Positions 1-54,294 of a stretch of 54,294 nt of DNA are shown here, piece by piece; position 1 is the first letter of the stretch, and every line of letters begins with the position of its first letter. The notes beneath the pieces were generated by a model, which was not told where the DNA came from, did no database searches, and worked only from the letters and a program-made list of their open reading frames with translations. Both the position numbers and the translations under genes were made by a program. The DNA lies in IMG/VR virus record IMGVR_UViG_3300033153_010346, positions 1-54,294 of that record. The stretch is one strand, 5' to 3'. The stretch comes from a virus.

Positions 1-70
1 AAATCATGCTTTTGTTCGAATCACTTCATATAATAACCACTATCTTTATAGAGGACAAAGAGATTTCCTT

Positions 71-178
71 ATGACAACGATGACAAAAATATCTGCCGTT
101 ATGGCACTCTTCTTGGCGGTTACTCTAATGAACGTAGATGATTGGGACGTAGAGTACAAATTAAGGCACAGGCTATGA
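71..178 (+). CDS. Small secreted or membrane peptide (35 aa)
   Basis: A 35-residue frame that starts at an ATG about ten bases after a purine-rich AGAGGACAAAGAG stretch. Residues 6-20 are hydrophobic and look like a signal peptide or single membrane segment; the rest is charged and acidic. Its stop overlaps the ATG of the next gene as ATGA, the usual sign of translational coupling, which is the main argument that it is translated. No family is recognised. The alternative is that it is the leader of the following gene rather than a functional product. Confidence 0.4.
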   Translation: MTTMTKISAVMALFLAVTLMNVDDWDVEYKLRHRL

Positions 179-618
179 ATATGGAAATGAGAGAAGTAGA
201 TCATTGGGTTGTAGAAGAATATGAAAGAGAGGAAATGTTGGAGGATTGGTTTAAAGATCTTCCAAGAATGTACAAAGGACGTAATACACTTCCTAGGTGG
301 GTGACTATTCCTGCTGAAGACTTTACAGCAAAAGAATTGATGGTACTTTTTGGGTTGTCCAAGAAGAAAGCAGAAGATGTGGTTTGGGGAGGAGACACAA
401 ATAGACATGGTGGTAGAATAGCAAAAGAGTTACCATATCGGATTAAGGTAGGGAATAGTTGGAAATCTCCTAACTCTTGCTATATTGACGAAATGACAAT
501 ATTTGCAGGAAGATCGACCTTCCTTCTGTTCTTGATGTATTTTGGCTTTTGTGAGGATTGGGCTCCATCAAAATTTTACAAAAGAGCTGAATTGAGGGCT
601 AAAAAATGTCGGAAATAA
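175..618 (+). CDS. Small phage protein with C-terminal hydrophobic segment (early family)
   Basis: About 147 residues from the ATG that overlaps the preceding stop; a longer version from TTG 142 is possible but has no better ribosome site. The N-terminal half is acidic and helical. Near residues 85-125 there is a beta-rich part followed by a hydrophobic stretch (TFLLFLMYFGFCEDW) and a basic tail. That hydrophobic stretch, ending in aromatic-E/D, recurs in many neighbouring small genes and marks it as a member of a paralogous family. Function unknown. The frame overlaps the next gene by 13 bases. Confidence 0.65.
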   Translation: MNMEMREVDHWVVEEYEREEMLEDWFKDLPRMYKGRNTLPRWVTIPAEDFTAKELMVLFGLSKKKAEDVVWGGDTNRHGGRIAKELPYRIKVGNSWKSPNSCYIDEMTIFAGRSTFLLFLMYFGFCEDWAPSKFYKRAELRAKKCRK

Positions 619-809
619 AACTTTACCAGTTAGGAAATTTTGTTATTCTCCAAATGGGTCAGGCAAGCAGGGCGGTAAAAGTATGGAAGATAACTAATTG
701 TTACTTTGGGTTGCTTTTCTTGTTGTTAAATTTAGGGGATTCAAAATGTAATCAAGCGTTGTTAAGCTATGCTGATAACGCAGAGGTTAGGGGACTAATT
801 GAAGGATAA
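606..809 (+). CDS. Small early-family protein (67 aa)
   Basis: ATG start inside the end of the previous gene; the stop overlaps the next ATG as TAATG. Residues 8-25 look like beta strands; residues 30-48 are strongly hydrophobic (GLLFLLLNLGDSK) and followed by a charged tail, the same architecture as the neighbours at 175, 1322, 2810 and 3093. No known domain is recognised. One membrane-associated helix is plausible, but a buried helix of a small soluble domain would look the same. Confidence 0.6.
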   Translation: MSEIKLYQLGNFVILQMGQASRAVKVWKITNCYFGLLFLLLNLGDSKCNQALLSYADNAEVRGLIEG

Positions 810-1042
810 TGCCAAGAAATATGAACTTGGTATTGACGGAAGGCCTAATGCAAATAATTGATCTTGAAGATATAAATTATAGGTGGGTGTCAGTCATAGG
901 TGGGAATACTACGTTCTATCTCTTCTGTGTGGGTATAACCAGACTTCAAGGCTATAAGAAAGACAATGATGACATCCCTTATACTGCTGTGGCTTTTTGG
1001 GCTAAGACCTTGGATCGGTTGGAAGCAGGGAAATTACCTTGA
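809..1042 (+). CDS. Small early-family protein (77 aa)
   Basis: The ATG shares a base with the upstream stop. The product has a short N-terminal beta region, then a hydrophobic segment near residues 31-45 (TTFYLFCVGITRLQGY) and a C-terminal amphipathic, acidic/basic helix. This matches the shared layout of the small-gene run. It overlaps the next gene by four bases, consistent with one polycistronic message. Function unknown. Confidence 0.6.
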   Translation: MPRNMNLVLTEGLMQIIDLEDINYRWVSVIGGNTTFYLFCVGITRLQGYKKDNDDIPYTAVAFWAKTLDRLEAGKLP

Positions 1043-1335
1043 TATACAAATCCTTAATCACGCTCTTATTCTTGGTTTCCTGTTCTGACCCTAAACCAGT
1101 AATAGTAGAATATTACAATTGTGCGGACAGTACAAAATTTGTTCTAACCAAGCAAACTACTTATGCTGGAGTTAGAAAACGGGTAGGTGGATCTAAATTT
1201 GGGTATTTTTATGTATCTGCAGGAATTGAGATTGAGAAATGGCCGGATTCCTTTTGGTTGCCAGAGACAGAAAGGGGATATGAATTTGAGGACTCTATTT
1301 TGATTATTGTGAGGTGGCATTGTGAGACTCGTTGA
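1039..1335 (+). CDS. Small lipoprotein (98 aa)
   Basis: Starts at TTG 1039. Residues 3-15 form a hydrophobic signal segment ending in LVSC, a good lipobox with the acceptor cysteine at residue 15, directly followed by SDPKP. This predicts cleavage by signal peptidase II and attachment to a membrane. The mature part is beta-rich and carries no recognised domain. Phage lipoproteins often act in superinfection exclusion; that role here is only an inference. It overlaps both neighbouring genes by a few bases. Confidence 0.65.
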   Translation: MIYKSLITLLFLVSCSDPKPVIVEYYNCADSTKFVLTKQTTYAGVRKRVGGSKFGYFYVSAGIEIEKWPDSFWLPETERGYEFEDSILIIVRWHCETR

Positions 1336-1561
1336 ATTTGTAGTAGATGAAGATAACAAAGAGTGGATTAATTTCTATGTCAGGGAATTTAAAGCAGGTC
1401 ACAAAGGAAGAGTAACTTTTATCGGAGGAAGACATGTGGCAAATCTTCAGAATCCCCTATTTACGATATTTGTCTTTTTACGCTGCCATGAAGAATACAA
1501 TAAAATGCCGTTTGGGAAAGCACAAGTGGAGACAACGCGTAGACTTCAAAGTTACGTTTAA
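1322..1561 (+). CDS. Small early-family protein (79 aa)
   Basis: GTG start overlapping the lipoprotein gene. The N-terminus is strand-like and the hydrophobic segment NPLFTIFVFLRCHEEY lies at about residues 46-61, followed by a polar helix. NPLF is shared with the product at 4966 (NPLFMLFIAASAF), which supports common ancestry. A second frame begins inside this one at 1488 and encodes a zinc-ribbon protein, so this stretch is probably read in two frames. Confidence 0.55.
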   Translation: MRLVEFVVDEDNKEWINFYVREFKAGHKGRVTFIGGRHVANLQNPLFTIFVFLRCHEEYNKMPFGKAQVETTRRLQSYV

Positions 1562-1637
1562 TCCAGATAAGGTGGAAAGAATTGGATCAAAGACGTTCTG
1601 TAAGTATTGTGGGACACCAAAAAAGGATGGAGATTAA
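1488..1637 (+). CDS. Tiny zinc-binding protein (49 aa)
   Basis: From ATG 1488 the product has a cysteine followed by GKHKW near the start and a CKYCG pair near the end, the pattern of very small phage and bacterial zinc-ribbon proteins whose first cysteine and histidine pair with a C-terminal CxxC. It overlaps the previous gene by 74 bases in another frame and the next gene by 11. No clear ribosome site is visible, so translation may depend on coupling. Function unknown. Confidence 0.45.
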   Translation: MKNTIKCRLGKHKWRQRVDFKVTFNPDKVERIGSKTFCKYCGTPKKDGD

Positions 1638-1893
1638 AGAACAAGAAAAGAAGGATGGCACGAAAGTCCCTGGTCAATATGTTCTTTCTGTAGACCACCC
1701 TTTGCATATGCCCGATGAAATGAAAAAACTTGCCGGTAAGAAAGGGTTTCAAATTGAGATATTGACCCCTTTACCCCATGTTCGTAGAATGAGAAATATG
1801 AGTATTGTAGGTTGTGTGCTCTTAGCTCTTATGGGTTATTGGACTAACCAGGGGACGGTCAAGAGATTTTTGGCGACAGGGAAATTAATATGA
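1627..1893 (+). CDS. Small early-family protein (88 aa)
   Basis: Start chosen at ATG 1627, six bases after AAAAAGG and overlapping the previous stop; an earlier ATG at 1582 would lengthen the overlap. The product is lysine-rich at first, then strand-like, and has a hydrophobic segment near residues 57-72 (MSIVGCVLLALMGYWTN) before a short basic tail. The layout agrees with the small-gene family around it. Function unknown. Confidence 0.55.
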   Translation: MEIKEQEKKDGTKVPGQYVLSVDHPLHMPDEMKKLAGKKGFQIEILTPLPHVRRMRNMSIVGCVLLALMGYWTNQGTVKRFLATGKLI

Positions 1894-2105
1894 GATTTGG
1901 AGATAGGATTGTGATATACACCAGAAAAACAAGAGGCAAAGGAATTCTTACAGCTTTGTACGGACCTTATCTTGGAAATATGGGATTTTGGAAGGATTCT
2001 TTACCACTTCTGCTTTTCGTGATGTCTGAACTCAGAAAAAACAGGCCCCTTAGTGACAAGTTGAATACTCTTGTTTATTATAAGGGGAGATATAAGCCAG
2101 AGTAG
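1890..2105 (+). CDS. Small early-family protein (71 aa)
   Basis: ATG start overlapping the previous stop by four bases. The N-terminal strands (RIVIYTRKTRGKG) lead into a hydrophobic segment at residues 35-46 (LPLLLFVMSEL) and a basic tail, as in the neighbouring paralogues. It is the last gene before a gap of 136 bases with no recognisable gene. Confidence 0.55.
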   Translation: MRFGDRIVIYTRKTRGKGILTALYGPYLGNMGFWKDSLPLLLFVMSELRKNRPLSDKLNTLVYYKGRYKPE

Positions 2106-2241
2106 TATATATTACATTTAGTCTATTTTCCCTTGCGGCTAATACCTTATCGATTATTTGTCTAGAAATTGGATGGTGGCGCTGAAAATAGTTTAAAAAA
2201 GTTGTAACCCCTAGAGAGACAAGGAAAACGAGGTTTAAAAA

Positions 2242-2502
2242 ATGCCTTCATTTAGAGTTTCAACATACAACAAAGACTATATGCGATTCGAGCACCATGA
2301 AAAAGTGGCTTTTGGAGTTCGTAGTCGCGAGCTAACTGATAAAATGATCTGGCATACCCATGTTCAATACAATTGGCTGTCAGGGCTGAATAGGGCCTTT
2401 TCTGTTTTCGTAATCCTGATGGCAGGGCCAGTGACGAGATTTGATGTAAAAAATGCAAGTTATTTTTGGAGAAAACGACTTTTTGAGAGAACAAAATCCT
2501 GA
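2242..2502 (+). CDS. Small early-family protein (86 aa)
   Basis: ATG start after an AACGAGG stretch. A polar N-terminus of about 45 residues is followed by a hydrophobic segment near residues 53-64 (AFSVFVILMAG) and a strongly basic C-terminal helix (YFWRKRLFER). The architecture matches the other small genes in this run. The last bases overlap a promoter-like motif that serves the next gene. Function unknown. Confidence 0.55.
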   Translation: MPSFRVSTYNKDYMRFEHHEKVAFGVRSRELTDKMIWHTHVQYNWLSGLNRAFSVFVILMAGPVTRFDVKNASYFWRKRLFERTKS

Positions 2503-2521
2503 TTTCTGTGTTATATATACA
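2488..2521 (+). promoter_or_regulatory. Putative phage promoter (GTGTTATA motif)
   Basis: GTGTTATA at 2508-2515 is preceded by a TCCTGATTTC stretch and followed five bases later by AGGAGG. The same arrangement occurs at 6749, 12067, 20772 (minus) and 31848 (minus), always just upstream of a gene or RNA. It could be the promoter read by the phage sigma factor; that link is an inference. Confidence 0.5.
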
Positions 2522-2531
2522 GGAGGTTGTG

Positions 2532-2810
2532 ATGCTGGATTTAACGAAAGACGAAAGACGGATATTAGAAAAAATCTCTATGCGGCCGGTTTACAGACAG
2601 GCGAATGAATTTAAGGTACAACTTGGACCTATTAAAACGTCCGATATCCAAGGGGAAAATATTAATATTGTTCTTTATGAACCTTTAGACCCTGATATCT
2701 GTAAATCATTGATTAATAAAAAGTTGTTAAATGAGGTAAAGGAAGATGAGTTTGGTTGGGTCTATGAAGCAGATAAAAGACTCTTTGCCCCTAAATATGA
2801 GATCGAGTAA
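2532..2810 (+). CDS. Hypothetical protein (92 aa)
   Basis: Start chosen at ATG 2532, five bases after AGGAGGTTGTG, the strongest ribosome site nearby. A charged N-terminal helix (LTKDERRILEKI) is followed by a strand-rich part and an acidic end. It lacks the hydrophobic segment of its neighbours, so it is probably not a member of that family. It lies directly behind a promoter-like motif. No function can be assigned. Confidence 0.6.
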   Translation: MLDLTKDERRILEKISMRPVYRQANEFKVQLGPIKTSDIQGENINIVLYEPLDPDICKSLINKKLLNEVKEDEFGWVYEADKRLFAPKYEIE

Positions 2811-3112
2811 TGAGATACGAGTATAATATTACATTTGACACAACGAGTGATCAGCTAGTAATACTCATTACTCATACGGTCAGGCAAACTTATGAGGTTC
2901 GTACTTTAGGTAGCTCTGAAGTAATATATGAAGAAGGAGTCCCCGATATTGAAGCAACCTATATTCCCGGTCCCCATGGAATGCATCTTCGATATTTCGG
3001 AAACCCTGTCGGCCTTTTCTTTTGCATGGTTATGGGGTGTTTCAGAGATATAGACCTAGAAATTAAGGCGATCAACAAATTAAGGAAATTATATGGGACC
3101 ATATCACATTAA
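2810..3112 (+). CDS. Small early-family protein (100 aa)
   Basis: ATG shares a base with the upstream stop. The first 60 residues look like a beta-sheet domain (alternating polar and hydrophobic residues). Residues 67-84 are NPVGLFFCMVMGCFRDID, the clearest form of the family segment, followed by the basic helix KAINKLRKL. The pair with 3093 (MFATLLILLGYFEDME) is the most convincing evidence of paralogy. Function unknown. Confidence 0.65.
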   Translation: MRYEYNITFDTTSDQLVILITHTVRQTYEVRTLGSSEVIYEEGVPDIEATYIPGPHGMHLRYFGNPVGLFFCMVMGCFRDIDLEIKAINKLRKLYGTISH

Positions 3113-3587
3113 ACCCCCTGTAGCGCTTCATCTTAGGAAACCTTCTACAGGCTATGTTCAAGGCTATGCTACGGCCTCAACTATGGGTTATGCAGGGGCA
3201 ACTTCTATGGGTACGGTTACTGGGTTTCCTTATACAAATCCTTATCCAACATTGGAAGCGAAGTTAAGGGAGTTTAGAGCATTACGATTAGACTTAGCAA
3301 ATGTCCAAACTTCGGGTGAGCTGACAGATCGCATCTTTACTGATAGTACTTTCCATCAAAGAATTTGCTATCCAGTGGTTCAAGAAGAAACAGCTTTGAC
3401 TGAGACTCGTTACTGGTCGAAGCCACCTATTTTGGGTCCCGATGTAAATGAACTAAATTACATAGAGAACAATATGTTTGCTACTTTATTGATCCTTTTG
3501 GGTTATTTTGAGGATATGGAGTTGAAAAATAAGACAGTGTCGAAAATAATTGACAAAAAAGTAGGAGAAGCACTACAAAATATATGA
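3093..3587 (+). CDS. Early-family protein with glycine/tyrosine-rich N-terminus (164 aa)
   Basis: ATG start overlapping the previous gene by 20 bases. Residues 20-45 hold a low-complexity GYATAS/MGYAGA-like stretch. The middle is helical and polar. The C-terminus repeats the family pattern: NNMFATLLILLGYFEDME at about 128-145, then the basic helix NKTVSKIIDKK. It is the largest member of the group and the last gene before the first tRNA. Function unknown. Confidence 0.65.
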   Translation: MGPYHIKPPVALHLRKPSTGYVQGYATASTMGYAGATSMGTVTGFPYTNPYPTLEAKLREFRALRLDLANVQTSGELTDRIFTDSTFHQRICYPVVQEETALTETRYWSKPPILGPDVNELNYIENNMFATLLILLGYFEDMELKNKTVSKIIDKKVGEALQNI

Positions 3588-3612
3588 TAAGACACGATAA
3601 AAAGAAATAGAT

Positions 3613-3695
3613 GCTCCCGTGGCGGAATTGGCAGACGCGCTAGTCTTAGGAACTAGTCTTTCGGGGTGTAGGTTCGAGTCCTACCGGGAGTACCA
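3613..3695 (+). tRNA. trnL: tRNA-Leu (TAG)
   Basis: Seven-pair acceptor stem with a G-U first pair, A73 and an encoded CCA. The D-arm reads GGCGGAATTGG as in classic leucine tRNAs. The anticodon loop is CTTAGGA (anticodon TAG, reading CUA), with a long class II variable arm and T-loop TTCGAGT. It is the only leucine tRNA of the three here with the normal long variable arm. Confidence 0.97.
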
Positions 3696-3713
3696 AAAAT
3701 TTAAGGCAAGGTT

Positions 3714-3941
3714 ATGGAAGAGAAAAAAGAACGTAAGGACTTAAGACCCCTTTGGCTTTCAGCAACAGTTATGAGTTATTTGTTGGCCGGATGGATTTTA
3801 ATTGATGCTATTGTATCCCTCTCTTTATTTACAGGGTTTTTTGTGATTCCTCTTCTTGGTTTGGCTGTTTGGTGTAATAGAATTGCCGTTAATGAATGTG
3901 ATTATTGGTATAACAAAAGTAGCAGTAACAAATATTGGTAA
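3714..3941 (+). CDS. Small membrane protein, two predicted segments (75 aa)
   Basis: ATG start after AAGGCAAGG. A charged N-terminus (EEKKERKD) precedes two hydrophobic segments at about residues 13-34 and 37-55 with a short turn, then a polar, lysine/asparagine end. This predicts a hairpin membrane protein of the host inner membrane. It could be holin-like by shape, but it lies in the tRNA region away from the endolysin, so no function is proposed. Confidence 0.6.
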   Translation: MEEKKERKDLRPLWLSATVMSYLLAGWILIDAIVSLSLFTGFFVIPLLGLAVWCNRIAVNECDYWYNKSSSNKYW

Positions 3942-3950
3942 GGAGTGGTT

Positions 3951-4289
3951 GTGAGGATTGATAAGGATTATGTCAATGAAATGTGTCGAAGAGAAAAGTT
4001 TGATGCTTCTTATGGCGATTATGTAGTTTATCAACATCCAGATGGTTATTACATTGCCAGATTAGATATTGATACATTCCATCCTTTAGGTAATTTGGTT
4101 TGGCCTACTGATGAACTTGTAAACCATGGTATAAATGATGCGATGCCAAATAGTTGTTATGTTGAACGAAAAGGTGGAACTTGGGATGAAGCTAATGACA
4201 AAATGTGTGAAGTTCTTCAAAAACTAACAATACAAAATTATCAAGAATATGTGACTTATAAACCTGTAGACCGTAAACCATACAGATGA
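3951..4289 (+). CDS. Hypothetical protein (112 aa)
   Basis: Start chosen at GTG 3951, six bases after AAGGAG; GTG 3945 is too close to the same site. The product is acidic, aromatic-rich and without membrane segments; tyrosine and histidine are frequent (DGYYIARLDIDTFHPLG). It ends four bases before a tRNA-Leu gene. No domain is recognised. Confidence 0.6.
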   Translation: MRIDKDYVNEMCRREKFDASYGDYVVYQHPDGYYIARLDIDTFHPLGNLVWPTDELVNHGINDAMPNSCYVERKGGTWDEANDKMCEVLQKLTIQNYQEYVTYKPVDRKPYR

Positions 4290-4292
4290 TAA

Positions 4293-4367
4293 GGAAGCGT
4301 GAAGGGAATTGGTATACCTCTTTGTTTCAAACACAAAGGCTTGGTGGTTCGACTCCACCCGCTTCTA
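4293..4367 (+). tRNA. trnL: tRNA-Leu (CAA), short variable arm
   Basis: Acceptor GGAAGCG pairs with CGCTTCT (G-U first pair), A73, no encoded CCA. The anticodon stem TTTGT/ACAAA encloses TTCAAAC, giving anticodon CAA. The D-loop GAATTGGTA is leucine-like. The variable region is only about five bases, whereas leucine tRNAs normally carry a long arm. Anticodon and A73 support leucine; the missing arm is the odd point. Confidence 0.85.
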
Positions 4368-4376
4368 TAAGATTAC

Positions 4377-4389
4377 AGGTGTACATAGC
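4377..4389 (+). repeat. Inverted repeat, left copy (13 bp)
   Basis: AGGTGTACATAGC at 4377-4389 is the exact reverse complement of GCTATGTACACCT at 4777-4789. The two copies bracket one small gene (4412-4762) between a leucine and a cysteine tRNA gene. Confidence 0.75.
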
Positions 4390-4411
4390 TAGGTAGGAAG
4401 TGAGATTAGTT

Positions 4412-4762
4412 ATGTATCTTAAGATTATAGACAATCTAGGTAATATCAAAATGTATGAAGGGAAGGAGATTTATTTTTATCGTTATGAATCCCAATTTGG
4501 GAGTGACCCCATAACGGAAGAAGTAACTGATAGTGATGAATGGTATTTAGTATTATCCATTGAAATAGACGGTAAAACACTAAAACCTATTCAAACTAAC
4601 CAACGTGTTACAAAATGGAGTAGTGAGATAGAAAGTGTTTTAAATGGACGTGTTGTTGAAGAGAAATGTTCAAAGTGTGAATACACATGCGACCCATCAG
4701 TAAAACAATCGCGTGTTTTCATAATGAATGACGACGGCAACACAATAGAAAAAATAATGTAG
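4412..4762 (+). CDS. Hypothetical protein with C-terminal CxxC (116 aa)
   Basis: Start chosen at ATG 4412, about eight bases after GGAAGTGAG; GTG 4400 would sit on top of that site. The product is strand-rich and acidic, with a single CSKC followed by a further cysteine near residues 86-94, possibly an incomplete metal site. It is bracketed by a perfect 13-base inverted repeat, so it may be a small inserted cassette. Function unknown. Confidence 0.6.
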   Translation: MYLKIIDNLGNIKMYEGKEIYFYRYESQFGSDPITEEVTDSDEWYLVLSIEIDGKTLKPIQTNQRVTKWSSEIESVLNGRVVEEKCSKCEYTCDPSVKQSRVFIMNDDGNTIEKIM

Positions 4763-4776
4763 CCTAAAATAACTTG

Positions 4777-4789
4777 GCTATGTACACCT
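4777..4789 (-). repeat. Inverted repeat, right copy (13 bp)
   Basis: Partner of the 4377-4389 copy, lying 14 bases after the stop of the bracketed gene and 8 bases before tRNA-Cys. In the transcript the two copies could pair and enclose the whole gene. Confidence 0.75.
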
Positions 4790-4797
4790 AAAATTAT

Positions 4798-4872
4798 GAG
4801 CCAGTAGCCAAATGGCAAGGCAGGTGGTTGCAACCCATCGATGTGGGGGTTCAAGTCCCTCCTGGCTCTCCA
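4798..4872 (+). tRNA. trnC: tRNA-Cys (GCA)
   Basis: Acceptor GAGCCAG/CTGGCTC, discriminator U73 (the cysteine identity base) and encoded CCA. Anticodon loop TTGCAAC gives GCA. Regular class I cloverleaf with T-loop TTCAAGT. Confidence 0.95.
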
Positions 4873-4877
4873 AACTT

Positions 4878-4952
4878 GGGACTGTGACGGGAATTGGTAT
4901 ACCTACTTGGCTTAAAACCAAGTGTCTCTGAGTTCGACTCTCAGCGGTCCTA
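4878..4952 (+). tRNA. trnL: tRNA-Leu (TAA), short variable arm
   Basis: Acceptor GGGACTG/CGGTCCT with a G-U first pair, A73 and no encoded CCA. Stem CTTGG/CCAAG encloses CTTAAAA (anticodon TAA, reading UUA). The D-arm is nearly identical to that of the CAA tRNA at 4293. The variable region is about five bases rather than a long arm. The two genes look like duplicates with changed anticodons. Confidence 0.85.
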
Positions 4953-4965
4953 TTAAACAGAGGTT

Positions 4966-5235
4966 ATGGGAATGAGGCAAAACGAGAAAACATTTGAGAA
5001 GTTGTTTGAAACCGAAACACGTTATCAAATATACCCTCGAAACTGGTACTGCTTTGACCTAGGTATAGGGGACCATACTCTACTAATGCCAAGAGTTTCC
5101 CATAACCCCTTATTTATGTTGTTTATCGCGGCATCGGCATTTAAAGGTTGGGGGAGGTTCATAAGCATGGGCTCAAACCTTACTAGAAAATTTGCCCTCG
5201 TATCGGCTCTGGCTTCTAACCAGGAGAAACCGTAA
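4966..5235 (+). CDS. Small early-family protein whose end overlaps a tRNA (89 aa)
   Basis: ATG start after CAGAGG. Strand-rich N-terminus, then NPLFMLFIAASAFKGW at about residues 45-60 and a basic helix (NLTRKF), the same pattern as the genes at 1322, 2810 and 3093. The last 14 codons run into the atypical tRNA gene at 5194-5273, so the original C-terminus may have been replaced when a tRNA sequence was placed here, or the stop lies inside the RNA gene by chance. Confidence 0.5.
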   Translation: MGMRQNEKTFEKLFETETRYQIYPRNWYCFDLGIGDHTLLMPRVSHNPLFMLFIAASAFKGWGRFISMGSNLTRKFALVSALASNQEKP

Positions 5236-5273
5236 CTGGACACATGTGGGTTCGACTCCTACCGAGGGTACCA
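5194..5273 (+). tRNA. Atypical tRNA-Arg (TCT?) lacking a D-arm
   Basis: Acceptor GCCCTCG/CGAGGGT (G-U first pair), A73, encoded CCA and a regular T-arm (GTGGG/CCTAC, loop TTCGACT) are clear. The anticodon-like hairpin TCTGG/CCAGG has loop CTTCTAA, anticodon TCT. Only seven bases separate acceptor and this stem, so there is no D-arm, and the variable region is about 21 bases. It may be a degenerate gene or a non-canonical tRNA. Confidence 0.55.
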
Positions 5274-5289
5274 AATTTAGGAATTCTTC

Positions 5290-5469
5290 GTGGAACAAAA
5301 AGAACGAACGAAAGCCTTAAAACAACGTATTAAGTCTCTTGAGAGGACACTGGCACATACCACTAATCTGTTAGCAATCTTCAATGTTGACGAACCTGAT
5401 GCAAAAAAACATAGTGCCGTGGATTTTCAAGTGGAGAAAAACAGGTCTTTACTAGACCGTAAGATATAG
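5290..5469 (+). CDS. Small helical protein, GTG start (59 aa)
   Basis: GTG 5290 lies seven bases after TAGGA. The product is highly charged (QKERTKALKQRIKSLERT in the first 20 residues), probably a helix or coiled coil, and has no hydrophobic segment. It fills the gap between two tRNA genes and its stop overlaps the first two bases of tRNA-Gln. No family recognised. Confidence 0.5.
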   Translation: MEQKERTKALKQRIKSLERTLAHTTNLLAIFNVDEPDAKKHSAVDFQVEKNRSLLDRKI

Positions 5470-5541
5470 CCAGATCGTCCAATGTTAGGACATTGGGCTT
5501 TGAACCCAAGAATGTAGGTTAGACTCCTGCTCTGGCTGCCA
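5468..5541 (+). tRNA. trnQ: tRNA-Gln (TTG)
   Basis: Acceptor AGCCAGA/TCTGGCT, G73 and encoded CCA. Stem TTGGG/CCCAA with loop CTTTGAA gives anticodon TTG. The T-loop is TTAGACT, with A instead of the near-universal C56. Fold otherwise standard. Confidence 0.94.
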
Positions 5542-5594
5542 AATATTTGTTTGTAACCCTTCGTGGTTACTTTACACGGTCTAAGAAATCGTGA

Positions 5595-5670
5595 GGCGCA
5601 ATCGTATAATGGTTTATTATACCCGGTTGTCTCCCGGAAGATCAGGGTTCGATTCCCTGTTGTGCCGCCA
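5595..5670 (+). tRNA. trnD: tRNA-Asp (GTC)
   Basis: Acceptor GGCGCAA/TTGTGCC, G73 (aspartate identity base) and encoded CCA. Anticodon loop TTGTCTC gives GTC; the outermost anticodon-stem pair is a C-A mismatch. T-arm AGGG/CCCT with TTCGATT. Confidence 0.92.
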
Positions 5671-5751
5671 AATTGCTCTTGCATGATCAACTTATGGATA
5701 CTTGCTATATTTAGCACGCTTTGAGCATAGATAGTTCTATAAACGAACAAT

Positions 5752-5824
5752 GGTCTCGTAGCTCAATTGGCAGAGCACCTGTGTTACATACAGGATGTTG
5801 ATGGTTCGATTCCATCCGAGACTA
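5752..5824 (+). tRNA. trnV: tRNA-Val (TAC)
   Basis: Acceptor GGTCTCG/CGAGACT with a G-U first pair, A73, no encoded CCA. Standard D-arm (GCTCAATTGGCAGAGC), anticodon stem CCTGT/ACAGG with loop GTTACAT (TAC), T-arm GATGG/CCATC. Confidence 0.95.
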
Positions 5825-5827
5825 TAT

Positions 5828-5903
5828 GGCTCTGTAGCTCAGACAGTAGAGCATGCGGTTGAAGCCCGCAGTGTCGTGGGTGCAATTCCTACCGGGGCCA
5901 CCA
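5828..5903 (+). tRNA. trnF: tRNA-Phe (GAA)
   Basis: Acceptor GGCTCTG/CGGGGCC, A73 and encoded CCA. Stem TGCGG/CCGCA with loop TTGAAGC gives GAA. The T-loop is TGCAATT: G replaces the conserved U55, a change also seen in the His and Ile(GAT) tRNAs of this array. Confidence 0.94.
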
Positions 5904-5911
5904 TAAATTTA

Positions 5912-5996
5912 GGAAGGTCGCATTGGTGTGCTTATCTGGTTTGAACCCAGTGATGTCCTCACGGATGTGGGGGTTCGACTCCCTCACCTTCCTCCA
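5912..5996 (+). tRNA. trnS: tRNA-Ser (TGA)
   Basis: Class II tRNA: acceptor GGAAGGT/ACCTTCC, loop TTTGAAC (anticodon TGA) and a long variable arm containing TCCTCACGGA. CCA is encoded; the discriminator is T instead of the usual G. The variable arm is almost identical to that of tRNA-Ser(GCT) at 6233. Confidence 0.92.
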
Positions 5997-6010
5997 AATC
6001 ACTCAGAGGG
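5996..6010 (+). repeat. Direct repeat, left copy (15 bp)
   Basis: AAATCACTCAGAGGG here matches 6224-6238 (AAATCACTCAGAAGG) with one mismatch. The right copy includes the first six bases of tRNA-Ser(GCT). The two copies flank the cysteine-rich gene 6018-6242. Confidence 0.6.
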
Positions 6011-6017
6011 TATAAAT

Positions 6018-6242
6018 ATGAGTTTTTGTACATGTGATCTAAAAGTTGGTGTCACAACATGTGATGTTTGTCATGGAGATATAACTTTATCAAAACCGTG
6101 TATTTTTTGTGAAAACTCAGTAACAGTTGCAAGGGGTATCATGTTTCATGGTGTAGGCATAACAAAAGAATCTGCACAGACATATTTATGTTCCCATATT
6201 ACTTGTTACAAAAACTATAGTAAAAATCACTCAGAAGGTTGA
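6018..6242 (+). CDS. Cysteine-rich small protein (74 aa)
   Basis: Start chosen at ATG 6018, after a CAGAGGG site; a longer frame would begin inside tRNA-Ser(TGA). The product has CTC near residue 4, CDVC at about 15-18, CIFC at about 28-31 and two further cysteines with a histidine near 60-65. This suggests two small zinc-ribbon sites. The stop lies ten bases inside tRNA-Ser(GCT). Partner and function are unknown. Confidence 0.6.
   Translation: MSFCTCDLKVGVTTCDVCHGDITLSKPCIFCENSVTVARGIMFHGVGITKESAQTYLCSHITCYKNYSKNHSEG
6224..6238 (+). repeat. Direct repeat, right copy (15 bp)
   Basis: Partner of 5996-6010; one mismatch. It spans the end of the cysteine-rich gene and the 5' end of tRNA-Ser(GCT). 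Confidence 0.6.
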
Positions 6243-6320
6243 CAGAGTGGCAATGTGCTGGGTTGCTAACCCAAGGCCGTCCTCACGGATGCATTGGTTC
6301 AATCCCAATACCTTCTGCCA
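6233..6320 (+). tRNA. trnS: tRNA-Ser (GCT)
   Basis: Class II tRNA with acceptor AGAAGGT/ACCTTCT, G73 (serine identity base) and encoded CCA. Stem TGGG/CCCA with loop TTGCTAA gives GCT. Long variable arm shared with tRNA-Ser(TGA). T-loop TTCAATC. Confidence 0.95.
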
Positions 6321-6335
6321 AATTAGGTATTAACT

Positions 6336-6743
6336 ATGTTGGAAAAACTCATGAAACGATGGAAAGAAATAATTTTCATATTTTCGGTTGTAGCTATAGC
6401 CTTTACATTTAATGGTTATCGGATAGAAGCTGAGGAAACTGCCACTAAGGTAAAGAAGTTTGAAGAGACATTTGACAAAATTGCGCAGATTGCAGATGAC
6501 CTCAAGAATCCAAATATATGGCTTCGAAATTATTTGGTAAATCATGGTGTAGATTCTGTAGTTGCGAAGTCTTGGAGTAATATCCCAAGAGGGCCTGTTA
6601 TGACTAAGAGTGATACAACGGTTAATATCCCCTACCTCGAAGCTGATGTTTTGCCAGACATAGGGGTCCAAAAGGTGCGCAAATCAAACGGCGCTACCAA
6701 AATCATGGACACCCTGTGGAATTTCTCAAAAAAGGCGAAATAA
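6336..6743 (+). CDS. Membrane-anchored protein, single N-terminal segment (135 aa)
   Basis: ATG after TTAGG. A basic start (KLMKRWK) is followed by one hydrophobic segment at about residues 12-26 (IIFIFSVVAIAFTF) and then a long polar, partly coiled-coil region. This predicts a type II anchored protein with the main part outside the cytoplasm, or an uncleaved signal. The motif-bearing promoter at 6749 begins just after its stop. Function unknown. Confidence 0.6.
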   Translation: MLEKLMKRWKEIIFIFSVVAIAFTFNGYRIEAEETATKVKKFEETFDKIAQIADDLKNPNIWLRNYLVNHGVDSVVAKSWSNIPRGPVMTKSDTTVNIPYLEADVLPDIGVQKVRKSNGATKIMDTLWNFSKKAK

Positions 6744-6748
6744 CTCAG

Positions 6749-6783
6749 AACCTTTTTCGATTTCCGGTGTTATACATATACAG
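6749..6783 (+). promoter_or_regulatory. Putative phage promoter upstream of tRNA-Met
   Basis: CTTTTTCGATTTCC followed by GTGTTATA (6767-6774) and ACATATACAG. This is nearly identical to the minus-strand copy at 31848-31815 (TTTTTTCGATTTCCT then GTGTTATA). The first downstream element is tRNA-Met at 6788, so transcription would begin at the edge of a tRNA block. Confidence 0.55.
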
Positions 6784-6787
6784 ATCA

Positions 6788-6863
6788 TGCGGGTAGCAGG
6801 GCTGGTGTCCTGGTCGGTCTCATAAGCCGATGGCGAAGGGTTCGATTCCCTTGCCCGCAACCA
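6788..6863 (+). tRNA. trnM: tRNA-Met (CAT)
   Basis: Acceptor TGCGGGT/GCCCGCA with a U-A first pair, A73 and encoded CCA. Stem TCGGT/GCCGA with loop CTCATAA gives anticodon CAT. The paired 1-72 position argues against an initiator. A lysidine-modified Ile2 tRNA would have the same anticodon and cannot be excluded. Confidence 0.9.
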
Positions 6864-6881
6864 AATTTAGAGGAGAAAGAA

Positions 6882-7208
6882 ATGGAAGCAACTGTAAACG
6901 AACTATTGGTATTGAAAAACACTTTACAAACCCGTAAAGCCGAAGTGCAGTCTTTGCTACGTTTGTGTGTTGCTCGTCGTGTTAACGAAGTAAGATACGA
7001 AGAAGAAGTTCGTAAAACTATTGATGAAAGCCGTTACGACCCTAATGATCTAGAGATTCGTAACACTGAGCTAAGCACTGCACTTTTCGAGCTAGATCGG
7101 GCAATCAAAGTGGCTAATGCCAAAACTGTTGTCAACGTAGAAAACGTAGACATTGCTACTTTGCTAGCACCTGTAAAACCCCGTCCTTGGGTTGAAACTC
7201 AAGAATAA
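6882..7208 (+). CDS. Helical hypothetical protein (108 aa)
   Basis: ATG five bases after AGAGGAGAAAG, a strong ribosome site. Mostly helical with heptad-like leucines (NELLVLKNTLQTRKAEVQ), two basic clusters and a short proline-rich acidic end. It has a small-phage-protein look without a named domain. It lies directly upstream of a structured RNA region. Function unknown. Confidence 0.6.
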   Translation: MEATVNELLVLKNTLQTRKAEVQSLLRLCVARRVNEVRYEEEVRKTIDESRYDPNDLEIRNTELSTALFELDRAIKVANAKTVVNVENVDIATLLAPVKPRPWVETQE

Positions 7209-7470
7209 GGGGAGCATGAGTAAATAGCTAGCCGAAAGCTTTGGCTGTTAACAGTTCGGGGCGAGTAGGCGAAAAGGAAAAAACTTGTTGAGTATATTGG
7301 TATCCCCAATATGACACTAGCTGTGTTGTTACAGCCTCCTTTAATAAGGTAAACTATAGTGCCCGTAAACCCATACTTAATAACCATTAAGGTTATTGGT
7401 AGTTGAATAAGACGGGTCAAGTCATGTTGTTTGTTTTTGTTAGTTGTTGTTCTTCAACAAATTTTTCTCT
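7209..7470 (+). ncRNA. Candidate structured non-coding RNA with own terminator
   Basis: No convincing reading frame, but many perfectly paired helices: 7294-7300/7306-7312, 7320-7324/7331-7335, 7338-7341/7346-7349, 7379-7385/7391-7397. These are enclosed by 7315-7319/7357-7361 and 7362-7366/7412-7416, with 7283-7287/7418-7422 closing the whole. The hairpin 7444-7449/7455-7460 followed by ATTTTTCT looks like a terminator. It is not recognised as tmRNA, RNase P RNA or a known riboswitch. Confidence 0.5.
7444..7466 (+). terminator. Rho-independent terminator-like hairpin
   Basis: TTGTTG pairs with CAACAA around a five-base loop and is followed by ATTTTTCTCT. The stem is AT-rich, so the terminator would be weak. 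It closes the structured region 7209-7470 before tRNA-Arg. Confidence 0.45.
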
Positions 7471-7488
7471 GCTATTTGCTCTTTATAT

Positions 7489-7561
7489 TCCTTCGTCGTC
7501 TAATTGGAGAGGACATTTGGCTACGAACCAAAAAATGCGGGTTCGATTCCTGTCGAGGGGA
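7489..7561 (+). tRNA. trnR: tRNA-Arg (ACG)
   Basis: Acceptor TCCTTCG/CGAGGGG with two wobble pairs (U-G first), A73, no encoded CCA. Stem TTTGG/CCAAA with loop CTACGAA gives ACG, which would be deaminated to ICG to read CGU/C/A. T-loop TTCGATT. Confidence 0.92.
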
Positions 7562-7580
7562 TTTACATAAAGGGTAATAT

Positions 7581-7892
7581 ATGACCACAGTAAATAAAAG
7601 GAAATATTGGCGGGAGATAAAGAGAAAGAATCGGGCGCGGAATCGTAAGTTTATTTTTGAATATCTAAGTGATCATCCATGTGTTGATTGCCCAGAAGCT
7701 GACCCAATAGTATTAGAATTTGATCACGTAAGAGGTGAAAAGCTAGATACAATAAGTAACCTAGCAGTAAGATACACAGCAAGTCTGAAAAAGATTAAAG
7801 AAGAGATAGAGAAGTGTGAGGTTCGATGTGCGAATTGTCACAGACGCAGACATGCTAAGTTGTTGAAAGAAAAGAATAGATCGATGGTGTAG
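7581..7892 (+). CDS. HNH endonuclease (103 aa)
   Basis: Small HNH nuclease. The first zinc pair is C34/C37; the catalytic strand carries EFDHV (D48-H49), and the second pair C83/C86 is followed by H87 and H91 (CANCHRRRH). The N-terminus is strongly basic. Such stand-alone enzymes cut DNA and often behave as homing endonucleases in phages. The last 15 bases, including the stop, lie inside tRNA-Trp, so the gene is wedged against the tRNA. Confidence 0.85.
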   Translation: MTTVNKRKYWREIKRKNRARNRKFIFEYLSDHPCVDCPEADPIVLEFDHVRGEKLDTISNLAVRYTASLKKIKEEIEKCEVRCANCHRRRHAKLLKEKNRSMV

Positions 7893-7951
7893 TGACAACA
7901 TCTCTGGCTCCAAACCAGAGGACCAGGGTTTGATTCCTTGTCGGTCTGCCA
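7878..7951 (+). tRNA. trnW: tRNA-Trp (CCA)
   Basis: Acceptor AGATCGA/TCGGTCT, G73 (tryptophan identity base), encoded CCA. Stem TCTGG/CCAGA with loop CTCCAAA gives CCA. T-loop TTTGATT with U in place of C56. The HNH gene ends inside its 5' half. Confidence 0.94.
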
Positions 7952-7955
7952 AATT

Positions 7956-8159
7956 ATGAGCTACATTGGACCTGAAGGTATTAGGAGAAAAAGTGTTACT
8001 CCTTTGAATGTAAAGAGATTAACCTTTTCCAAGTATATGTACAAAGCCGAGTGTGGTAGTTGTTGTACAGTCCACAAGTTTAATCCAAGTGGAATAACCC
8101 CCTCATTTGTGTGTGATATATGCGGGACAAAAAATGTAGCAAACTTTACAATCATGTAA
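7956..8159 (+). CDS. Zinc-ribbon protein (67 aa)
   Basis: Start chosen at ATG 7956, five bases after tRNA-Trp; the longer frame would begin within the tRNA. The product has CGSCC at about residues 29-33 and CDICG at about 51-55, the two knuckles of a small zinc ribbon. No ribosome site precedes the ATG. It ends one base before the tRNA-Ala gene. Confidence 0.55.
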   Translation: MSYIGPEGIRRKSVTPLNVKRLTFSKYMYKAECGSCCTVHKFNPSGITPSFVCDICGTKNVANFTIM

Positions 8160-8160
8160 T

Positions 8161-8232
8161 GGGGTGCGTACTGGGGTACAGGAAGCTTTTGCAAGGCATC
8201 CCGGCTGGGTTCGATTCCCAGGCCCTCCACCA
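8161..8232 (+). tRNA. trnA: tRNA-Ala (TGC), degenerate anticodon stem
   Basis: Acceptor GGGGTGC/GCCCTCC with the G3-U70 pair that defines alanine tRNAs, A73 and encoded CCA; there is a U-C mismatch at pair 5-68. The D-arm is a GTAC/GTAC stem with a TGGG loop. The loop TTTGCAA gives TGC, but the anticodon stem has only three to four pairs. T-arm CTGGG/CCCAG. Confidence 0.75.
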
Positions 8233-8237
8233 AATAT

Positions 8238-8310
8238 GAGGTGCGGATTGAAGTCCGAGAATCTCTTAACAGGGAACTCTTGCTGGGTTCGACTCCCAGG
8301 CACCTCCCCA
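8238..8310 (+). tRNA. tRNA of undetermined identity (non-canonical anticodon arm)
   Basis: Perfect acceptor GAGGTGC/GCACCTC, T-arm CTGGG/CCCAG with TTCGACT, C73 and encoded CCA. A D-like hairpin CGGA-TTGAAG-TCCG is seen. The anticodon region has no stable five-pair stem; spacing puts AAC at 34-36 with only three pairs. It may be a decayed gene or a non-canonical tRNA, related in style to the tRNA-like RNAs just downstream. Confidence 0.6.
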
Positions 8311-8314
8311 AATG

Positions 8315-8385
8315 GGCCTATTCGTCTAGTGGAAGGATATCTGACTTTCTATCAGATGGCGAGGGTTCGATTCCCTCATAGGCTA
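8315..8385 (+). tRNA. trnE: tRNA-Glu (TTC)
   Basis: Acceptor GGCCTAT/ATAGGCT with a G-U first pair, A73, no complete CCA. Stem TCTGA/TCAGA with loop CTTTCTA gives TTC. T-arm GAGGG/CCCTC with TTCGATT. Confidence 0.94.
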
Positions 8386-8394
8386 CAAAGATTT

Positions 8395-8469
8395 GCCTCC
8401 ATAGCTCAATGGTAGAGCCAGAGTTTTGTAAACTCTAGGTTGTGGGTTCGACTCCTACTGGGGGCTCCA
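8395..8469 (+). tRNA. trnT: tRNA-Thr (TGT)
   Basis: Acceptor GCCTCCA/TGGGGGC, encoded CCA; the discriminator is T. Standard D-arm, stem AGAGT/ACTCT with loop TTTGTAA (TGT), T-arm GTGGG/CCTAC. Confidence 0.94.
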
Positions 8470-8473
8470 AGGA

Positions 8474-8520
8474 GTGGCGGGCGGAAAGACCGTGTAAAGG
8501 GTGAAAATCCCTACCGTCAC
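8474..8520 (+). ncRNA. Anticodon-less tRNA-like RNA, copy 1
   Basis: A seven-pair outer helix (8474-8480/8514-8520), a hairpin CGG-AAAGA-CCG (8482-8492), then a T-arm-like hairpin GGG-TGAAAAT-CCC (8499-8511). There is no room for D and anticodon arms; total 47 nt. It contains the box GGAAAGACCGTG found identically in copy 3. Neither a coding frame nor an encoded CCA is present. Confidence 0.5.
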
Positions 8521-8533
8521 ACAGAATGGAACT

Positions 8534-8585
8534 GCGTTATGGACCAGAAAGACTGTGCATTGGGTGCAAATCCCTGCTATGACGC
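8534..8585 (+). ncRNA. Anticodon-less tRNA-like RNA, copy 2
   Basis: Outer helix GCGTTAT/ATGACGC, extendable to ten pairs (8531-8540/8579-8588). Hairpin CAG-AAAGA-CTG (8545-8555), then GGG-TGCAAAT-CCC (8562-8574) flanked by a further GCA/TGC pairing. The order and loops equal copy 1, and the base changes are compensatory (CGG/CCG to CAG/CTG), which supports a selected structure. Confidence 0.5.
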
Positions 8586-8596
8586 GGTTTATAAAT

Positions 8597-8707
8597 GGTA
8601 GGTAGGAAAGACCGTGGACGGAGTTGACGTTTTAACTCGTATAACGGGTTAGTCAGAACTTGGCGATCCCAAGAAGTCTTCTGGAGTGGTGAGAATCCAC
8701 ACCTACC
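8597..8707 (+). ncRNA. tRNA-like RNA, copy 3 with internal insertion
   Basis: Outer helix GGTAGGT/ACCTACC (8597-8603/8701-8707), the box GGAAAGACCGTG (8605-8616) and the T-arm-like hairpin GTGG-TGAGAAT-CCAC (8686-8700). About 70 bases between them form extra hairpins, such as GAGTT/AACTC (8621-8638) and CTTGG/CCAAG (8660-8674). This copy is followed by ACC rather than CCA. Confidence 0.45.
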
Positions 8708-8718
8708 ACCGACAATTA

Positions 8719-8793
8719 GCTAGGATAGTGTTAGCAGTAGCACGTCTGGTTGTGGGCCAGAAAGGCTTGGTGCAAGTCCAGGTCCTAGTACCA
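8719..8793 (+). tRNA. trnH: tRNA-His (GTG)
   Basis: Acceptor GCTAGGA/TCCTAGT with a G-U first pair, A73, encoded CCA. Stem TCTGG/CCAGA with loop TTGTGGG gives GTG. The usual histidine features, an extra G at -1 opposite C73, are absent. T-loop TGCAAGT with G55. Confidence 0.9.
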
Positions 8794-8818
8794 ATAAATG
8801 TAGTAAGGAGAAAACAGA

Positions 8819-9361
8819 ATGAATGTAATGGTGGATTTGGAAACCATGGGAGTAGACGATTCAGCGGCTATTGTTTCAATCGGGGCTGTTGAATTTAACA
8901 AGGATAAGATAGGTTCGGAGTTTTATCGTAACATCACCTTGTACTCTAATCAAAGTCGAGGTAGAACGTACACACCTAGTACAATCGAATGGTGGCTTAA
9001 ACAAGACAAGGCGGCTCAGGAAGGTTTGTTCAATCCTACACCTGTTGATCTCTTAACTGCTTTGAAAGACTTCCAGAAGTATGTAACTGGGGTGTTAAGT
9101 AAGAATGATGGTATGTGGGCAAATGGAGTAACATTTGATCTAATTATCCTAAGCCATGCCTTTAAAGCCATGAATGTGAAAAAACCTTGGCATTTCCGAA
9201 ATGAGTGTTGCGTTAGACCACTACGTAAGATTGGTTACTTGGTTGGCCTGAAATATGAAGATTATTATGGAGAAGGTGTAGCTCACAACGCTTTGGACGA
9301 TGCGAAGCTACAAGCGAAATTTGTTCAAGATTTTATTCGTAAAATGGAGAGCAATAAATAA
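8819..9361 (+). CDS. DEDDh 3'-5' exonuclease (DexA/RNase T type)
   Basis: 180 residues, start at ATG eight bases after AAGGAG. The DEDDh catalytic set is complete: D6 and E8 in VDLETMG, D107 in VTFDLI, H156 and D161 in HNALDDA. The length and the MVDLETMG start resemble T4 DexA and other phage exonucleases that degrade DNA or RNA from the 3' end. A role in nucleotide recycling or end processing is likely. A function in maturing the adjacent tRNAs, in the manner of RNase T, is possible but only inferred from position. Confidence 0.88.
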   Translation: MNVMVDLETMGVDDSAAIVSIGAVEFNKDKIGSEFYRNITLYSNQSRGRTYTPSTIEWWLKQDKAAQEGLFNPTPVDLLTALKDFQKYVTGVLSKNDGMWANGVTFDLIILSHAFKAMNVKKPWHFRNECCVRPLRKIGYLVGLKYEDYYGEGVAHNALDDAKLQAKFVQDFIRKMESNK

Positions 9362-9370
9362 GGAGTTTTT

Positions 9371-9760
9371 ATGAAGACATTGTTAACCCTTCTGGCCGCT
9401 CTGATTCTCATTGGTGGAGTTTTTAGTGAGTCAGTTCAAGCACAATTTTATGACTTGGATGGTCAGCTTAGTTTGACATGGACAGCCCCGAACCCGGCTA
9501 CCAATCCACCTCTGAAAGATTACATTGTGACTTATTACACGTTTGATTATGGCACTAGTGTGTATGATACATCCCAAGTAGCTACTACAAACGTATTTGA
9601 TTCAACAGTTAATCTCGTGAGTCAAGGAAGCTGGTGTTATGCTGAATTGCAATCAAGAGATTATCTGGATAGGGTTTCATCTGTAGTTGTTAGTGATACG
9701 GCTTATTACGACGCAGGTATTGGCATTGACCCCCCGACGGGGCCAACTTGGACACAATAG
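9371..9760 (+). CDS. Secreted FnIII-like protein, likely joined by -1 frameshift to the next frame
   Basis: ATG after AAGGAG. Residues 1-24 are a clear Sec signal peptide (LLTLLAALILIGGV, cleavage after VQA). The rest (about 30-110) resembles a fibronectin type III domain (LTWTAPNP..., YIVTYYTF, WCYAELQSRD). Near the end the C-run at 9730-9735 forms the slippery heptamer C CCC CCG. A -1 shift there leads into the 9748 frame, which is open from 9730, and gives a product of about 212 residues ending in a type IX sorting domain. Without shifting, a 129-residue periplasmic protein results. Confidence 0.75.
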   Translation: MKTLLTLLAALILIGGVFSESVQAQFYDLDGQLSLTWTAPNPATNPPLKDYIVTYYTFDYGTSVYDTSQVATTNVFDSTVNLVSQGSWCYAELQSRDYLDRVSSVVVSDTAYYDAGIGIDPPTGPTWTQ

Positions 9761-9766
9761 GCCTTT
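9730..9766 (+). promoter_or_regulatory. Putative -1 ribosomal frameshift signal
   Basis: Slippery sequence C CCC CCG (9730-9736) in the reading frame of the secreted protein. It is followed closely by a possible hairpin in which 9739-9744 (GGGGCC) pairs with 9760-9765 (GGCCTT). A single missing C in the assembly would have the same effect, so error and recoding cannot be told apart from sequence alone. Confidence 0.45.
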
Positions 9767-10008
9767 TCCTACAAGTTGTGCCCAATCCTAACGATGGCGG
9801 ATTTAAGTTATATGTCAATCTCCCTTTCAAAGAGAGTTATCAAATAACTTTCTACAATATAATAGGGGCAGTAAGATTAGAAGAATTTATAAAAGGAAAA
9901 GGTCGTCATGTTATCAACTACAAACTTTCTTGGCCTTCGGGCATTTACCTTGCTTGTGTGCAGAATTCTTATATGCATGTTTGTACTAAGTTCGTTCTCG
10001 TTCAGTGA
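9730..10008 (+). CDS. Type IX secretion C-terminal sorting domain (frameshift product or separate TTG-start gene)
   Basis: This frame is open from 9730; its only independent start is a TTG at 9748. From about residue 11 of the TTG version it follows the type A sorting domain of type IX substrates: VVPNPNDGGF, hydrophobic strands, ITFYNIIGAV, GRHVINYKL, SGIYLACV and a final basic/hydrophobic strand. Such domains are found at the C-terminus of proteins moved across the outer membrane of Bacteroidota and are not functional alone without a signal peptide, so fusion to the upstream frame makes sense. Confidence 0.75.
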   Translation, partial: PPDGANLDTIGLFLQVVPNPNDGGFKLYVNLPFKESYQITFYNIIGAVRLEEFIKGKGRHVINYKLSWPSGIYLACVQNSYMHVCTKFVLVQ

Positions 10009-10321
10009 GGTAGTTATTGAAGGTGATTATCTAAAATGGATAGCTGTAGGAGATGACGATAATTATGGAACCGCGACGAAGTATGACATAAGGTATTCTA
10101 CAGAGAACCTTGCGAACTGGGAGTTGGGAGATGTACTACTGACCGCCCCAACCCCCTCGCAGTCAGGAATGAGGGACAGTGCTTACATTGATCTTATTCC
10201 TGGTGCTTATTACTTTTGTATCAGGGTTAGAGACGAAGTGTGGAACTGGTCACTATGGTCTAACGTTGTGATGAAAGATTCAAGACAAATTGAACCGCCT
10301 TATTTAGTGGAGTGGGAATAA
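9908..10321 (+). CDS. Second secreted FnIII-like protein (137 aa)
   Basis: ATG 9908 follows GGAAAAGG, so it is translated although it overlaps the sorting-domain frame by 101 bases. Residues 10-33 are hydrophobic and end in a small-residue region, a signal peptide. The mature part resembles one fibronectin type III domain as found in Bacteroidota (GDDDNYGTATKYDIRYST, then YYFCIRVRDEVWNWSLWSN). No sorting domain follows, so it would remain periplasmic or be released. It may work with the upstream secreted protein. Confidence 0.7.
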   Translation: MLSTTNFLGLRAFTLLVCRILICMFVLSSFSFSEVVIEGDYLKWIAVGDDDNYGTATKYDIRYSTENLANWELGDVLLTAPTPSQSGMRDSAYIDLIPGAYYFCIRVRDEVWNWSLWSNVVMKDSRQIEPPYLVEWE

Positions 10322-10566
10322 TGGCTAAGAAAATCAGACAAAGTGTAAATCGTGATATGGCTACTAAAGCTAAGTCTATGATACTTACTATTTGGTGTGG
10401 TTATCTTGAGAAAGAAGTAACTGTTGAAGTTGATACTAATTATAGCGTTTTTGGTGGGATTTCAGTAAGAGGCCATATATGTGAGTGTACCTGTGACTAT
10501 GCTGTAAACTTTGAATTCACATGCGAGTGTGGACACAAACACGAAATAAGACTGTATGAATCCTAG
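10321..10566 (+). CDS. Cysteine-rich zinc-binding protein (81 aa)
   Basis: Start chosen at ATG 10321, sharing a base with the upstream stop; GGAG lies about ten bases before. A basic N-terminus (KKIRQSVNRD) precedes a strand-rich part with CECTC at about residues 54-58 and CECGHKH at about 68-74, together one zinc site. The stop overlaps the first base of tRNA-Asn. Function unknown. Confidence 0.6.
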   Translation: MAKKIRQSVNRDMATKAKSMILTIWCGYLEKEVTVEVDTNYSVFGGISVRGHICECTCDYAVNFEFTCECGHKHEIRLYES

Positions 10567-10639
10567 GCTCTTTAGCTCAATGGTAGAGCGATTGGCTGTT
10601 AACCATTTGACAAAGGTTCGATTCCTTTAGGAGCCTCCA
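10566..10639 (+). tRNA. trnN: tRNA-Asn (GTT)
   Basis: Acceptor GGCTCTT/AGGAGCC, encoded CCA, discriminator T. Loop CTGTTAA gives GTT; the anticodon stem has one U-U mismatch. T-loop TTCGATT. Confidence 0.93.
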
Positions 10640-10644
10640 AATTT

Positions 10645-10721
10645 GCGCCTATAACTCAACTAGGTAGAGTAGCAGGCTTTTAACCTGAAAGTTCAAGGTT
10701 CGATTCCTTGTGGGCGCACCA
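10645..10721 (+). tRNA. trnK: tRNA-Lys (TTT)
   Basis: Acceptor GCGCCTA/TGGGCGC, A73, encoded CCA. Stem CAGG/CCTG with loop CTTTTAA gives TTT. T-arm CAAGG/CCTTG with TTCGATT. Confidence 0.95.
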
Positions 10722-10727
10722 AATTAA

Positions 10728-10815
10728 GGGTTGGTAAGCATAGTGGCGAATGCCCCTGACTGTAGATCAGGTACCCAAGCGGTGAACATCGTAGGTTCGA
10801 CTCCTACCCAACCCA
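10728..10815 (+). tRNA. trnY: tRNA-Tyr (GTA)
   Basis: Class II tRNA with acceptor GGGTTGG/CCAACCC, A73, no encoded CCA. Stem CCTGA/TCAGG with loop CTGTAGA gives GTA. Long variable arm, T-arm GTAGG/CCTAC. Confidence 0.95.
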
Positions 10816-10831
10816 TTAAATAGGAGAATAT

Positions 10832-11377
10832 ATGGCAGCGGAACGACAATTTGAGCTTGATTCACACCATTTGCTTAGATACAACTTTGCTATGTCACAT
10901 TGTTTTGGTAGTGTGTTAGACATTGCTTGTGGCTATGGGGAAGGTTCTAACATGTTGTCTACATCAACTAAGATAACAAACGTTGTTGGTGTAGATATAG
11001 CACAAGATGTAGTAGATGTTGCAAGTAAACGATATCCTAATATCATTTTTGAATGTGCTAACTTATTAAACTATAAAGGACAATTTGACTCAGTAGTTAG
11101 CTTTGAAACAGTTGAGCATATTAAAGATTTCAAAAAAACAAAGCAACAATTAAAAAGTCTACTTAAACCAAAAGGGTTATTAATTTTTTCAGTGCCCGCT
11201 AACGAATCAGAAGGAACCAACCCGCATCATGTTGTGTGGGATCTAACACAAAATGATTTTGAGGAATTTTCCGAATGTCATTTTTTTCATCAAACCTCAA
11301 ATTTTCTTATAAAAGAAACGTTTGATGAAGTAAGCAGTGTAATTTATAACCTTATTGGAATATATATTAACAAGTAA
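10832..11377 (+). CDS. Class I SAM-dependent methyltransferase (181 aa)
   Basis: ATG seven bases after AGGAGA. The Rossmann-fold methyltransferase motifs are clear: motif I VLDIACGYGEGSNML at about residues 28-42, acidic end of strand 2 in VVGVDIA, motif with CANLLNY, then DSVVSFETVEHI and GLLIFSVP. This is the Methyltransf_11/UbiG-type fold. The substrate cannot be told from sequence. Its position between tRNA-Tyr and tRNA-Ile (which starts at the next base) makes tRNA or a sugar possible targets, as inference only. Confidence 0.85.
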   Translation: MAAERQFELDSHHLLRYNFAMSHCFGSVLDIACGYGEGSNMLSTSTKITNVVGVDIAQDVVDVASKRYPNIIFECANLLNYKGQFDSVVSFETVEHIKDFKKTKQQLKSLLKPKGLLIFSVPANESEGTNPHHVVWDLTQNDFEEFSECHFFHQTSNFLIKETFDEVSSVIYNLIGIYINK

Positions 11378-11453
11378 CGTGCAGTAGCTCAGTGAGTAGA
11401 GCACTTGTCTGATACACAAGCGGCCGGTGGTGCAAATCCATCCTGCACGACCA
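11378..11453 (+). tRNA. trnI: tRNA-Ile (GAT)
   Basis: Acceptor CGTGCAG/CTGCACG, A73, encoded CCA. Stem CTTGT/ACAAG with loop CTGATAC gives GAT. T-loop TGCAAAT with G55. It begins one base after the methyltransferase stop. Confidence 0.94.
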
Positions 11454-11458
11454 AATAA

Positions 11459-11534
11459 GCCCCAGTGGTGTTAATGATTAGCATGACAGCCTTCCAAGCT
11501 GACGGTCAGGGTTTGAATCCCTGTTGGGGCTCCA
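11459..11534 (+). tRNA. trnG: tRNA-Gly (TCC)
   Basis: Acceptor GCCCCAG/TTGGGGC, U73 (glycine identity base), encoded CCA. Stem CAGC/GCTG with loop CTTCCAA gives TCC. T-loop TTTGAAT with U at 56. Confidence 0.94.
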
Positions 11535-11572
11535 AAATTATTAGTTAATCCCCTCTGTCTGAGGACTTTGGG

Positions 11573-11605
11573 CGTCCATCAAGTTGGTGCACTTACTAGG
11601 TGGAC
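11573..11605 (+). other. Hairpin upstream of small gene
   Basis: GTCCATC pairs with GGTGGAC and an inner AAGT/ACTT helix caps it. It lies in the leader between tRNA-Gly and the gene at 11626. It could be a processing or translation-control element; nothing more can be said. Confidence 0.3.
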
Positions 11606-11625
11606 ACTAAAATTAGAGGTAGGAA

Positions 11626-11823
11626 ATGCCTAAACCAAAACCTGACGAAAAACGGGATGAATTTCTACCTAGATGTATGGATAGTCCTGAAATGAAGAGT
11701 GAGTACCCAACCAACACTAAACAACGGTATGCGGTTTGTGTTGGTATTTGGAAAACCCATTTGAAAAGAAAGCGTAAAAGTGATATCGAGGAAGAGACTA
11801 GAGAGGGCAAATCAAATAGCTGA
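11626..11823 (+). CDS. Small conserved phage protein (65 aa)
   Basis: ATG after AGAGGTAGGAA. The N-terminal pattern KPDEKRDEFLPRCMDS...M...YP...QRYAVCVGIW recalls a short motif seen in many phage proteins, often near structural genes (RCM, then AVC and W). The C-terminus is very basic and then acidic. It likely binds nucleic acid or protein, but the role is unknown. It overlaps the next gene by 44 bases. Confidence 0.65.
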   Translation: MPKPKPDEKRDEFLPRCMDSPEMKSEYPTNTKQRYAVCVGIWKTHLKRKRKSDIEEETREGKSNS

Positions 11824-12094
11824 ACGTACATACACTCAATACCATTATGGTAACTTTTATCGATACAACCATGACAACCCTAATGTCATTCATGATATTT
11901 TTGGATTCAGGCATGAATTGGTGGATCTTAAATCGTTGGGGATGTATCGTAAAACCAGGGTATATCGTTGGCAGACAAGGAGTAAGGAATGGTACAAGGC
12001 CAATTGGGCTACAGCTTGGGGAACGAAAACACGCCAACAGTTACGTGCAGATGAAAATTTACGGGAACAAATTCGAGAAACTGGTGTTATATAA
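11780..12094 (+). CDS. Basic aromatic-rich hypothetical protein (104 aa)
   Basis: GTG start inside the previous gene. The product is rich in arginine, tyrosine and tryptophan (YRKTRVYRWQTRSKEWYKAN), suggesting a nucleic-acid-binding surface. Another frame (11847-12098) is also open but has less phage-like composition. The end overlaps the promoter-like motif at 12067. No family recognised. Confidence 0.5.
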   Translation: MISRKRLERANQIAERTYTQYHYGNFYRYNHDNPNVIHDIFGFRHELVDLKSLGMYRKTRVYRWQTRSKEWYKANWATAWGTKTRQQLRADENLREQIRETGVI

Positions 12095-12102
12095 GTAGGA
12101 GG
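12067..12102 (+). promoter_or_regulatory. Possible phage promoter (GTGTTATA motif)
   Basis: ATTCGAGAAACTG then GTGTTATA (12084-12091), and AGGAGG five bases later. The spacing from motif to ribosome site equals that at 2508-2526. It lies inside the end of a gene, so it could be coincidental. Confidence 0.35.
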
Positions 12103-12106
12103 ATTT

Positions 12107-12430
12107 ATGCATAGGCTCTGGCTGATTGTGCTGATTGTTATGGTTTGCGCCATTATAGCTTTAGCTACACCAGAAAGAGAAGTAGACCTCTCAAAGGCAG
12201 ATATTCATTACCTGCAGATTGAACTAGCAGACAGCACTAAGATCAACCTAGCGACCCTTCTGAGCTTAGAAATGCCGGAAGGTGATACAATTACCCTTAT
12301 GATAGCTGTTGATGAAAACGGTGATTGTGAAGTAGCTGATATTATATCAACGCGAGAAACCAGTGCTGTAGAAGTCTGGTGTGATTTCCTTGATGAATTA
12401 ACACGAATTATAAAAGAATGTAAAAAATAA
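12107..12430 (+). CDS. Secreted or anchored small protein (107 aa)
   Basis: ATG five bases after AGGAGG, the best ribosome site in this area. Residues 4-20 are a signal peptide or anchor (LWLIVLIVMVCAIIALA). The mature part is acidic and strand-rich (HYLQIELADSTKINLATLL) with two cysteines that could form a disulphide. It ends directly at tRNA-Pro. It is the fourth exported product of the plus-strand region. Confidence 0.6.
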   Translation: MHRLWLIVLIVMVCAIIALATPEREVDLSKADIHYLQIELADSTKINLATLLSLEMPEGDTITLMIAVDENGDCEVADIISTRETSAVEVWCDFLDELTRIIKECKK

Positions 12431-12506
12431 CGGAGTGTAGGAAAGAGGATATCCACTTGGTTTGGGACCAAGTATAACGCTGGTTCGAATCCAGCCACTC
12501 CGACCA
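12431..12506 (+). tRNA. trnP: tRNA-Pro (TGG)
   Basis: Acceptor CGGAGTG/CACTCCG, A73, encoded CCA. Stem CTTGG/CCAAG with loop TTTGGGA gives TGG. T-loop TTCGAAT. Confidence 0.95.
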
Positions 12507-12520
12507 AATTAGGGGTTGTT

Positions 12521-12616
12521 ATGCTAATTATCAAACTCGAAAAATGGGAAGACGGACAACTTCTTCCTGTGAGTCAACAAGAGATCGATAAGCTTATAGA
12601 AGCTATTGGGCAGTAA
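12521..12616 (+). CDS. Tiny protein between tRNA genes (31 aa)
   Basis: ATG after an AGGGG site, 14 bases behind tRNA-Pro; the last ten bases overlap tRNA-Ile. The sequence is soluble and helical (SQQEIDKLIEAIGQ). It is typical of the short cassettes in this array, and the ribosome site is the only support. Confidence 0.4.
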   Translation: MLIIKLEKWEDGQLLPVSQQEIDKLIEAIGQ

Positions 12617-12682
12617 CTCAAGTGGTAGAGACCGTGCCTTATATGCACGTAGTTACAGGTTCGAGTCCTGTCTGCCCAACCA
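12607..12682 (+). tRNA. trnI: tRNA-Ile (TAT)
   Basis: Acceptor TGGGCAG/CTGCCCA, A73, encoded CCA. Stem CGTGC/GCACG with loop CTTATAT gives TAT, reading AUA without lysidine modification. T-arm ACAGG/CCTGT. Confidence 0.93.
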
Positions 12683-12693
12683 AATAGGACACA

Positions 12694-12900
12694 ATGAAGA
12701 AACTGAAATTGAAGGTATATAAGGGTACCCTGTTTATCAATGACTGTACTATTATGATGACAGAGGCTAGATATTTCGGATCTCCATTGTGTCTTTTTTT
12801 AGGTGCAATGTTTGCACAGAGTCCATTCTCTAGTGTTCGTGGACCGTTATATTGGAGAGATGCATCAAAACGCTATAACAGACGAGGGTTCTATGTTTGA
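12694..12900 (+). CDS. Small early-family protein (68 aa)
   Basis: ATG after ATAGGACACA. Strand-rich N-terminus (KLKVYKGTLFIND), then GSPLCLFLGAMFAQSPF at about residues 29-45 and a basic aromatic tail (YWRDASKRYNRRG). This is the outlying copy of the small-gene family of 175-5235, about 7.5 kb away from the main group. It overlaps the next gene by eight bases. Confidence 0.6.
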   Translation: MKKLKLKVYKGTLFINDCTIMMTEARYFGSPLCLFLGAMFAQSPFSSVRGPLYWRDASKRYNRRGFYV

Positions 12901-13171
12901 TAAGACTAGATTTATCTTCAACATGCATAAGTTAAATCAGTTGAGTGTAACCAAATTTGCTACAAAACTAGAGGAGCTATTAGAAGGGAAACATTTATAT
13001 CGAACAATAGATGGCAGAATATTAGATTTTCGAGAGGGTATTGAACACGCACCAAAAAAACAAAGGTTTAGCATACGTCAAACAAGACTAGAACCCCTGC
13101 ATACAAAACCAAGCGTAAAACCGAAAGACAGTACTTATAGGCACATAAACCGTAAAAGGAAAAAGAAATGA
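12893..13171 (+). CDS. Basic hypothetical protein (92 aa)
   Basis: Start chosen at ATG 12893 (GAGG seven bases before); an open extension back to 12803 lies in the previous gene. The first half is helical and leucine-rich, the second half strongly basic with a C-terminal KRKKK, suggesting nucleic-acid binding. No domain recognised. Confidence 0.5.
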   Translation: MFDKTRFIFNMHKLNQLSVTKFATKLEELLEGKHLYRTIDGRILDFREGIEHAPKKQRFSIRQTRLEPLHTKPSVKPKDSTYRHINRKRKKK

Positions 13172-13184
13172 CGGACAATCAGTA

Positions 13185-13439
13185 ATGCCTTACATCGAAA
13201 AGAAAAGACGTACAAATCTAATGCCAACAGCCAGTGTAGAAACTGCAGGCGAGTTAAATTACGTGATTACAATGGTTGCTATCCGGTATATCAGGGATCA
13301 TGGTTTAAGCTACCAAACAATCAATGATGTAATGGGGGCGTTTATTTCGGCTAGTCAAGAGTTCTATAGGCGAGTTGCTGTACCCTATGAAGAAAAGAAG
13401 AGAAAGAAGAATGGGGACATCCCTTATCCTAAACCCTAA
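13185..13439 (+). CDS. Conserved small phage protein (DUF6899-like, 84 aa)
   Basis: The pattern MPYI near the start, AGELNYVIT in the middle, GLSYQTINDVMGA and then EFYRRVAVPYEEKK is shared by a widespread family of short phage proteins of unknown function. Length and spacing fit the family as I recall it. No enzyme motif is visible. Genes of this family usually lie among replication or metabolism genes. Confidence 0.75.
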   Translation: MPYIEKKRRTNLMPTASVETAGELNYVITMVAIRYIRDHGLSYQTINDVMGAFISASQEFYRRVAVPYEEKKRKKNGDIPYPKP

Positions 13440-13456
13440 ACAAAGGAGACTGTATA

Positions 13457-13681
13457 GTGTCCAAAGAACGCAACATTAAATCCATGGCGAATCAAGTAAC
13501 CATCCTGTCCGAATTGATGGGTGGGCTAGGTTACAAGTGTGATCACCCTGGTGGGAATACGTTGAAGATGTTCAGACGTATCCTTGGTTGTAACGCATAC
13601 AGCGAGATCTCAAGTGGAAAGCGTGTATCAATGCCGAAGTCTCACTGGATGAAGGTTTCCGTTAACCGAAGCCGTAAATAG
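13457..13681 (+). CDS. Hypothetical basic protein (74 aa)
   Basis: GTG start eight bases after AAAGGAG. The N-terminal half has a helix-turn-helix-like feel (QVTILSELMGGLGYKC), with a basic C-terminus and two cysteines. It is the last plus-strand gene of this block; a terminator follows within 15 bases. Confidence 0.6.
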   Translation: MSKERNIKSMANQVTILSELMGGLGYKCDHPGGNTLKMFRRILGCNAYSEISSGKRVSMPKSHWMKVSVNRSRK

Positions 13682-13690
13682 CGGACAAAA

Positions 13691-13717
13691 GAAAGGCCCC
13701 ATAAAGGGGCCTTTTTT
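13691..13717. terminator. Bidirectional rho-independent terminator
   Basis: AAAGGCCCC-ATAA-AGGGGCC is followed by TTTTTT on the plus strand and, read on the minus strand, by TTTCTTTT. It separates the convergent plus-strand tRNA/small-gene block and the minus-strand block. Confidence 0.9.
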
Positions 13718-13731
13718 AATGCGGCGAACTC

Positions 13732-14016
13732 CTATACTTTGTGTAATAGGATATCTTCGGCTTGTCGTTGTGTGAGCTTAAATTTTTGTCGAAGTCGTTT
13801 AACTATGGTGTCCACGTCCAATCCTTGATCCAGCATCCTCTCAGCAGCTCTCCAAGGGACATATGCTTGCTGGTCGTGTTGGATGTCATCCCAAGCATCA
13901 GGTGGGATTGCTTTGTTCCGAATTTTTCCGTGTTTCTCTTTTTCAATTAACGCTTTTTTTCTCCCCCTTGGGCTACGCATGACTCCTTCTGGAAGTCGTT
14001 TGTAGGTCTTTCCCAT
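13732..14016 (-). CDS. Hypothetical protein (94 aa)
   Basis: Basic N-terminus (GKTYKRLPEGVMRSPRGRKK) and a C-terminal helical part (ERMLDQGLDVDTIVKRLRQKF). It abuts the RuvC-like gene without a gap and is last in the minus-strand operon. The C-terminal half could be a small DNA-binding helical unit; no family is assigned. Confidence 0.6.
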   Translation of the reverse strand: MGKTYKRLPEGVMRSPRGRKKALIEKEKHGKIRNKAIPPDAWDDIQHDQQAYVPWRAAERMLDQGLDVDTIVKRLRQKFKLTQRQAEDILLHKV

Positions 14017-14499
14017 TTACAAAACTCCTTCTATACTCATGAAAGCCATAGCTATCGCATCAGCCTCATGATCGTTTCTTGGTAAAATCCCTCTGTTTTC
14101 ACATGCCTTTATCATATCTGTCTTTGTAGCTGCCCCGTTATGGGCAAAGAACTTTTTAATAGCTGTTGGTGAAGGTAAAAACATCTTGTTAACTGGTAAT
14201 TTCAGATGGTATAAAGCAGTTAGATACACCCCCTTCAATTCTCCTAGTTTTCTTCCATGTCCAAGCATGATACCGGCTGGTTCTTCCATAACAACTGTGC
14301 CGGTTATTGAGTTATTTGTGAAATACCCTGTAAAATGATCGTAATATGCCCCGTAGCGAGTGCAAGGGTGGGCTTTTACATAACGCTTTAGTTGCTTTTG
14401 CCACTCGTAACCAAATTGTGTTTTGTGTAAGAGTTTGCCGCCGTCATCCAAAGTCACTAGGGCGGTAACTCTAAGTCCTAAATCTATTCCTGTGTGCAT
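14017..14499 (-). CDS. RuvC-like Holliday junction resolvase
   Basis: 160 residues with an RNase H-like fold. Acidic residues are D6 in GIDLGL, E72/E73 in VVMEEPAG, D143 and D147 in NDHEADAIAMA, the pattern of RuvC-type resolvases. The length is typical. It would cleave branched DNA during recombination or before packaging. The neighbours (HU-like protein upstream) fit a DNA-handling role. I am confident of the fold, less so of the exact substrate. Confidence 0.85.
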   Translation of the reverse strand: MHTGIDLGLRVTALVTLDDGGKLLHKTQFGYEWQKQLKRYVKAHPCTRYGAYYDHFTGYFTNNSITGTVVMEEPAGIMLGHGRKLGELKGVYLTALYHLKLPVNKMFLPSPTAIKKFFAHNGAATKTDMIKACENRGILPRNDHEADAIAMAFMSIEGVL

Positions 14500-14868
14500 T
14501 TATTCCAACATGATATCATCTATGTCATTTTCTTCCTTATCCGGTTCCTCTAATTGTATCTTCCCTAAATCCTCTTTAAACTTAGTTGAATACCTGAGCC
14601 TGGGTATCAACCTATCAGGTTTCCATATTGTCTCACCTTCAGGCATAGAATATGCTCTTCCTTTGTATATTGATAGGAAGAATACTCCGAACCTAACAAC
14701 ATCAACTTGTTTCTGGTGGTAAAGGAAGTCTTTGATAGCCGAAAAGGTTTCCCTAATAAATTCATCAGCCTTTCCTTTTGATACTCCCATTCTGTGGGCA
14801 ACCTCTGTTACAAGTCCATCAAAATGTACCTTATCCCCTACGATGTGTTGTGATTGTTTTCCCTTCAT
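14500..14868 (-). CDS. HU/IHF-like DNA-binding protein
   Basis: The middle follows the HU family: an N-terminal helical pair (VTEVAHRMGVSKGKADEFIRET), then VDVVRFGVFFLSIYKGRA and RLRYSTKFKEDLG, corresponding to the beta-arm and final helix. The beta-arm is shorter or altered compared with bacterial HU, and an acidic tail of about 20 residues is added. It probably bends or compacts phage DNA. It starts after a terminator-like hairpin. Confidence 0.8.
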   Translation of the reverse strand: MKGKQSQHIVGDKVHFDGLVTEVAHRMGVSKGKADEFIRETFSAIKDFLYHQKQVDVVRFGVFFLSIYKGRAYSMPEGETIWKPDRLIPRLRYSTKFKEDLGKIQLEEPDKEENDIDDIMLE

Positions 14869-14875
14869 AATATTA

Positions 14876-14902
14876 AAGGGGGCCCCCTTAAACAGGGCCC
14901 CA
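14876..14902 (-). terminator. Terminator-like hairpin
   Basis: On the minus strand GGGGCCCT and GGGGGCCCC pair around a six-base loop and are followed by CTTTAATA. It lies between the outer-membrane-like gene (upstream) and the HU-like gene. The T-run is short, so partial termination is likely. Confidence 0.6.
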
Positions 14903-14925
14903 TTCCCATTCTTAAGTGTAATTGG

Positions 14926-15441
14926 TTAGAATGTGAACAAATCTAATCTAGCCCCTACATAATAAAGGTCTTTTTGGCCACCGCTGAGAATAACTACCAT
15001 GTTTTCATTTGAAAGCATGAAGTTCCATAAGCTAATACCAAAAGAAGCCTTAAAACTAGGTAGTGTTGTGTTTCCTTCCACGGAGTTGACTACTTGCCAT
15101 CCACCAATACCAAATTCTGCAAACGCTCGATCAAAAATCCAAGCACCCGTCGAGTCCCCTAATTTACGATGTAGAACACCGTACAAAGTAAGAGCTTGTA
15201 AGTCTTGAATTTCTTCAAACCCACGGTCACTAAATAAGATACCAGGGACAGTCATAAAAATTGACTTGTCATCTTTAGAAGTAACTGTAGGTACATTCAG
15301 CACCATATGGAAAGCCAGCTCAGTAGAGTGGCCTTTTTGCATCAAGACACCGGCACCCAAGCCATAAATTGATTCGGCTTGGGCTGATGTTACGATTAGT
15401 CCTGTCATAACGATAAGAGTTATAAGTAGTTTCTTAAACAT
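14926..15441 (-). CDS. Secreted, possibly outer-membrane beta-barrel protein (171 aa)
   Basis: Residues 1-22 are a good signal peptide (KKLLITLIVMTGLIVTSAQA). The mature part alternates polar and hydrophobic residues over many short strands and ends in phenylalanine (LDLFTF), as in outer-membrane barrels. An eight-stranded barrel placed in the host outer membrane is plausible, for example to block superinfection; this is inference. No named family recognised. Confidence 0.55.
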   Translation of the reverse strand: MFKKLLITLIVMTGLIVTSAQAESIYGLGAGVLMQKGHSTELAFHMVLNVPTVTSKDDKSIFMTVPGILFSDRGFEEIQDLQALTLYGVLHRKLGDSTGAWIFDRAFAEFGIGGWQVVNSVEGNTTLPSFKASFGISLWNFMLSNENMVVILSGGQKDLYYVGARLDLFTF

Positions 15442-15451
15442 ATTGTATTCC

Positions 15452-16183
15452 TCATATTCGGTTCATAATAGCGGCCTGTCTAAATAACGCATCAGGTCGT
15501 TTCCAAATGTCCCCAGGTCGATGGTTGTCTTCTCCCCTATTTCGGAAACGTAGATTCATTTGGCCGTCAAATTGCTTATCAGGAAGATTAACTCCTTTGA
15601 GCTTCTGTCTGAGCTTCTCCCATTCTGGTTTCTTAATATTTGCCCAATTTACGAAGTCATAATTAGTGTATCTTATAAAGTTACGATCCTCCTTTAGCAT
15701 TTTTGGTTCTAGCGGCTTTATACCATGCCCTTGTGGTTGAATATACACTTGTCTGTCACTGTGTCGTTTAAATATGAACGAACTGTGGTGCACTGTACAG
15801 ATTCCTATGCCTCTTCTACCAAACAAGGGTCTTGATCTTTCTATCCGCAATAAGATCGATTCTGTATCATGCCTGTGAGAATCCATCTTGCGAATAAAGC
15901 CTATTGGGTGGTCTGACCAATCCCAAGGATGATATACCACATAACAAATATACCACCAGTATTGATCTTCCATTGCTTTATAGTATAGAGTTGGTTTCTT
16001 AATTTCCTCTATGATATCAAGTAGTTGTTGTCTTTCATCAGTTAGTATTGACTCTCCATTTACAGTCTTAAACATCAAAGGGGTTAAAAAATCACGTATA
16101 TCTTGCCATTCTTGGTATATGATTGGTTTATACGTTTTAGCTAGTGTTAGCGACTCTTCGTTATCTGTAATTACTCTAAGCAT
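15452..16183 (-). CDS. Hypothetical protein, histidine- and aromatic-rich (243 aa)
   Basis: The centre has YVVYHPWDWSDHPIG followed by DSHRHDTESILLRIERS, with conserved-looking histidines and acids that could bind metal. The C-terminus is basic. The pattern is reminiscent of Vps62/DUF946-type modules, but I cannot assign it. It lies between the secreted protein and the duplicated-domain membrane protein. Confidence 0.5.
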   Translation of the reverse strand: MLRVITDNEESLTLAKTYKPIIYQEWQDIRDFLTPLMFKTVNGESILTDERQQLLDIIEEIKKPTLYYKAMEDQYWWYICYVVYHPWDWSDHPIGFIRKMDSHRHDTESILLRIERSRPLFGRRGIGICTVHHSSFIFKRHSDRQVYIQPQGHGIKPLEPKMLKEDRNFIRYTNYDFVNWANIKKPEWEKLRQKLKGVNLPDKQFDGQMNLRFRNRGEDNHRPGDIWKRPDALFRQAAIMNRI

Positions 16184-16184
16184 A

Positions 16185-16514
16185 CTATTTCTTTGCTAAT
16201 GGTGCAGTTAGTTTCACCCCAGTACGAAGTCCGGCCCAGCCTAACACCGAGTATAGAGCTTCCGGTGGTAAGTCTGGAAATACTGAATTAACTACAGCAT
16301 AAACAATCGTAGCCCAAAATTCAGATGTTTGGTAACTTGGTTTACCTGTCTTCGGATCTGTTATTCCAAAGAACTTTTGTGTTGATCTCAGGCCCGCCCA
16401 ACCAAGAATAGCCACGAATGACTCCTTTGGGAATTCAGGCCATAAAGAAGCTACAATGGTCGACGCAACCACAAGCCAAAATTCAACTGTCTTGAATCCG
16501 TCTTTTATATTCAT
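16185..16514 (-). CDS. Membrane protein with internal duplication (109 aa)
   Basis: Two copies of a unit of about 45 residues: EFWLVVASTIVASLWPEFP...AILGWAGLRS (about 11-47) and EFWATIVYAVVNSVFPDLP...SVLGWAGLRT (about 66-100). Each has one hydrophobic segment and ends in LGWAGLR. Two membrane spans are likely. By size it could be a holin or membrane regulator, but the endolysin lies elsewhere. The start overlaps the sigma-factor stop. Confidence 0.6.
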   Translation of the reverse strand: MNIKDGFKTVEFWLVVASTIVASLWPEFPKESFVAILGWAGLRSTQKFFGITDPKTGKPSYQTSEFWATIVYAVVNSVFPDLPPEALYSVLGWAGLRTGVKLTAPLAKK

Positions 16515-17194
16515 TGCGTTTCCTCCTTTAAAATACGTTTATCTATTAGTAAACTTTGTAGTTTTACTATTCCCTCCCTTTTCATCCTATACACCCAACC
16601 TGTATCGGGGCTAAACCCCAATTCTTTTGACAACTCTTTGATAGATTTATTCATCACATAATACCCAAGGATTATGTAGATTCTTGTATCTGGTAATGAT
16701 GCTAAAGAATCGAAGATCTCGTAAGAATCCGAATTGTCAGAAATATCCAGAAGGATGTCTTGGATTACATCATTGGATATATTTAATTGGTCTAGTCTAA
16801 TGGTTGCTTGTTCTCTGTTTAACGAGAGTACTTCATCAATTTCACAACACACAAAATCCAAGGTGATGTCCAAATAATCTGTTTGTCTTAACGCCCGTGC
16901 TTTGGCCTGTTTCTTTAATTGGTCTTTGAAAAATCCTTGTAGTCGAGGATTAAGATAAGTGGTTAGTTTGACTCCCCGTTTGCTATCATACCTATCTACA
17001 GCCTTTATCATTTCAACAACACAATCTTGTTTCATATCGGCCAAGTCGTCTGGTGACAGATACTTGTATAATTGATATTTGTTTACAAAGATGGCGTGTA
17101 CTTTCTCTACTAGTTTGTAACCTTCGAGAATTAGTGTTTTACGCTTAATCTGAGTCTTCGTGGATGCGCGTTTGTGTGGTTCCATTTGAGTCAT
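16511..17194 (-). CDS. Phage RNA polymerase sigma factor (sigma-70 family)
   Basis: 227 residues. Residues about 30-100 match sigma region 2 (LSPDDLADMKQDCVVEMIKAV, DRYDSKRGVKLTTYLNPRL), which contacts core RNA polymerase and the -10 element. Residues about 190-215 form the region 4 helix-turn-helix (SIKELSKELGFSPDTGWV). It would redirect the host polymerase to phage promoters. The GTGTTATA motif found on both strands is a candidate target. Sigma region 3 and 1.1 are not evident. Confidence 0.85.
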   Translation of the reverse strand: MTQMEPHKRASTKTQIKRKTLILEGYKLVEKVHAIFVNKYQLYKYLSPDDLADMKQDCVVEMIKAVDRYDSKRGVKLTTYLNPRLQGFFKDQLKKQAKARALRQTDYLDITLDFVCCEIDEVLSLNREQATIRLDQLNISNDVIQDILLDISDNSDSYEIFDSLASLPDTRIYIILGYYVMNKSIKELSKELGFSPDTGWVYRMKREGIVKLQSLLIDKRILKEETQ

Positions 17195-17441
17195 ATACCC
17201 TAATTTCAGATGTTTGGTCCATAAACAAAACCTTATCAGTAGGGGATAAAATGTAATTACACTGATCCAAAAGTATATCTCTTAAAAGTTCATTTCTCTC
17301 ATTTAACGCTTCGGTTAATTCTTTCTTGGCAGTATTTAACATCATAACTGATATTGTGACTTCGGTGCCTAACTGTGCGAGCTGTTTGGCTTCCGGTAAA
17401 GTTTTGTCTAGTTGAAATGCTTTTTTTAGTTTAACGGCCAT
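17145..17441 (-). CDS. Hypothetical helical protein (98 aa)
   Basis: Start chosen at 17441, nine bases after AAGGAGC; a longer frame begins at 17486 without ribosome site. The product is helical (LNTAKKELTEALNERNELL) and soluble. The end overlaps the sigma factor start by 50 bases. A partner or anti-sigma role would be speculation. Confidence 0.55.
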   Translation of the reverse strand: MAVKLKKAFQLDKTLPEAKQLAQLGTEVTISVMMLNTAKKELTEALNERNELLRDILLDQCNYILSPTDKVLFMDQTSEIRVYDSNGTTQTRIHEDSD

Positions 17442-17494
17442 AATATAGGGCTCCTTTGTCACTCTTATTATCGTCTTTTCCTCCATATTTTGGT

Positions 17495-18013
17495 CTATGG
17501 ATCTCTAGGAATTGGAATAAATTTTGCATCTCTTTTGCCCAGTTCATGTGCTACTCCTTGAGAAATAGCCTCATAGCAACGATCACAGAACTTTCCACCA
17601 AAATCAGGTGTTAGACCCCTGGTGAGTCCACAACTGTCACATTCTGTGTTATATTTCAAAAACCGCTCTGCATCGCTGTAACCATACAGAATAGGAATTT
17701 GATGTTCAAAGGCATAGTCGTGTTCTATTTTGGCCCCTTGTGAATTTTTCCAGTTGGGTATCATAAAGAGAGCATCTACATAATTGATCATCTCCAACTC
17801 ACCCTCTAAGATATCTTCAAAAGTTACTGCAATACGTTTATCGGACTCAAATTTGGATGAATTGCTGTGTGGGCAAATTACAGCAAATCCCATATTCCAG
17901 AGGTTGATTGCATGTGATCTGGCTAGTTCAATGTTTTCATCTCTAGTCTCTAGTTCAGTATGTCCATTTGCATATTTACCGGAGACATATATAACATGCT
18001 TATTTCTTTTCAT
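17495..18013 (-). CDS. DUF4406/nucleoside deoxyribosyltransferase-like protein with C-terminal zinc ribbon
   Basis: Residues 7-115 resemble the DUF4406 branch of the nucleoside 2-deoxyribosyltransferase fold: YVSGKYANG, NIELARSHAINLWNMGFAVICPH, ALFMIPNW and the SQGAKIEHDYA helix. Residues about 124-143 carry two CxxC pairs (CDSC, CDRC), an added zinc ribbon. A role in nucleotide metabolism is likely from the fold. It abuts the DNA polymerase gene. Confidence 0.7.
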   Translation of the reverse strand: MKRNKHVIYVSGKYANGHTELETRDENIELARSHAINLWNMGFAVICPHSNSSKFESDKRIAVTFEDILEGELEMINYVDALFMIPNWKNSQGAKIEHDYAFEHQIPILYGYSDAERFLKYNTECDSCGLTRGLTPDFGGKFCDRCYEAISQGVAHELGKRDAKFIPIPRDP

Positions 18014-19891
18014 CTATACAGCCTTTGCAAAACTATTTTTTACAACCAGATCGACAGGTAAGGCGACACCTTCAATTGTGGTTTCCATGCAGTTAAGGAT
18101 AATTTCACTGGCTTCGTCTGGTTGTGAGGTTTCAACTATTACTGAATCATGCGTGGTGCTCAACAGAGAAGCATCCAAGCCCTTCTCGGCAAATTGGTTG
18201 GTCATATCAACCATTGCTAATTTTAATAGGTCAGCCGACGTTCCTTGTATTATATGGTTAATTAGTTCTCTAATAGCCGCGTAGTAACGGAATTTTGCTT
18301 GCATACTTGGGAATACCCCAAAAGGTAAGTAGCGTTTGCGGCCGTAGAATGTCTCTGTAAAACCATATTCTTTAATCTGTTTCTCTACTCTGTTCTTCCA
18401 TTTTTTAATTCCTGGATACGTTTGAAAGAATAAAGTCAAATACTTCTTAGCTTCTTCTTTGGTACAATTCAGGGTCTTAGAAATGCTCCATTCGGTAGCA
18501 CCATACAAAATGGAAAAATTGATTGTTTTCCCAATATACCTCTCTTGACTAGAAACGTTGGTCTTCTTGAAGATACTTTGTGCTGTTAGTGTGTGTAAAT
18601 CAGCGTTTAATGGATCATCCTTAAACGCTTTTAACATTTTAGCTTCTTGTGAGTCTATAGTAACAATCCTAAGCTCCATGCCTTTCCAATCAGCCTCAAT
18701 AAATTTCTTACCTCTTCTGGCTATGAACCCTCGACGTACGCTTATAACCTCGTTGTCCCGTGTTATGTTTTGTATATTTGGAGATGACGACATTCTTCCA
18801 CTATTTTTGATTTGATCAAACACTGTATGCAAAATGTATTCGACCTCACCGTTTGTAAAATTCTGGTGACACACTGCTGGGTATTTGTCGATGTAGGTAG
18901 TTAGGGCTTTGTTTATACCCCTGAAAAACAGTATGTGTTTTACAAACTTGTATAGAGAGTCAGTTTTCTTGTAACATCGACCAATGTTATGTAATGCTTC
19001 AACATCTGTCACTACACTTTGAGTTTTAGGGCTTAGTTGTAGTTGTGTATTAGGGTAAATTTTTTTGAGGTGATTCCCTACCTGTAATGGTGATCCAATA
19101 CTAATCTTGTACTTGTCCTCATAGGCCTTCTTAATTTTATCACGACACTTTTCAAGAGGAACCCGTATGTTCTTGTAATATTGTTGATCAATGCGGACAC
19201 CCATCATTTCCATGTGGGCCAAGATTGGTATTAAGGGTGCTTCTGCTTCATAATACAGTTTTTTATACTGTTTATCAATCTTGGGTTTCAATTCCTCATA
19301 TAAGTAATAAGTGAAGATAGTGTCATTAGTTGCATAGATACAAAAATCTATAGGGTCAACTTCAGCTGCATTTCCTCCTGATGCTTCTGTGAAAGTTTGA
19401 ACAATTTTATGGGGTATCTCAATGTAATGACCAATAATGGCTTTAAGTCCTGACCTGCGCTTGGCATCCCCATTCAGAAGTCTTACAGCCGTCATAGTAC
19501 ACCAAAATTGAGGGTAAAGTTGAATACCCGATTTCCATAAGACCTTGTAATCAAACTTCATGTTGTGACCTAACCACAGCCCACCAGAGGACATGATTGG
19601 GTTGAATTCTTTTACGAATTCTTTAAGGTCAGGTTGGTTTTCTCGTAGTTCTCCATCAACAGTGTGATTGAACGGTATATAGTACCCTTCCTCTGTATTA
19701 ACACAAAAACTTAATCCGAGTAACCAGCCATGATATATATCTAAGCCAGACGAGGGGAGTGCGCCTGTAGTTTCAACGTCAACTGCAATTGGTACGTTGT
19801 TTTTAATTGCAGTCTGCAGTACTTGTTTTAGTTCATCTAATTGGTCTCTCGTTGTGACTAAATTGTACTTTGGTTCTTTCCAAATTTCCAT
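18014..19891 (-). CDS. polA: DNA polymerase I (family A) with 3'-5' exonuclease
   Basis: 625 residues, without the 5'-3' exonuclease domain, as in many phages. Exonuclease motifs: VDVETTG (about 38), GHNMKFDY (about 108) and YATNDT (about 187). Polymerase motif A is ADWKGMELRIVTIDS, motif B KTINFSILYGATEWS, motif C THDSVIVE near residue 588; SSSPNIQNI precedes motif A as usual. This is the replicative polymerase candidate. It is transcribed with SSB from the minus-strand promoter near 20772. Confidence 0.97.
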   Translation of the reverse strand: MEIWKEPKYNLVTTRDQLDELKQVLQTAIKNNVPIAVDVETTGALPSSGLDIYHGWLLGLSFCVNTEEGYYIPFNHTVDGELRENQPDLKEFVKEFNPIMSSGGLWLGHNMKFDYKVLWKSGIQLYPQFWCTMTAVRLLNGDAKRRSGLKAIIGHYIEIPHKIVQTFTEASGGNAAEVDPIDFCIYATNDTIFTYYLYEELKPKIDKQYKKLYYEAEAPLIPILAHMEMMGVRIDQQYYKNIRVPLEKCRDKIKKAYEDKYKISIGSPLQVGNHLKKIYPNTQLQLSPKTQSVVTDVEALHNIGRCYKKTDSLYKFVKHILFFRGINKALTTYIDKYPAVCHQNFTNGEVEYILHTVFDQIKNSGRMSSSPNIQNITRDNEVISVRRGFIARRGKKFIEADWKGMELRIVTIDSQEAKMLKAFKDDPLNADLHTLTAQSIFKKTNVSSQERYIGKTINFSILYGATEWSISKTLNCTKEEAKKYLTLFFQTYPGIKKWKNRVEKQIKEYGFTETFYGRKRYLPFGVFPSMQAKFRYYAAIRELINHIIQGTSADLLKLAMVDMTNQFAEKGLDASLLSTTHDSVIVETSQPDEASEIILNCMETTIEGVALPVDLVVKNSFAKAV

Positions 19892-19909
19892 GATACCCTT
19901 TTAATAACT

Positions 19910-19943
19910 TGCCCCAAGCCCTTTGAACTGAGTTTGGGGCAAT
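19910..19943 (-). terminator. Hairpin between ssb and polA
   Basis: TTGCCCCA pairs with TGGGGCAA around an 18-base loop that can itself fold. There is no strong T-run after it on the minus strand, so it may attenuate or stabilise mRNA rather than terminate. Confidence 0.5.
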
Positions 19944-19948
19944 TTGTT

Positions 19949-20359
19949 TTAGAACGGCAAATCTTCATCTGAAGTGGTTGCAGCAACTTCTGGTGTTGCT
20001 TCAGTAGAGACATCAACAGTGTTGGTTGGGGCTGAAACCTCTTGTTGTTTGCGGGCAGGTTTTTGAACTAGCTGTACTTTGCTGGCTACGATTTGAGTTC
20101 TTCGTTTGCCTTCATACTCACTTGAGTCAAGTTTTCCCATGATCAAAACGCCATCGCCTTTGCTGATGTCCTGTTTTGTGATTTTGTCACGAACAGGGCC
20201 GAATGCTACAACATCAACCCAAGTGGTTTTGTCTGTCCATTCTGTTTGATCCTTTGCTTTGTACGATTCGTTTATGGCAATTGCCATATACGTATGCCTA
20301 TCACCGACTTGTAATGTGCCGATATTTCCCATGAATCGTACTTCGTTAAATCTTTCCAT
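19949..20359 (-). CDS. ssb: Single-stranded DNA-binding protein
   Basis: 136 residues with the OB fold of bacterial SSB: FNEVRFMGNIG at the start, TTWVDVVAFG and GDGVLIMGKLDSSEY in the middle, then a disordered threonine/alanine-rich linker and the acidic tip EDLPF that binds partner proteins. It coats replicating DNA together with the family A polymerase encoded downstream. Confidence 0.95.
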   Translation of the reverse strand: MERFNEVRFMGNIGTLQVGDRHTYMAIAINESYKAKDQTEWTDKTTWVDVVAFGPVRDKITKQDISKGDGVLIMGKLDSSEYEGKRRTQIVASKVQLVQKPARKQQEVSAPTNTVDVSTEATPEVAATTSDEDLPF

Positions 20360-20408
20360 TAAGGAATCCTCACTAAATTAAAGGTTAAAAACAACGAATG
20401 GATACCCG

Positions 20409-20738
20409 TTAAGGCTTAGGGGACAAGGGGCTGTCAATATTGATATAATCCTCGTCTCCAGGAACCTCACCAAAAGGAATACCACCGTCAAGCGATTGTT
20501 TACCTGTTTTTGCCCATTTATGCTTTTCCATCATTTGGGGCATTTCTAATGTTTTTGAGCTCTTGGTACCACAACAAGGAGAAGAAGTAGTTCGCCTGTC
20601 TTTGGGTCCGAATTGCTCAAATTCTTTTTTGCATTTTGGACATTTGAACGAACTTGATTTCCACTGGATTTCCGGTGGTCCACTTGTTTGTTCCCATTGC
20701 TTAGTTTTTACATTCCAAGAATACTTTCTATTTGCCAT
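20409..20738 (-). CDS. Zinc-ribbon protein (109 aa)
   Basis: CPKC at about residues 33-36 and CCG at about 55 form one zinc site; the rest is polar with a proline-rich end. The ATG follows the GTGTTATA motif so closely (four bases) that a transcript from it would be nearly leaderless. As first gene of the SSB-polymerase operon it may act in replication or transcription, but no function is known. Confidence 0.65.
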   Translation of the reverse strand: MANRKYSWNVKTKQWEQTSGPPEIQWKSSSFKCPKCKKEFEQFGPKDRRTTSSPCCGTKSSKTLEMPQMMEKHKWAKTGKQSLDGGIPFGEVPGDEDYINIDSPLSPKP

Positions 20739-20772
20739 ATATATAACACACTATTTCGATTTTTGTTCCGAT
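20739..20772 (-). promoter_or_regulatory. Putative phage promoter for the replication operon
   Basis: On the minus strand AAAAATCGAAATAGT precedes GTGTTATA (20749-20742), four bases before the ATG of the zinc-ribbon gene. TCGA-6-GTGTTATA spacing equals the copies at 6767 and 31827. Confidence 0.55.
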
Positions 20773-20774
20773 TT

Positions 20775-21623
20775 TTATAGATTTTCTTCCCATGTCCTGT
20801 ATCGTTTGTATCTGTCATAAGGGTCTATATCCATATAATTGGCTAACTGTCCTATCATCTCATCATACCCTGGTACAGCGGCTGATAAAACAGAGTTACT
20901 GGTTAAGCTTCTATCGTTGACTGGTTTTTCTGCACGAGCTATAGGAATGTCCATGTTGAAATGTTTTTGGAGTAAGAGCAGAAGGTGATATTTGCTGATA
21001 GGCGAGGAGTTTGTAACTTGGTGCAAGCCTGTCAAGTTTTTGTCTATAGCTAAGTCTATGACTCTGGCTAACTCAAAGGTTGTTATTCCACCCCACATTG
21101 ATTGCGCCCAACCTGTGATAGTTTCTTCTTGTCTTAAAACCCAATCAAATAAGCCAATCCCTTCTTTTAGTTCTGGTCCAATGATTGAAGTACGAATTGT
21201 CAGGTCTTTCTTGTTATCTAGTTCTCCTAGCGATTTGGATTGTCCGTATGCGTCTCGTGGGTCCTTAGAAGCTGATTCATCGTAGGGCCCGTTCAACCCT
21301 GAGAAAACACAATCTGTACTTAACTGAATCACCTTGATTGGAAACTCTGAAAGATAATGAGGGAGTAATGCATTAAGATAGATAGTTTCAGACTGATGTT
21401 TAGGGTTGTTGGCTTTTTGGTTTAGGATACCAACGCAATTGATAATAACATCGGGTAATACAGTCTTGTAAATTGAGTCAAATACATCCAACCGATCAGT
21501 ATTGAAATCATATTGGTCCCTTGTCATCCCTATTAGTTCATATTTACCCGTAGGCATTAGATAGTCATGTATCATATGCCCAGCCATACCATTTGCTCCC
21601 AATAACAAAATCCTTACCGCCAT
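20775..21623 (-). CDS. dTDP-4-dehydrorhamnose reductase-like SDR enzyme
   Basis: 282 residues with the NAD(P)-binding start ILLLGANGMAGHMI and the RmlD-type pattern: DVIINCVGI, TDCVFSG, and the catalytic Y-x3-K in AYGQSKSLGE. RmlD reduces dTDP-4-keto-6-deoxy sugars, the last step to dTDP-rhamnose or relatives. The true substrate here may differ. It overlaps the RmlC-like gene by ten bases, so the two probably work on one sugar nucleotide. Confidence 0.85.
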   Translation of the reverse strand: MAVRILLLGANGMAGHMIHDYLMPTGKYELIGMTRDQYDFNTDRLDVFDSIYKTVLPDVIINCVGILNQKANNPKHQSETIYLNALLPHYLSEFPIKVIQLSTDCVFSGLNGPYDESASKDPRDAYGQSKSLGELDNKKDLTIRTSIIGPELKEGIGLFDWVLRQEETITGWAQSMWGGITTFELARVIDLAIDKNLTGLHQVTNSSPISKYHLLLLLQKHFNMDIPIARAEKPVNDRSLTSNSVLSAAVPGYDEMIGQLANYMDIDPYDRYKRYRTWEENL

Positions 21624-22036
21624 TTAATGCTCCAGTCATAAAGATTTGCATCAAAACGTATATCGTCATCAATACTTTCATGCATAGGACTGTTAGAAAA
21701 TACCATTATTGTGGAATCTGGTTTTAACGATTGCCAGCCGTGTGCCATTGCGGGGGGAACAACGATGCTGTTATTTGAGCTATCAGACAAATACCACACT
21801 TTAAAATCAAACAACGAACCCTTTTCAGCATTCATCATTGCTGTCACTAGTTTAATGGCTCCATGGATACATGTTATCGCTTTATATTCTTTTTGGTGTC
21901 CATGAAAAGCCCTAACCATCCCAGTCTCAAAATTTTTACAAACGTAAACACGAGCGGGATCAAACTGACCTACTGGTACATTGATAAATGACCCACGATC
22001 ATCAAACGCAGTAAAATTAGTCCATTCTACAACCAT
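21614..22036 (-). CDS. RmlC-like cupin, sugar-nucleotide 3,5-epimerase family
   Basis: 140 residues of a cupin barrel: DRGSFINVP, DPARVYVCKNFETGMVRAFH, GHQKEYK, and PPAMAHGWQ. This is the RmlC/dTDP-4-dehydrorhamnose 3,5-epimerase pattern, including the histidine in RAFHGH. It is shorter than full RmlC (about 180), so it may be a WxcM-like isomerase. It acts with its two flanking neighbours on a nucleotide sugar. Confidence 0.8.
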   Translation of the reverse strand: MVVEWTNFTAFDDRGSFINVPVGQFDPARVYVCKNFETGMVRAFHGHQKEYKAITCIHGAIKLVTAMMNAEKGSLFDFKVWYLSDSSNNSIVVPPAMAHGWQSLKPDSTIMVFSNSPMHESIDDDIRFDANLYDWSIKWR

Positions 22037-22968
22037 TATATCTTAAACTCCACTCTCCCTACGTTTGAGTATTTGATATCCGACAAATTCTTTACACGAC
22101 CATTCTGGTAGAGGCAGATTATGTCATGTATGGTGCTTTGTAAGTCTAATTTGTCAAAATGGTTTAGGGTTGCTTTGATCTTACTATTGTCAGCTTTGTA
22201 GTTACGCTGGTCCTCAAACAGCATTTCGGTTACATTCAACTTAACATGGGGTAGGCGATCCACAATAGTTCTAGCTATATCTACAATCTTAGAATTTGTA
22301 CTCATGAGGTTATAAGTACCAAATTTGGTTGTTCTCATGTTAGCACACATGGTATTTGCAACATCTTGTACATGAACTAATGGTCGCCATTGATTTCCAC
22401 CAAAGACTGATATTTCCCCACGAACCAAGGCTCGAAGAGTTAATGTGTTGACAACCAAATCATTTCTGAATCTACCAGAGATACCATGAAGAGTACCTAA
22501 GCGGTATATGAGTGTATTTGGGCGATCCGCGAGTATCTCTTCTGCCTCAATTTTGTTTTGGGCATAAAATGACAATGGGTCTAAAGTACTCTCCTCAGTC
22601 GACAGTTTTTTACCAGAGCCATAGACTGAACAAGAACTAGGGAAAACAAGTATACCATCAAACATTTCCATTAACATCCTAACAGATTCTACATTTACTG
22701 CATACGCTGTTTGATGGTGAATTCGACATGCTTCATCTCCAACAATTCCAGCCATGTGGAAGACTACATCAAATTTGTGTTGATTGAAAAAGTTTTTCAT
22801 CTCTTGTGTATCTGTAACATCTAGGTTTTGGAACTTGATGTTTTTAAGATACTCTTTTTCATACAACAAGTTATCAATCACATAGACAGTGTGGTGGTTG
22901 TACCTGTGTAAAGTATCCACAATTGCGCTACCTATGTACCCTGCTCCCCCTGTAACTAGTATATTCAT
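22036..22968 (-). CDS. NAD-dependent sugar epimerase/dehydratase
   Basis: Start chosen at 22968 (AGGAAA seven bases before and ATGA overlap with the upstream gene); the open frame extends further but inside the neighbour. Residues 1-12 are MNILVTGGAGYIG, the Rossmann signature of extended SDRs; the S-Y-K set is seen in FPSSCSVYGSG and FYAQNKIEAE. Family members interconvert UDP- or dTDP-sugars. The exact reaction is not evident. Confidence 0.85.
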   Translation of the reverse strand: MNILVTGGAGYIGSAIVDTLHRYNHHTVYVIDNLLYEKEYLKNIKFQNLDVTDTQEMKNFFNQHKFDVVFHMAGIVGDEACRIHHQTAYAVNVESVRMLMEMFDGILVFPSSCSVYGSGKKLSTEESTLDPLSFYAQNKIEAEEILADRPNTLIYRLGTLHGISGRFRNDLVVNTLTLRALVRGEISVFGGNQWRPLVHVQDVANTMCANMRTTKFGTYNLMSTNSKIVDIARTIVDRLPHVKLNVTEMLFEDQRNYKADNSKIKATLNHFDKLDLQSTIHDIICLYQNGRVKNLSDIKYSNVGRVEFKI

Positions 22969-24086
22969 AATTGATTTCCTATTAAGAATTGAACTACTTT
23001 GTCTGACACTAATAAATCTCCATATCCCGTAGGAAGTTCCCAACTTGAGTTGGCCATAATATGAAGTGTGTGGTGAAAGTTTAGTACGAGTTTAGAACAA
23101 TGAAGAATATTTACAGCATTAACCCCAGCTACTATCGAACCCCCAGTTTCAATTACTTCTTGTCTTTCCATACTGTCTCGGAGTATAACAGAAGGGATAT
23201 TGAAGATGCATGCTTCCTCTTGAACTGTTCCGCTGTCAGTTAAAATCACTCTGGCAAACATCTCTAAAGAACCAAAGTCTATAAATCCTAGTGGTTCTGT
23301 GACAATAACTGTCTCTTGGAGTTCTTTGTACAGGTCTGGATGATGTTCTTTTGCTTTTTGTTTGGCTCTAGGGTGCATGGGGTATACAATAGGGAGTTTT
23401 GTTTCCTCTGTAAAATCAATTAATGCCATTAAGATATGTTCAAATCTTTCAGGTTTATCAACTGTTTCAGCTCTATGGCAAGTTACTAATGCATAGTTAT
23501 TCCAAGTAATACCAAGCTGCTTAAAGATAGTTGACTCCGCCATTTTACTATCATGTAATTGCAATACCTCAAAAATAGGATTACCTGTGACAAAGATTTT
23601 TTCCTTAGGAATGCCGGCCGCCAACAGATTTTGTTTACTCATTTCGGTGTATGGTAGATTGTAACTAGACACGGCATCAATTGCCCTTCTGTTTATCTCT
23701 TCTGGGACTCGTTTATCATAACATCGATTCCCTGCTTCCATGTGGTATACGGGATATCCCATTCGTTCAACTAACAAGGCACAGAGGCTGGTATTTGTGT
23801 CGCCTAGGATTAAAACTTTGTCAGGGTTCTCAATTTTAAGTATCTCCTCAATATCAATAAATGTATTCCCTATTTGGTGACCTAATTTTTTGGTTGGTGG
23901 TTTACTAACTCTGTAGTTCGGTTCTCTTATTCCTAACTCTTGATAGAACACATCGGACATCATATGTTGATCGTTTTGTTGGGTGTCTACTAAAATATGG
24001 TCACAGTGTGTATCCAATTTCCTTATAATCTCAGACAACCGAATTAGCTCTGGTCTTGTACCAACAATTGTAAGTATCTTAGTCAA
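22965..24086 (-). CDS. wecB: UDP-N-acetylglucosamine 2-epimerase
   Basis: 373 residues, full family length. Signature parts: GTRPELIRL at the start, ILGDTNTSLCA, HMEAGNRCYDKRVPEEINRR, and DSGTVQEEACIFNIPSV near residue 290. It makes UDP-ManNAc (or a related 2-epimer) for surface polysaccharides. Stop and next start overlap (ATGA). Placement among glycosyltransferases shows that the phage carries its own glycan precursor path. Confidence 0.93.
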   Translation of the reverse strand: MTKILTIVGTRPELIRLSEIIRKLDTHCDHILVDTQQNDQHMMSDVFYQELGIREPNYRVSKPPTKKLGHQIGNTFIDIEEILKIENPDKVLILGDTNTSLCALLVERMGYPVYHMEAGNRCYDKRVPEEINRRAIDAVSSYNLPYTEMSKQNLLAAGIPKEKIFVTGNPIFEVLQLHDSKMAESTIFKQLGITWNNYALVTCHRAETVDKPERFEHILMALIDFTEETKLPIVYPMHPRAKQKAKEHHPDLYKELQETVIVTEPLGFIDFGSLEMFARVILTDSGTVQEEACIFNIPSVILRDSMERQEVIETGGSIVAGVNAVNILHCSKLVLNFHHTLHIMANSSWELPTGYGDLLVSDKVVQFLIGNQL

Positions 24087-24897
24087 TGTACCCTTCTTCC
24101 CTTAAAACTTTCTTGTCTACAGCTGGGTGTAAAATTGGTTGTAATTCATCCATCCATTTCAGTTTAATAATTGCATATTCTATTGACCGTCGATATCTCT
24201 CATTGAGCACTTTGTCATTTGCAAAGAATTTCTTAGCTTGGTTGCTATGAATACGTCTGCTCATAAGAGGTAGAGGAACGCCCAAAACTTTGTGTTTGTC
24301 GGCTATCTGTAGCCAAAGATCATAATCTTGTTTGTACCGTAATCGTTTGTCGTAACCCGCAACTGAATTATACACTTCTTTGGACATGATAACTGCGGCT
24401 CCGTTTATGAAATTATTACCAAAGTCTTGTTCCACTAACTTCTTCCAAATTTCTTTGCCATCGTTATCTGGTACGTTCGCAACATCGTGCATTTTAACAC
24501 CTTGGAGAACATAGCTGGGGTCAAAAAACAACTCGCGATAGCCTGAATATGAGAATTGGGCTTTAGTATGTTTCATATAGGTGAGTTGTACTTCGGTTTT
24601 GTCAGGGTGAAAAAAATCATCACAGGCCATAGGACAAATCCAATCACCAGTAGCTTGTTGTATTCCGAAGTCCCAAGCTACGGCTACTCCTTGGTTGGTC
24701 CCCAATTGGAAGAATTTGATGCGTTCGTCAGACCTGTCCACCTCATTGTACCATTTAATAGGAAGATCTGTGCCGTCGTCAACCAAAATAATTTCCATTT
24801 CTACTGGCCCTGTTTGGAATAGGCAAGAGTCAATGGCATCTTGTACCAGCTTGGATTGTGGATTGTACACTGGGATTATTACGCTAACTTTATTCAT
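24079..24897 (-). CDS. Family 2 glycosyltransferase
   Basis: 272 residues with the GT-A start VSVIIPVYNPQ, the acidic pair in IILVDDGTD, and a further acidic site in GDWICPMACDDFFHPD, followed by the acceptor-side region YDKRLRYKQDYDLWLQ. It transfers a sugar from a nucleotide donor. No membrane segments, so cytoplasmic. It overlaps both neighbours by eight bases. Confidence 0.9.
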   Translation of the reverse strand: MNKVSVIIPVYNPQSKLVQDAIDSCLFQTGPVEMEIILVDDGTDLPIKWYNEVDRSDERIKFFQLGTNQGVAVAWDFGIQQATGDWICPMACDDFFHPDKTEVQLTYMKHTKAQFSYSGYRELFFDPSYVLQGVKMHDVANVPDNDGKEIWKKLVEQDFGNNFINGAAVIMSKEVYNSVAGYDKRLRYKQDYDLWLQIADKHKVLGVPLPLMSRRIHSNQAKKFFANDKVLNERYRRSIEYAIIKLKWMDELQPILHPAVDKKVLREEGYID

Positions 24898-25534
24898 TTC
24901 TTTCCAATATCATTAGTCCATGGCTGTATGCATGGAGTTCTTTTATTTTCCATGTTTTGGTATGTGCCAAGAAGTCATTTGTGGATTGAGTAGACCCAGG
25001 ATGATCCAAATAGTCATGGATCATAATCCACTTTCTTACTTTATGCTCATTTTTGAAATATAATGCTAGTGAATGATCATAGCCCTTATCTGAATCCATA
25101 TGAACTAAATCTACTGTTCCTATATCAACATCTAAATCATCACCATAGGTAAATTTAAATTCAATATTATTTTTTTCACAAATAAGTTTTAGCTCTTTCG
25201 CTACACACTTAGTATCAGGATGTTTGTCAGTACAATGAATACTTTTAGGTCGACCACTTATTAGGGCCCTGGCCGACAAACCTCCCGCTAATCCTAAATC
25301 TACAACTTCTTGGCATTGTGAAGCATACCACCTGTACACCGGAGCCAAGGAGCTGTTATCTTGAAAGTATAGCCCACTACATATTTGTTTGTACGATTCC
25401 TCTAAATTATACGTAAGGTTTAAGTCTCCTCCTTCCCTATCAAACTTATGATTCATAGCTACAGCCCTGTCGACATAGTTGAATGGACAATTGGGTAGAC
25501 CCGCATAATTGGGTGGTTCTTTAATTATTAGCAA
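24890..25534 (-). CDS. Class I methyltransferase (Methyltransf_24-like)
   Basis: 214 residues. EVVDLGLAGGLSARALI at about 70-86 is the cofactor loop; the later strand VDLVHMDSDKGYDHS with D-x-D-K and the histidine-rich IMIHDYLDHPGS resemble cephalosporin hydroxylase/Methyltransf_24 proteins found in polysaccharide clusters. It probably methylates a sugar or lipid-linked glycan. The substrate is an inference from the neighbours. Confidence 0.75.
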   Translation of the reverse strand: MLIIKEPPNYAGLPNCPFNYVDRAVAMNHKFDREGGDLNLTYNLEESYKQICSGLYFQDNSSLAPVYRWYASQCQEVVDLGLAGGLSARALISGRPKSIHCTDKHPDTKCVAKELKLICEKNNIEFKFTYGDDLDVDIGTVDLVHMDSDKGYDHSLALYFKNEHKVRKWIMIHDYLDHPGSTQSTNDFLAHTKTWKIKELHAYSHGLMILERNE

Positions 25535-26615
25535 GGTAGACCTCTATTCTTTCAATTAACTGACTAGCATTGGCTTTTGAAGATGTAACATTCATACTAC
25601 CACACATAAAGGCTGTTTTAATTGCATTGTCTGCTACTGATTGGCCGGCTGGTTTGGCTAATTCTTCATCAACTTTATCAGCCATTTCATCTATTTGGTC
25701 ATGTTGAAAAATTGGATAGAATGTAGTTTGATAGTTGTCCTTTTTGAACCCGTGATTGTATCGCATAAACTTATCAAATTCAGGTAGATCATCAGTGGGT
25801 GGGTTTTCTATTACAATTGGAAATGTTCCTAGTAAAGCTGCTTCAAGAGGAGGCATTCCACCCATAGCATAAATCATAAGTTTGGATGTCATAATTTCAT
25901 AGTATCTTTCCCATCCCCAAACACCACCCCTAATATCTAGCTTAACTTTAGGGTTGGTCACACCTTGTTTGAGTACTTCAAGCATTGTCCCATCACCAAT
26001 AACTGTCCAAGTTACTTTAGATTTGATTTTGTTCATCACCTGCATTAAAAGATCGTACCGTTTGATAGGCATAGCCCGTGATACTGTGATAACTTTATCA
26101 TCTTGTCTTTTTGGGCTGTACATTCTCTGTGCTGTTTCAATTGAGACTACGTCAACAGAAGGGTAGCGGATTAACAAGTCATCAACCTTGCCTAAGAGTT
26201 TGTGATGAAAATCTACTCTGCAATGGTTACTTACACTCTTCATGTGAGCGTTTTTCCACGCTTTTCCTACCATCATATAGTGGGGAATAGTGCTGGCTAA
26301 CCTTTCAGATGCAATCTCTGGATCATCCCTACTCAAACCATAGTTGGCAAAGTCAATGTTTTCCTTTACTCTCCAAGGGGGTAATACTTCTACATGGGAG
26401 TAATGCGGGATATTAAGCTTTTTAGATATAGCATCACCCACAAGTGTTACAGATTCATATGGACTGAACACTACATCTGCTTTTGTAATGGGGAGATAAT
26501 CCAAACTTTCTACCCACAATACTTTATGCCCTAATTTTTCTAGTTCTCTGGCAACAGCATCAGAAGGAGTTGAAACCCAGTCGTAGCCTCTCATTCGGGC
26601 ATAAATAATTACCAT
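25521..26615 (-). CDS. GT-B glycosyltransferase (family 4-like)
   Basis: 364 residues with a two-domain GT-B layout. The second half holds DDKVITVSRAMPIKRYDLLMQ, TWTVIGDGTMLEVL and the donor-site region GGMPPLEAALLGTFPIVIENPP, in which an acidic residue follows PP as in GT4 enzymes. It overlaps the methyltransferase gene by 14 bases and is part of the glycan block. Confidence 0.85.
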   Translation of the reverse strand: MVIIYARMRGYDWVSTPSDAVARELEKLGHKVLWVESLDYLPITKADVVFSPYESVTLVGDAISKKLNIPHYSHVEVLPPWRVKENIDFANYGLSRDDPEIASERLASTIPHYMMVGKAWKNAHMKSVSNHCRVDFHHKLLGKVDDLLIRYPSVDVVSIETAQRMYSPKRQDDKVITVSRAMPIKRYDLLMQVMNKIKSKVTWTVIGDGTMLEVLKQGVTNPKVKLDIRGGVWGWERYYEIMTSKLMIYAMGGMPPLEAALLGTFPIVIENPPTDDLPEFDKFMRYNHGFKKDNYQTTFYPIFQHDQIDEMADKVDEELAKPAGQSVADNAIKTAFMCGSMNVTSSKANASQLIERIEVYLANN

Positions 26616-26827
26616 TAATATGTTCCTTCTTTAATTCGTTGTATGGAGTCTATATTGATATTTTCTTTAGCAAAAGGTAGAAAAAATACTCCGTCCAATT
26701 GCAAAAAATATCTCATAATAGTTGAGTATCTTTCATCCCTACTCTTTGGGGTGTCAAATGATTCAACTAAAAGAGTCCCATCTTTAAGCATCATACTTAT
26801 TTTGTAGTCCAAGATAAGATCAGTCAT
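26615..26827 (-). CDS. Hypothetical protein (70 aa)
   Basis: Small soluble, acidic protein with strand-like N-terminus (LILDYKISMMLKDGTLLVE) and no recognised motif. It overlaps both neighbours by a few bases, so it belongs to the glycan operon transcript. Confidence 0.55.
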   Translation of the reverse strand: MTDLILDYKISMMLKDGTLLVESFDTPKSRDERYSTIMRYFLQLDGVFFLPFAKENINIDSIQRIKEGTY

Positions 26828-27113
26828 TTTCCATTCTTTCCCTGTGATAGATCATCATAGCGTAATTAGCTACGTCTACCATGCGTTTTTCGTTCATAGC
26901 AACTTGCATACTTTGTCTGAATCTCTCAATTTCATTTTCTGTATTATTAGAAGGATCAATACTCCCAGGCATATGCCAATTTGCTTTTCCTTGTTTTGCG
27001 CATTCATCCAATCTTTCTTGCATTGCCGCAGAAAAAGATACCACACCTAGAATAGTGGCTTGCTCGTTTGACATATTCGATGTAATTTTTTGTGGTTGTA
27101 CTTTGTTGTCCAT
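26820..27113 (-). CDS. Hypothetical helical protein (97 aa)
   Basis: Mostly helical and polar (SAAMQERLDECAKQGKAN, then IERFRQSMQVAMNEKRM). It ends with a tyrosine/methionine-rich helix. No domain recognised. It sits between two glycosyltransferase genes with overlaps or a single-base gap. Confidence 0.55.
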   Translation of the reverse strand: MDNKVQPQKITSNMSNEQATILGVVSFSAAMQERLDECAKQGKANWHMPGSIDPSNNTENEIERFRQSMQVAMNEKRMVDVANYAMMIYHRERMEND

Positions 27114-27114
27114 T

Positions 27115-29178
27115 TTAATTCTCCACTCCTTGAAACATTTGGGTTAGCATGTGTTTTAACGTATATTTCTCTTTGTATAGTTTGTAGCCCTCTTCGGAAA
27201 TATGTTCACGTTTTTTATCATCGGCTAGAAGCTCTTGAATTTTCTTCAAACACTCTTCTTGGTTCTTATAAAACACCATATGTTTCCCATCTTCAAACAT
27301 ATCCTCTAATTTAGGGACGTAAATATTTAGACCAACAGTTTTGGTTGCCATTGGTTGAAAATATCTGTCGGAGAAGTATAAAGGAACATCGTTTATGATA
27401 TTGATATTAAGAACAATTTTGGCTTTGTTGAGGGTCTTAACAAATTCCTTATCAAAAATTCCAGGTTTGACATAAGATTTCAAACTCTCTGGCCAAGCAC
27501 CATTTCCGTAGATTTGAAGTTTGACCCCATTTTGAACGAGGTATTCCAAAAGGCCTACTCTATGTGCACTATGTGGAGTTCCAATAAACAAAACATCAAT
27601 TGTCTTTTCCTCGTCCATAGGTTTGAAGGTTTTATCGTCTGGTGTGATAGGAAGAAATTGACAAGGCTTCTGTGTTTGGGAAAATACTTTTGACAACAGG
27701 TGCGGGTCGCCGGTAGACCAGAAGGATGTATGACAAACGTTACTTAGAGATGCAAACCATGGTTCCACTTCTTTGCGGTTGTCTACATACCAGTTTAACA
27801 TCTTGGTTTTAGGGCTGAGTAAACCAACGTAAGACAAGAAACCAGGTACAATAGTATGACCGCCACATATAAGCACATATTCTGGTTCATGATGGACAAT
27901 TGTGTTGAGCAACTCATATGTAGCATTGAGGTGGTTGCTTGTTTTAGCTTTAGCTCTATAATCAAAGGGGATAACTTTATGACCAAAACTTTTCTCCAGA
28001 GTTCGTCTGATATAAATTTCATTCCTTAGGGCACCCCCTGAAAAATCCCCAACCAAGATTGTTTTGGGTTTAGGCTTAATAGTATCAGGGAAAAACACAG
28101 CATTATACACTTCATCAACTTTGTGATCGCTCAAGCAATCACACGTACTAAACTTTTCTGTGTATTGACATGGTGAGCATGGTGGTCGTTTATTGAGTAT
28201 TGTAACATTCGTTCCAAGGGGTTTGTTCTTTGATACCATGGTCGGAGCAAAAATAGCAAACGTTTTCGTTCCCACAGCTGCAGCAATATGGGTCGGCCCC
28301 GTATCGTTGCCAATGTATATGTCGGCCATGGACAGTAAAGAGGCAAGTTGAGGAATATTCAATTTGTCCATAAAGTTGAGTGTCACATTCTGTGACCACG
28401 TTTTTTCCTTTGCTTCTTCTTTGTCCTCTTCGTCTCCTATGGGTACGATTTTGTATTCTGGAAATTTCTTTCCTATTACCTCTGCCAATTCTGCGTAATA
28501 TGGCCAACGTTTAACCTCCCATCCTGGGATACGTAAGGCGGTATCACCAAAGACGATAAATTTTTCAAGACCCTCTTTCGCCATCAATTTTTTAACGTGT
28601 TCTAACTCCGCTCCTTCTGCTTGTTGGCAATGAGTAGTGGGAACTTCGTTTGTTGCACCCAAAAATTCAGATACAGACATATGTTGAATTGATTCATGGA
28701 ATGTTTTAAGGTCTGCCTTCAAAGCTGTTTTGGTATAATGGTGTAAAAGATTTAGGTGGTTTTTCTCAATCTCATGTCCCCAAATAGAAACAAAACAGAG
28801 ATCATAGTAGTTTTCATCAAACTCTGTTATTACATTATCAACTACGTCCCATCCCCTGATTACTTGAGCGGCTGATTCTTTGCACCAAACAGTTAGGTTA
28901 ATTCTAGGATGGTTATGCTTCAGGGCTTTGAGGGCGGGAGTAAGCATGACCATATTGCCTATCCCCTGCCCCATAATAATTAGTACTTTTTGTACACGAG
29001 TAGAATCAATAATAGGCAAAAGATGTTCGTAAATAAACGAGCCTAAATTAATACCCTGTTGTTCTAGTTTTTGTCTTTTATCCGTATCAACAGAGGCATA
29101 CTTTTGTAAAGATTGTCCTACTGCTTTCTTGATTTCTTCTTGTATGATAAATGCAAGTCTAGTTGGTTGGTTGCCCAT
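27115..29178 (-). CDS. Two-domain glycosyltransferase: GT9 heptosyltransferase-like plus CgeB-like GT
   Basis: 687 residues. The first 330 match family 9: VLIIMGQGIGNMVMLTPALK, KRWPYYAELAE and YIGNDTGPTHIAAAVG. The last 330 resemble the CgeB/DUF3880-type GT-B enzymes: DVLFIGTPHSAHRVGLLEYL, LQIYGNGAW, LNINIINDVPLYFSDRYFQ and the repeat-like end KEKYTLKHML. The two are joined by a cysteine-containing linker (CSPCQYTEKF). Fusion of a heptosyltransferase-like and a second transferase suggests two successive sugar transfers to LPS core or a glycan. Confidence 0.82.
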   Translation of the reverse strand: MGNQPTRLAFIIQEEIKKAVGQSLQKYASVDTDKRQKLEQQGINLGSFIYEHLLPIIDSTRVQKVLIIMGQGIGNMVMLTPALKALKHNHPRINLTVWCKESAAQVIRGWDVVDNVITEFDENYYDLCFVSIWGHEIEKNHLNLLHHYTKTALKADLKTFHESIQHMSVSEFLGATNEVPTTHCQQAEGAELEHVKKLMAKEGLEKFIVFGDTALRIPGWEVKRWPYYAELAEVIGKKFPEYKIVPIGDEEDKEEAKEKTWSQNVTLNFMDKLNIPQLASLLSMADIYIGNDTGPTHIAAAVGTKTFAIFAPTMVSKNKPLGTNVTILNKRPPCSPCQYTEKFSTCDCLSDHKVDEVYNAVFFPDTIKPKPKTILVGDFSGGALRNEIYIRRTLEKSFGHKVIPFDYRAKAKTSNHLNATYELLNTIVHHEPEYVLICGGHTIVPGFLSYVGLLSPKTKMLNWYVDNRKEVEPWFASLSNVCHTSFWSTGDPHLLSKVFSQTQKPCQFLPITPDDKTFKPMDEEKTIDVLFIGTPHSAHRVGLLEYLVQNGVKLQIYGNGAWPESLKSYVKPGIFDKEFVKTLNKAKIVLNINIINDVPLYFSDRYFQPMATKTVGLNIYVPKLEDMFEDGKHMVFYKNQEECLKKIQELLADDKKREHISEEGYKLYKEKYTLKHMLTQMFQGVEN

Positions 29179-29461
29179 ATTTTTTCCTAAGGTTTACTCG
29201 ATTCAAATGCCAATTCAACGAGGGTTGCCATCTGAAATCTGGTTGTTTGAAAAGTTGGGTTAAGATCTTTATTATTGATATTTTATTTTCAGTTACTAAT
29301 TTGTGGTGGTAAGAACAAAGTGTTATCAAGTTCCAAAGTTCTGATGGGCCTCTTTGGCTTTTGGGTATTATATGATGTACCTCAACTCGGAAATAACTAC
29401 CACAGGCCCTTACTCGACATCGATGTTTATCTAACTCTAGTGCTTGTTCATATACATTCAC
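29159..29461 (-). CDS. HNH endonuclease (100 aa)
   Basis: Compact HNH fold: C14 and C20 (HRCRVRACGS), then VEVHHIIPKSQRGPSELWNLITLCSYHHK in the centre, where H30-H31 is catalytic and N43/H52 complete the motif. It is likely a free-standing homing or packaging-type nuclease. It overlaps the glycosyltransferase start by 20 bases and abuts the kinase gene. Confidence 0.85.
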   Translation of the reverse strand: MNVYEQALELDKHRCRVRACGSYFRVEVHHIIPKSQRGPSELWNLITLCSYHHKLVTENKISIIKILTQLFKQPDFRWQPSLNWHLNRVNLRKKYGQPTN

Positions 29462-30264
29462 TAATGTTCATCCAAATTGATTTTGAATTTGTCCATATCT
29501 TCGGATGTGAAAAACCCTTGGTCTCTAAATTTTCTTACCATGTTAGATGAAGCCAAAACTAAACGTTCTCTCCAGTCAGCTTTGTGCTCGTTTACAACCT
29601 TGAAGTCCCAGTCAATTATGTTATCTAAATCTATTTCGGATTGATGATTGGCCCCAGCTTCAATGTCTGGATTGTCAACTCTGAATATTTTAACAGTTCT
29701 ACCACAATTGAGAGCGTGAAGCATGTTATATTCGTTTTTGAACCTAGTATCAGGAATTATATACACTTGGTCTTTATCCTGTATTTGGGAGAGAAGAATA
29801 TTGATCCATATATCTTTGGGATCTCTAGTTGGAGAATGTTGAACTATATAATCAAACTCATCAATTTTATCGTACCACATATTGGACAAACCATCTAAGA
29901 CAGTACGAAGATACTTCAGCTTGCGTTTTAAGTCGGCTGTTTCAATTGCAAATTCAGAGATAGCTAATTTTTCAACCCAAAGAGGATAATCTGATACTCC
30001 CATTGTTGGGCTATCTTCTTCCATCCAATTATGTATATGTTTCAGGTTGTTTCGGGCAGAGAGACCTATGCCCTGTAGAATTTGGCGCGAATTTTTGGTT
30101 TTCTTATCTGTTACTTCTTCTTTTGACAAACCAAAGTATTCTATGCCTAGATTTCGTAGATAGTCAGCGAAGGCTATACGTTTAAACCCATAGAGTTTGC
30201 ATAGTATTTGACAAAACTCATCTTTACCTGACCTAGCTTTCCCGTGAATTCCAATTAACCGCAT
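29461..30264 (-). CDS. Deoxynucleoside monophosphate kinase
   Basis: 267 residues. P-loop GIHGKARSGKDEF at residues 5-17, and an RxxxE-like lid region (IPDTRFKNEYNML) typical of phage dNMP kinases such as T4 gp1. It phosphorylates dNMPs for phage DNA synthesis and fits the replication module downstream. It overlaps the zinc-ribbon gene by ten bases. Confidence 0.82.
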   Translation of the reverse strand: MRLIGIHGKARSGKDEFCQILCKLYGFKRIAFADYLRNLGIEYFGLSKEEVTDKKTKNSRQILQGIGLSARNNLKHIHNWMEEDSPTMGVSDYPLWVEKLAISEFAIETADLKRKLKYLRTVLDGLSNMWYDKIDEFDYIVQHSPTRDPKDIWINILLSQIQDKDQVYIIPDTRFKNEYNMLHALNCGRTVKIFRVDNPDIEAGANHQSEIDLDNIIDWDFKVVNEHKADWRERLVLASSNMVRKFRDQGFFTSEDMDKFKINLDEH

Positions 30265-30437
30265 TCATCATCCTCTATTTTTTCTAGTGTACAATACTTT
30301 TTAAGAGAGTCTATTGAGCCTTCGGTTGGAGCATCCTTAATACAATTAGGACAAAAGTTAGGCATCAAAGGAAACCCTTCTGGAAGCTCTGGTGAGTTAG
30401 TGATACAGTCACATTTAGTGCATTTATATTTTGGCAT
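30255..30437 (-). CDS. Small zinc-ribbon protein (60 aa)
   Basis: Start chosen at ATG 30437, sharing a base with the upstream stop (TAATG); the longer frame back to 30473 would overlap more. CTKC at about 6-9 and CPNC at about 29-32 form a rubredoxin-like zinc site, followed by an acidic tail. Function unknown. Confidence 0.65.
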   Translation of the reverse strand: MPKYKCTKCDCITNSPELPEGFPLMPNFCPNCIKDAPTEGSIDSLKKYCTLEKIEDDECG

Positions 30438-30817
30438 TAAGCTACACCTAAATGATAACCCAAACGTAAACATTCTTCACACCAATTATCATTGTTGATA
30501 ACCATACTTTCAGTTACTCTATACTTTTCTTGACATGGACCAACTCTTGGTGTATCTGGTTTATCACATAAAGGGCCTAAGACTGTAATGTTTACTCGAT
30601 TAGATTGAAGATAGATATGTAACGTACCATTTATGTTAGAGCAATAAGGTATAACCGAACGAGCAAATTCAGCCAATAGAAATTCCCTACGATTTATAAA
30701 CGTCGTTGTTTCATGACTAAGTTCAGGTGTTCCTCCCTTTATTGCTACAGCTATCTCTATTGGTGGTGGAGCAGGTGGCGTTACATTTGGTATGTGAGGC
30801 TCAAGTCTTTTTTTCAT
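30437..30817 (-). CDS. Hypothetical protein (126 aa)
   Basis: A proline-rich start (VTPPAPPPIEIAV), a helical middle and a C-terminal part with several cysteines (CDKPDT, CQEKY, CEEC) that may bind zinc. It overlaps both neighbours by a base. No family recognised. Confidence 0.55.
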   Translation of the reverse strand: MKKRLEPHIPNVTPPAPPPIEIAVAIKGGTPELSHETTTFINRREFLLAEFARSVIPYCSNINGTLHIYLQSNRVNITVLGPLCDKPDTPRVGPCQEKYRVTESMVINNDNWCEECLRLGYHLGVA

Positions 30818-31173
30818 TATCTTCCCTTTTCTTTCACTGGGGATTTAATAAACGTAACATTTTTCTTAGGCTTCTGTTCTTTGGCCCTACGTTCCCGCAA
30901 AAGTTCTTTGTCCAAATTGACAGGTATAATTTGTGGGTGTCCTAGCGCAACTACATACTTTGTCACATCTGTCAATTCACAAGTAGGCTCATCATAATAT
31001 AGAGAATCGTATATTTTACCTTTATGTTTGGCTTTTAATTTTGTCCCCATTTTGATCACATCTATTTTCCAAACGTCTGGATGTTTGGCTAAGATAGGAT
31101 ACTTCGTGATAAGTTTTTTGTGATAATCTTTGCAAGTCATACCCGTGTTGTGAATAGCTAGGATTTTAATCAT
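30817..31173 (-). CDS. Hypothetical protein (118 aa)
   Basis: Strand-helix alternation in the first 90 residues (IKILAIHNTG, VWKIDVIKMG, KYVVALGHPQIIPVNL) resembling a small alpha/beta fold; basic C-terminal 30 residues (RERRAKEQKPKKN). Not assigned to a family. It overlaps the upstream gene by four bases. Confidence 0.55.
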   Translation of the reverse strand: MIKILAIHNTGMTCKDYHKKLITKYPILAKHPDVWKIDVIKMGTKLKAKHKGKIYDSLYYDEPTCELTDVTKYVVALGHPQIIPVNLDKELLRERRAKEQKPKKNVTFIKSPVKEKGR

Positions 31174-31646
31174 CCTATATTCTCCTTTTGGCCTCTAGAA
31201 GTTTCAGCTTTTAATATACTTTGGAGCACGGTAATTTTCTTCTCCATTTTTTCTTCTGCATTGGACAATTTTAGCACTAAGTTATTTGGTATCAACGACT
31301 TAGTGTTTGTATATAATTTGCGGTCGGCTTCAGAGTACTTCTGTTTCTTTGGGCTGTAATGAAGAATTGAATAAATTTGAAGATAAGTTTTGGCATCTGC
31401 AACACATTGACCAACCGAGTAGTAAATTGACATATGAGAAATAAGCGCATCCTCAATCAAAACAGGGTCTGTATCTATATTTTTACTTAACTCGCTGTCA
31501 GCCAACGCCAAAATTTGCTTAGATTTTCGATAAAAACTGCTGAACTCTTCCTTTAAAATATCTGCATGCTGTTGAAAATGAGATCTCAAATCAACTAATT
31601 CTTGTTCTTCTGGCTCCATTGGAACTGGTATATTATTGAACTCCAT
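31170..31646 (-). CDS. Helical hypothetical protein (158 aa), first gene of the minus operon
   Basis: Nearly all helical with heptads at both ends (EELVDL..., LSNAEEKMEKKITVLQSIL), so a coiled-coil oligomer is likely. It is the promoter-proximal gene of the minus-strand block; the promoter-like motif lies about 170 bases upstream. Function unknown. Confidence 0.6.
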   Translation of the reverse strand: MEFNNIPVPMEPEEQELVDLRSHFQQHADILKEEFSSFYRKSKQILALADSELSKNIDTDPVLIEDALISHMSIYYSVGQCVADAKTYLQIYSILHYSPKKQKYSEADRKLYTNTKSLIPNNLVLKLSNAEEKMEKKITVLQSILKAETSRGQKENIG

Positions 31647-31967
31647 CCGAACTCCTAATTACTATCAATTGATTAAGTACTGTACTAGCATTTCACGTTG
31701 TCATTACACTGTTACTATACTAAGCATTTACAATGATCCAGAAGGTACTGGTGTTGCTCAGTATAGTGGAATACATAGTTAATATGAACTATCAGTTTAT
31801 ACCGAGACTTTTTTATAAGTATAACACAGGAAATCGAAAAAAGTTCCTATTTATTTTCACTTTTCTTCAAGTTTTTTTCAAGTGTGGCTGATTTTTTAAC
31901 CAAAAAAGAGTTAGATCAACGATAAAAGATGTAGGTACTTTATACGTTTGAGGTTAGGAGAATTTCA
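31647..31967. other. Divergent intergenic region
   Basis: About 320 bases between divergent operons, with no gene visible. It is AT-rich, contains the minus-strand promoter-like motif at 31815-31848, and near 31935 has TACGTTTG, matching the TAnnTTTG -7 element of Bacteroidota promoters for the plus-strand late genes. A matching -33 element at the right distance was not found. Confidence 0.55.
31815..31848 (-). promoter_or_regulatory. Putative phage promoter for the minus operon
   Basis: Read on the minus strand: TTTTTTCGATTTCCT then GTGTTATA (31827-31820) and CTTATA. It is nearly identical over 25 bases to 6749-6780 and points toward the gene starting at 31646. Confidence 0.6.
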
Positions 31968-32795
31968 GTGGAAGCAAAAATAGTTTACTTCATAGACGAA
32001 AAAACAGAAGAAAAGTTCCTGGAGGTTCTTAGGAAATATTGGCAGTTTTTTGGAAAGAAGACTCCAACAGAAGCTGACGACATAGCTATTTCAAGTTATG
32101 ACCATCTAATCAGGGGCTTGGACTTTGATGGCAACCCTGTAAAAAATAGTAATTTGGTCTATTTTGATGACGTTCTTTCAGAACTAACAAGTGCTTTCTA
32201 CACCCCAACAGACATTCAGAGATTCAGGTTCAAAAAAGGTGTTAGACCAAAGAAGAAAAACAGCTCGCGAAACAGCCGTAAATCCGCTAATACCAACGGT
32301 TTAGACGGAATCAACCAAGTTGAGGTGGACAGAATTAAGACTAACCTTCTGTCCGAATACCCGTTTCTAGATCGAAAGGATTTAGAAATCAGCATAGAGA
32401 ACTATTGTCGATTGATTGTGAAAATCAGCGACCTAATGACCAGAGATATTGTAGCAAATAACGTAGCCATTAAAAATCTGACCGAGACGATGATTAAGCT
32501 TGGTGGCTTTTTAGGTATAGACGAAGAGAAAAAAGCCAAACAAAAAGCGTTTGAGGACCAACAAAGCGTAGCGGCCCTGAGTATGCAGTTTCAACAGACA
32601 ATAGATGTATATCCCGCTATTATGGACAGAATGCGCTATGAAGAAATCCGAATCCTCCTTGAGAAGTACGACAACAGCTCTATGGGTATTTCCAAGGAGT
32701 TATTTGAAAGCCCCGCCTATTCTGGGATGACAATTGCCAAAGCAAGGGAATTTGTCAAGGAAAGAGAGATGAAATATGAAGAGAAAGACGCTTAA
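31968..32795 (+). CDS. Probable small terminase subunit or late-operon leader protein (275 aa)
   Basis: GTG start eight bases after AGGAG. Acidic N-terminus, a basic serine-rich linker at about 91-107 (KKKNSSRNSRKSAN), and a helical C-terminal part. Position directly before the large terminase gene suggests the small terminase subunit, and the size is acceptable. No helix-turn-helix motif is certain, so the call rests mainly on position. Confidence 0.5.
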   Translation: MEAKIVYFIDEKTEEKFLEVLRKYWQFFGKKTPTEADDIAISSYDHLIRGLDFDGNPVKNSNLVYFDDVLSELTSAFYTPTDIQRFRFKKGVRPKKKNSSRNSRKSANTNGLDGINQVEVDRIKTNLLSEYPFLDRKDLEISIENYCRLIVKISDLMTRDIVANNVAIKNLTETMIKLGGFLGIDEEKKAKQKAFEDQQSVAALSMQFQQTIDVYPAIMDRMRYEEIRILLEKYDNSSMGISKELFESPAYSGMTIAKAREFVKEREMKYEEKDA

Positions 32796-32818
32796 TCTAC
32801 CAGACGATGGAGGTCCCC

Positions 32819-32920
32819 ATGAACCTTCACCTGATAATACAAATTGGCGAATACGTAGGGTATAATTGGTTTTGGCTCGATGATACAGCCTTAGCTTTCT
32901 GGTTGTACTGTCTTAAATAA
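32819..32920 (+). CDS. Tiny protein between terminase genes (33 aa)
   Basis: ATG six bases after GGAGG, a strong ribosome site; the product is hydrophobic and aromatic (YNWFWLDDTALAFWLYCL). A second, different tiny frame starts at 32776 and overlaps it. The ribosome site is the only support. Confidence 0.35.
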   Translation: MNLHLIIQIGEYVGYNWFWLDDTALAFWLYCLK

Positions 32921-32928
32921 GGAAATAT

Positions 32929-34734
32929 ATGAGAGTTCAATATACTGTAAGAGAAACTGTTGACAAATACTTCCCGATTTATTTCTATCGGAAACATCTT
33001 GATATAGCAGCTAGAGATCTTTTAGGCTTGGATTTATGCCCACATCACAGGATGATTCTAAGGGATTGGTCGCAGGGAAAGCCTATCAATATGCTATTTT
33101 CCAGTCGTGGTATGGGTAAATCCGTTCTCCTGGCCATTTATTATGTTTTAATGTCTATGTTATACCCTAAATTAAAGTCCATTGCCGTTGCCGGACAGGG
33201 TTTTAGAGGCTCAAAAATGGTACTCATGGAATGCGAACGTATAATCAATGGATATTTGAGTGGTCAAAGGCAATATGGGTATGCGAAAAGATGCCTACCC
33301 GATCCTAGACGCGTAATTTCTAAGGACCCCGCATATTGGTCAATAACATTTTCTAATGGGTCCATAATTTACGGTATTCCTTTAGGGGCTACGTCCGATG
33401 GAAATACAATCCGTGGTTTGAGATCACACTTACTAGGTCAAGATGAAGCTTTTATGATTCCTACTAAGTTGTATCAGGCTGTGTTAGACCCCATGCAGAA
33501 CGTGCTGTATGATCCAAATAAGCCAGCATCGGAGCAGGCTGTTAAGAATATGTCTATTTCAATTTCAACGTGCGACTTTGACTTCAGGGATTTTTATCGA
33601 CAGTACCTCTATTATAAAGCCGTGCTGGAATCTGACGAGGATAGATCGTCAACAGAGATACAGAAAGAAGACATTTCCTTGTTCAACTTCGATTTGGACG
33701 ACTCCTATTATACACTCGACGGCGAGAAGCAAATGAAGTGGGGTGTTGACTATGATCGGATTATGAAGAAGAAGGCCCTTCCAACAACTGACCCAGCACT
33801 ATGGATGGCTGAGAACAAGAATATTCCCCTTAACTTACAGGGTGGCTATTTCCCCTTTGAAGAAATTGAAAAGGGGATGAACATTATGTTGGATATGAAA
33901 AATGAAACTTATCCAGGGGTTCTTGATTCTTGTAGTGCTCAGTGTATTTTGGGGGTGGACACAGCGGTATCTAAGGACAATACTGCTTTTGTGATTATTA
34001 AGGCCGGTCATTTGATGAATCACACTGATAGAGATGTGGATAAATGTATGTCAGCAAATATGGGTAAAAAGTGCCCATTTCTAGGTGTAGGAAAACGTTG
34101 TAACATAAAAAAATATTCTTCAGTAATATTCGCCTATGAAGAAAACAAAATGAGTCAACAAAAAAGAGTTGATCTAATCTACGAGTTGTTAGAGCGTTAC
34201 AATATAGTTGCGATAGCTATGGATTTTAGGGGTGGTGGTGGAGAACTAGCCGACCTCCTGCGTGACAGTGACTATATCAAAAAAAGAATAGGACCAACTG
34301 TAAAGGCAATCTATGACCCTGATCGTAACCCTAATTCGAAGGGTCTTCCCATGTTGAACCTTTACAGTACCAACCAAGAAACGAACCTAGTGTTCAATGG
34401 GTATATGAAGGGAATCATCTCAAACCAAACCCTTCTTTTTCCCAGACCATTAAGGGATAGACCAGAGAACCCAAGACTTTTGGAAAGTGCTGGTCATGTA
34501 GAATCATTGATAAATCAAATAGCCAGAATTAAAGCATACCCAGCTGGTCGAAATGTCAAATTTGAGATAGAAAGTATAGACTCTGAAACAGGCAGAAAAG
34601 TGCCGGGACGAAAAGATCTTTACTCAGCCCTAATGATGGCTGTAGGTAGAATGCGGGAAATGGTAGAGGAACAAGAAAATACCGAAGTCTTTGATCCCAA
34701 TAATTTAGCATTGCCTGTTGCGTTTAACATGTAG
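32929..34734 (+). CDS. terL: Large terminase subunit
   Basis: 601 residues. ATPase: Walker A SSRGMGKS at 58-65, Walker B with D172-E173 in LLGQDEAF, coupling SISTCDF after it. C-terminal RNase H-like nuclease: CILGVDTAVSKDNTAFVI at about 340 (first catalytic aspartate), AIAMDFRGGGGELADL at about 430, and a final aspartate in PGRKDLYSALMMAV near 560. It packages DNA into proheads with the portal encoded next. Confidence 0.96.
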   Translation: MRVQYTVRETVDKYFPIYFYRKHLDIAARDLLGLDLCPHHRMILRDWSQGKPINMLFSSRGMGKSVLLAIYYVLMSMLYPKLKSIAVAGQGFRGSKMVLMECERIINGYLSGQRQYGYAKRCLPDPRRVISKDPAYWSITFSNGSIIYGIPLGATSDGNTIRGLRSHLLGQDEAFMIPTKLYQAVLDPMQNVLYDPNKPASEQAVKNMSISISTCDFDFRDFYRQYLYYKAVLESDEDRSSTEIQKEDISLFNFDLDDSYYTLDGEKQMKWGVDYDRIMKKKALPTTDPALWMAENKNIPLNLQGGYFPFEEIEKGMNIMLDMKNETYPGVLDSCSAQCILGVDTAVSKDNTAFVIIKAGHLMNHTDRDVDKCMSANMGKKCPFLGVGKRCNIKKYSSVIFAYEENKMSQQKRVDLIYELLERYNIVAIAMDFRGGGGELADLLRDSDYIKKRIGPTVKAIYDPDRNPNSKGLPMLNLYSTNQETNLVFNGYMKGIISNQTLLFPRPLRDRPENPRLLESAGHVESLINQIARIKAYPAGRNVKFEIESIDSETGRKVPGRKDLYSALMMAVGRMREMVEEQENTEVFDPNNLALPVAFNM

Positions 34735-34777
34735 ACAAGAAGATAATATAACTTGAAATCAACATGAGGTTATAATC

Positions 34778-36961
34778 ATGGCACTTTACGCTCATAACAA
34801 GCGTAGCAGAAAAAGGTACACAAACAATCGCAAAAAAGCTTACAAAAACAAACAAGTAGACACGTTGGTTGACCAAGCAATAGGTCAAATGAAAGCAGCA
34901 CAAGACCAACAGAAGTTTTTTGCACAGGGTATTGCTGTACACACAAATGTAAACAGAAGAACTAGTACAAACGTTCTGGAGAATGTAAATGATCTGCAGA
35001 ACCCTGATTTAGAAGATCGACTTAAGATGGTTGATCTATGTCGTAAGCTAAGACAATCAGAGGGTATTTGTGGCTCAGTAGCAGATCTTCTGGTGGATTT
35101 CGGTATTACACGAGGTTCATTTTATTCTGATAATACAGAGTTGAAAAGTATTCTAAACAAATGGGCCGCTTTTGTAAACTCGACGGTAGAACTATCTAAG
35201 TATAAGGGTTTGGTTTTTCCAACACCAGGATTGAGGGCTCTTTCTAGGAAGATCTTTGATGATTATGTTGTAGATGGAGACTCTATTTTTACCTTGTACT
35301 GGCAGAATGGGGTTAAGATGAGTATAGATGGCGATGCCTTATTTTTGCCTACTTCTATCCGGGTGTTAGATACCCTTGCATTAGAGATTGATCCTGATCT
35401 TGCTAGATTTGGGGTTGAACGAATTACATTGAAACTCGATGACAAGGTGATTGAGCGTATTACTAAACCAGAAAATGAGGCTGACAAGTTCTTAAAGGAC
35501 AACCTACCCAAAGAATGGTTGAAATTTATAGCCGCAGGCGACGATATTGTACTTGATCCAAACGTGACCTTTCATGTTAGTAGAAACGACAAGGACTATG
35601 AAGCTTGGGGACAGTCTTATTTTATTAAGGCCTTCAGCGCAGTAGCTGCTAAGCGTCGTTTGCAGGCCGTTGATGATGCTACTATTGATGGTTTGATTAA
35701 TCGTTTCACAATCTTTAAGCTGGGGCTAGAAGACAGAGAAAAGAACCCAGCTTACCACATCCCCTCTTCTGCTAGAGTGGCTGCTTTGGTAAATATCTTG
35801 ACTGATCCAAAACGGAGTAATGCTGCTGTCTGGCCAGGACCTGATTTGGATTATATTGATATTGGACCTGATGGGAAAGTGCTAGAGTTTGATCAGAAAT
35901 ACAAGCAAGCTGACAAGGATATTCTACGTTCCTTACATGTATCCCCCCTCTTGATTGATGGAACTACAACGGGTGCGGCAGCTGACGACTTTATCTCATT
36001 CCTTTCGACGGAGGTAGGGTTAGATGCTGTTCGTAGTGAGCTTGAAGCTACCTTTGGTATTATAGGTAGGGAGATAGCTATAGCTAACAATTTACAGTAT
36101 GAAGAATTATACTATCGATTTGACACTCAACTCTTGAATGACCAAGAGCGTGTAAAGAACTTTGCTATTAAGGTCTTTGAGCTTGGTGGTTTGTCTGTTG
36201 AAACATTTGTCAAAACTATGGGATATAACTTCGACACTGAAAAACAGCTGAAGGAACAAGAGGAATCGGATGGTACTACAGAGTTATTTGTGAATCCAAA
36301 TATTCCTGGGTTTACTGGAGTAGCCCCTACTGGTACTCCTGAAGGTGACGATCCAGAACAACCAGCAGATAAAGATGGAAGACCAAAGAATGAGCCAGAA
36401 GAGGCTGCCCAGAATCCATTGGATAACGTAACCCTATACTACTCAACGTATAGGCAAACTTTTGATCGGATTAAACATGACATAGAATTGAAGTATAAAC
36501 TCCGTCCTGACGACATAGGTTCTATGCAGATGACTCTTGTGAGTGGTTTTTCTCAGTTTCGAATGCTGGTTGAAGCCCAATTGAGGGACATATATAGCAA
36601 AGAATCAGGTGGTAATGTGACGGCTGATTTACAAGCATTAATTGCTTGGAACGATAAATACATAGATAATTTCTATACACAACTAAGAGATGAACTTAGC
36701 AGTAATCCTGCTGAGATTGCCAAGATATTTGAAAGCAATGAATATCGGGTATATTTGTATGCAACTGAAAGCTATCGAAAAGCCACTTGGGTGGGCCGAA
36801 TTACAAGAGCCAGACTTGAGGGATTTTCAAGAGGTATTTGGGTGTGTAAGAACGAGGATTCTCCTTGTTTTATAAACGATGGAATTGCATTTGACTTTGA
36901 GTATTTGGTAGAAAACTTCCCAGGTCATCCTAATTGTGAATGTGTATTGGAATTTCAATAG
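34778..36961 (+). CDS. Portal protein with C-terminal Mu-F/SPP1-gp7-like domain
   Basis: 727 residues. The N-terminal 510 residues fit a portal (SPP1/Mu-type): long helices, an early VCGSVADLLVDFG-like region, and LLIDGTTTGAAADDFI before a helical stem. After a proline/acidic linker (about 510-545) the C-terminal part (about 550-727) ends in HPNCECVLEF, the hallmark of the minor head protein family. The fusion means one chain provides the DNA channel and the minor head function. It follows terL directly. Confidence 0.88.
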   Translation: MALYAHNKRSRKRYTNNRKKAYKNKQVDTLVDQAIGQMKAAQDQQKFFAQGIAVHTNVNRRTSTNVLENVNDLQNPDLEDRLKMVDLCRKLRQSEGICGSVADLLVDFGITRGSFYSDNTELKSILNKWAAFVNSTVELSKYKGLVFPTPGLRALSRKIFDDYVVDGDSIFTLYWQNGVKMSIDGDALFLPTSIRVLDTLALEIDPDLARFGVERITLKLDDKVIERITKPENEADKFLKDNLPKEWLKFIAAGDDIVLDPNVTFHVSRNDKDYEAWGQSYFIKAFSAVAAKRRLQAVDDATIDGLINRFTIFKLGLEDREKNPAYHIPSSARVAALVNILTDPKRSNAAVWPGPDLDYIDIGPDGKVLEFDQKYKQADKDILRSLHVSPLLIDGTTTGAAADDFISFLSTEVGLDAVRSELEATFGIIGREIAIANNLQYEELYYRFDTQLLNDQERVKNFAIKVFELGGLSVETFVKTMGYNFDTEKQLKEQEESDGTTELFVNPNIPGFTGVAPTGTPEGDDPEQPADKDGRPKNEPEEAAQNPLDNVTLYYSTYRQTFDRIKHDIELKYKLRPDDIGSMQMTLVSGFSQFRMLVEAQLRDIYSKESGGNVTADLQALIAWNDKYIDNFYTQLRDELSSNPAEIAKIFESNEYRVYLYATESYRKATWVGRITRARLEGFSRGIWVCKNEDSPCFINDGIAFDFEYLVENFPGHPNCECVLEFQ

Positions 36962-36969
36962 GGGTTGCG

Positions 36970-37401
36970 ATGATATTACAAAAACATGCTAAAAAACATG
37001 AGCAAATAGACCGCCGCCTAGAAGTTTTGAATGAAGAATTGGAAGGTATGGAAGAAGAAATAGAACTGCAGGCCGCAGTTGTACAGAATTTGGGTGAAGG
37101 GATTATGTTGGTAGAAACAAAGAACGGTCTTATCGCTTACGCGAATCCCCAGTTGGGAGAAATGTTTGGCTATGAAGCTACAGAGCTAAAAGGGAAACAC
37201 ATAAGTCTTCTGGCACTTGAAAAAGAAGCCGAGGAAGTGATGGAAGCTTTGAAGGCTAAAAGAACACACCAAATATTACGCACAGACGTAACATGTACCA
37301 AAAAGGATGGTACAGCATTTGTGTGTGAAGTATCCATATCGACTTTCAATCATAAATCGTATGGAGAGGTTTGGGTGGGTCTTCATAAAGTCAAAACCTA
37401 G
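36970..37401 (+). CDS. PAS-domain protein with N-terminal coiled coil (143 aa)
   Basis: Start chosen at ATG 36970, six bases after AGGGG. A coiled coil (residues 5-35, KHEQIDRRLEVLNEELEGME) leads into a PAS domain (about 39-141): GIMLVETKNGLIAYANPQL, EMFGYEATELKGKHI and the PAC-like KKDGTAFVCEVSIST. No kinase or output domain follows. It lies between portal and holin-like gene, where a sensory domain is unexpected. Confidence 0.85.
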   Translation: MILQKHAKKHEQIDRRLEVLNEELEGMEEEIELQAAVVQNLGEGIMLVETKNGLIAYANPQLGEMFGYEATELKGKHISLLALEKEAEEVMEALKAKRTHQILRTDVTCTKKDGTAFVCEVSISTFNHKSYGEVWVGLHKVKT

Positions 37402-37418
37402 GGGAAAGGGAACTCAAT

Positions 37419-37682
37419 ATGAGCGACCGATTTAACAACGGGCAATTTAGCGAATGGCGAAGACTTATTTTGGATAAACTCCGAACGAATACAGAGTCCA
37501 TAAAAGACCTTGAAAATAATCAGCATACATTTGAGATTCGAACCATAAAAGATATAAAGGATCTTGAAGCTGACATCAAGGTAGCAAAGAAATCAGCAAT
37601 AATTTGGTCATCCATAGGAGCTTCTATAACTACTGGGGTGATCGGCTTAATATACTTAATACTAACGTTAGTAAAAAACTAA
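37419..37682 (+). CDS. Holin-like protein, coiled coil plus one membrane segment (87 aa)
   Basis: ATG about ten bases after GGGGAAAGGG. A charged coiled-coil N-terminus (LRTNTESIKDLENNQ, KDLEADIKVAKK) is followed by a single membrane segment at about 60-84 (IIWSSIGASITTGVIGLIYLILTLV) and a short basic end. This resembles XhlA-type holin/haemolysin proteins. The endolysin is 8 kb away in the same operon. Holin function is likely but unproven. Confidence 0.65.
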   Translation: MSDRFNNGQFSEWRRLILDKLRTNTESIKDLENNQHTFEIRTIKDIKDLEADIKVAKKSAIIWSSIGASITTGVIGLIYLILTLVKN

Positions 37683-37705
37683 GAAGAGATTTGAGGAGAT
37701 AAATC

Positions 37706-38254
37706 ATGGCTATTACAGCAACTCAGATTCAATTTAGATTGTCAATTCCAGGTGAAACAGGCGGGAATACTGCCGCTCAGCCTGATGCTAATGACTCTCT
37801 TGGGGGTTGGGTATCTACTACAACCATCCAAGCTGCAACATTGAACAATCTATTTGATGATGTTTCAGGTGACGAGAATGCTGCAAGTGATATTGAATAC
37901 AGAGGCTTTTTCGTTTATAACTCAAACATAACTCTTGGATGGGAATCAACTGTGATGTGGTTGAGTGCTACTGTTACTGGTGGTGCTTTAGCATCTATCG
38001 CTGTAGATGGAACAGCTGCTAGTACAGTAGGTTATTCTGCTGCTAGCCAGATGTTGGAGATTCCAGATGAGAGCACTGAACCGACTGGTCCCCCAACTTG
38101 GCTCGCACCTACGTCTAAGGGTACAGGAATTTCTCTGGGAACTATCCCGCTAAATTCCGTAAGAGGTGTTTGGGTTCAAAGATTAGCACAAAATAGTGCT
38201 GCTCTTAACAACGACGGTATCACTATCAGCTTTGAAGGTGACACTGCTGCGTAA
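37706..38254 (+). CDS. Virion structural protein, beta-rich (182 aa)
   Basis: ATG after GAGGAG. Pattern typical of a common phage structural protein: ITATQIQFRLS at the start, DANDSLGGWVSTTTI, NNLFDDVSGDENAASDIEYR, VYNSNITL, and a C-terminal PLNSVRGVWVQRL...GITISFEGDTAA. Such proteins lie next to tail-fibre genes and are found in virions. It is followed by a hairpin with terminator shape. Confidence 0.75.
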   Translation: MAITATQIQFRLSIPGETGGNTAAQPDANDSLGGWVSTTTIQAATLNNLFDDVSGDENAASDIEYRGFFVYNSNITLGWESTVMWLSATVTGGALASIAVDGTAASTVGYSAASQMLEIPDESTEPTGPPTWLAPTSKGTGISLGTIPLNSVRGVWVQRLAQNSAALNNDGITISFEGDTAA

Positions 38255-38258
38255 ATAT

Positions 38259-38280
38259 GGGACCCCTTTATGGGGTCCTA
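38259..38280 (+). terminator. Hairpin after structural gene
   Basis: GGACCCC-TTTA-TGGGGTCC, a seven-pair GC-rich stem directly after the stop. The following TATACCTTTATT has no clean T-run, so it may be a partial terminator or an mRNA-protecting hairpin. Confidence 0.6.
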
Positions 38281-38303
38281 TACCTTTATTCAAAGAGGTA
38301 ATT

Positions 38304-38687
38304 ATGTGTGAAATACTTATAAGAGCAAAGGAGCATTCTTTGGTACTTGCAAAGGAGGCCGATTTGACAGAAAGACAAATAGAAGCTAGGAAAGTGATAC
38401 CTAGAAAAGGGTCCCCAATTGTGGTGCGTGGAGATGGGCATACTTGGGGTAAAAAAGAAGGACCACCCAACCACGTAATAGTAAAAATACCTGGTTTAGA
38501 TCCAGGGAAGGTACAGGATCTACTTATAGAAGATGACGCGAATGATGGTGAAGGGAAACAGATTTTGTACAACATACGTAAGTATAAAATAACTGGGACC
38601 CTTATGAATTCAATGATAGCTAGTGGTGGTATTATTACTATCTCTGAAAATAACCTACGCCAAGGTATTAAGCAATGGCAGATCTAA
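38304..38687 (+). CDS. Hypothetical structural-operon protein (127 aa)
   Basis: Start chosen at ATG 38304, seven bases after AAGAGG; an open extension to 38196 lies over the previous gene. Helical start, then strand-rich (SPIVVRGDGHTWG, HVIVKIPGLDPG) resembling proteins near tail-fibre genes. The stop overlaps the fibre gene start by 13 bases. No family assigned. Confidence 0.65.
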   Translation: MCEILIRAKEHSLVLAKEADLTERQIEARKVIPRKGSPIVVRGDGHTWGKKEGPPNHVIVKIPGLDPGKVQDLLIEDDANDGEGKQILYNIRKYKITGTLMNSMIASGGIITISENNLRQGIKQWQI

Positions 38688-41600
38688 CATTTGAAGTCAG
38701 ATTAGATGGTGCTGGAGACTATACTTCACTCAATGCAGCCTTGACTACCGAAGAAACTGATCTAACTACCGCTGAGGATACTCACACTTTTGAAATTACA
38801 GGTGCTTGGGGTACCCTAGAAGAGGGGCAAATAAACTCTAATGGTTATACCACCAATCCAACCTATTACTTGAAGGTTATTGCTCTTGGTACTGCTAGGC
38901 ATAATGGTTTTTGGACTGAGGGGGCTTATGCTGTTGGGTCGGGTTCAACTGGGCATAGTTTGATTATAAGTGGCGACCACACGGAAGTACACAATCTACA
39001 ATTTACCCATGACCAAACAGCTGTCGCGCAAAGAGCTGCCATGGTGTTTTCAAATGCCGGAGGCGGGATTATTGATGGGTGTATAATTCGAAAGCGTAAT
39101 GATTGTGATGGTGAAGCTTTTGGTATTTATTTGTGGCCGAGTGCTGGGAATACTAAATGTGTTGTATCTAACAACATAATATACGGATATAATAACTCCA
39201 CCGCTCCAAATAGCGCGATGTTTGTACACTGTACAGGGTCTGATGCTAATAGCGTTTATAATAACACCATTTTTGATTGTTACCGTGGTATGATGTCTTA
39301 CCCAGAGAAAGGGGTAATAGTTAATAACGTATTTGCTTCTTGCAAAATACCCACCGCCGCCGTTTTATTCAGCGATGGTACTAACTATAATGCTACAGAT
39401 ACTTTGTCAATAGGTTATACTAATACACCTACTAATGATGTGGTTGGTGCTACAATCATTTTTGCTTCTATCTTAGATAAAGACTTTCATATTAGACCTT
39501 GTCCTATGGTGGACACAGGATTAGACTTATCTGATGATAGTAGATATGCTTTTTCAAATGATATTGATGGTGCAACTAGATCTGGCAATTGGGATAGAGG
39601 TGCTGATGAATGGCTAACAGACCTAGTGTTCAGTGTCAGACTAGACGGTAGTGGAGACTATACAGCGTTGCATACAGCCATGGTCACTGAACTAAAGGAT
39701 TTAACAGGCAGTCTTCAAACACACACATTTGACATTACAGGTGCTTGGGGTACTGCGGAGGGTGGTGTCTCTGTTACTGGTTATACTACAAACCCAACTT
39801 ACTTTTTTACGGTTCGATGTTTGGGTACATCTTTACACACTGGCAAATGGACACCAGGAGCTTTTATAGCGGGAACTAACTATAACTCTAACTCTGTAAC
39901 ATTTTATAGCACTAATTATTGTGAAGTATATGGTTTACAGATTAGAATGGATAATGATGATGCATCATCTCGCGGCGGCCTTGTCCTGGGTAACAACGGT
40001 GGTGGCATTATAGAGAACTGTATTGTCAAAAAAACAGGAGCCTCAGTAAGTGGCTCAGAAGGTATTTATGTATGGCCCGACCCCGGCGGCGGCGGCACTG
40101 GTACAACTTATGCTAGGGTAGTTAATAACATAGTATACGATTTTATTGGTGGCGTTACTGATGTTGGTATTTTGGCGGCCAGCATTGCCGATGGTGGTTC
40201 TTATGTTTTGAACAACACAATCTTTAATTGTGGTATAGGTATAAGAGCGTTTAATCAAGATTGTATAGCTATAAATAATGTGCTTGCTTCTTGTTTGAAC
40301 CCCGCCGCCGACTATTCTTTTTCTACAGATTCAGACTATAACATTACTTCAAGTGTGTCTATGGGTTATAATCAAACGCCCCCAGCTAACGATATTCTCT
40401 CAGCTCCAATTGTTTTTGCTTCAATCGGTGGGGAGGATTTTAGATTGCGTCCGTCAGCTATCGCCAGCATTGGAATTGATACAGGGTTCAATCTATCAGC
40501 ATACCCAACTTACTCTTTCTCTGATACCATAACTGGGTCTATTAGGGGAACTGTTTGGGATAGAGGAGCGCACGAATGGACAAAGAATATTATATTCAGT
40601 ATCCGCAACGATGGTAGTGGGGATTATACAACATTAGCGGCAGGCGTTAATACCGAAGCTAAAGATATAACAGCCAGTCTTCAGTCACACACATATGAAA
40701 TTACGGGTACTTGGCCTGAGGCAGAAGGTGGTATTTATGATGCAGCATATCACGCTAGCCCAACTTACTTTTTGAAGTTTGTAGCTTTGGGCTCTTCTCG
40801 TCATACTGGGAAATGGACAGATAGTGCATATGCTTGTGGGTCTGCGGCAAGTAACGGTTTTAAATTTGGTGATCCTGGTTGGATATACGTTTATGGTTTG
40901 CAAGTAATGCTTGAGAGCGGAAGTACAGGAGCAAGATATGGTATAGAGATTCAGAATAATGCCGGAGGAGTTATCGACGGGTGTATTGTTAAGCTAGAAT
41001 TAGATCCCGGTGGTGCTAAGTATGGGATGATCATATACCCTGCGGGTGGCGGTACATTTTTTAATATCACCAACTCTGTTGTCTATGGCTTTAAAAACGA
41101 AGACCCTATTGCCGGGGGTATTTATGCTGGCTCAGGATCGGGTAAACCAGGGGCTGCATATATCTCTAACACTACGTTTTACAATTGTCATCAAGGTCTA
41201 TTTGTTGGTACAGACGATGTGATATTAAGAAACTGTGTGTTTGCGTCTGTTAAGATACCAGCAAGAACAGGGTATCATTTTCAGTATGCTAGCAACAACG
41301 CTACCGATACATTGGCTATGGGTTATACCAATACAGGTACCGAAGATATTCTTAGTGCTACTCTTGTTTTTGCATCAATATTAGATCGTGATTTTCATCT
41401 TATGGACGGGTCTGATTGTATTGGTGCTGGTACAGTTTTAGCAGCAGCTCCTACAATAGCTTTTACAAATGATATAGATGGTCAAACTAGGGTGGCCCCT
41501 TGGGATATTGGAGCTGATGCTTATTTTGCTATTCTTGGTGGAGGCACAATAAGTATTGTATCTCAACTAATTTGGGACACGATAGGTTACCAACTTATTT

Positions 41601-41815
41601 ACCCAACATCAACAGTAGGTGCGGGCGATTGGCTCCCCTCTGATACGACATTAGCCGGTGATACTAGTGATCAAAACATAACAACGTATGCGTATCTCGA
41701 TGATGCAGCTTCTGGCTCTGCCATGACTTTAAATTTTCAGCAACATACTAGACCTTATTCCAACTCACCAGGGGCAACCTTAACCATCACATGGCAACAA
41801 ACGGAGGGTGGATAA
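38675..41815 (+). CDS. Tail fibre/tailspike-like protein with three beta-helix repeats (1046 aa)
   Basis: Three homologous units of about 310-320 residues start at about 3, 315 and 638. Each opens with VRLDGAGDYTSL-like, has HTFEITGAWG and TNPTY near 40-70, a right-handed parallel beta-helix centre (GGGIIDGCI, NNTIFDCYRG) and ends with a WDRGADEW-like motif. A C-terminal part of about 85 residues contains SQLIWDTIGYQL. The fold is that of polysaccharide-binding or -cleaving fibres; no catalytic residues were identified. Confidence 0.8.
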   Translation: MADLTFEVRLDGAGDYTSLNAALTTEETDLTTAEDTHTFEITGAWGTLEEGQINSNGYTTNPTYYLKVIALGTARHNGFWTEGAYAVGSGSTGHSLIISGDHTEVHNLQFTHDQTAVAQRAAMVFSNAGGGIIDGCIIRKRNDCDGEAFGIYLWPSAGNTKCVVSNNIIYGYNNSTAPNSAMFVHCTGSDANSVYNNTIFDCYRGMMSYPEKGVIVNNVFASCKIPTAAVLFSDGTNYNATDTLSIGYTNTPTNDVVGATIIFASILDKDFHIRPCPMVDTGLDLSDDSRYAFSNDIDGATRSGNWDRGADEWLTDLVFSVRLDGSGDYTALHTAMVTELKDLTGSLQTHTFDITGAWGTAEGGVSVTGYTTNPTYFFTVRCLGTSLHTGKWTPGAFIAGTNYNSNSVTFYSTNYCEVYGLQIRMDNDDASSRGGLVLGNNGGGIIENCIVKKTGASVSGSEGIYVWPDPGGGGTGTTYARVVNNIVYDFIGGVTDVGILAASIADGGSYVLNNTIFNCGIGIRAFNQDCIAINNVLASCLNPAADYSFSTDSDYNITSSVSMGYNQTPPANDILSAPIVFASIGGEDFRLRPSAIASIGIDTGFNLSAYPTYSFSDTITGSIRGTVWDRGAHEWTKNIIFSIRNDGSGDYTTLAAGVNTEAKDITASLQSHTYEITGTWPEAEGGIYDAAYHASPTYFLKFVALGSSRHTGKWTDSAYACGSAASNGFKFGDPGWIYVYGLQVMLESGSTGARYGIEIQNNAGGVIDGCIVKLELDPGGAKYGMIIYPAGGGTFFNITNSVVYGFKNEDPIAGGIYAGSGSGKPGAAYISNTTFYNCHQGLFVGTDDVILRNCVFASVKIPARTGYHFQYASNNATDTLAMGYTNTGTEDILSATLVFASILDRDFHLMDGSDCIGAGTVLAAAPTIAFTNDIDGQTRVAPWDIGADAYFAILGGGTISIVSQLIWDTIGYQLIYPTSTVGAGDWLPSDTTLAGDTSDQNITTYAYLDDAASGSAMTLNFQQHTRPYSNSPGATLTITWQQTEGG

Positions 41816-42150
41816 TGGATGAATATCCTTATAAAATAGTTGGGTGGAAAATATGGTATTGCAACGAGACCCTTGAAGAGTTTATGTTTACTAACAAAGA
41901 TGGTACATGGGCCGAAGCTCCTGATCAAAATGTACAAGTAGTAATGGCATATGCTGACAAACATGATGGCCAAGGAAGAGCCTGTCGTATGATTTTTAGG
42001 GCAGTTGATTATTACTGGTATAATGGTAAGGTGTTTGACAGTGGGGATGTTTTAACAGAGGCAACAGGCCCTGTGAAATATGGCAAGGAGATATTGTTTT
42101 CTAAATATGAAGAAATTGTTAATCATGCTATGGAAGACTACGAAATCTAA
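41815..42150 (+). CDS. Hypothetical structural-operon protein (111 aa)
   Basis: Start chosen at ATG 41815, sharing a base with the fibre stop. The product is strand-rich and aromatic (YKIVGWKIWYCNE, DNYYWY-like) with acidic surface. It lies exactly between two 1046-residue fibre proteins, also sharing a base with the second, so it may be a fibre chaperone or adaptor. That role is inferred from position only. Confidence 0.65.
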   Translation: MDEYPYKIVGWKIWYCNETLEEFMFTNKDGTWAEAPDQNVQVVMAYADKHDGQGRACRMIFRAVDYYWYNGKVFDSGDVLTEATGPVKYGKEILFSKYEEIVNHAMEDYEI

Positions 42151-45100
42151 TGGCTGTTTATTATCTCTCAAATACAAATTCTGATTTAACTGGTGGAGCT
42201 GATTTTAGTAAAGTTTTAGCTACCGTTACAGAGGCTACCAATACTTTACTTGTGACTGTAGGATCAGGAGCAACCGAAACCTCCTATGGGTTTACAGCAG
42301 TTGGTGACCCTAATAATCCTGACTGGGAAACAGGCGGGATAACAGTAGAGGTTAATGTTACTGTAGCTGATTCAAAAGTATTTATATCAGCGTCTGCTAG
42401 TAGGGTAACTGCTGCTGGGACGGTAGAAGAGACAACGTCGCCAACAAGTGAACAAGCCGCTTCCACCACCGCCGTTTACACTTTTAATATTACATCTATG
42501 GATTGGTCGGCTGGGTCTGCTACGGACAGAATAAGAGTTAACTACATTTTTAGAGAGTCTAATGCTCACGGTGACAGAAGCATTACTATACAGTTTGGCG
42601 ATACTAATACCGAAGTAACCACTTCTATAACAAAACCTGTCCCAGCAGGTCCAGTTGGTGATTCTATACAAACGGTTTGGAATCTTAACAAGCTAACTAC
42701 GGATACATCCCAGTTAATCTGGGATGTTCATGTACCCGTTAATGATACTTCACAATTTATTTGGGATGCTAAAAACACGGTGTCAAGGGACCCTCAACCA
42801 GCATTTATTTGGAATTTACAGGCTCATGTCACGGACACTGTACAACCGATTTGGAATGTAGGGAAAGCAGTAATTGATAGTATTCAAGTTATTTGGGATG
42901 TTAAGGCTACAGTGACAGATGCTGTCCAATTTGTTTGGAATTTAACGTCTCTTGTAACCAACACACCCCAATTTGTATGGAGTGTTGGTCAAGCAATAAC
43001 TGATTCTATTCAGTACATTTGGAATGTTTCTTCAACTGTTGCAGTAAGTAAACTAAACGATTTAGTTTGGGGTGTTAAAACTAATGCAACAGATGTTATG
43101 CAGGGTGTATGGGATGTAAAGACATTCGTTAATAACACATCCCAACTAGTATGGGATGTAAAACAGGCAGCTAGTGATACAATACAGGCTGTTTGGGATG
43201 TAGGTAAAGCAATTTCAAATACTGTGCAGGGTATTTGGAATGTTAGGTCTATCTCGACAGACACTGTACAATTTATTTGGCACGTAGATGCACTTCCTTC
43301 TAGTACTTGTGACATCACAATATTACAAGATTCAACAACCATTGCTACTTTTTACAACCAAGTTATCCCTACCATTTCAACTGCAACTGAATTTGGGTTA
43401 ACTGAAGCTCAACTTGATTTAATCAATTACAACGGCGTACTAGCAACATTACAGATAGCAGTTACCGGTAATATTTCAGATGGGACTGGGGTAACACAGA
43501 TTGAAGTTCAAGAGATAGTATTAAGGCTTCCCTACCCAATAGGCGCTCTTACTGCTGCTAAGTTGGTACAATTAGTGTGGAATCTCCAAGCAGGTGTATT
43601 GGATTCAGCTCAGTTAGTTTGGAATGCTAAAGAAATCACAGCAGATTCGTCCCAGTTTATTTGGGACGTTAAAACAGTTGTATCCAAAGCTAGTCAAAAA
43701 ATATGGAATGTAAAAGAACTAGTAACGAAGGCCTCACAAAAAATATGGAATGTTCGTAAAGCTATAACAGATACTTCTCAATTGGTTTGGAATGTTAAAC
43801 AGGCCGTGACTGATACCTCTAAACTGGTTTGGAATGTGCTGGTTACAGGTGCAGCCCAAGCAGGGATACAGTTTGTTTGGAATTTGAAACAAACCGCTGG
43901 TAATACATCACAGTTGGTCTGGAATGTTAAAGAGCTGTTAACAGACACAACTCAGTTTATTTGGAATGCCAAACAATTAATCTCTGATTCATCTCAATAT
44001 ATTTGGAACATTAAGAAGCTTGCTACTGGTAGTTCGCAATTAATTTGGGATGTAAAACAAGCAGTTATCGACAGCAGCCAGTTGGTTTGGAATGTTAAAT
44101 CACTTGTATCAGACACAGTCCAGGGAATATGGAATGTTCGAGAAGCAATTACTAACACCATCCAAGCCGTATGGAATATTCGAAAAGCAATTACTGATAC
44201 GTCTAAATTTATTTGGAATGTACTTGTAACAGGGCAATTACAGATAGGTACGCAGTTTGTTTGGAATGTCAAAAAGGCCATTAGTGATAGTTCACAGCTA
44301 AAATGGAACATCAAAGGTTTAGTTTCTAGTACTTCACAGTATATTTGGAATATAAAGAAGCTGGTAACTGGTTCTACTCAAGTTGTTTGGAATATTAAGA
44401 AGGCCCTAGCAGATGCATCCCAGTTTGTTTGGCATGTGTTAGTAACCGGTCAAGTACAAGTAGGTACTCAGTTTATTTGGGGTGTAAAGCAAACAACAAC
44501 AGCTCTTTCACAACTTAAATGGAATGTAAAAGGCTTAATATCAGACGCTATACAGTATATCTGGAACATAAAACAGACAGCAGGTAATTCTACACAGCTA
44601 GTTTGGAATCTTAGAAAAGCCATTGTTGATGCAGCAAAGCTAGTCTGGGATGTAGTTGCTGCCACGGGGGCTGTTGCCAAAGTGGTACAGGTAGTTTGGA
44701 ATACTAAGGCTACAGTTTCTGATTCAACACAAATAATTTGGGATATTCGAAAAATTATGTCAGATAGTGTCCAATATTTGTGGAAAATCAAGAAAATAAC
44801 TAGTAACGAGAGTAATTTACTCTGGAGCATAAAAGAAAGCATACAAAATAACCCTCAATTTATCTGGAATGTAAAACAGGTGTTTGGGGATTCGTCTCAG
44901 TTTGCTTGGAATGTTAAGCTTACTCTAGGGAATACAGTCCAGAACGTTTGGAATGTACGACAGCTTATAAGCAATACGAGTCAGTTTGTATGGCATGTAA
45001 CTGGCCCTCTTAAAGCCTCGCTGCAGGCTATTTGGGATGTCAAACAGGTTCTAACTGACTCAACGACAATACGTTGGAACGTTTTAAGCCCACTTAGCTC

Positions 45101-45290
45101 CGCTGTCGAGTTGGTATGGAGCTTGGCCGGATCAACCAGAAATTCAACGCAGTTAATTTGGAACACATTATCACTTATCCCACCCGCTGTGTTGATGTCT
45201 ATTCGGAACATTGTATTTCGATCAGAGTCTACCGTTGATAATGTTGATTTGAAGAAAAATAATACCATAGATGACGAAACAATTATCTAA
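42150..45290 (+). CDS. Fibrous protein with about 53 tryptophan-centred 14-residue repeats (1046 aa)
   Basis: An N-terminal domain of about 170 residues (beta-rich, alanine/threonine-rich) precedes about 53 tandem repeats of the type DTSQLVWNVKQAVT. Tryptophan is nearly invariant, N or D follows it, and Q stands three residues before. The array is broken once by an 80-residue insert at about 385-470 (TLQIAVTGNI, domain-like) and ends in a short charged tail. A repeat of 14 residues suggests a beta-solenoid or long fibre. A tail or virion fibre role is inferred from position. Confidence 0.75.
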   Translation: MAVYYLSNTNSDLTGGADFSKVLATVTEATNTLLVTVGSGATETSYGFTAVGDPNNPDWETGGITVEVNVTVADSKVFISASASRVTAAGTVEETTSPTSEQAASTTAVYTFNITSMDWSAGSATDRIRVNYIFRESNAHGDRSITIQFGDTNTEVTTSITKPVPAGPVGDSIQTVWNLNKLTTDTSQLIWDVHVPVNDTSQFIWDAKNTVSRDPQPAFIWNLQAHVTDTVQPIWNVGKAVIDSIQVIWDVKATVTDAVQFVWNLTSLVTNTPQFVWSVGQAITDSIQYIWNVSSTVAVSKLNDLVWGVKTNATDVMQGVWDVKTFVNNTSQLVWDVKQAASDTIQAVWDVGKAISNTVQGIWNVRSISTDTVQFIWHVDALPSSTCDITILQDSTTIATFYNQVIPTISTATEFGLTEAQLDLINYNGVLATLQIAVTGNISDGTGVTQIEVQEIVLRLPYPIGALTAAKLVQLVWNLQAGVLDSAQLVWNAKEITADSSQFIWDVKTVVSKASQKIWNVKELVTKASQKIWNVRKAITDTSQLVWNVKQAVTDTSKLVWNVLVTGAAQAGIQFVWNLKQTAGNTSQLVWNVKELLTDTTQFIWNAKQLISDSSQYIWNIKKLATGSSQLIWDVKQAVIDSSQLVWNVKSLVSDTVQGIWNVREAITNTIQAVWNIRKAITDTSKFIWNVLVTGQLQIGTQFVWNVKKAISDSSQLKWNIKGLVSSTSQYIWNIKKLVTGSTQVVWNIKKALADASQFVWHVLVTGQVQVGTQFIWGVKQTTTALSQLKWNVKGLISDAIQYIWNIKQTAGNSTQLVWNLRKAIVDAAKLVWDVVAATGAVAKVVQVVWNTKATVSDSTQIIWDIRKIMSDSVQYLWKIKKITSNESNLLWSIKESIQNNPQFIWNVKQVFGDSSQFAWNVKLTLGNTVQNVWNVRQLISNTSQFVWHVTGPLKASLQAIWDVKQVLTDSTTIRWNVLSPLSSAVELVWSLAGSTRNSTQLIWNTLSLIPPAVLMSIRNIVFRSESTVDNVDLKKNNTIDDETII

Positions 45291-45302
45291 GCGAGATGAA
45301 AA

Positions 45303-45686
45303 ATGTCTTCTACTTATCATTTGGATGAAAATAACTCGTATAAATTGACCTTTAATCTAGTTGATGGGACAACAGGGAATTCTATTGCCCTACAGCAGCT
45401 AGGAACTTTGCTTTGCACGCAGTATTACTATAATCAGGAATTGACCGATGGAGACGCAAACCACCTGGCAACAATTAATAATCGATTCAATCAAAACGTG
45501 TTGAATACGAATAATTTCACCGTTGGCACAACTGGAAATGTAACTTGGTTGGTTCAACCAGAGGATACTGAGAAATTGGACGATGGGGCTGAGGAACTAC
45601 ATATAGCATTACTTACTTGGCTCTACAGTGGCAAACAAAACTCTCACGAGTTTCACTTTTACATAAAACAGGTGGAATATGCCTAA
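45303..45686 (+). CDS. Hypothetical virion-associated protein (127 aa)
   Basis: ATG after GCGAGATG, 12 bases after the fibre gene. Beta-rich (YKLTFNLVDGTT, HEFHFYIKQV) with no signal or membrane segment. The stop overlaps the endolysin start by eight bases. Possibly a fibre accessory or lysis-related protein; not assignable. Confidence 0.6.
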   Translation: MSSTYHLDENNSYKLTFNLVDGTTGNSIALQQLGTLLCTQYYYNQELTDGDANHLATINNRFNQNVLNTNNFTVGTTGNVTWLVQPEDTEKLDDGAEELHIALLTWLYSGKQNSHEFHFYIKQVEYA

Positions 45687-46056
45687 TTTTGGACAAAAAT
45701 CACAGGACAAGTTGGCTACAGTGCACCCAAAACTACAGCAAATTATGAATGAAGCAATCAAGGAATATGATTTTACTGTACTTTGGGGTTATCGGGACAA
45801 GCAACTACAGAACTCCTTTTACAGACGGGGAACCGGACTGAAGTGGCCAAACAGCAGGCATAACGTTAAACCCTCTCTGGCAGTGGATGTTGCTCCATGG
45901 CCTATAGATTGGTTGGACGAACAACGGTTTGTCATATTGGCGGGACTTATTCTGGCCAAAGCTAGGGAGTTAAAAATTGAGGTTGTGTGGGGTGGGTTAT
46001 GGCTTCGCCGTGACTTAGGACATTTTGAAATAAGGAAAGAGGAAGTGAATGGGTAA
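45679..46056 (+). CDS. M15-family peptidoglycan peptidase (endolysin)
   Basis: 125 residues, the complete length of phage L-alanyl-D-glutamate/VanY-type peptidases. Zinc ligands H61 (NSRHNVKP), D70 (LAVDVAPWP) and H115 (DLGHFEI) are all present, with the catalytic acid expected just before the last histidine motif. There is no signal peptide, so release needs a holin; the candidate is at 37419. It cleaves cell-wall stem peptides at lysis. Confidence 0.92.
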   Translation: MPNFGQKSQDKLATVHPKLQQIMNEAIKEYDFTVLWGYRDKQLQNSFYRRGTGLKWPNSRHNVKPSLAVDVAPWPIDWLDEQRFVILAGLILAKARELKIEVVWGGLWLRRDLGHFEIRKEEVNG

Positions 46057-47521
46057 ACGCAAAAAGTTTGTTATTACAGCAATTAGTGGCAATGAAGAAC
46101 GTTGGGCTGAGCAGTGGGCAAAATCTATTATGCGTGCAAATCCTGACTTAGTAATCTTTAATCTTACACAATTTGACGACAAAACAGAAGAGCTAATTAG
46201 GCAGCATATCCCAGAAGACAAGCTCATTCTACTTAAAAACGAATGGCAAAAGAGTTTTTCTGCTGCTAGAAATCAAAGTTTAGAGCCAATTCCTAAGGAT
46301 ACTGACTATGTAATGTATGTGGATATGGATGAGATTATCACCGAAACATCCTACACCGAACTAGAAAGCTTTTTGCATTCAGAGTATCCACCGGTTCAGG
46401 TTTTGTGCAATATTTACAATGCCGTTAGTAAGGATTCTATGGTTGCTTCTCTTTACTACCCTAGAATCTGGCCCCATAAAGCCGCTAACGGGGATTTAAT
46501 CAACGAGTATTTTGATGGTGAGGTACACAACCAACTAGTTATGGGCGAAGTGAACGACATCTATGCCCTTCGTTCAAAAATTAGTTTGTATCACTATGGT
46601 TATGCTTTGGACAAGGAATCTATGGCAGCCAAACATAAGCGGTCTGAGGAATTGCTTCAGAACCAGCTCAACGAAAATCAGGAAAATTTCTTTGCACACC
46701 TAAACCTAGCTCAACTATTGAGAGCCAAAGGGAATTATAAGGAAGCACTAGAACATAGCCTGATTGTCTTGAACTTGGTGAGCGATAAAACAGGAGACCC
46801 AGACCAACGTTATCTTTACGCCTATATTATGGCCAAGGACCAAGCAGCAACATGCCTTCTGGCCAAGCAAGATTACGACGAGTCTATTAAGCACAGCGAA
46901 GATGCCCTACGAGTTAAACCAGATCATTTAGACTCGATCATGAATACGGCTCACGCTTATCTCAATATGCAGTCTTTTGATGAGGCTGAATTTTGGTTGA
47001 AGCGGTATCTATTTATTCGAGCCAGGTATGATGAAACAAAAGATAACACTAATTTGATTTTGAATCATTTGAATTCATCTTTTATTGCCTTATATCATTT
47101 GGGTATGATTTATTTGCAGAGAGAAAAGTTTGAGCAAGCAGCAGATTATTATAAGAAAACGTTTGAACAGGACCCAGGTTTTAGAGATGCGTTCGTGAAG
47201 TATATACATTGTTTAAGTAGGTTGGGTAAAAAGAAAGAAGTAAACGATGAAGTAAATAGATTTATGAGAACCAAACCAGATAAGGCGTATCAGATATATG
47301 AATACTTTGGGGATATTGAGTTAGAACAGGCAAATGTTGAAAATTCTAAGTTCAATTTTTATCAGGCCTTATATATCAACAAGTTCCCAGAGGATTCGCC
47401 TGACCAATTTCGTATCAAGCAGAAGTTTGAATGCTTGTCACAGAGGTTTGGTGAGGTTTCTCATAACTACTTTGATACAACAGAAAAAAGAGAGGCCTTG
47501 GTTAATCGAACCAATGGTTAA
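46049..47521 (+). CDS. GT2 glycosyltransferase with C-terminal TPR repeats (490 aa)
   Basis: Residues 1-190 are a family 2 GT-A domain (FVITAISGNEERWAEQW, FSAARNQSL, and the metal-binding DMDE at 92-95). Residues about 215-460 are TPR helical repeats (AHLNLAQLLRAKGNYKEALEH, and similar). This is the layout of SunS-like protein O/S-glycosyltransferases and of TPR-containing enzymes. Its place between endolysin and protease suggests glycosylation of a virion protein. It overlaps the lysin gene by eight bases. Confidence 0.8.
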   Translation: MGKRKKFVITAISGNEERWAEQWAKSIMRANPDLVIFNLTQFDDKTEELIRQHIPEDKLILLKNEWQKSFSAARNQSLEPIPKDTDYVMYVDMDEIITETSYTELESFLHSEYPPVQVLCNIYNAVSKDSMVASLYYPRIWPHKAANGDLINEYFDGEVHNQLVMGEVNDIYALRSKISLYHYGYALDKESMAAKHKRSEELLQNQLNENQENFFAHLNLAQLLRAKGNYKEALEHSLIVLNLVSDKTGDPDQRYLYAYIMAKDQAATCLLAKQDYDESIKHSEDALRVKPDHLDSIMNTAHAYLNMQSFDEAEFWLKRYLFIRARYDETKDNTNLILNHLNSSFIALYHLGMIYLQREKFEQAADYYKKTFEQDPGFRDAFVKYIHCLSRLGKKKEVNDEVNRFMRTKPDKAYQIYEYFGDIELEQANVENSKFNFYQALYINKFPEDSPDQFRIKQKFECLSQRFGEVSHNYFDTTEKREALVNRTNG

Positions 47522-47535
47522 ACTAGGAGAACGTT

Positions 47536-49434
47536 ATGACCGTTCCAGTTATAACAGATAAATACATTATTATTCGAGTGGCCGGACCTGAGCAATTTGA
47601 TCAGGACTCTTTTAGAACTCTGTGGGTTGACAAAGATAATGGCATTCAAGAGATAATGGGCAAACATTTAAAGCATGAAAGCACAGAAGTACAGGCCTAC
47701 GTTTTCGATAAAAATCGGTATACGATTGAGGAAGCAAAACAGTGGGTCAAAGAGAAATATGAACAGAAAAAAGAGACTCAAGCAGAGCTCTTCGTTGGTA
47801 AGAAAGCATTTGTAACAGCCAATATGACGCTGTGTACTTCTAAACCCAACCTAGCTGTTGGGGCTGTGGAGGGTCTTACAATGACCCCAGATAGCTATGC
47901 GAAAATGCAAGCTCAAGCAGCTTTAAATGATCGCTACTATTTCTATGTTGAGGGTGTCCACGAAGGGATGAATGGAAATGGGGACTTCTTTTCACAAGAA
48001 GAATTGACACAAAATTATAAGTCAGCGACTCACCAATTGATTGACTGGGAACATGCGAGGGACCAAATTATTGGCTTCTCTCTGGATTCTGAGTTATTGT
48101 CAAGACCGGAGGAGCCTGTTGCACTAGCCTTTACGGGGGTTTTGAACCGCTTGTCTCCTCATATGCAAGCAGAAGAACGATATGATGAAGACAAAATTGC
48201 AAAAAGGGATGACTTAATTCGTCAAAGGTATTTTGAAGGCAAATTAGCCGTGAGCATGGAATGCTATTTTGATAGTATGAAATGCATGGAATGTGGATAT
48301 GAGACTGCCGATCCATTGGATTTTGAGTTTCATAAGATGCTCACACATAAAAGTATGATAGAAGCAGGTGAGAAAGTTCCACGAGGCTTAATTGGTGTAG
48401 ACTTTGTTGGGTGGGGAGTAGTTGGACAGCCCGCAGATCGAGAAGCTTTTGTACCCTCTTTGAGAACATCTGATGATGGCACAATTGAGGATATATTAGT
48501 TTCGTCAGAAGAGAAAAAACGTTATGGTTGCTTTGCTGAAAACATAGCGTTTGCTAACATGGTTGCTAAAACCGATCCCACTGACACCTTTTGGGGAACC
48601 TTGGTGTTAGCTGATGAAAGTGTACAACGATATGTATTTGCTTCAGATATGATGAAAACTAATATTGATTCTACTGTTGCAAATAAAAATCGGACTGATA
48701 GTACAAAAACTAAGAATAAAAACGATAAAAGATTAGAGAAGAGTTCCAAAGGAGGATTCGAGATGTTTAATCTGAGCGAGAAAATTACTTCTTCCACTAA
48801 TATCAACGATGCGCTTGTAATTGCTATGAGAACTCTCAAAGATTTTCAAGGCGACAAACCGCTACAAGCGGAAGAAGTTGAGGCCTTTGCTGCCGAGTTT
48901 GCCGAAGCAGTGAAGCCCCTATTGAATCAGGCAAATTTCAGAATTTCTGAGATTTATACATTGACTGATGCAGATAAACTTACGGCAATTGAAGCCGCAA
49001 GGGAAGAAGAAAAGGCTAGAGCAGCCACAGAATTGGCAGAACTTCAAACCAAGTTTGACAACTTGGAAGTCACAAAGGTAGAGCTGGAAGCTACAGTTTC
49101 TTCGAAGGACGAAGAAATTAATACTTTGAAGAATGCCGAAGCAGATAGAGTTAAAGCTAACAAGGTTGACACATTTATCAAAGAAGTAAAAGAAGCTGGT
49201 GTGGAGCTTACTGAAACCTTTGAAGCTGATGTTCGCACTTTGGCCGAGGCTAAGCTGGACGACGAAGATGCGTTGAAAAGCCTAAAGGGAGACATCGTAG
49301 CGTCCGTTAAAAGATCCGTTCTAGCTAATGCTTCTGATTTAATGGGAGCTAATTCAGCTGGTAGCGGTGGCAACGATGCTACAAGCCTTTCTGCAAAACT
49401 TGATAAAGCCCAGGAAGATTCTTCCAAGGGTTAA
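47536..49434 (+). CDS. Prohead protease with fused scaffold (632 aa)
   Basis: The N-terminal part (about 1-325) fits a head maturation protease: VQAYVFDKNRYTIEEAKQWV, YFYVEGVHEGMNGNGDFF, and a later HLKHES/serine region, with an inserted C2H2-like zinc finger (CMECG...H....H) near residue 250. Residues about 410-632 are a charged coiled-coil scaffold (LETKFDNLEVTKVELE-type), as in lambda C/Nu3. A strong internal start at 48763 would make the scaffold alone. It lies directly before decoration and capsid genes. Confidence 0.78.
   Translation: MTVPVITDKYIIIRVAGPEQFDQDSFRTLWVDKDNGIQEIMGKHLKHESTEVQAYVFDKNRYTIEEAKQWVKEKYEQKKETQAELFVGKKAFVTANMTLCTSKPNLAVGAVEGLTMTPDSYAKMQAQAALNDRYYFYVEGVHEGMNGNGDFFSQEELTQNYKSATHQLIDWEHARDQIIGFSLDSELLSRPEEPVALAFTGVLNRLSPHMQAEERYDEDKIAKRDDLIRQRYFEGKLAVSMECYFDSMKCMECGYETADPLDFEFHKMLTHKSMIEAGEKVPRGLIGVDFVGWGVVGQPADREAFVPSLRTSDDGTIEDILVSSEEKKRYGCFAENIAFANMVAKTDPTDTFWGTLVLADESVQRYVFASDMMKTNIDSTVANKNRTDSTKTKNKNDKRLEKSSKGGFEMFNLSEKITSSTNINDALVIAMRTLKDFQGDKPLQAEEVEAFAAEFAEAVKPLLNQANFRISEIYTLTDADKLTAIEAAREEEKARAATELAELQTKFDNLEVTKVELEATVSSKDEEINTLKNAEADRVKANKVDTFIKEVKEAGVELTETFEADVRTLAEAKLDDEDALKSLKGDIVASVKRSVLANASDLMGANSAGSGGNDATSLSAKLDKAQEDSSKG
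48763..49434 (+). CDS. Nested scaffold protein (internal in-frame start)
   Basis: ATG 48763 follows AAAGGAGG by seven bases, the best ribosome site inside the long gene, and is in frame with it. The product (223 residues, MFNLSEKITSS...) contains only the coiled-coil scaffold. A separate shorter scaffold from an internal start is known for lambda Nu3; here it is predicted from the ribosome site. Confidence 0.7.
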   Translation: MFNLSEKITSSTNINDALVIAMRTLKDFQGDKPLQAEEVEAFAAEFAEAVKPLLNQANFRISEIYTLTDADKLTAIEAAREEEKARAATELAELQTKFDNLEVTKVELEATVSSKDEEINTLKNAEADRVKANKVDTFIKEVKEAGVELTETFEADVRTLAEAKLDDEDALKSLKGDIVASVKRSVLANASDLMGANSAGSGGNDATSLSAKLDKAQEDSSKG

Positions 49435-49472
49435 GACAGATAATTACGAACACTTAACGGAGGATTTGATCG

Positions 49473-49958
49473 ATGCTAAAGTTTAGACCGATCACTTACG
49501 CCGATACAGATCTTCGCGCTTTTCATTTTTCAGGAGCCTCTGGGGTACAGGAAGGACAGTTCTGTCAAGTACTAGCCTCCACTGACCTTAACACATTCAT
49601 TTGTGGTGCTTTCAGTGGAACAGCTCCGCCTACTATCATGGGCGGACCGACGGCTACGATCTTTGATCCGAAACGTTATTTCCCTATCTATCTAGAGAAT
49701 CCTGATGTAGAAGATGTTAGTGCAACCATTAATAATGGTGTATCTGTAGTTGGCTTTGCTATGAAATCCGGTAACGAGTTCGAAATTCATAAATCCCAAA
49801 CCGAGACAGGTTTTGCCACTTCATTCTCTGATTTAGGTCAGGTTTGTTTGGGCAGCAACGGTAAACTCACTCACTATATAGGTACTAACAGTACCTCGTT
49901 GGTGCTTGGTGTTTGCCTTGGAACCTACAACGGATGGGTTCGTATACGAGCAATCTAG
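49473..49958 (+). CDS. Head decoration/stabilisation protein (161 aa)
   Basis: ATG nine bases after GGAGG. Beta-rich with glycine-rich loops (FSGASGVQEGQFCQVL, GVSVVGFAMKSG), the size and position of head decoration proteins (between scaffold and major capsid). No transmembrane segment. It may trimerise on the capsid surface; inferred from position. Confidence 0.65.
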   Translation: MLKFRPITYADTDLRAFHFSGASGVQEGQFCQVLASTDLNTFICGAFSGTAPPTIMGGPTATIFDPKRYFPIYLENPDVEDVSATINNGVSVVGFAMKSGNEFEIHKSQTETGFATSFSDLGQVCLGSNGKLTHYIGTNSTSLVLGVCLGTYNGWVRIRAI

Positions 49959-49972
49959 AAAGGGTATAACAG

Positions 49973-50974
49973 ATGCTTAACAAAACATCAAGTGTCGGCT
50001 ATATTTCTCCTGCTGGGATTTCTCGTGCTGCGGATTCTACCAACTCTAAGTACGCTCTGTACAAAAATGAGAAGGAAATCATTCGCGACGAATTTAAATC
50101 CCTTGGGAAGAATTTCGACTGGACCGACCCTAACGTAGCTGGCAAATTGAAAGAATTTGCCCGTCAGGTAATCAAGAGAACTGGTCAAACAATCCATGGT
50201 CCCGGCGATGCCGGACAGGATTTGACTTCTCTGTGTTTACCCACAGAGACTATTGAGCCTGGCGACACCTTTATACTCCGTGAATTGCACGGTGTGAACA
50301 TCTATTACGGTTCCTATGGAGCCGCAGTTCGTATGTCACGTCCGCAGTTCACTCAGTACACACAGACAACTAACGTAAAAGAAGTTGGCTTGAAGCTTGA
50401 ATTGTCTCAAATTCGTAGTGGTAAATACTCGCCTTCCGAGTTGGCCGCTTACACTTCAAGTCTTATTACAGCTTGGCGTAACCGCCTTCTATTCGTTACT
50501 ACTCTTGCTGGCATGACCGCATACCAGTCAGGTGGAGACCAATATCAAGCGGGTACCGCACTCGCTTTTGGTACAATGAATGCGGCTATCAACAAGCTGA
50601 CCGATGAGGCCGAGATCAAATTGATTGTTGGTCGTCGTCAAGCTATTCACTCATTGTCAAATATGAGTGGATGGGGAGAAACAGGAATTGATCAATTCCA
50701 AGCCGCCGGACAGGTTGGTAAATATGCTGGAATCCCGGTTCATAAGGTTAACTCCTTTACTGACCCTGATTACGGTACTCTTTACCCAATGCCCGAAGAC
50801 GAGCTATGGGTCTTTTCTGACCTCCCAGCCGGACGTATGGTAATTGCGGATTCATTGCGTACAGCAGATGAAACCCTATTGCAGACTGAAACCATGAACA
50901 TCTACTTTAGATGGGATGATGGTATTGGTATTTTCTATCCTAATCGGATCGTACGTGTTGCAGCTGTTACTTAA
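49973..50974 (+). CDS. Major capsid protein (HK97 fold)
   Basis: 333 residues, following protease, scaffold and decoration genes. N-terminal helix (KYALYKNEKEIIRDEFKSLG), a glycine-rich E-loop region (TIHGPGDAGQDLTSL) and the P- and A-domain pattern (LELSQIRSGKYSPSELAAYTSSLI ... GIFYPNRIVRVA). The C-terminus FRWDDGIGIFYP is typical of such capsids. A hairpin with T-run follows, matching high expression of this gene. Confidence 0.85.
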   Translation: MLNKTSSVGYISPAGISRAADSTNSKYALYKNEKEIIRDEFKSLGKNFDWTDPNVAGKLKEFARQVIKRTGQTIHGPGDAGQDLTSLCLPTETIEPGDTFILRELHGVNIYYGSYGAAVRMSRPQFTQYTQTTNVKEVGLKLELSQIRSGKYSPSELAAYTSSLITAWRNRLLFVTTLAGMTAYQSGGDQYQAGTALAFGTMNAAINKLTDEAEIKLIVGRRQAIHSLSNMSGWGETGIDQFQAAGQVGKYAGIPVHKVNSFTDPDYGTLYPMPEDELWVFSDLPAGRMVIADSLRTADETLLQTETMNIYFRWDDGIGIFYPNRIVRVAAVT

Positions 50975-50986
50975 TAGGTAAGTAAG

Positions 50987-51016
50987 AGGAGGGGTGTAAC
51001 AGCCCCTCCTTTAAAA
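50987..51016 (+). terminator. Terminator-like hairpin after the capsid gene
   Basis: AGGAGGGG pairs with CCCCTCCT around an eight-base loop, followed by TTTAAAAAAG. The stem is stable but the T-run is short, so read-through into the head-tail genes is expected. Confidence 0.65.
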
Positions 51017-51052
51017 AAGAAGAAATAGAAATTAGAACAAAGGAAATAGAAA

Positions 51053-51766
51053 ATGGCTAAAGTAATTAAAGATGCCGTTGAGAAGACGGGTGTGGAACAA
51101 CAGGCCGTTCCCATCGAAATATTCAATAAACTACAAGACCAACTCAGAGAAGTAAATGCTGAGCTTGAAACGTACAGACAACGGAGTCCTATTGTAGGTG
51201 TTCGCTGGTATGGAGGAGGTGGATTTGGAATTGGATTGTCCCATCCTGTTAATGGGATTGGAAGAATTGCTTTGAATGGATACGGTGATAAAGCCGTTAT
51301 TGACTATGCAACTTGGGTTAGAATTAAGAATACCGAGCATGCTAGATTTGGCCTTCTGGTAAGAGATGATGATGTAATAGATGAAATGCATATTACAGGC
51401 GTAAAAGCTAAAGCAGATGTAGACAAAGGGCCGAACTCATTCAATGACAAAGAGGTTAAGGAATTGTTGAAGATTCCTCAGACTAAACTACAACACGCAC
51501 TAAACGATATGGATTCTCATTGGGGTCCTATTCATTTATTGAAAGCGGCTGCCGAGTTAGGAATTACGGGAGTTGCCAAGATAGCCGCAATTAAGCGTAG
51601 ACGAGACGAGTTGTCTTGTGAATTTAGATGGTCATTACTCCATCCTCATGATCTAAAACTTGCTTGTGAACAATATAAGATACCAGGTTGGGAGAATATG
51701 ATTGAGGATGAAATGGTAAAGGTTCTGGCAAAAATTGAGCTGGAACAAAACAACGAATTTGAATAA
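51053..51766 (+). CDS. Hypothetical head-tail region protein (237 aa)
   Basis: ATG after AAAGGAAATAGAAA. Middle part has WYGGGGFGIGLSHPVNGIG, a glycine-rich strand, and the C-terminal half is helical (KELLKIPQTKLQHALND, MVKVLAKIELEQ). By position behind the capsid it could be a head completion or connector protein. No family assigned. Confidence 0.6.
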   Translation: MAKVIKDAVEKTGVEQQAVPIEIFNKLQDQLREVNAELETYRQRSPIVGVRWYGGGGFGIGLSHPVNGIGRIALNGYGDKAVIDYATWVRIKNTEHARFGLLVRDDDVIDEMHITGVKAKADVDKGPNSFNDKEVKELLKIPQTKLQHALNDMDSHWGPIHLLKAAAELGITGVAKIAAIKRRRDELSCEFRWSLLHPHDLKLACEQYKIPGWENMIEDEMVKVLAKIELEQNNEFE

Positions 51767-52509
51767 TGAATGCAACCACACAATCTATTCTAAATTGGTC
51801 ACGACTATCAATTCCTGATCCAAAGACTAGACTCAAAACAGTCCGAGGAGAAGAGTTAGGTAGAACACAAGTTGCAACAACTTCGCGTGAGACTTTCTAT
51901 ATCAAGCGTGCAGCTTCAGGTACTGTTAACTTATACATTGAACCGTACGAGTTTTCGGCTACTTCTAGTTTGAGTACTGCTGCAGCTAATACTATGGTGT
52001 TTCAGTATAACGCGACGTTGCAAGAGTGTATAATTCCTAACACGTCTGATCCTTCGATTAGACCAACCCAGTTTAAATCTGTTTTGGCAGATTATAAATA
52101 CACTGAGAGTTTGCCTTATGCTTATTCCGATTATGAGTTGACTGAGTTTTTACCAGCTTCAATTTCGTACTTGAATAACACCTATGGGTTGACTTACACG
52201 TACACAGGAACTATTTCTACTATTGATGTAGCGATAAGCACAGACAGTGATAAGGAGTTGATCTCTAAATCATTGGCTATTATGGTACGTAAGAGTTTTG
52301 TATCAGAACAAATGAGAATGGGTTTTGGTGTTGCCTTCAGAGGACCCATGGCTGCTATTGATTCAAAAGCCCAAATGAAAGAGTATAATGCTCAGACTAA
52401 GGCTTTGGAGTTTGGTATCCAGGCTAAAATTGATGAAGACAAGATTGCGGGTGCTCATGGTGCTGCTCAAGTTGTTGGAGTATACGAAGAGAATGTGGTT
52501 GATCTGTAA
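51766..52509 (+). CDS. Hypothetical virion protein (247 aa)
   Basis: ATG shares a base with the previous stop. Strand-rich N-terminal half (GTVNLYIEPYEFSATSSL, TLQECIIPNT), helical C-terminal part (KSLAIMVRKSFVSEQMRMG). Position among head-tail joining genes suggests a connector or stopper protein, as inference. No motif recognised. Confidence 0.55.
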   Translation: MNATTQSILNWSRLSIPDPKTRLKTVRGEELGRTQVATTSRETFYIKRAASGTVNLYIEPYEFSATSSLSTAAANTMVFQYNATLQECIIPNTSDPSIRPTQFKSVLADYKYTESLPYAYSDYELTEFLPASISYLNNTYGLTYTYTGTISTIDVAISTDSDKELISKSLAIMVRKSFVSEQMRMGFGVAFRGPMAAIDSKAQMKEYNAQTKALEFGIQAKIDEDKIAGAHGAAQVVGVYEENVVDL

Positions 52510-52982
52510 TGGATTACAAATATGTACAGAAACAGTATGATGCTCTTACAGTTGACTTACTTCAAAGTGACTTCTGCATCAATGCAACTATTATTATTTA
52601 TGGGCAGGAAGTACATAGTGATTCTCTAGAGCAGGGGATGGGTGATGCATTAGATGGTAGAATTACAGAGACGGTTCAGACTAACTATCCTCTTGATATG
52701 CCAAAGTTTTTTCGAGTCAAGGTATTCCCACTTGAGAAAGCTTTTACTAGGCGTGAGGGAGATAGGATAGATGAAGGACTTGCAGGAAGGTATGAACCCT
52801 TTGATCGTTGGATATCTTGTGCTAATGCTGATGTGGCTATACGAAATGACGAAACCTATTTTGACATGGCACAAATTGTTAGTATCCAAGGGGTAAATTA
52901 CAAAATAAAAGGAATAGTAAAAGAAAGCTTTGGAACGAAACCAGTTATCCATGTTTTCTTGGTAAAGGATAGTGATGAGTAA
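52509..52982 (+). CDS. Head-tail connector-like protein (157 aa)
   Basis: ATG shares a base with the previous stop. Compact alpha/beta composition and acidic surface (ALDGRITETVQTNYPLD, EGLAGRYEPFDRW, GVNYKIKGIV). The end KIKGIVKESFGTKPVIHVFLV resembles small stopper/adaptor proteins that cap the portal. Not assignable with certainty. Confidence 0.55.
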   Translation: MDYKYVQKQYDALTVDLLQSDFCINATIIIYGQEVHSDSLEQGMGDALDGRITETVQTNYPLDMPKFFRVKVFPLEKAFTRREGDRIDEGLAGRYEPFDRWISCANADVAIRNDETYFDMAQIVSIQGVNYKIKGIVKESFGTKPVIHVFLVKDSDE

Positions 52983-53241
52983 CGTAACTGCACGGATAGA
53001 AATTAGAAAGCTTCCTAGAAAAATTCTCAGTCGAGTCGAGAATGAATTTTTAGTGTTAAAAGATAATCATCCAGAACTTATTCGGAACCTTGATGATGTT
53101 TACAGAAGGTTACGAAAAGGTATCTTAGACGATATTGGTGATACTGAAAGGGAGATAAGTGGCAACCCAATGTTTGAAATTGGTAATGATGTGCCATTAG
53201 AAGGTAAACCTGATGAGAATACGGTTCGGGACCAACCCTAA
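52975..53241 (+). CDS. Hypothetical helical protein (88 aa)
   Basis: Start chosen at ATG 52975, seven bases after AAAGG; GTG 52972 is equally possible. The product is charged and helical (KLPRKILSRVENEFLVLK) with an acidic proline end. It overlaps the next gene by 29 bases. Function unknown. Confidence 0.5.
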   Translation: MSNVTARIEIRKLPRKILSRVENEFLVLKDNHPELIRNLDDVYRRLRKGILDDIGDTEREISGNPMFEIGNDVPLEGKPDENTVRDQP

Positions 53242-53923
53242 ATTAGCTATTGCTAACATTCGAACGATGAAAAAACGGTTCCTGCGTGGACCAGCCCTTG
53301 TAGGTGCTGCACGCCGGGCCAGTGAAGAGATCAAACAGATTATTGCTGCTAAGTTACAGGATGATAAATACTCGACTAGAGATCCTCAAGCTACAAAAAA
53401 GGGTTTTGGTTTTTCAACAGGACAAATAATTGCTGCCATTACAGCGGAAGCATATAGAAAAAAATTGATAATTATAGGTGGCGTTGGAAGAATTGAAAAG
53501 CTGGATGCCAATGACCCCCTGTTGAAACTTAATAATCCACCGAGAGTTTTGAGGCCCACAGATAGGTTATGGCGTATATTAGAATCAGGAGCTATAAAGC
53601 ACCCGATCACAGCCCATAATTTATCTATCGCTCCAACCTCTAAGGTAACGCACAAAGGACCTGGGCTGAAGAGGAAGTTCAGTCAGGAGTTAACCGAGAA
53701 AGGTAGTAAGGCGCGTAGGCCTTCTGGCAAATCGCAGGTCCCACAATTGAGGTTCTTCTGGAGGAAGAGAAATATACCTTTCCGGGGTCCTTTTGTTATG
53801 CACCCCGGTCAAAAAGGAAGAGGTATTTGGAGAGCAACGGCAGAGTATGAAGCAAGGTTATTGTTCCAACGTGCCATATTTACTGAACTTAAACGGATAG
53901 TGAAAGAGCACTCGAATAAATGA
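53213..53923 (+). CDS. Tail completion/minor tail-like protein (236 aa)
   Basis: ATG about eight bases after GAAGG. The first 60 residues are basic and helical (AIANIRTMKKRFLRGPALVGAARRASEEI), a pattern seen in HK97 gp10-like tail completion proteins. The rest is basic and mixed, ending in a helix. Position before a likely tail-terminator gene supports the call. The stop overlaps the next ATG (ATGA). Confidence 0.6.
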   Translation: MRIRFGTNPKLAIANIRTMKKRFLRGPALVGAARRASEEIKQIIAAKLQDDKYSTRDPQATKKGFGFSTGQIIAAITAEAYRKKLIIIGGVGRIEKLDANDPLLKLNNPPRVLRPTDRLWRILESGAIKHPITAHNLSIAPTSKVTHKGPGLKRKFSQELTEKGSKARRPSGKSQVPQLRFFWRKRNIPFRGPFVMHPGQKGRGIWRATAEYEARLLFQRAIFTELKRIVKEHSNK

Positions 53924-54294
53924 CGTACATTGATAACACAACTCTAACTTTACTTTCGTTGAAAAAAAGCTTAGAGACTTATCTAGATGACCAAGGTTGG
54001 AAAAGGCTCTATCACGTATTCTTGTTTGGTGATTCAAAAATCAAGAATTACGAATTTGTTTTAGATGACCCAGGAAGAAATCAACTTGAGTTACCAGTTG
54101 TCATAATTGATACTGGAACTGTACGTACTGAAGTTCAACAAATAGGTGACGAGTTTGGTAGAGATGTAATAACTGTAAGTTTAGTGCTGATGGCTAAGGA
54201 TGAAAATCAACTAAGGACTTTAGCCAATGTGATAAGAAGAAGAATAGATAATTTGGTCTTCACGATCAATAATTACAGTTCTACCAGAAGAGAG
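53920..54294 (+). CDS. Tail terminator/neck-like protein, 3' end cut by the window
   Basis: ATG at 53920 overlaps the previous stop (ATGA) and stays open to the window end, 125 codons. Strand-helix alternation (LTLLSLKKSLETYLDD, QLELPVVIIDTGT, DVITVSLVLMAKDENQLRTL) fits small tail-terminator or head-tail joining proteins of about 130-180 residues. The true end lies outside the window. Confidence 0.6.
   Translation, partial: MTYIDNTTLTLLSLKKSLETYLDDQGWKRLYHVFLFGDSKIKNYEFVLDDPGRNQLELPVVIIDTGTVRTEVQQIGDEFGRDVITVSLVLMAKDENQLRTLANVIRRRIDNLVFTINNYSSTRRE

Follow-up and report, generated by a model that had tools for sequence, protein, structure and literature searches.

The closest described counterparts of the elements analyzed here are the small stable RNAs of the phages T4 and T5. 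In the T4 record, rnaC and rnaD are annotated as small stable RNAs beside the tRNAs. In the T5 record (AY543070) eight stable RNAs are interspersed with the tRNAs; two of these are labelled tRNA-like and a third putatively tRNA-like. Besides tRNA, no Rfam family was found at gathering score in the stable-RNA stretches of the two phages. We employed a geometry scan with a single requirement: the strand pairing with a 7-base acceptor strand must directly follow a T stem of 5 positions, the loop of which has 7 nt and is of the T-loop type. The scan was devised after the modules described below had been read; its rules are those of tRNA, the T-loop rules were used without tuning on a separate set, and T-loop position 55 was left free, so that the modules and some tRNAs are admitted alike. 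Unaided, it picked out T4 rnaC (one of two T4 RNAs) and T5 rna1, rna2 and a stretch within rnaX (three of eight T5 RNAs), all without an encoded CCA. As annotated T4 rnaC and T5 rna1 and rna2 are detected in this way, anticodon-less tRNA-like phage RNAs represent a known, though unexplained, kind.

Matches to T5 rna2 were found in 432 phage records and matches to T4 rnaC in 714. Six of the 432 records with T5 rna2 relatives were fetched, and five kept the acceptor/T-arm parse at the aligned place; the Acinetobacter one is doubtful. In Erwinia phage KEY the rna2 acceptor was wholly replaced, still paired at 7/7 positions and then followed by CCA; CCA is likewise encoded in the rna2 relative of Salmonella phage vB_SalS-SIY1lw. 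In T5 rna2 itself (L025 12960-13084), the T arm is accompanied by another T-loop-like hairpin, CTCG TTCGATT CGAG.

Two further systems come close in anatomy. The armless mitochondrial tRNAs of Romanomermis culicivorax retain the anticodon. They are treated as a miniaturised tRNA derivative in the abstract of PMC7730189 and are devoid of D and T arms; the present elements instead retain the T arm and lose the anticodon. Bacterial RNase P cuts model hairpins that consist of an acceptor stem with T stem and T-loop (PMC11143913, section 4); these hairpins are artificial, and the elements add an AAAGA hairpin and carry no CCA. RNase P also cuts various tRNA-like RNAs, according to PMC11143913 and PMC4919922. 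Minimal anticodon-less tRNA-like phage RNAs were not found described in the literature covered, the older T4/T5 literature lying mostly outside this coverage, and the word phage is absent from the available portion of PMC7609411 on non-canonical tRNAs.

Three tandem elements in the tRNA cluster

The window, i.e., the whole stretch of DNA analyzed, is an IMG/VR virus record of 54,294 bases with matches to terminase, portal and DNA polymerase. Its tRNA cluster at 3.6-12.7 kb (3613-12682) comprises 26 tRNA or near-tRNA genes: 23 found by ARAGORN, the gene at 5194 and tRNA-His at 8719 found by Rfam, and an odd gene at 8238 found by the geometry scan. With this tRNA-His counted, which neither ARAGORN nor the Rfam scan of the whole window had detected, all 20 amino acids are covered by the cluster tRNAs. 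The odd gene (8238-8310) has a 7/7 acceptor, a normal T arm and an encoded CCA, but no 7-nt anticodon loop, and was missed by ARAGORN and Rfam; as its T arm is almost the same as that of tRNA-Ala at 8161, it is probably a tandem duplicate. The tRNA-Ala (8161-8232) shows a very small D loop and an acceptor with a mismatch (6/7), which suggests that reduction is frequent among the tRNA genes of this cluster. Elsewhere in the window, two adjacent reading frames (38675-41815 and 42150-45290) have exactly 1046 codons each with unrelated sequences, the second being rich in QLIWN/QLIWD-like repeats.

All three elements lie on the + strand in the 249-nt gap between tRNA-Thr (8395-8469, + strand, found by ARAGORN and Rfam) and tRNA-His (8719-8793, + strand, 43.7 bits with Rfam, with an encoded CCA). 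Element 1 (8474-8520, 47 nt) pairs 8474-8480 with 8514-8520 as acceptor (GTGGCGG/CCGTCAC, 7 pairs, 6 of them Watson-Crick) and contains an AAAGA hairpin and a T arm at 8497-8513; the geometry scan scored it at 7/7 acceptor and 4/5 T-stem positions. Element 2 (8536-8583, 48 nt), recognized by the geometry scan and by the covariance model R1 described below, has its acceptor at 8536-8542/8577-8583 (GTTATGG/CTATGAC, 7 pairs, 5 Watson-Crick), a CAG-AAAGA-CTG hairpin and a T arm at 8560-8576. Its outer helix continues for 7 further pairs, to 8529/8590, giving 14 pairs in all. Element 3 (8596-8708, 113 nt), recognized by the geometry scan and the fold, carries an acceptor of 7/7 Watson-Crick pairs (8596-8602/8702-8708, TGGTAGG/CCTACCA), the box, an extra domain and a T arm at 8685-8701.

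The T arms read AAGGG-TGAAAAT-CCCTA, TTGGG-TGCAAAT-CCCTG and AGTGG-TGAGAAT-CCACA in elements 1, 2 and 3. In every element the T stem is paired at 4/5 positions, the loop has 7 nt and the arm directly abuts the acceptor strand, as in tRNA and in agreement with the trait of the Rfam tRNA model (RF00005). Between acceptor and T stem lie 16, 17 and 82 nt in elements 1, 2 and 3, compared to 37-56 nt in the tRNAs of the window. A middle of 16-17 nt leaves no room for an anticodon arm with a 7-nt loop, which elements 1 and 2 therefore lack. Element 3 is 66 nt longer than element 1, close to the about 70 extra bases of the first-pass annotation; the additional sequence sits at the place of the anticodon arm and variable region of a tRNA, with approximate borders at 8619-8684, and is predicted to fold into two hairpins.

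Taken as genes, these elements are not canonical tRNAs. RF00005 yielded no match in 8470-8714 at E<=5, while tRNA-Thr and tRNA-His do match; the tmRNA model (RF00023) had no match in 8380-8820, and ARAGORN sees no tmRNA gene in the window. CCA is encoded in 0/3 modules versus 20/26 of the window tRNAs. The DNA thus encodes three tandem top-half tRNA folds within a tRNA cluster; their acceptors are compensated, none is followed by CCA, and copies 1 and 2 lack an anticodon arm.

The inner part is less uniform. Elements 1 (8483-8494, + strand) and 3 (8605-8616, + strand) share the identical 12-mer box GGAAAGACCGTG, and comparison of the copies places the corresponding box of element 2, AGAAAGACTGTG, at 8546-8557 (+ strand). 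The change in copy 2 keeps the pairing, as had been claimed before, with 3, 3 and 2 hairpin pairs possible in elements 1, 2 and 3. An AAAGA hairpin in each copy, as first proposed, is compatible with these pairs, but the minimum-energy fold draws it in copy 1 only, where all three helices appear together. For elements 2 and 3 the outer helix forms in the minimum-energy fold, while the inner part of element 2 and the AAAGA hairpin of element 3 fold otherwise. The AAAGA hairpin is consequently the weakest structural part, and the box may be conserved for its sequence. The fold z-scores were moderate, with -2.50, -3.70 and -2.03 for elements 1, 2 and 3 (shuffles as good: 3/200, 1/200 and 5/200).

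Conserved pairing and probable tRNA ancestry

Applied to the + strand of the window, the geometry scan recovered the 26 tRNA genes together with the three modules; its two other matches lie at 36549 and 52683. Since the modules are recovered by the same rules as the tRNAs, the coaxial top half of a tRNA is present in them. The match at 36549-36588, within a coding region, also reaches 7/7. Single matches of this type do occur by chance, with a mean of 2.65 per shuffled window at >=6/7, so that secondary structure arising by chance in a spacer had to be considered. Dinucleotide shuffles of 8467-8718 gave one 7/7 element in 8/4000 cases and at least two elements, even at 6/7, in 0/4000, while the real interval contains three. 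This agrees with the three modules with seven-pair outer helices and T-arm-like hairpins first described between tRNA-Thr and tRNA-His. As the held-out copy 2 was also recovered by a model of the other copies (see below), we give chance structure next to no weight.

Within its own copy each acceptor is fully paired (21/21), compared to 21/42 pairs when strands are exchanged between copies, which shows that the stems diverged while pairing was kept. Comparing copy 1 with the core of copy 3, both sides had changed in 6/14 pairs. For copies 1 and 3 together 27/28 cells were paired (96.4%) versus <=50.0% in slid registers, a value which comes from two rows only and was matched by 10/500 shuffles. 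The covariance model R1 was built from two rows, copies 1 and 3, with copy 2 held out. It found copy 2 with 27.0 bits (E 1.4e-5, whole window), compared to 11.2 bits for the best non-module score (1-16000, filters off). Owing to its insert, copy 3 was recovered only as two pieces, with scores of 19.0 and 14.7 bits. We are aware of the fact that the covariation support comes from three sequences on one contig. Nevertheless, the compensated divergence of the acceptors and the recovery of the held-out copy support the proposal of tRNA-like RNAs under structural selection.

Several observations point to an origin from tRNA genes. The alignment of copy 2 with the 3' half of tRNA-His outscored every shuffle (0/300 as good), part of the score being due to common T-arm sequence. 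Compared as whole copies with the 26 window tRNAs, copy 1 was closest to tRNA-Phe with 19/300 shuffles as good, and copy 3 reached 155/300. A G at T-loop position 55 is found in 3/3 elements and, among the 26 cluster tRNAs, only in tRNA-Phe, tRNA-His and tRNA-Ile (3/26); a feature common to the elements and three cluster tRNAs fits an origin within the cluster. Birth from tRNA genes, as put forward in the first-pass annotation, is thus probable.

Several tRNAs were considered as the source of the box. The resemblance of the box to part of tRNA-His holds insofar as CCAGAAAG is common to both, but this is not significant against 104 tRNA middles. The D arm of tRNA-Pro (12431) carries the box letters TAGGAAAGA. 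In tandem tRNA-Phe genes of two viral contigs, anticodon loop and stem read GAAAGACCGTG, which hinted at the box as a contracted anticodon arm. When the boxes were compared with the 104 tRNA middles, none was significant (142/200, 71/200 and 65/200 shuffles as good), and the hairpin may be a shrunken D arm or a shrunken anticodon arm.

A tRNA origin would also agree with a simple loss of function, in which deletion and tandem duplication left decaying, functionless tRNA pseudogenes. Other reduced genes are present in the cluster (the tRNA-Ala with its tiny D loop and the tRNA-like gene at 8238-8310), copy 2 resembles the 3' half of a neighboring tRNA, and the elements are not conserved in the sole relative with a tRNA cluster (see below). 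Decay explains the reduced neighbors, but not the stems, which differ and are nevertheless intact in all 21 acceptor pairs, nor does it agree with the intact 12-mer box in copies 1 and 3. We therefore consider pseudogenes unlikely.

Comparison with stable RNAs and clusters of other phages

Like T4 rnaC and T5 rna1 and rna2, the elements lie in a tRNA cluster on the tRNA strand and show the acceptor/T-arm geometry without a canonical tRNA match; sequence homology to the T4/T5 members was not found. The likeness is closest for T5 rna2, annotated as 'tRNA-like stable RNA with unknown functions', which also lies in a phage tRNA cluster, has a 7-pair acceptor abutting a 5-pair T arm and no CCA, and gives no tRNA match at the Rfam gathering score. 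Its middle of 89 nt with extra hairpins follows a plan similar to the 82-nt middle of element 3. On the other hand, rna2 has 125 nt and a standard TTCGAAT T-loop, and 14/400 shuffles were as good as its alignment with element 3, one value among 30 comparisons. T4 rnaC (species 1 RNA) is a stable RNA beside tRNAs as well, with acceptor and T arm in its 3' part and no CCA, but differs by its 139 nt, long 5' part and TTCGAAT T-loop; sequence similarity was not established. In T5, three small RNAs, rna1, rnaI and rnaIII, lie directly upstream of tRNA-His, as do the elements; these have 106-144 nt, and rnaI and rnaIII give no acceptor/T-arm match. Altogether, 30 comparisons of the elements with RNAs of T4, T5 and the related contigs gave a lowest value of 1/400 shuffles, nothing beyond chance for that number. 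By anatomy the elements resemble the T4/T5 stable RNAs, and we do not claim homology. Distinctive here are the core of 47-48 nt reduced to acceptor and T arm, the three copies in tandem and the common box, a form not met in the other clusters examined. The idea of a new RNA family was only half right, as stable RNAs with tRNA-like features had been annotated in T4 and T5 before, and the elements are probably unusually small examples of this type.

Scans for terminase, portal and a 160-aa protein identified only four other relatives of the window in viral_contigs. Three of these measure 7-8 kb, and the fourth, a 118-kb phage (L014), is the sole relative with a tRNA cluster. With R1, the three elements were found to be absent from it, and a search of ten records (the four related contigs, T4, T5, Ahp1, BRock and two further contigs) yielded no credible homologue. 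Two weak matches were seen in these records, the stronger one antisense in a T5 CDS. The expectation of homologues with covarying helices in related phages was thus not borne out, with a single relative carrying a tRNA cluster examined. L014 contains at 6813-7000, between tRNA-Thr and tRNA-Gly, an 8-pair helix around a long arm and a 7-pair hairpin with the T-loop TGAGAGT. Its fold was equalled by 11/200 shuffles, no Rfam match was obtained, and it showed no sequence similarity to the copies (75/400, 395/400 and 71/400 shuffles as good). Possibly this is another tRNA-like RNA, to judge by its letters a non-homologous one.

Pattern searches gave a similar picture. The strict combination of box and T-loop had 0 matches in viral_contigs. 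A looser one had a single match, in contig L016 where a reading frame ends, with 21.2 bits against R1; this contig had no match to the window terminase and no tRNA in the stretch examined. The match was set aside: it was picked by the same letters, is devoid of the abutting acceptor geometry, and by a rough estimate several chance matches are expected. At 570-613 of L016, a 10-pair hairpin with a TGAGAGT loop and the letters GAAAGACCGTG lies over a stop codon and is followed by the direct repeat TTATGCAC, probably by chance. The pattern of box and T-loop had 20 matches in genome_contigs, all rejected as none of them (0/20) combined a 7/7 acceptor with a middle of <=30 nt. The box together with a TTC-type T-loop hit three contigs in viral_contigs, two of them those with the tandem tRNA-Phe genes, with all matches inside or overlapping ARAGORN tRNA genes. 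Finally, a survey of the tRNA-flanking stretches of T4, T5, Ahp1, BRock, the 118-kb relative and a faecal phage revealed no short element in which a 7/7 acceptor goes together with a middle of <=30 nt; the few 6/7 matches of this survey (two in L025, which is T5, and others in L029 and L014/L026) were taken as chance.

Possible processing and roles of the elements

The elements would be transcribed together with the cluster tRNAs. Host tRNA-processing enzymes might then release them, as an acceptor stem and a T arm are sufficient for RNase P, and they would persist. According to PMC11143913, however, the missing CCA weakens recognition by RNase P via the RCCA contact.

Cleavage itself could be their purpose. 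As tandem minimal sites for RNase P and RNase Z, similar to t-elements, they would punctuate the transcript in cis and cut it between tRNA-Thr and tRNA-His, leaving fragments without function. Their location in the 249-nt gap between two tRNAs fits such a role, as do the identity of acceptor plus T arm with the RNase P model substrate (PMC11143913) and the t-elements known as substrates (PMC4919922). A role of this type accounts for where the elements lie, but neither for their number nor for the insert: three copies and 66 additional nucleotides exceed the needs of a cut site, and extra sites are superfluous for tRNAs flanked by tRNAs. Moreover, with its 14-pair outer helix, copy 2 would presumably be cut less readily at the tRNA-like position. 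Taken together, a pure role in cis appears unlikely.

A function as bait was also considered. Anticodon nucleases require an anticodon loop, which is absent here, so that decoying of these enzymes is unlikely; decoys for tRNA-cleaving enzymes in the usual sense, as suggested at first, are not supported, and for copies 1 and 2 the anatomy excludes anticodon nucleases. The idea would have to be restated for a tRNA-directed defence enzyme or toxin which reads these molecules at their acceptor or T arm; a nucleotidyltransferase toxin and a T-arm nuclease would be examples. The mimicry of the top half, the several copies and the location among phage tRNAs agree with such baits, and phage tRNAs can reportedly counter PARIS-type defence. 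We nevertheless regard this version as improbable.

Our preferred explanation, which in our estimate has an about even chance of being right, is that the elements are genuine small RNAs, tRNA-like but non-translating and maintained by selection; they would be of the kind of T4 rnaC (species 1) and T5 rna1 and rna2, in their smallest form, and act in trans via the acceptor/T-arm part. They would derive from tRNA genes that lost their lower half and were duplicated in tandem. Their acceptor/T-arm surface might occupy a host or defence protein which recognizes that part of a tRNA; a trans role via this surface explains why only this part was kept. Against this explanation stand the missing homologue outside the window, the absence from the 118-kb relative and the moderate fold z-scores. 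In a more specific form, which we consider quite unlikely, phage-made top-half tRNA mimics were multiplied in tandem to saturate an enzyme recognizing acceptor and T arm, such as a nucleotidyltransferase toxin, a T-arm nuclease, RNase P or EF-Tu. If true, these mimics, smaller than any known to us, would constitute a device for RNA-based counter-defence or for translation take-over, distinct from spare tRNAs.

A simple geometry scan offers a route to RNAs of this type, which are missed by ARAGORN and Rfam. A version of 47 nt made of acceptor and T arm only points to the part that matters in such RNAs, and makes the benefit of non-decoding tRNA-like RNAs to phages accessible to tests on a compact molecule.

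What the first reader, a model, noticed from the sequence alone, without database searches (positions are those of the whole stretch)
9371..10008. Phage-encoded type IX secretion sorting domain, probably attached by a -1 frameshift
Seen: a gene with a clear signal peptide and FnIII-like domain (9371-9760) stops 28 bases after the slippery heptamer C CCC CCG (9730-9736). The -1 frame is open from 9730 to 10008 and encodes a typical type A sorting domain (PNPNDGGF ... GIYLACV ... FVLVQ). A possible stimulatory hairpin (9739-9744/9760-9765) follows. Known: such domains sit at the C-terminus of proteins exported across the outer membrane by the Bacteroidota type IX system, and need a signal peptide first. 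Inference: ribosomes make two products, a periplasmic form (129 aa) and a form displayed or released by the host type IX machinery (about 212 aa). A phage hijacking this route to coat or seal the infected cell would be new to me.
Basis: partly seen in the sequence, partly recalled or inferred. Interest (0 to 1): 0.85.

Follow-up and report, generated by a model that had tools for sequence, protein, structure and literature searches.

The report
Phage surface-export tag in shifted frame
A bacterial virus carries a small exported protein whose "display me outside the cell" tag lies in a shifted reading frame; the tag is real and of a kind already known in phages, but whether ribosomes slip to attach it or the frame break is just an insertion/deletion cannot be decided from this single sequence.

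Summary
In a 54 kb IMG/VR phage contig, ORF 9371-9760 (signal peptide plus a seven-strand domain) is followed, one frame back, by a 90-residue stretch that passes the curated cut-offs of both type IX secretion (T9SS) type A sorting-domain models (TIGR04183, PF18962) and whose model resembles the solved CTD 8glk_D. Codon usage switches frame at the C6 run, so both halves look coding. The heptamer C_CCC_CCG (9730-9736) is in register. It is stronger than at any of 48 other in-frame slippery sites in the contig, and only 0.2% of synonymous recodings fold as well. Local dinucleotide shuffles give only z = -1.1, and the spacer is short (3 nt).

No relative of this gene was found. A related 118 kb phage has only an untagged signal-peptide/fn3 protein, homologous to the next gene here. 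So ribosomal frameshifting (about 0.42) cannot be separated from an assembly or genuine indel in the C-run (about 0.40). Phage-encoded T9SS cargo is already published, so the route is not new; a frameshift-attached tag would be. Shine-Dalgarno use makes the assumed Bacteroidota host uncertain.

The parts
9360..9365 (+). Shine-Dalgarno AAGGAG of the first gene
   Evidence: sequence
9371..9442 (+). signal peptide MKTLLTLLAALILIGGVFSESVQA, cleavage likely before Q25
   Evidence: hydropathy profile and A-x-A-like motif by inspection; no signal-peptide program was available
9371..9760 (+). frame-0 ORF, 129 aa: signal peptide plus seven-strand beta domain, stop TAG 9758-9760
9730..9736 (+). slippery heptamer C_CCC_CCG, in register with frame 0
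   Evidence: sequence; motif listed above 0.10% -1 frameshifting in E. coli without stimulator in PMC4066793
9740..9783 (+). downstream hairpin: 9740-9743/9780-9783, 9744-9750/9772-9778, inner helix 9758-9761/9768-9771; -17.9 to -18.2 kcal/mol
9736..10008 (+). -1 frame continuation (90 aa after the slip; fusion 212 aa)
9778..9996 (+). T9SS type A sorting domain (PNPNDGGF ... GIYLACV ... KFVLVQ)
   Evidence: TIGR04183 and PF18962 above cut-off; AF2 model pLDDT 76.8, seven strands, matches 8glk_D
9908..10321 (+). second signal-peptide/fn3-type gene; coding signal becomes clear only from about 9971, so the start may be 9908 (ATG, with SD-like AAAAGGAAAAGG) or 9950/9956 (TTG/GTG); overlaps the sorting-domain frame
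   Evidence: (homologue in a relative, E 2e-5)

Best explanation
The locus encodes a phage-made cargo of the host type IX secretion system. A Sec signal peptide takes a small beta domain to the periplasm, and a C-terminal type A sorting domain would pass it to the T9SS translocon for release or attachment at the cell surface. Most likely the sorting domain is added to only part of the product by -1 ribosomal slippage at C_CCC_CCG in front of a strong hairpin, giving an untagged 129-aa periplasmic form and a tagged 212-aa exported form. Shown: the sorting domain, its frame, codon usage of both halves, the heptamer and the hairpin's predicted stability. Inferred: the slip, the export and any role at the surface (possibly superinfection exclusion or adhesion). 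The T9SS-cargo part alone I hold at about 0.8; the confidence below is for the whole statement including the slip.
For: Both sorting-domain profiles pass their curated cut-offs. The structural model of the 90 aa matches 8glk_D, the NucA substrate chain in a type 9 secretion complex (prob 1.00, E 2.5e-3, TMt 0.68), and sequence finds the same chain first (E 0.015). Codon usage switches from frame 0 to -1 at the C-run. C_CC.C_CC.G is among motifs with more than 0.10% frameshifting in E. coli without stimulator and is under-represented in genes (PMC4066793). The hairpin beats all 48 other in-frame slippery sites in the contig; synonymous recoding z -3.2, 0.2% as stable. The slip falls in the linker after the beta domain. 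No frame break shows among 50 ORFs compared with the relative G001.
Against: No relative keeps the arrangement: gene-specific scans of viral contigs found nothing, and G001-G003 lack the domain. The heptamer has a heterogeneous A-site codon (CCG), a weaker class in E. coli. The spacer is 3 nt, shorter than the usual 5-9 (own knowledge). Local dinucleotide shuffles give only z -1.1. C6 is an indel hotspot. The host, and so its T9SS, is unknown.
Confidence: 0.42

Rival explanations
1. It is one ordinary uninterrupted gene for a T9SS cargo; the break is an assembly or sequencing indel, or a recent real indel, in the C6 run of this contig.
For: C6 is one of only three C6/G6 runs in 54 kb, where indels concentrate; the arrangement is a singleton, and singletons with frame breaks are mostly errors or indel mutations in a large survey (PMC3711429); both halves retain normal codon usage, as expected for a very recent or artefactual break.
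Against: No other frame break in 50 ORFs comparable with G001; the run lies in the one register that makes a slippery heptamer; the strongest hairpin of any slippery site in the contig follows.
Confidence: 0.4
2. The C-run is a genuine on/off switch: replication slippage between C6 and C7 alternates untagged and tagged protein across phage progeny (phase variation), or the tag has been recently switched off by mutation and is decaying.
For: Homopolymer in the linker of a surface-type gene; phase variation favours surface proteins (PMC3711429).
Against: Six is short for a phase-variable tract (own knowledge); no decay visible in the tag.
Confidence: 0.12
3. Two separate genes: the tag frame starts on its own (TTG 9748) by reinitiation near the frame-0 stop.
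For: A TTG start lies 10 nt before the stop codon.
Against: The product would lack a signal peptide and so could not reach T9SS; it would have no domain besides the tag.
Confidence: 0.05

Closest known systems
Cryophage T9SS-A cargo genes (endoglucanase, GH39, PA14; PMC7468147)
   Same: phage genes carrying a type A sorting domain, proposed to use the host's T9SS; superinfection exclusion suggested there
   Different: those carry recognisable catalytic or PA14 domains and no frameshift is mentioned in the passages read; here the cargo is a small beta domain with the tag in another frame
crAss-BACON phage ORF with T9SS sorting domain (PMC6949934)
   Same: phage-encoded sorting domain together with a carbohydrate-binding-type domain
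   Different: BACON repeats, described as one ORF near the head gene section; here in a tRNA cluster and split between frames
T9SS type A CTD (TIGR04183/PF18962), structure 8glk_D
   Same: motifs PNP..G.F, GIY, K.VLV; seven-strand sandwich; C-terminal position
   Different: encoded out of frame with the signal peptide
Bacterial -1 programmed frameshifting (dnaX, IS elements)
   Same: in-register X_XXZ_ZZN heptamer and downstream hairpin
   Different: weak C_CCC_CCG motif, 3-nt spacer, no conservation evidence, product gains an export signal

Membership tests
T9SS type A sorting domain | match to TIGR04183 / PF18962 above curated cut-off | tested here: met
   29.2 vs 23 bits; 29.3 vs 27 bits
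T9SS type A sorting domain | beta-sandwich fold like solved CTDs | tested here: met
   model pLDDT 76.8, seven strands; 8glk_D rank 2, prob 1.00, TMt 0.68; DUF3244 proteins match equally well, so the fold alone is not specific
T9SS type A sorting domain | extreme C-terminus of the reading frame | tested here: met
   PF18962 match ends 3 residues before the stop at 10006-10008
T9SS cargo protein | Sec signal peptide on the same polypeptide | tested here: inconclusive
   signal peptide is clear by inspection but in another frame; needs slip or indel
T9SS cargo protein | host encodes a T9SS | not testable with these tools
   no host found; both genome-contig scans empty
-1 programmed ribosomal frameshift | X_XXZ_ZZN heptamer in frame within the overlap | tested here: met
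   C_CCC_CCG 9730-9736; chance of any such heptamer 0.034
-1 programmed ribosomal frameshift | downstream stimulatory structure at proper spacing | tested here: inconclusive
   strong hairpin but 3-nt spacer and dinucleotide z -1.1
-1 programmed ribosomal frameshift | conserved in relatives | tested here: inconclusive
   no relative of the gene found
-1 programmed ribosomal frameshift | fusion product exists | not testable with these tools
   needs mass spectrometry or a reporter
Fibronectin type III | PF00041 match of 9371-9760 | tested here: not met
   no Pfam hit even at E<=10; relative G001 gene does match (26.3 vs 25 bits)

The most novel reading that the evidence does not exclude
A phage uses programmed -1 ribosomal frameshifting to attach a type IX secretion signal to a fraction of a periplasmic protein, so that ribosomal slippage sets the ratio between a periplasmic and a surface-exposed form. 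No example of a T9SS signal attached by frameshifting was found in the library searched.
Probability: 0.4. Interest if true: 0.72.

Novelty: new variant of a known kind. Interest (0 to 1): 0.45.

Why it matters
If the slip is real, a virus sets how much of one protein stays in the periplasm and how much reaches the cell surface by ribosomal frameshifting, a way of attaching a secretion signal that I could not find described for T9SS. If it is an indel, it is still a further phage-encoded T9SS cargo, supporting the view that phages of T9SS-bearing hosts remodel the infected cell's surface.

Tried and rejected
Close relatives of the tag, the beta domain and gene B in viral contigs: none. Terminase, capsid and DNA polymerase probes gave only three related contigs, one of 118 kb, none with the tag. 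The neighbouring exonuclease probe gave unrelated contexts. Host search through capsid and epimerase in GTDB genomes: nothing. tblastn of the tag, of the beta domain and of the 8glk CTD stretch in phage records: nothing. The family search over the own record with TIGR04183 missed the domain, while PF18962 found it, so absence in such searches is weak evidence. Fold search of the beta domain gave no significant match. One search used wrong coordinates and is ignored.

Full report
What is there. The window is an IMG/VR virus record of 54,294 bases with terminase, portal and DNA polymerase matches and 23 tRNA genes. Within the tRNA cluster, after a Rv2179c-like exonuclease gene (PF16473), ORF 9371-9760 encodes 129 aa with a strong Shine-Dalgarno sequence and a typical signal peptide. 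The -1 frame is open from 9730 to 10008.

The tag. The 90 residues of the -1 frame pass the curated cut-offs of TIGR04183 and PF18962. The closest solved sequence is 8glk_D, called Endonuclease I in the PDB sequence file (E 0.015) and described in the structure library as NucA substrate in a type 9 secretion complex. A single-sequence AlphaFold2 model (pLDDT 76.8, seven strands) finds the same chain at rank 2 (E 2.5e-3, TMt 0.68); DUF3244 sandwiches score similarly, so the fold alone is not specific but profile plus fold are. In BFVD, several matches are named 'Secretion system C-terminal sorting domain [uncultured Caudovirales phage]'.

The frame. Codon-usage log-odds computed from 47 other genes show frame 0 coding up to about 9727, the -1 frame coding from about 9731 to about 9970, and the second gene's frame from about 9971. 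So both halves look like working coding sequence and the switch falls at the C6 run. This fits a frameshift and a very recent or artefactual indel equally; it argues against an old pseudogene and against chance.

Frameshift or indel. For frameshifting: the run is in the one register giving X_XXZ_ZZN; any such heptamer would occur in an overlap this short with chance 0.034; C_CC.C_CC.G gave more than 0.10% -1 frameshifting in E. coli without stimulator, and is under-represented in genes (PMC4066793); the hairpin 9740-9783 is the strongest behind any of 49 in-frame slippery sites and only 0.2% of synonymous recodings are as stable. Against: no relative; CCG is a weaker A-site codon; 3-nt spacer; z only -1.1 against local dinucleotide shuffles; C6 is an indel hotspot; a survey found singletons mostly to be errors or indels (PMC3711429). 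No other frame break appears in 50 ORFs comparable with G001, which suggests a good assembly but cannot exclude one error. I judge 0.42 to 0.40, with phase variation at 0.12.

Relatives. Terminase probes found three related contigs. The 118 kb one, G001, is colinear through most of the window. In its tRNA cluster it has a 138-aa signal-peptide protein (33152-33568) with PF00041 fn3 above cut-off. It is homologous to the window's second gene 9908-10321 (E 2e-5), not detectably to the tagged one. So a small exported fn3-type protein recurs in this phage group and the tagged one is an addition seen only here.

Host. T9SS suggests Bacteroidota, but 28 of 58 examined candidate starts in the window (start sites partly alternative) have SD-like motifs against 8% background, whereas Bacteroidetes generally lack them (PMC6847099). 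Ignavibacteria, Fibrobacteria and Calditrichae are listed with SD use (PMC10783764), and T9SS has been suggested for Ignavibacteriae and Fibrobacteres (PMC5837995). The Q after the predicted cleavage site fits the Bacteroidetes Q-rule, also high in Ignavibacterium album, but the other signal peptides seen here are followed by E. The host is therefore open.

Verdict. A real phage-encoded T9SS sorting domain, a known kind. Its attachment by frameshifting is a plausible and testable new variant, not established.

Noticed in passing
window 14926-15441 (-): Signal-peptide protein (SAQA^E) that by eye resembles a small outer-membrane beta-barrel ending in F; no Pfam match. Could act at the host surface.
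   Followed up: partly
window 1039-1335 (+): Short protein with a lipoprotein-like signal (LLFLVSC^S); no Pfam match.
   Followed up: partly
window 20775-29178 (-): Sugar cluster: RmlD-like, dTDP-sugar isomerase/FdtA-like, UDP-GlcNAc 2-epimerase and several glycosyltransferases including a heptosyltransferase-type fusion.
   Followed up: partly
window 3613-12682: 23 tRNA genes; the relative G001 has 9.
   Followed up: no
window start codons: Frequent Shine-Dalgarno motifs (28 of 58 examined candidate starts, 8% background), at odds with a typical Bacteroidota host.
   Followed up: partly
window 21751-21757 (-): A second CCCCCCG, inside the gene 21614-22036, but not in the slippery register (by coordinates); serves as a natural contrast.
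   Followed up: partly
window 42150-45290 (+): 1046-aa tail protein (phrog_6079) made of many W(N/D)VK-type repeats.
   Followed up: no
L007:13152-13568: Relative phage G001 carries an untagged signal-peptide/fn3 protein in its tRNA cluster.
   Followed up: yes
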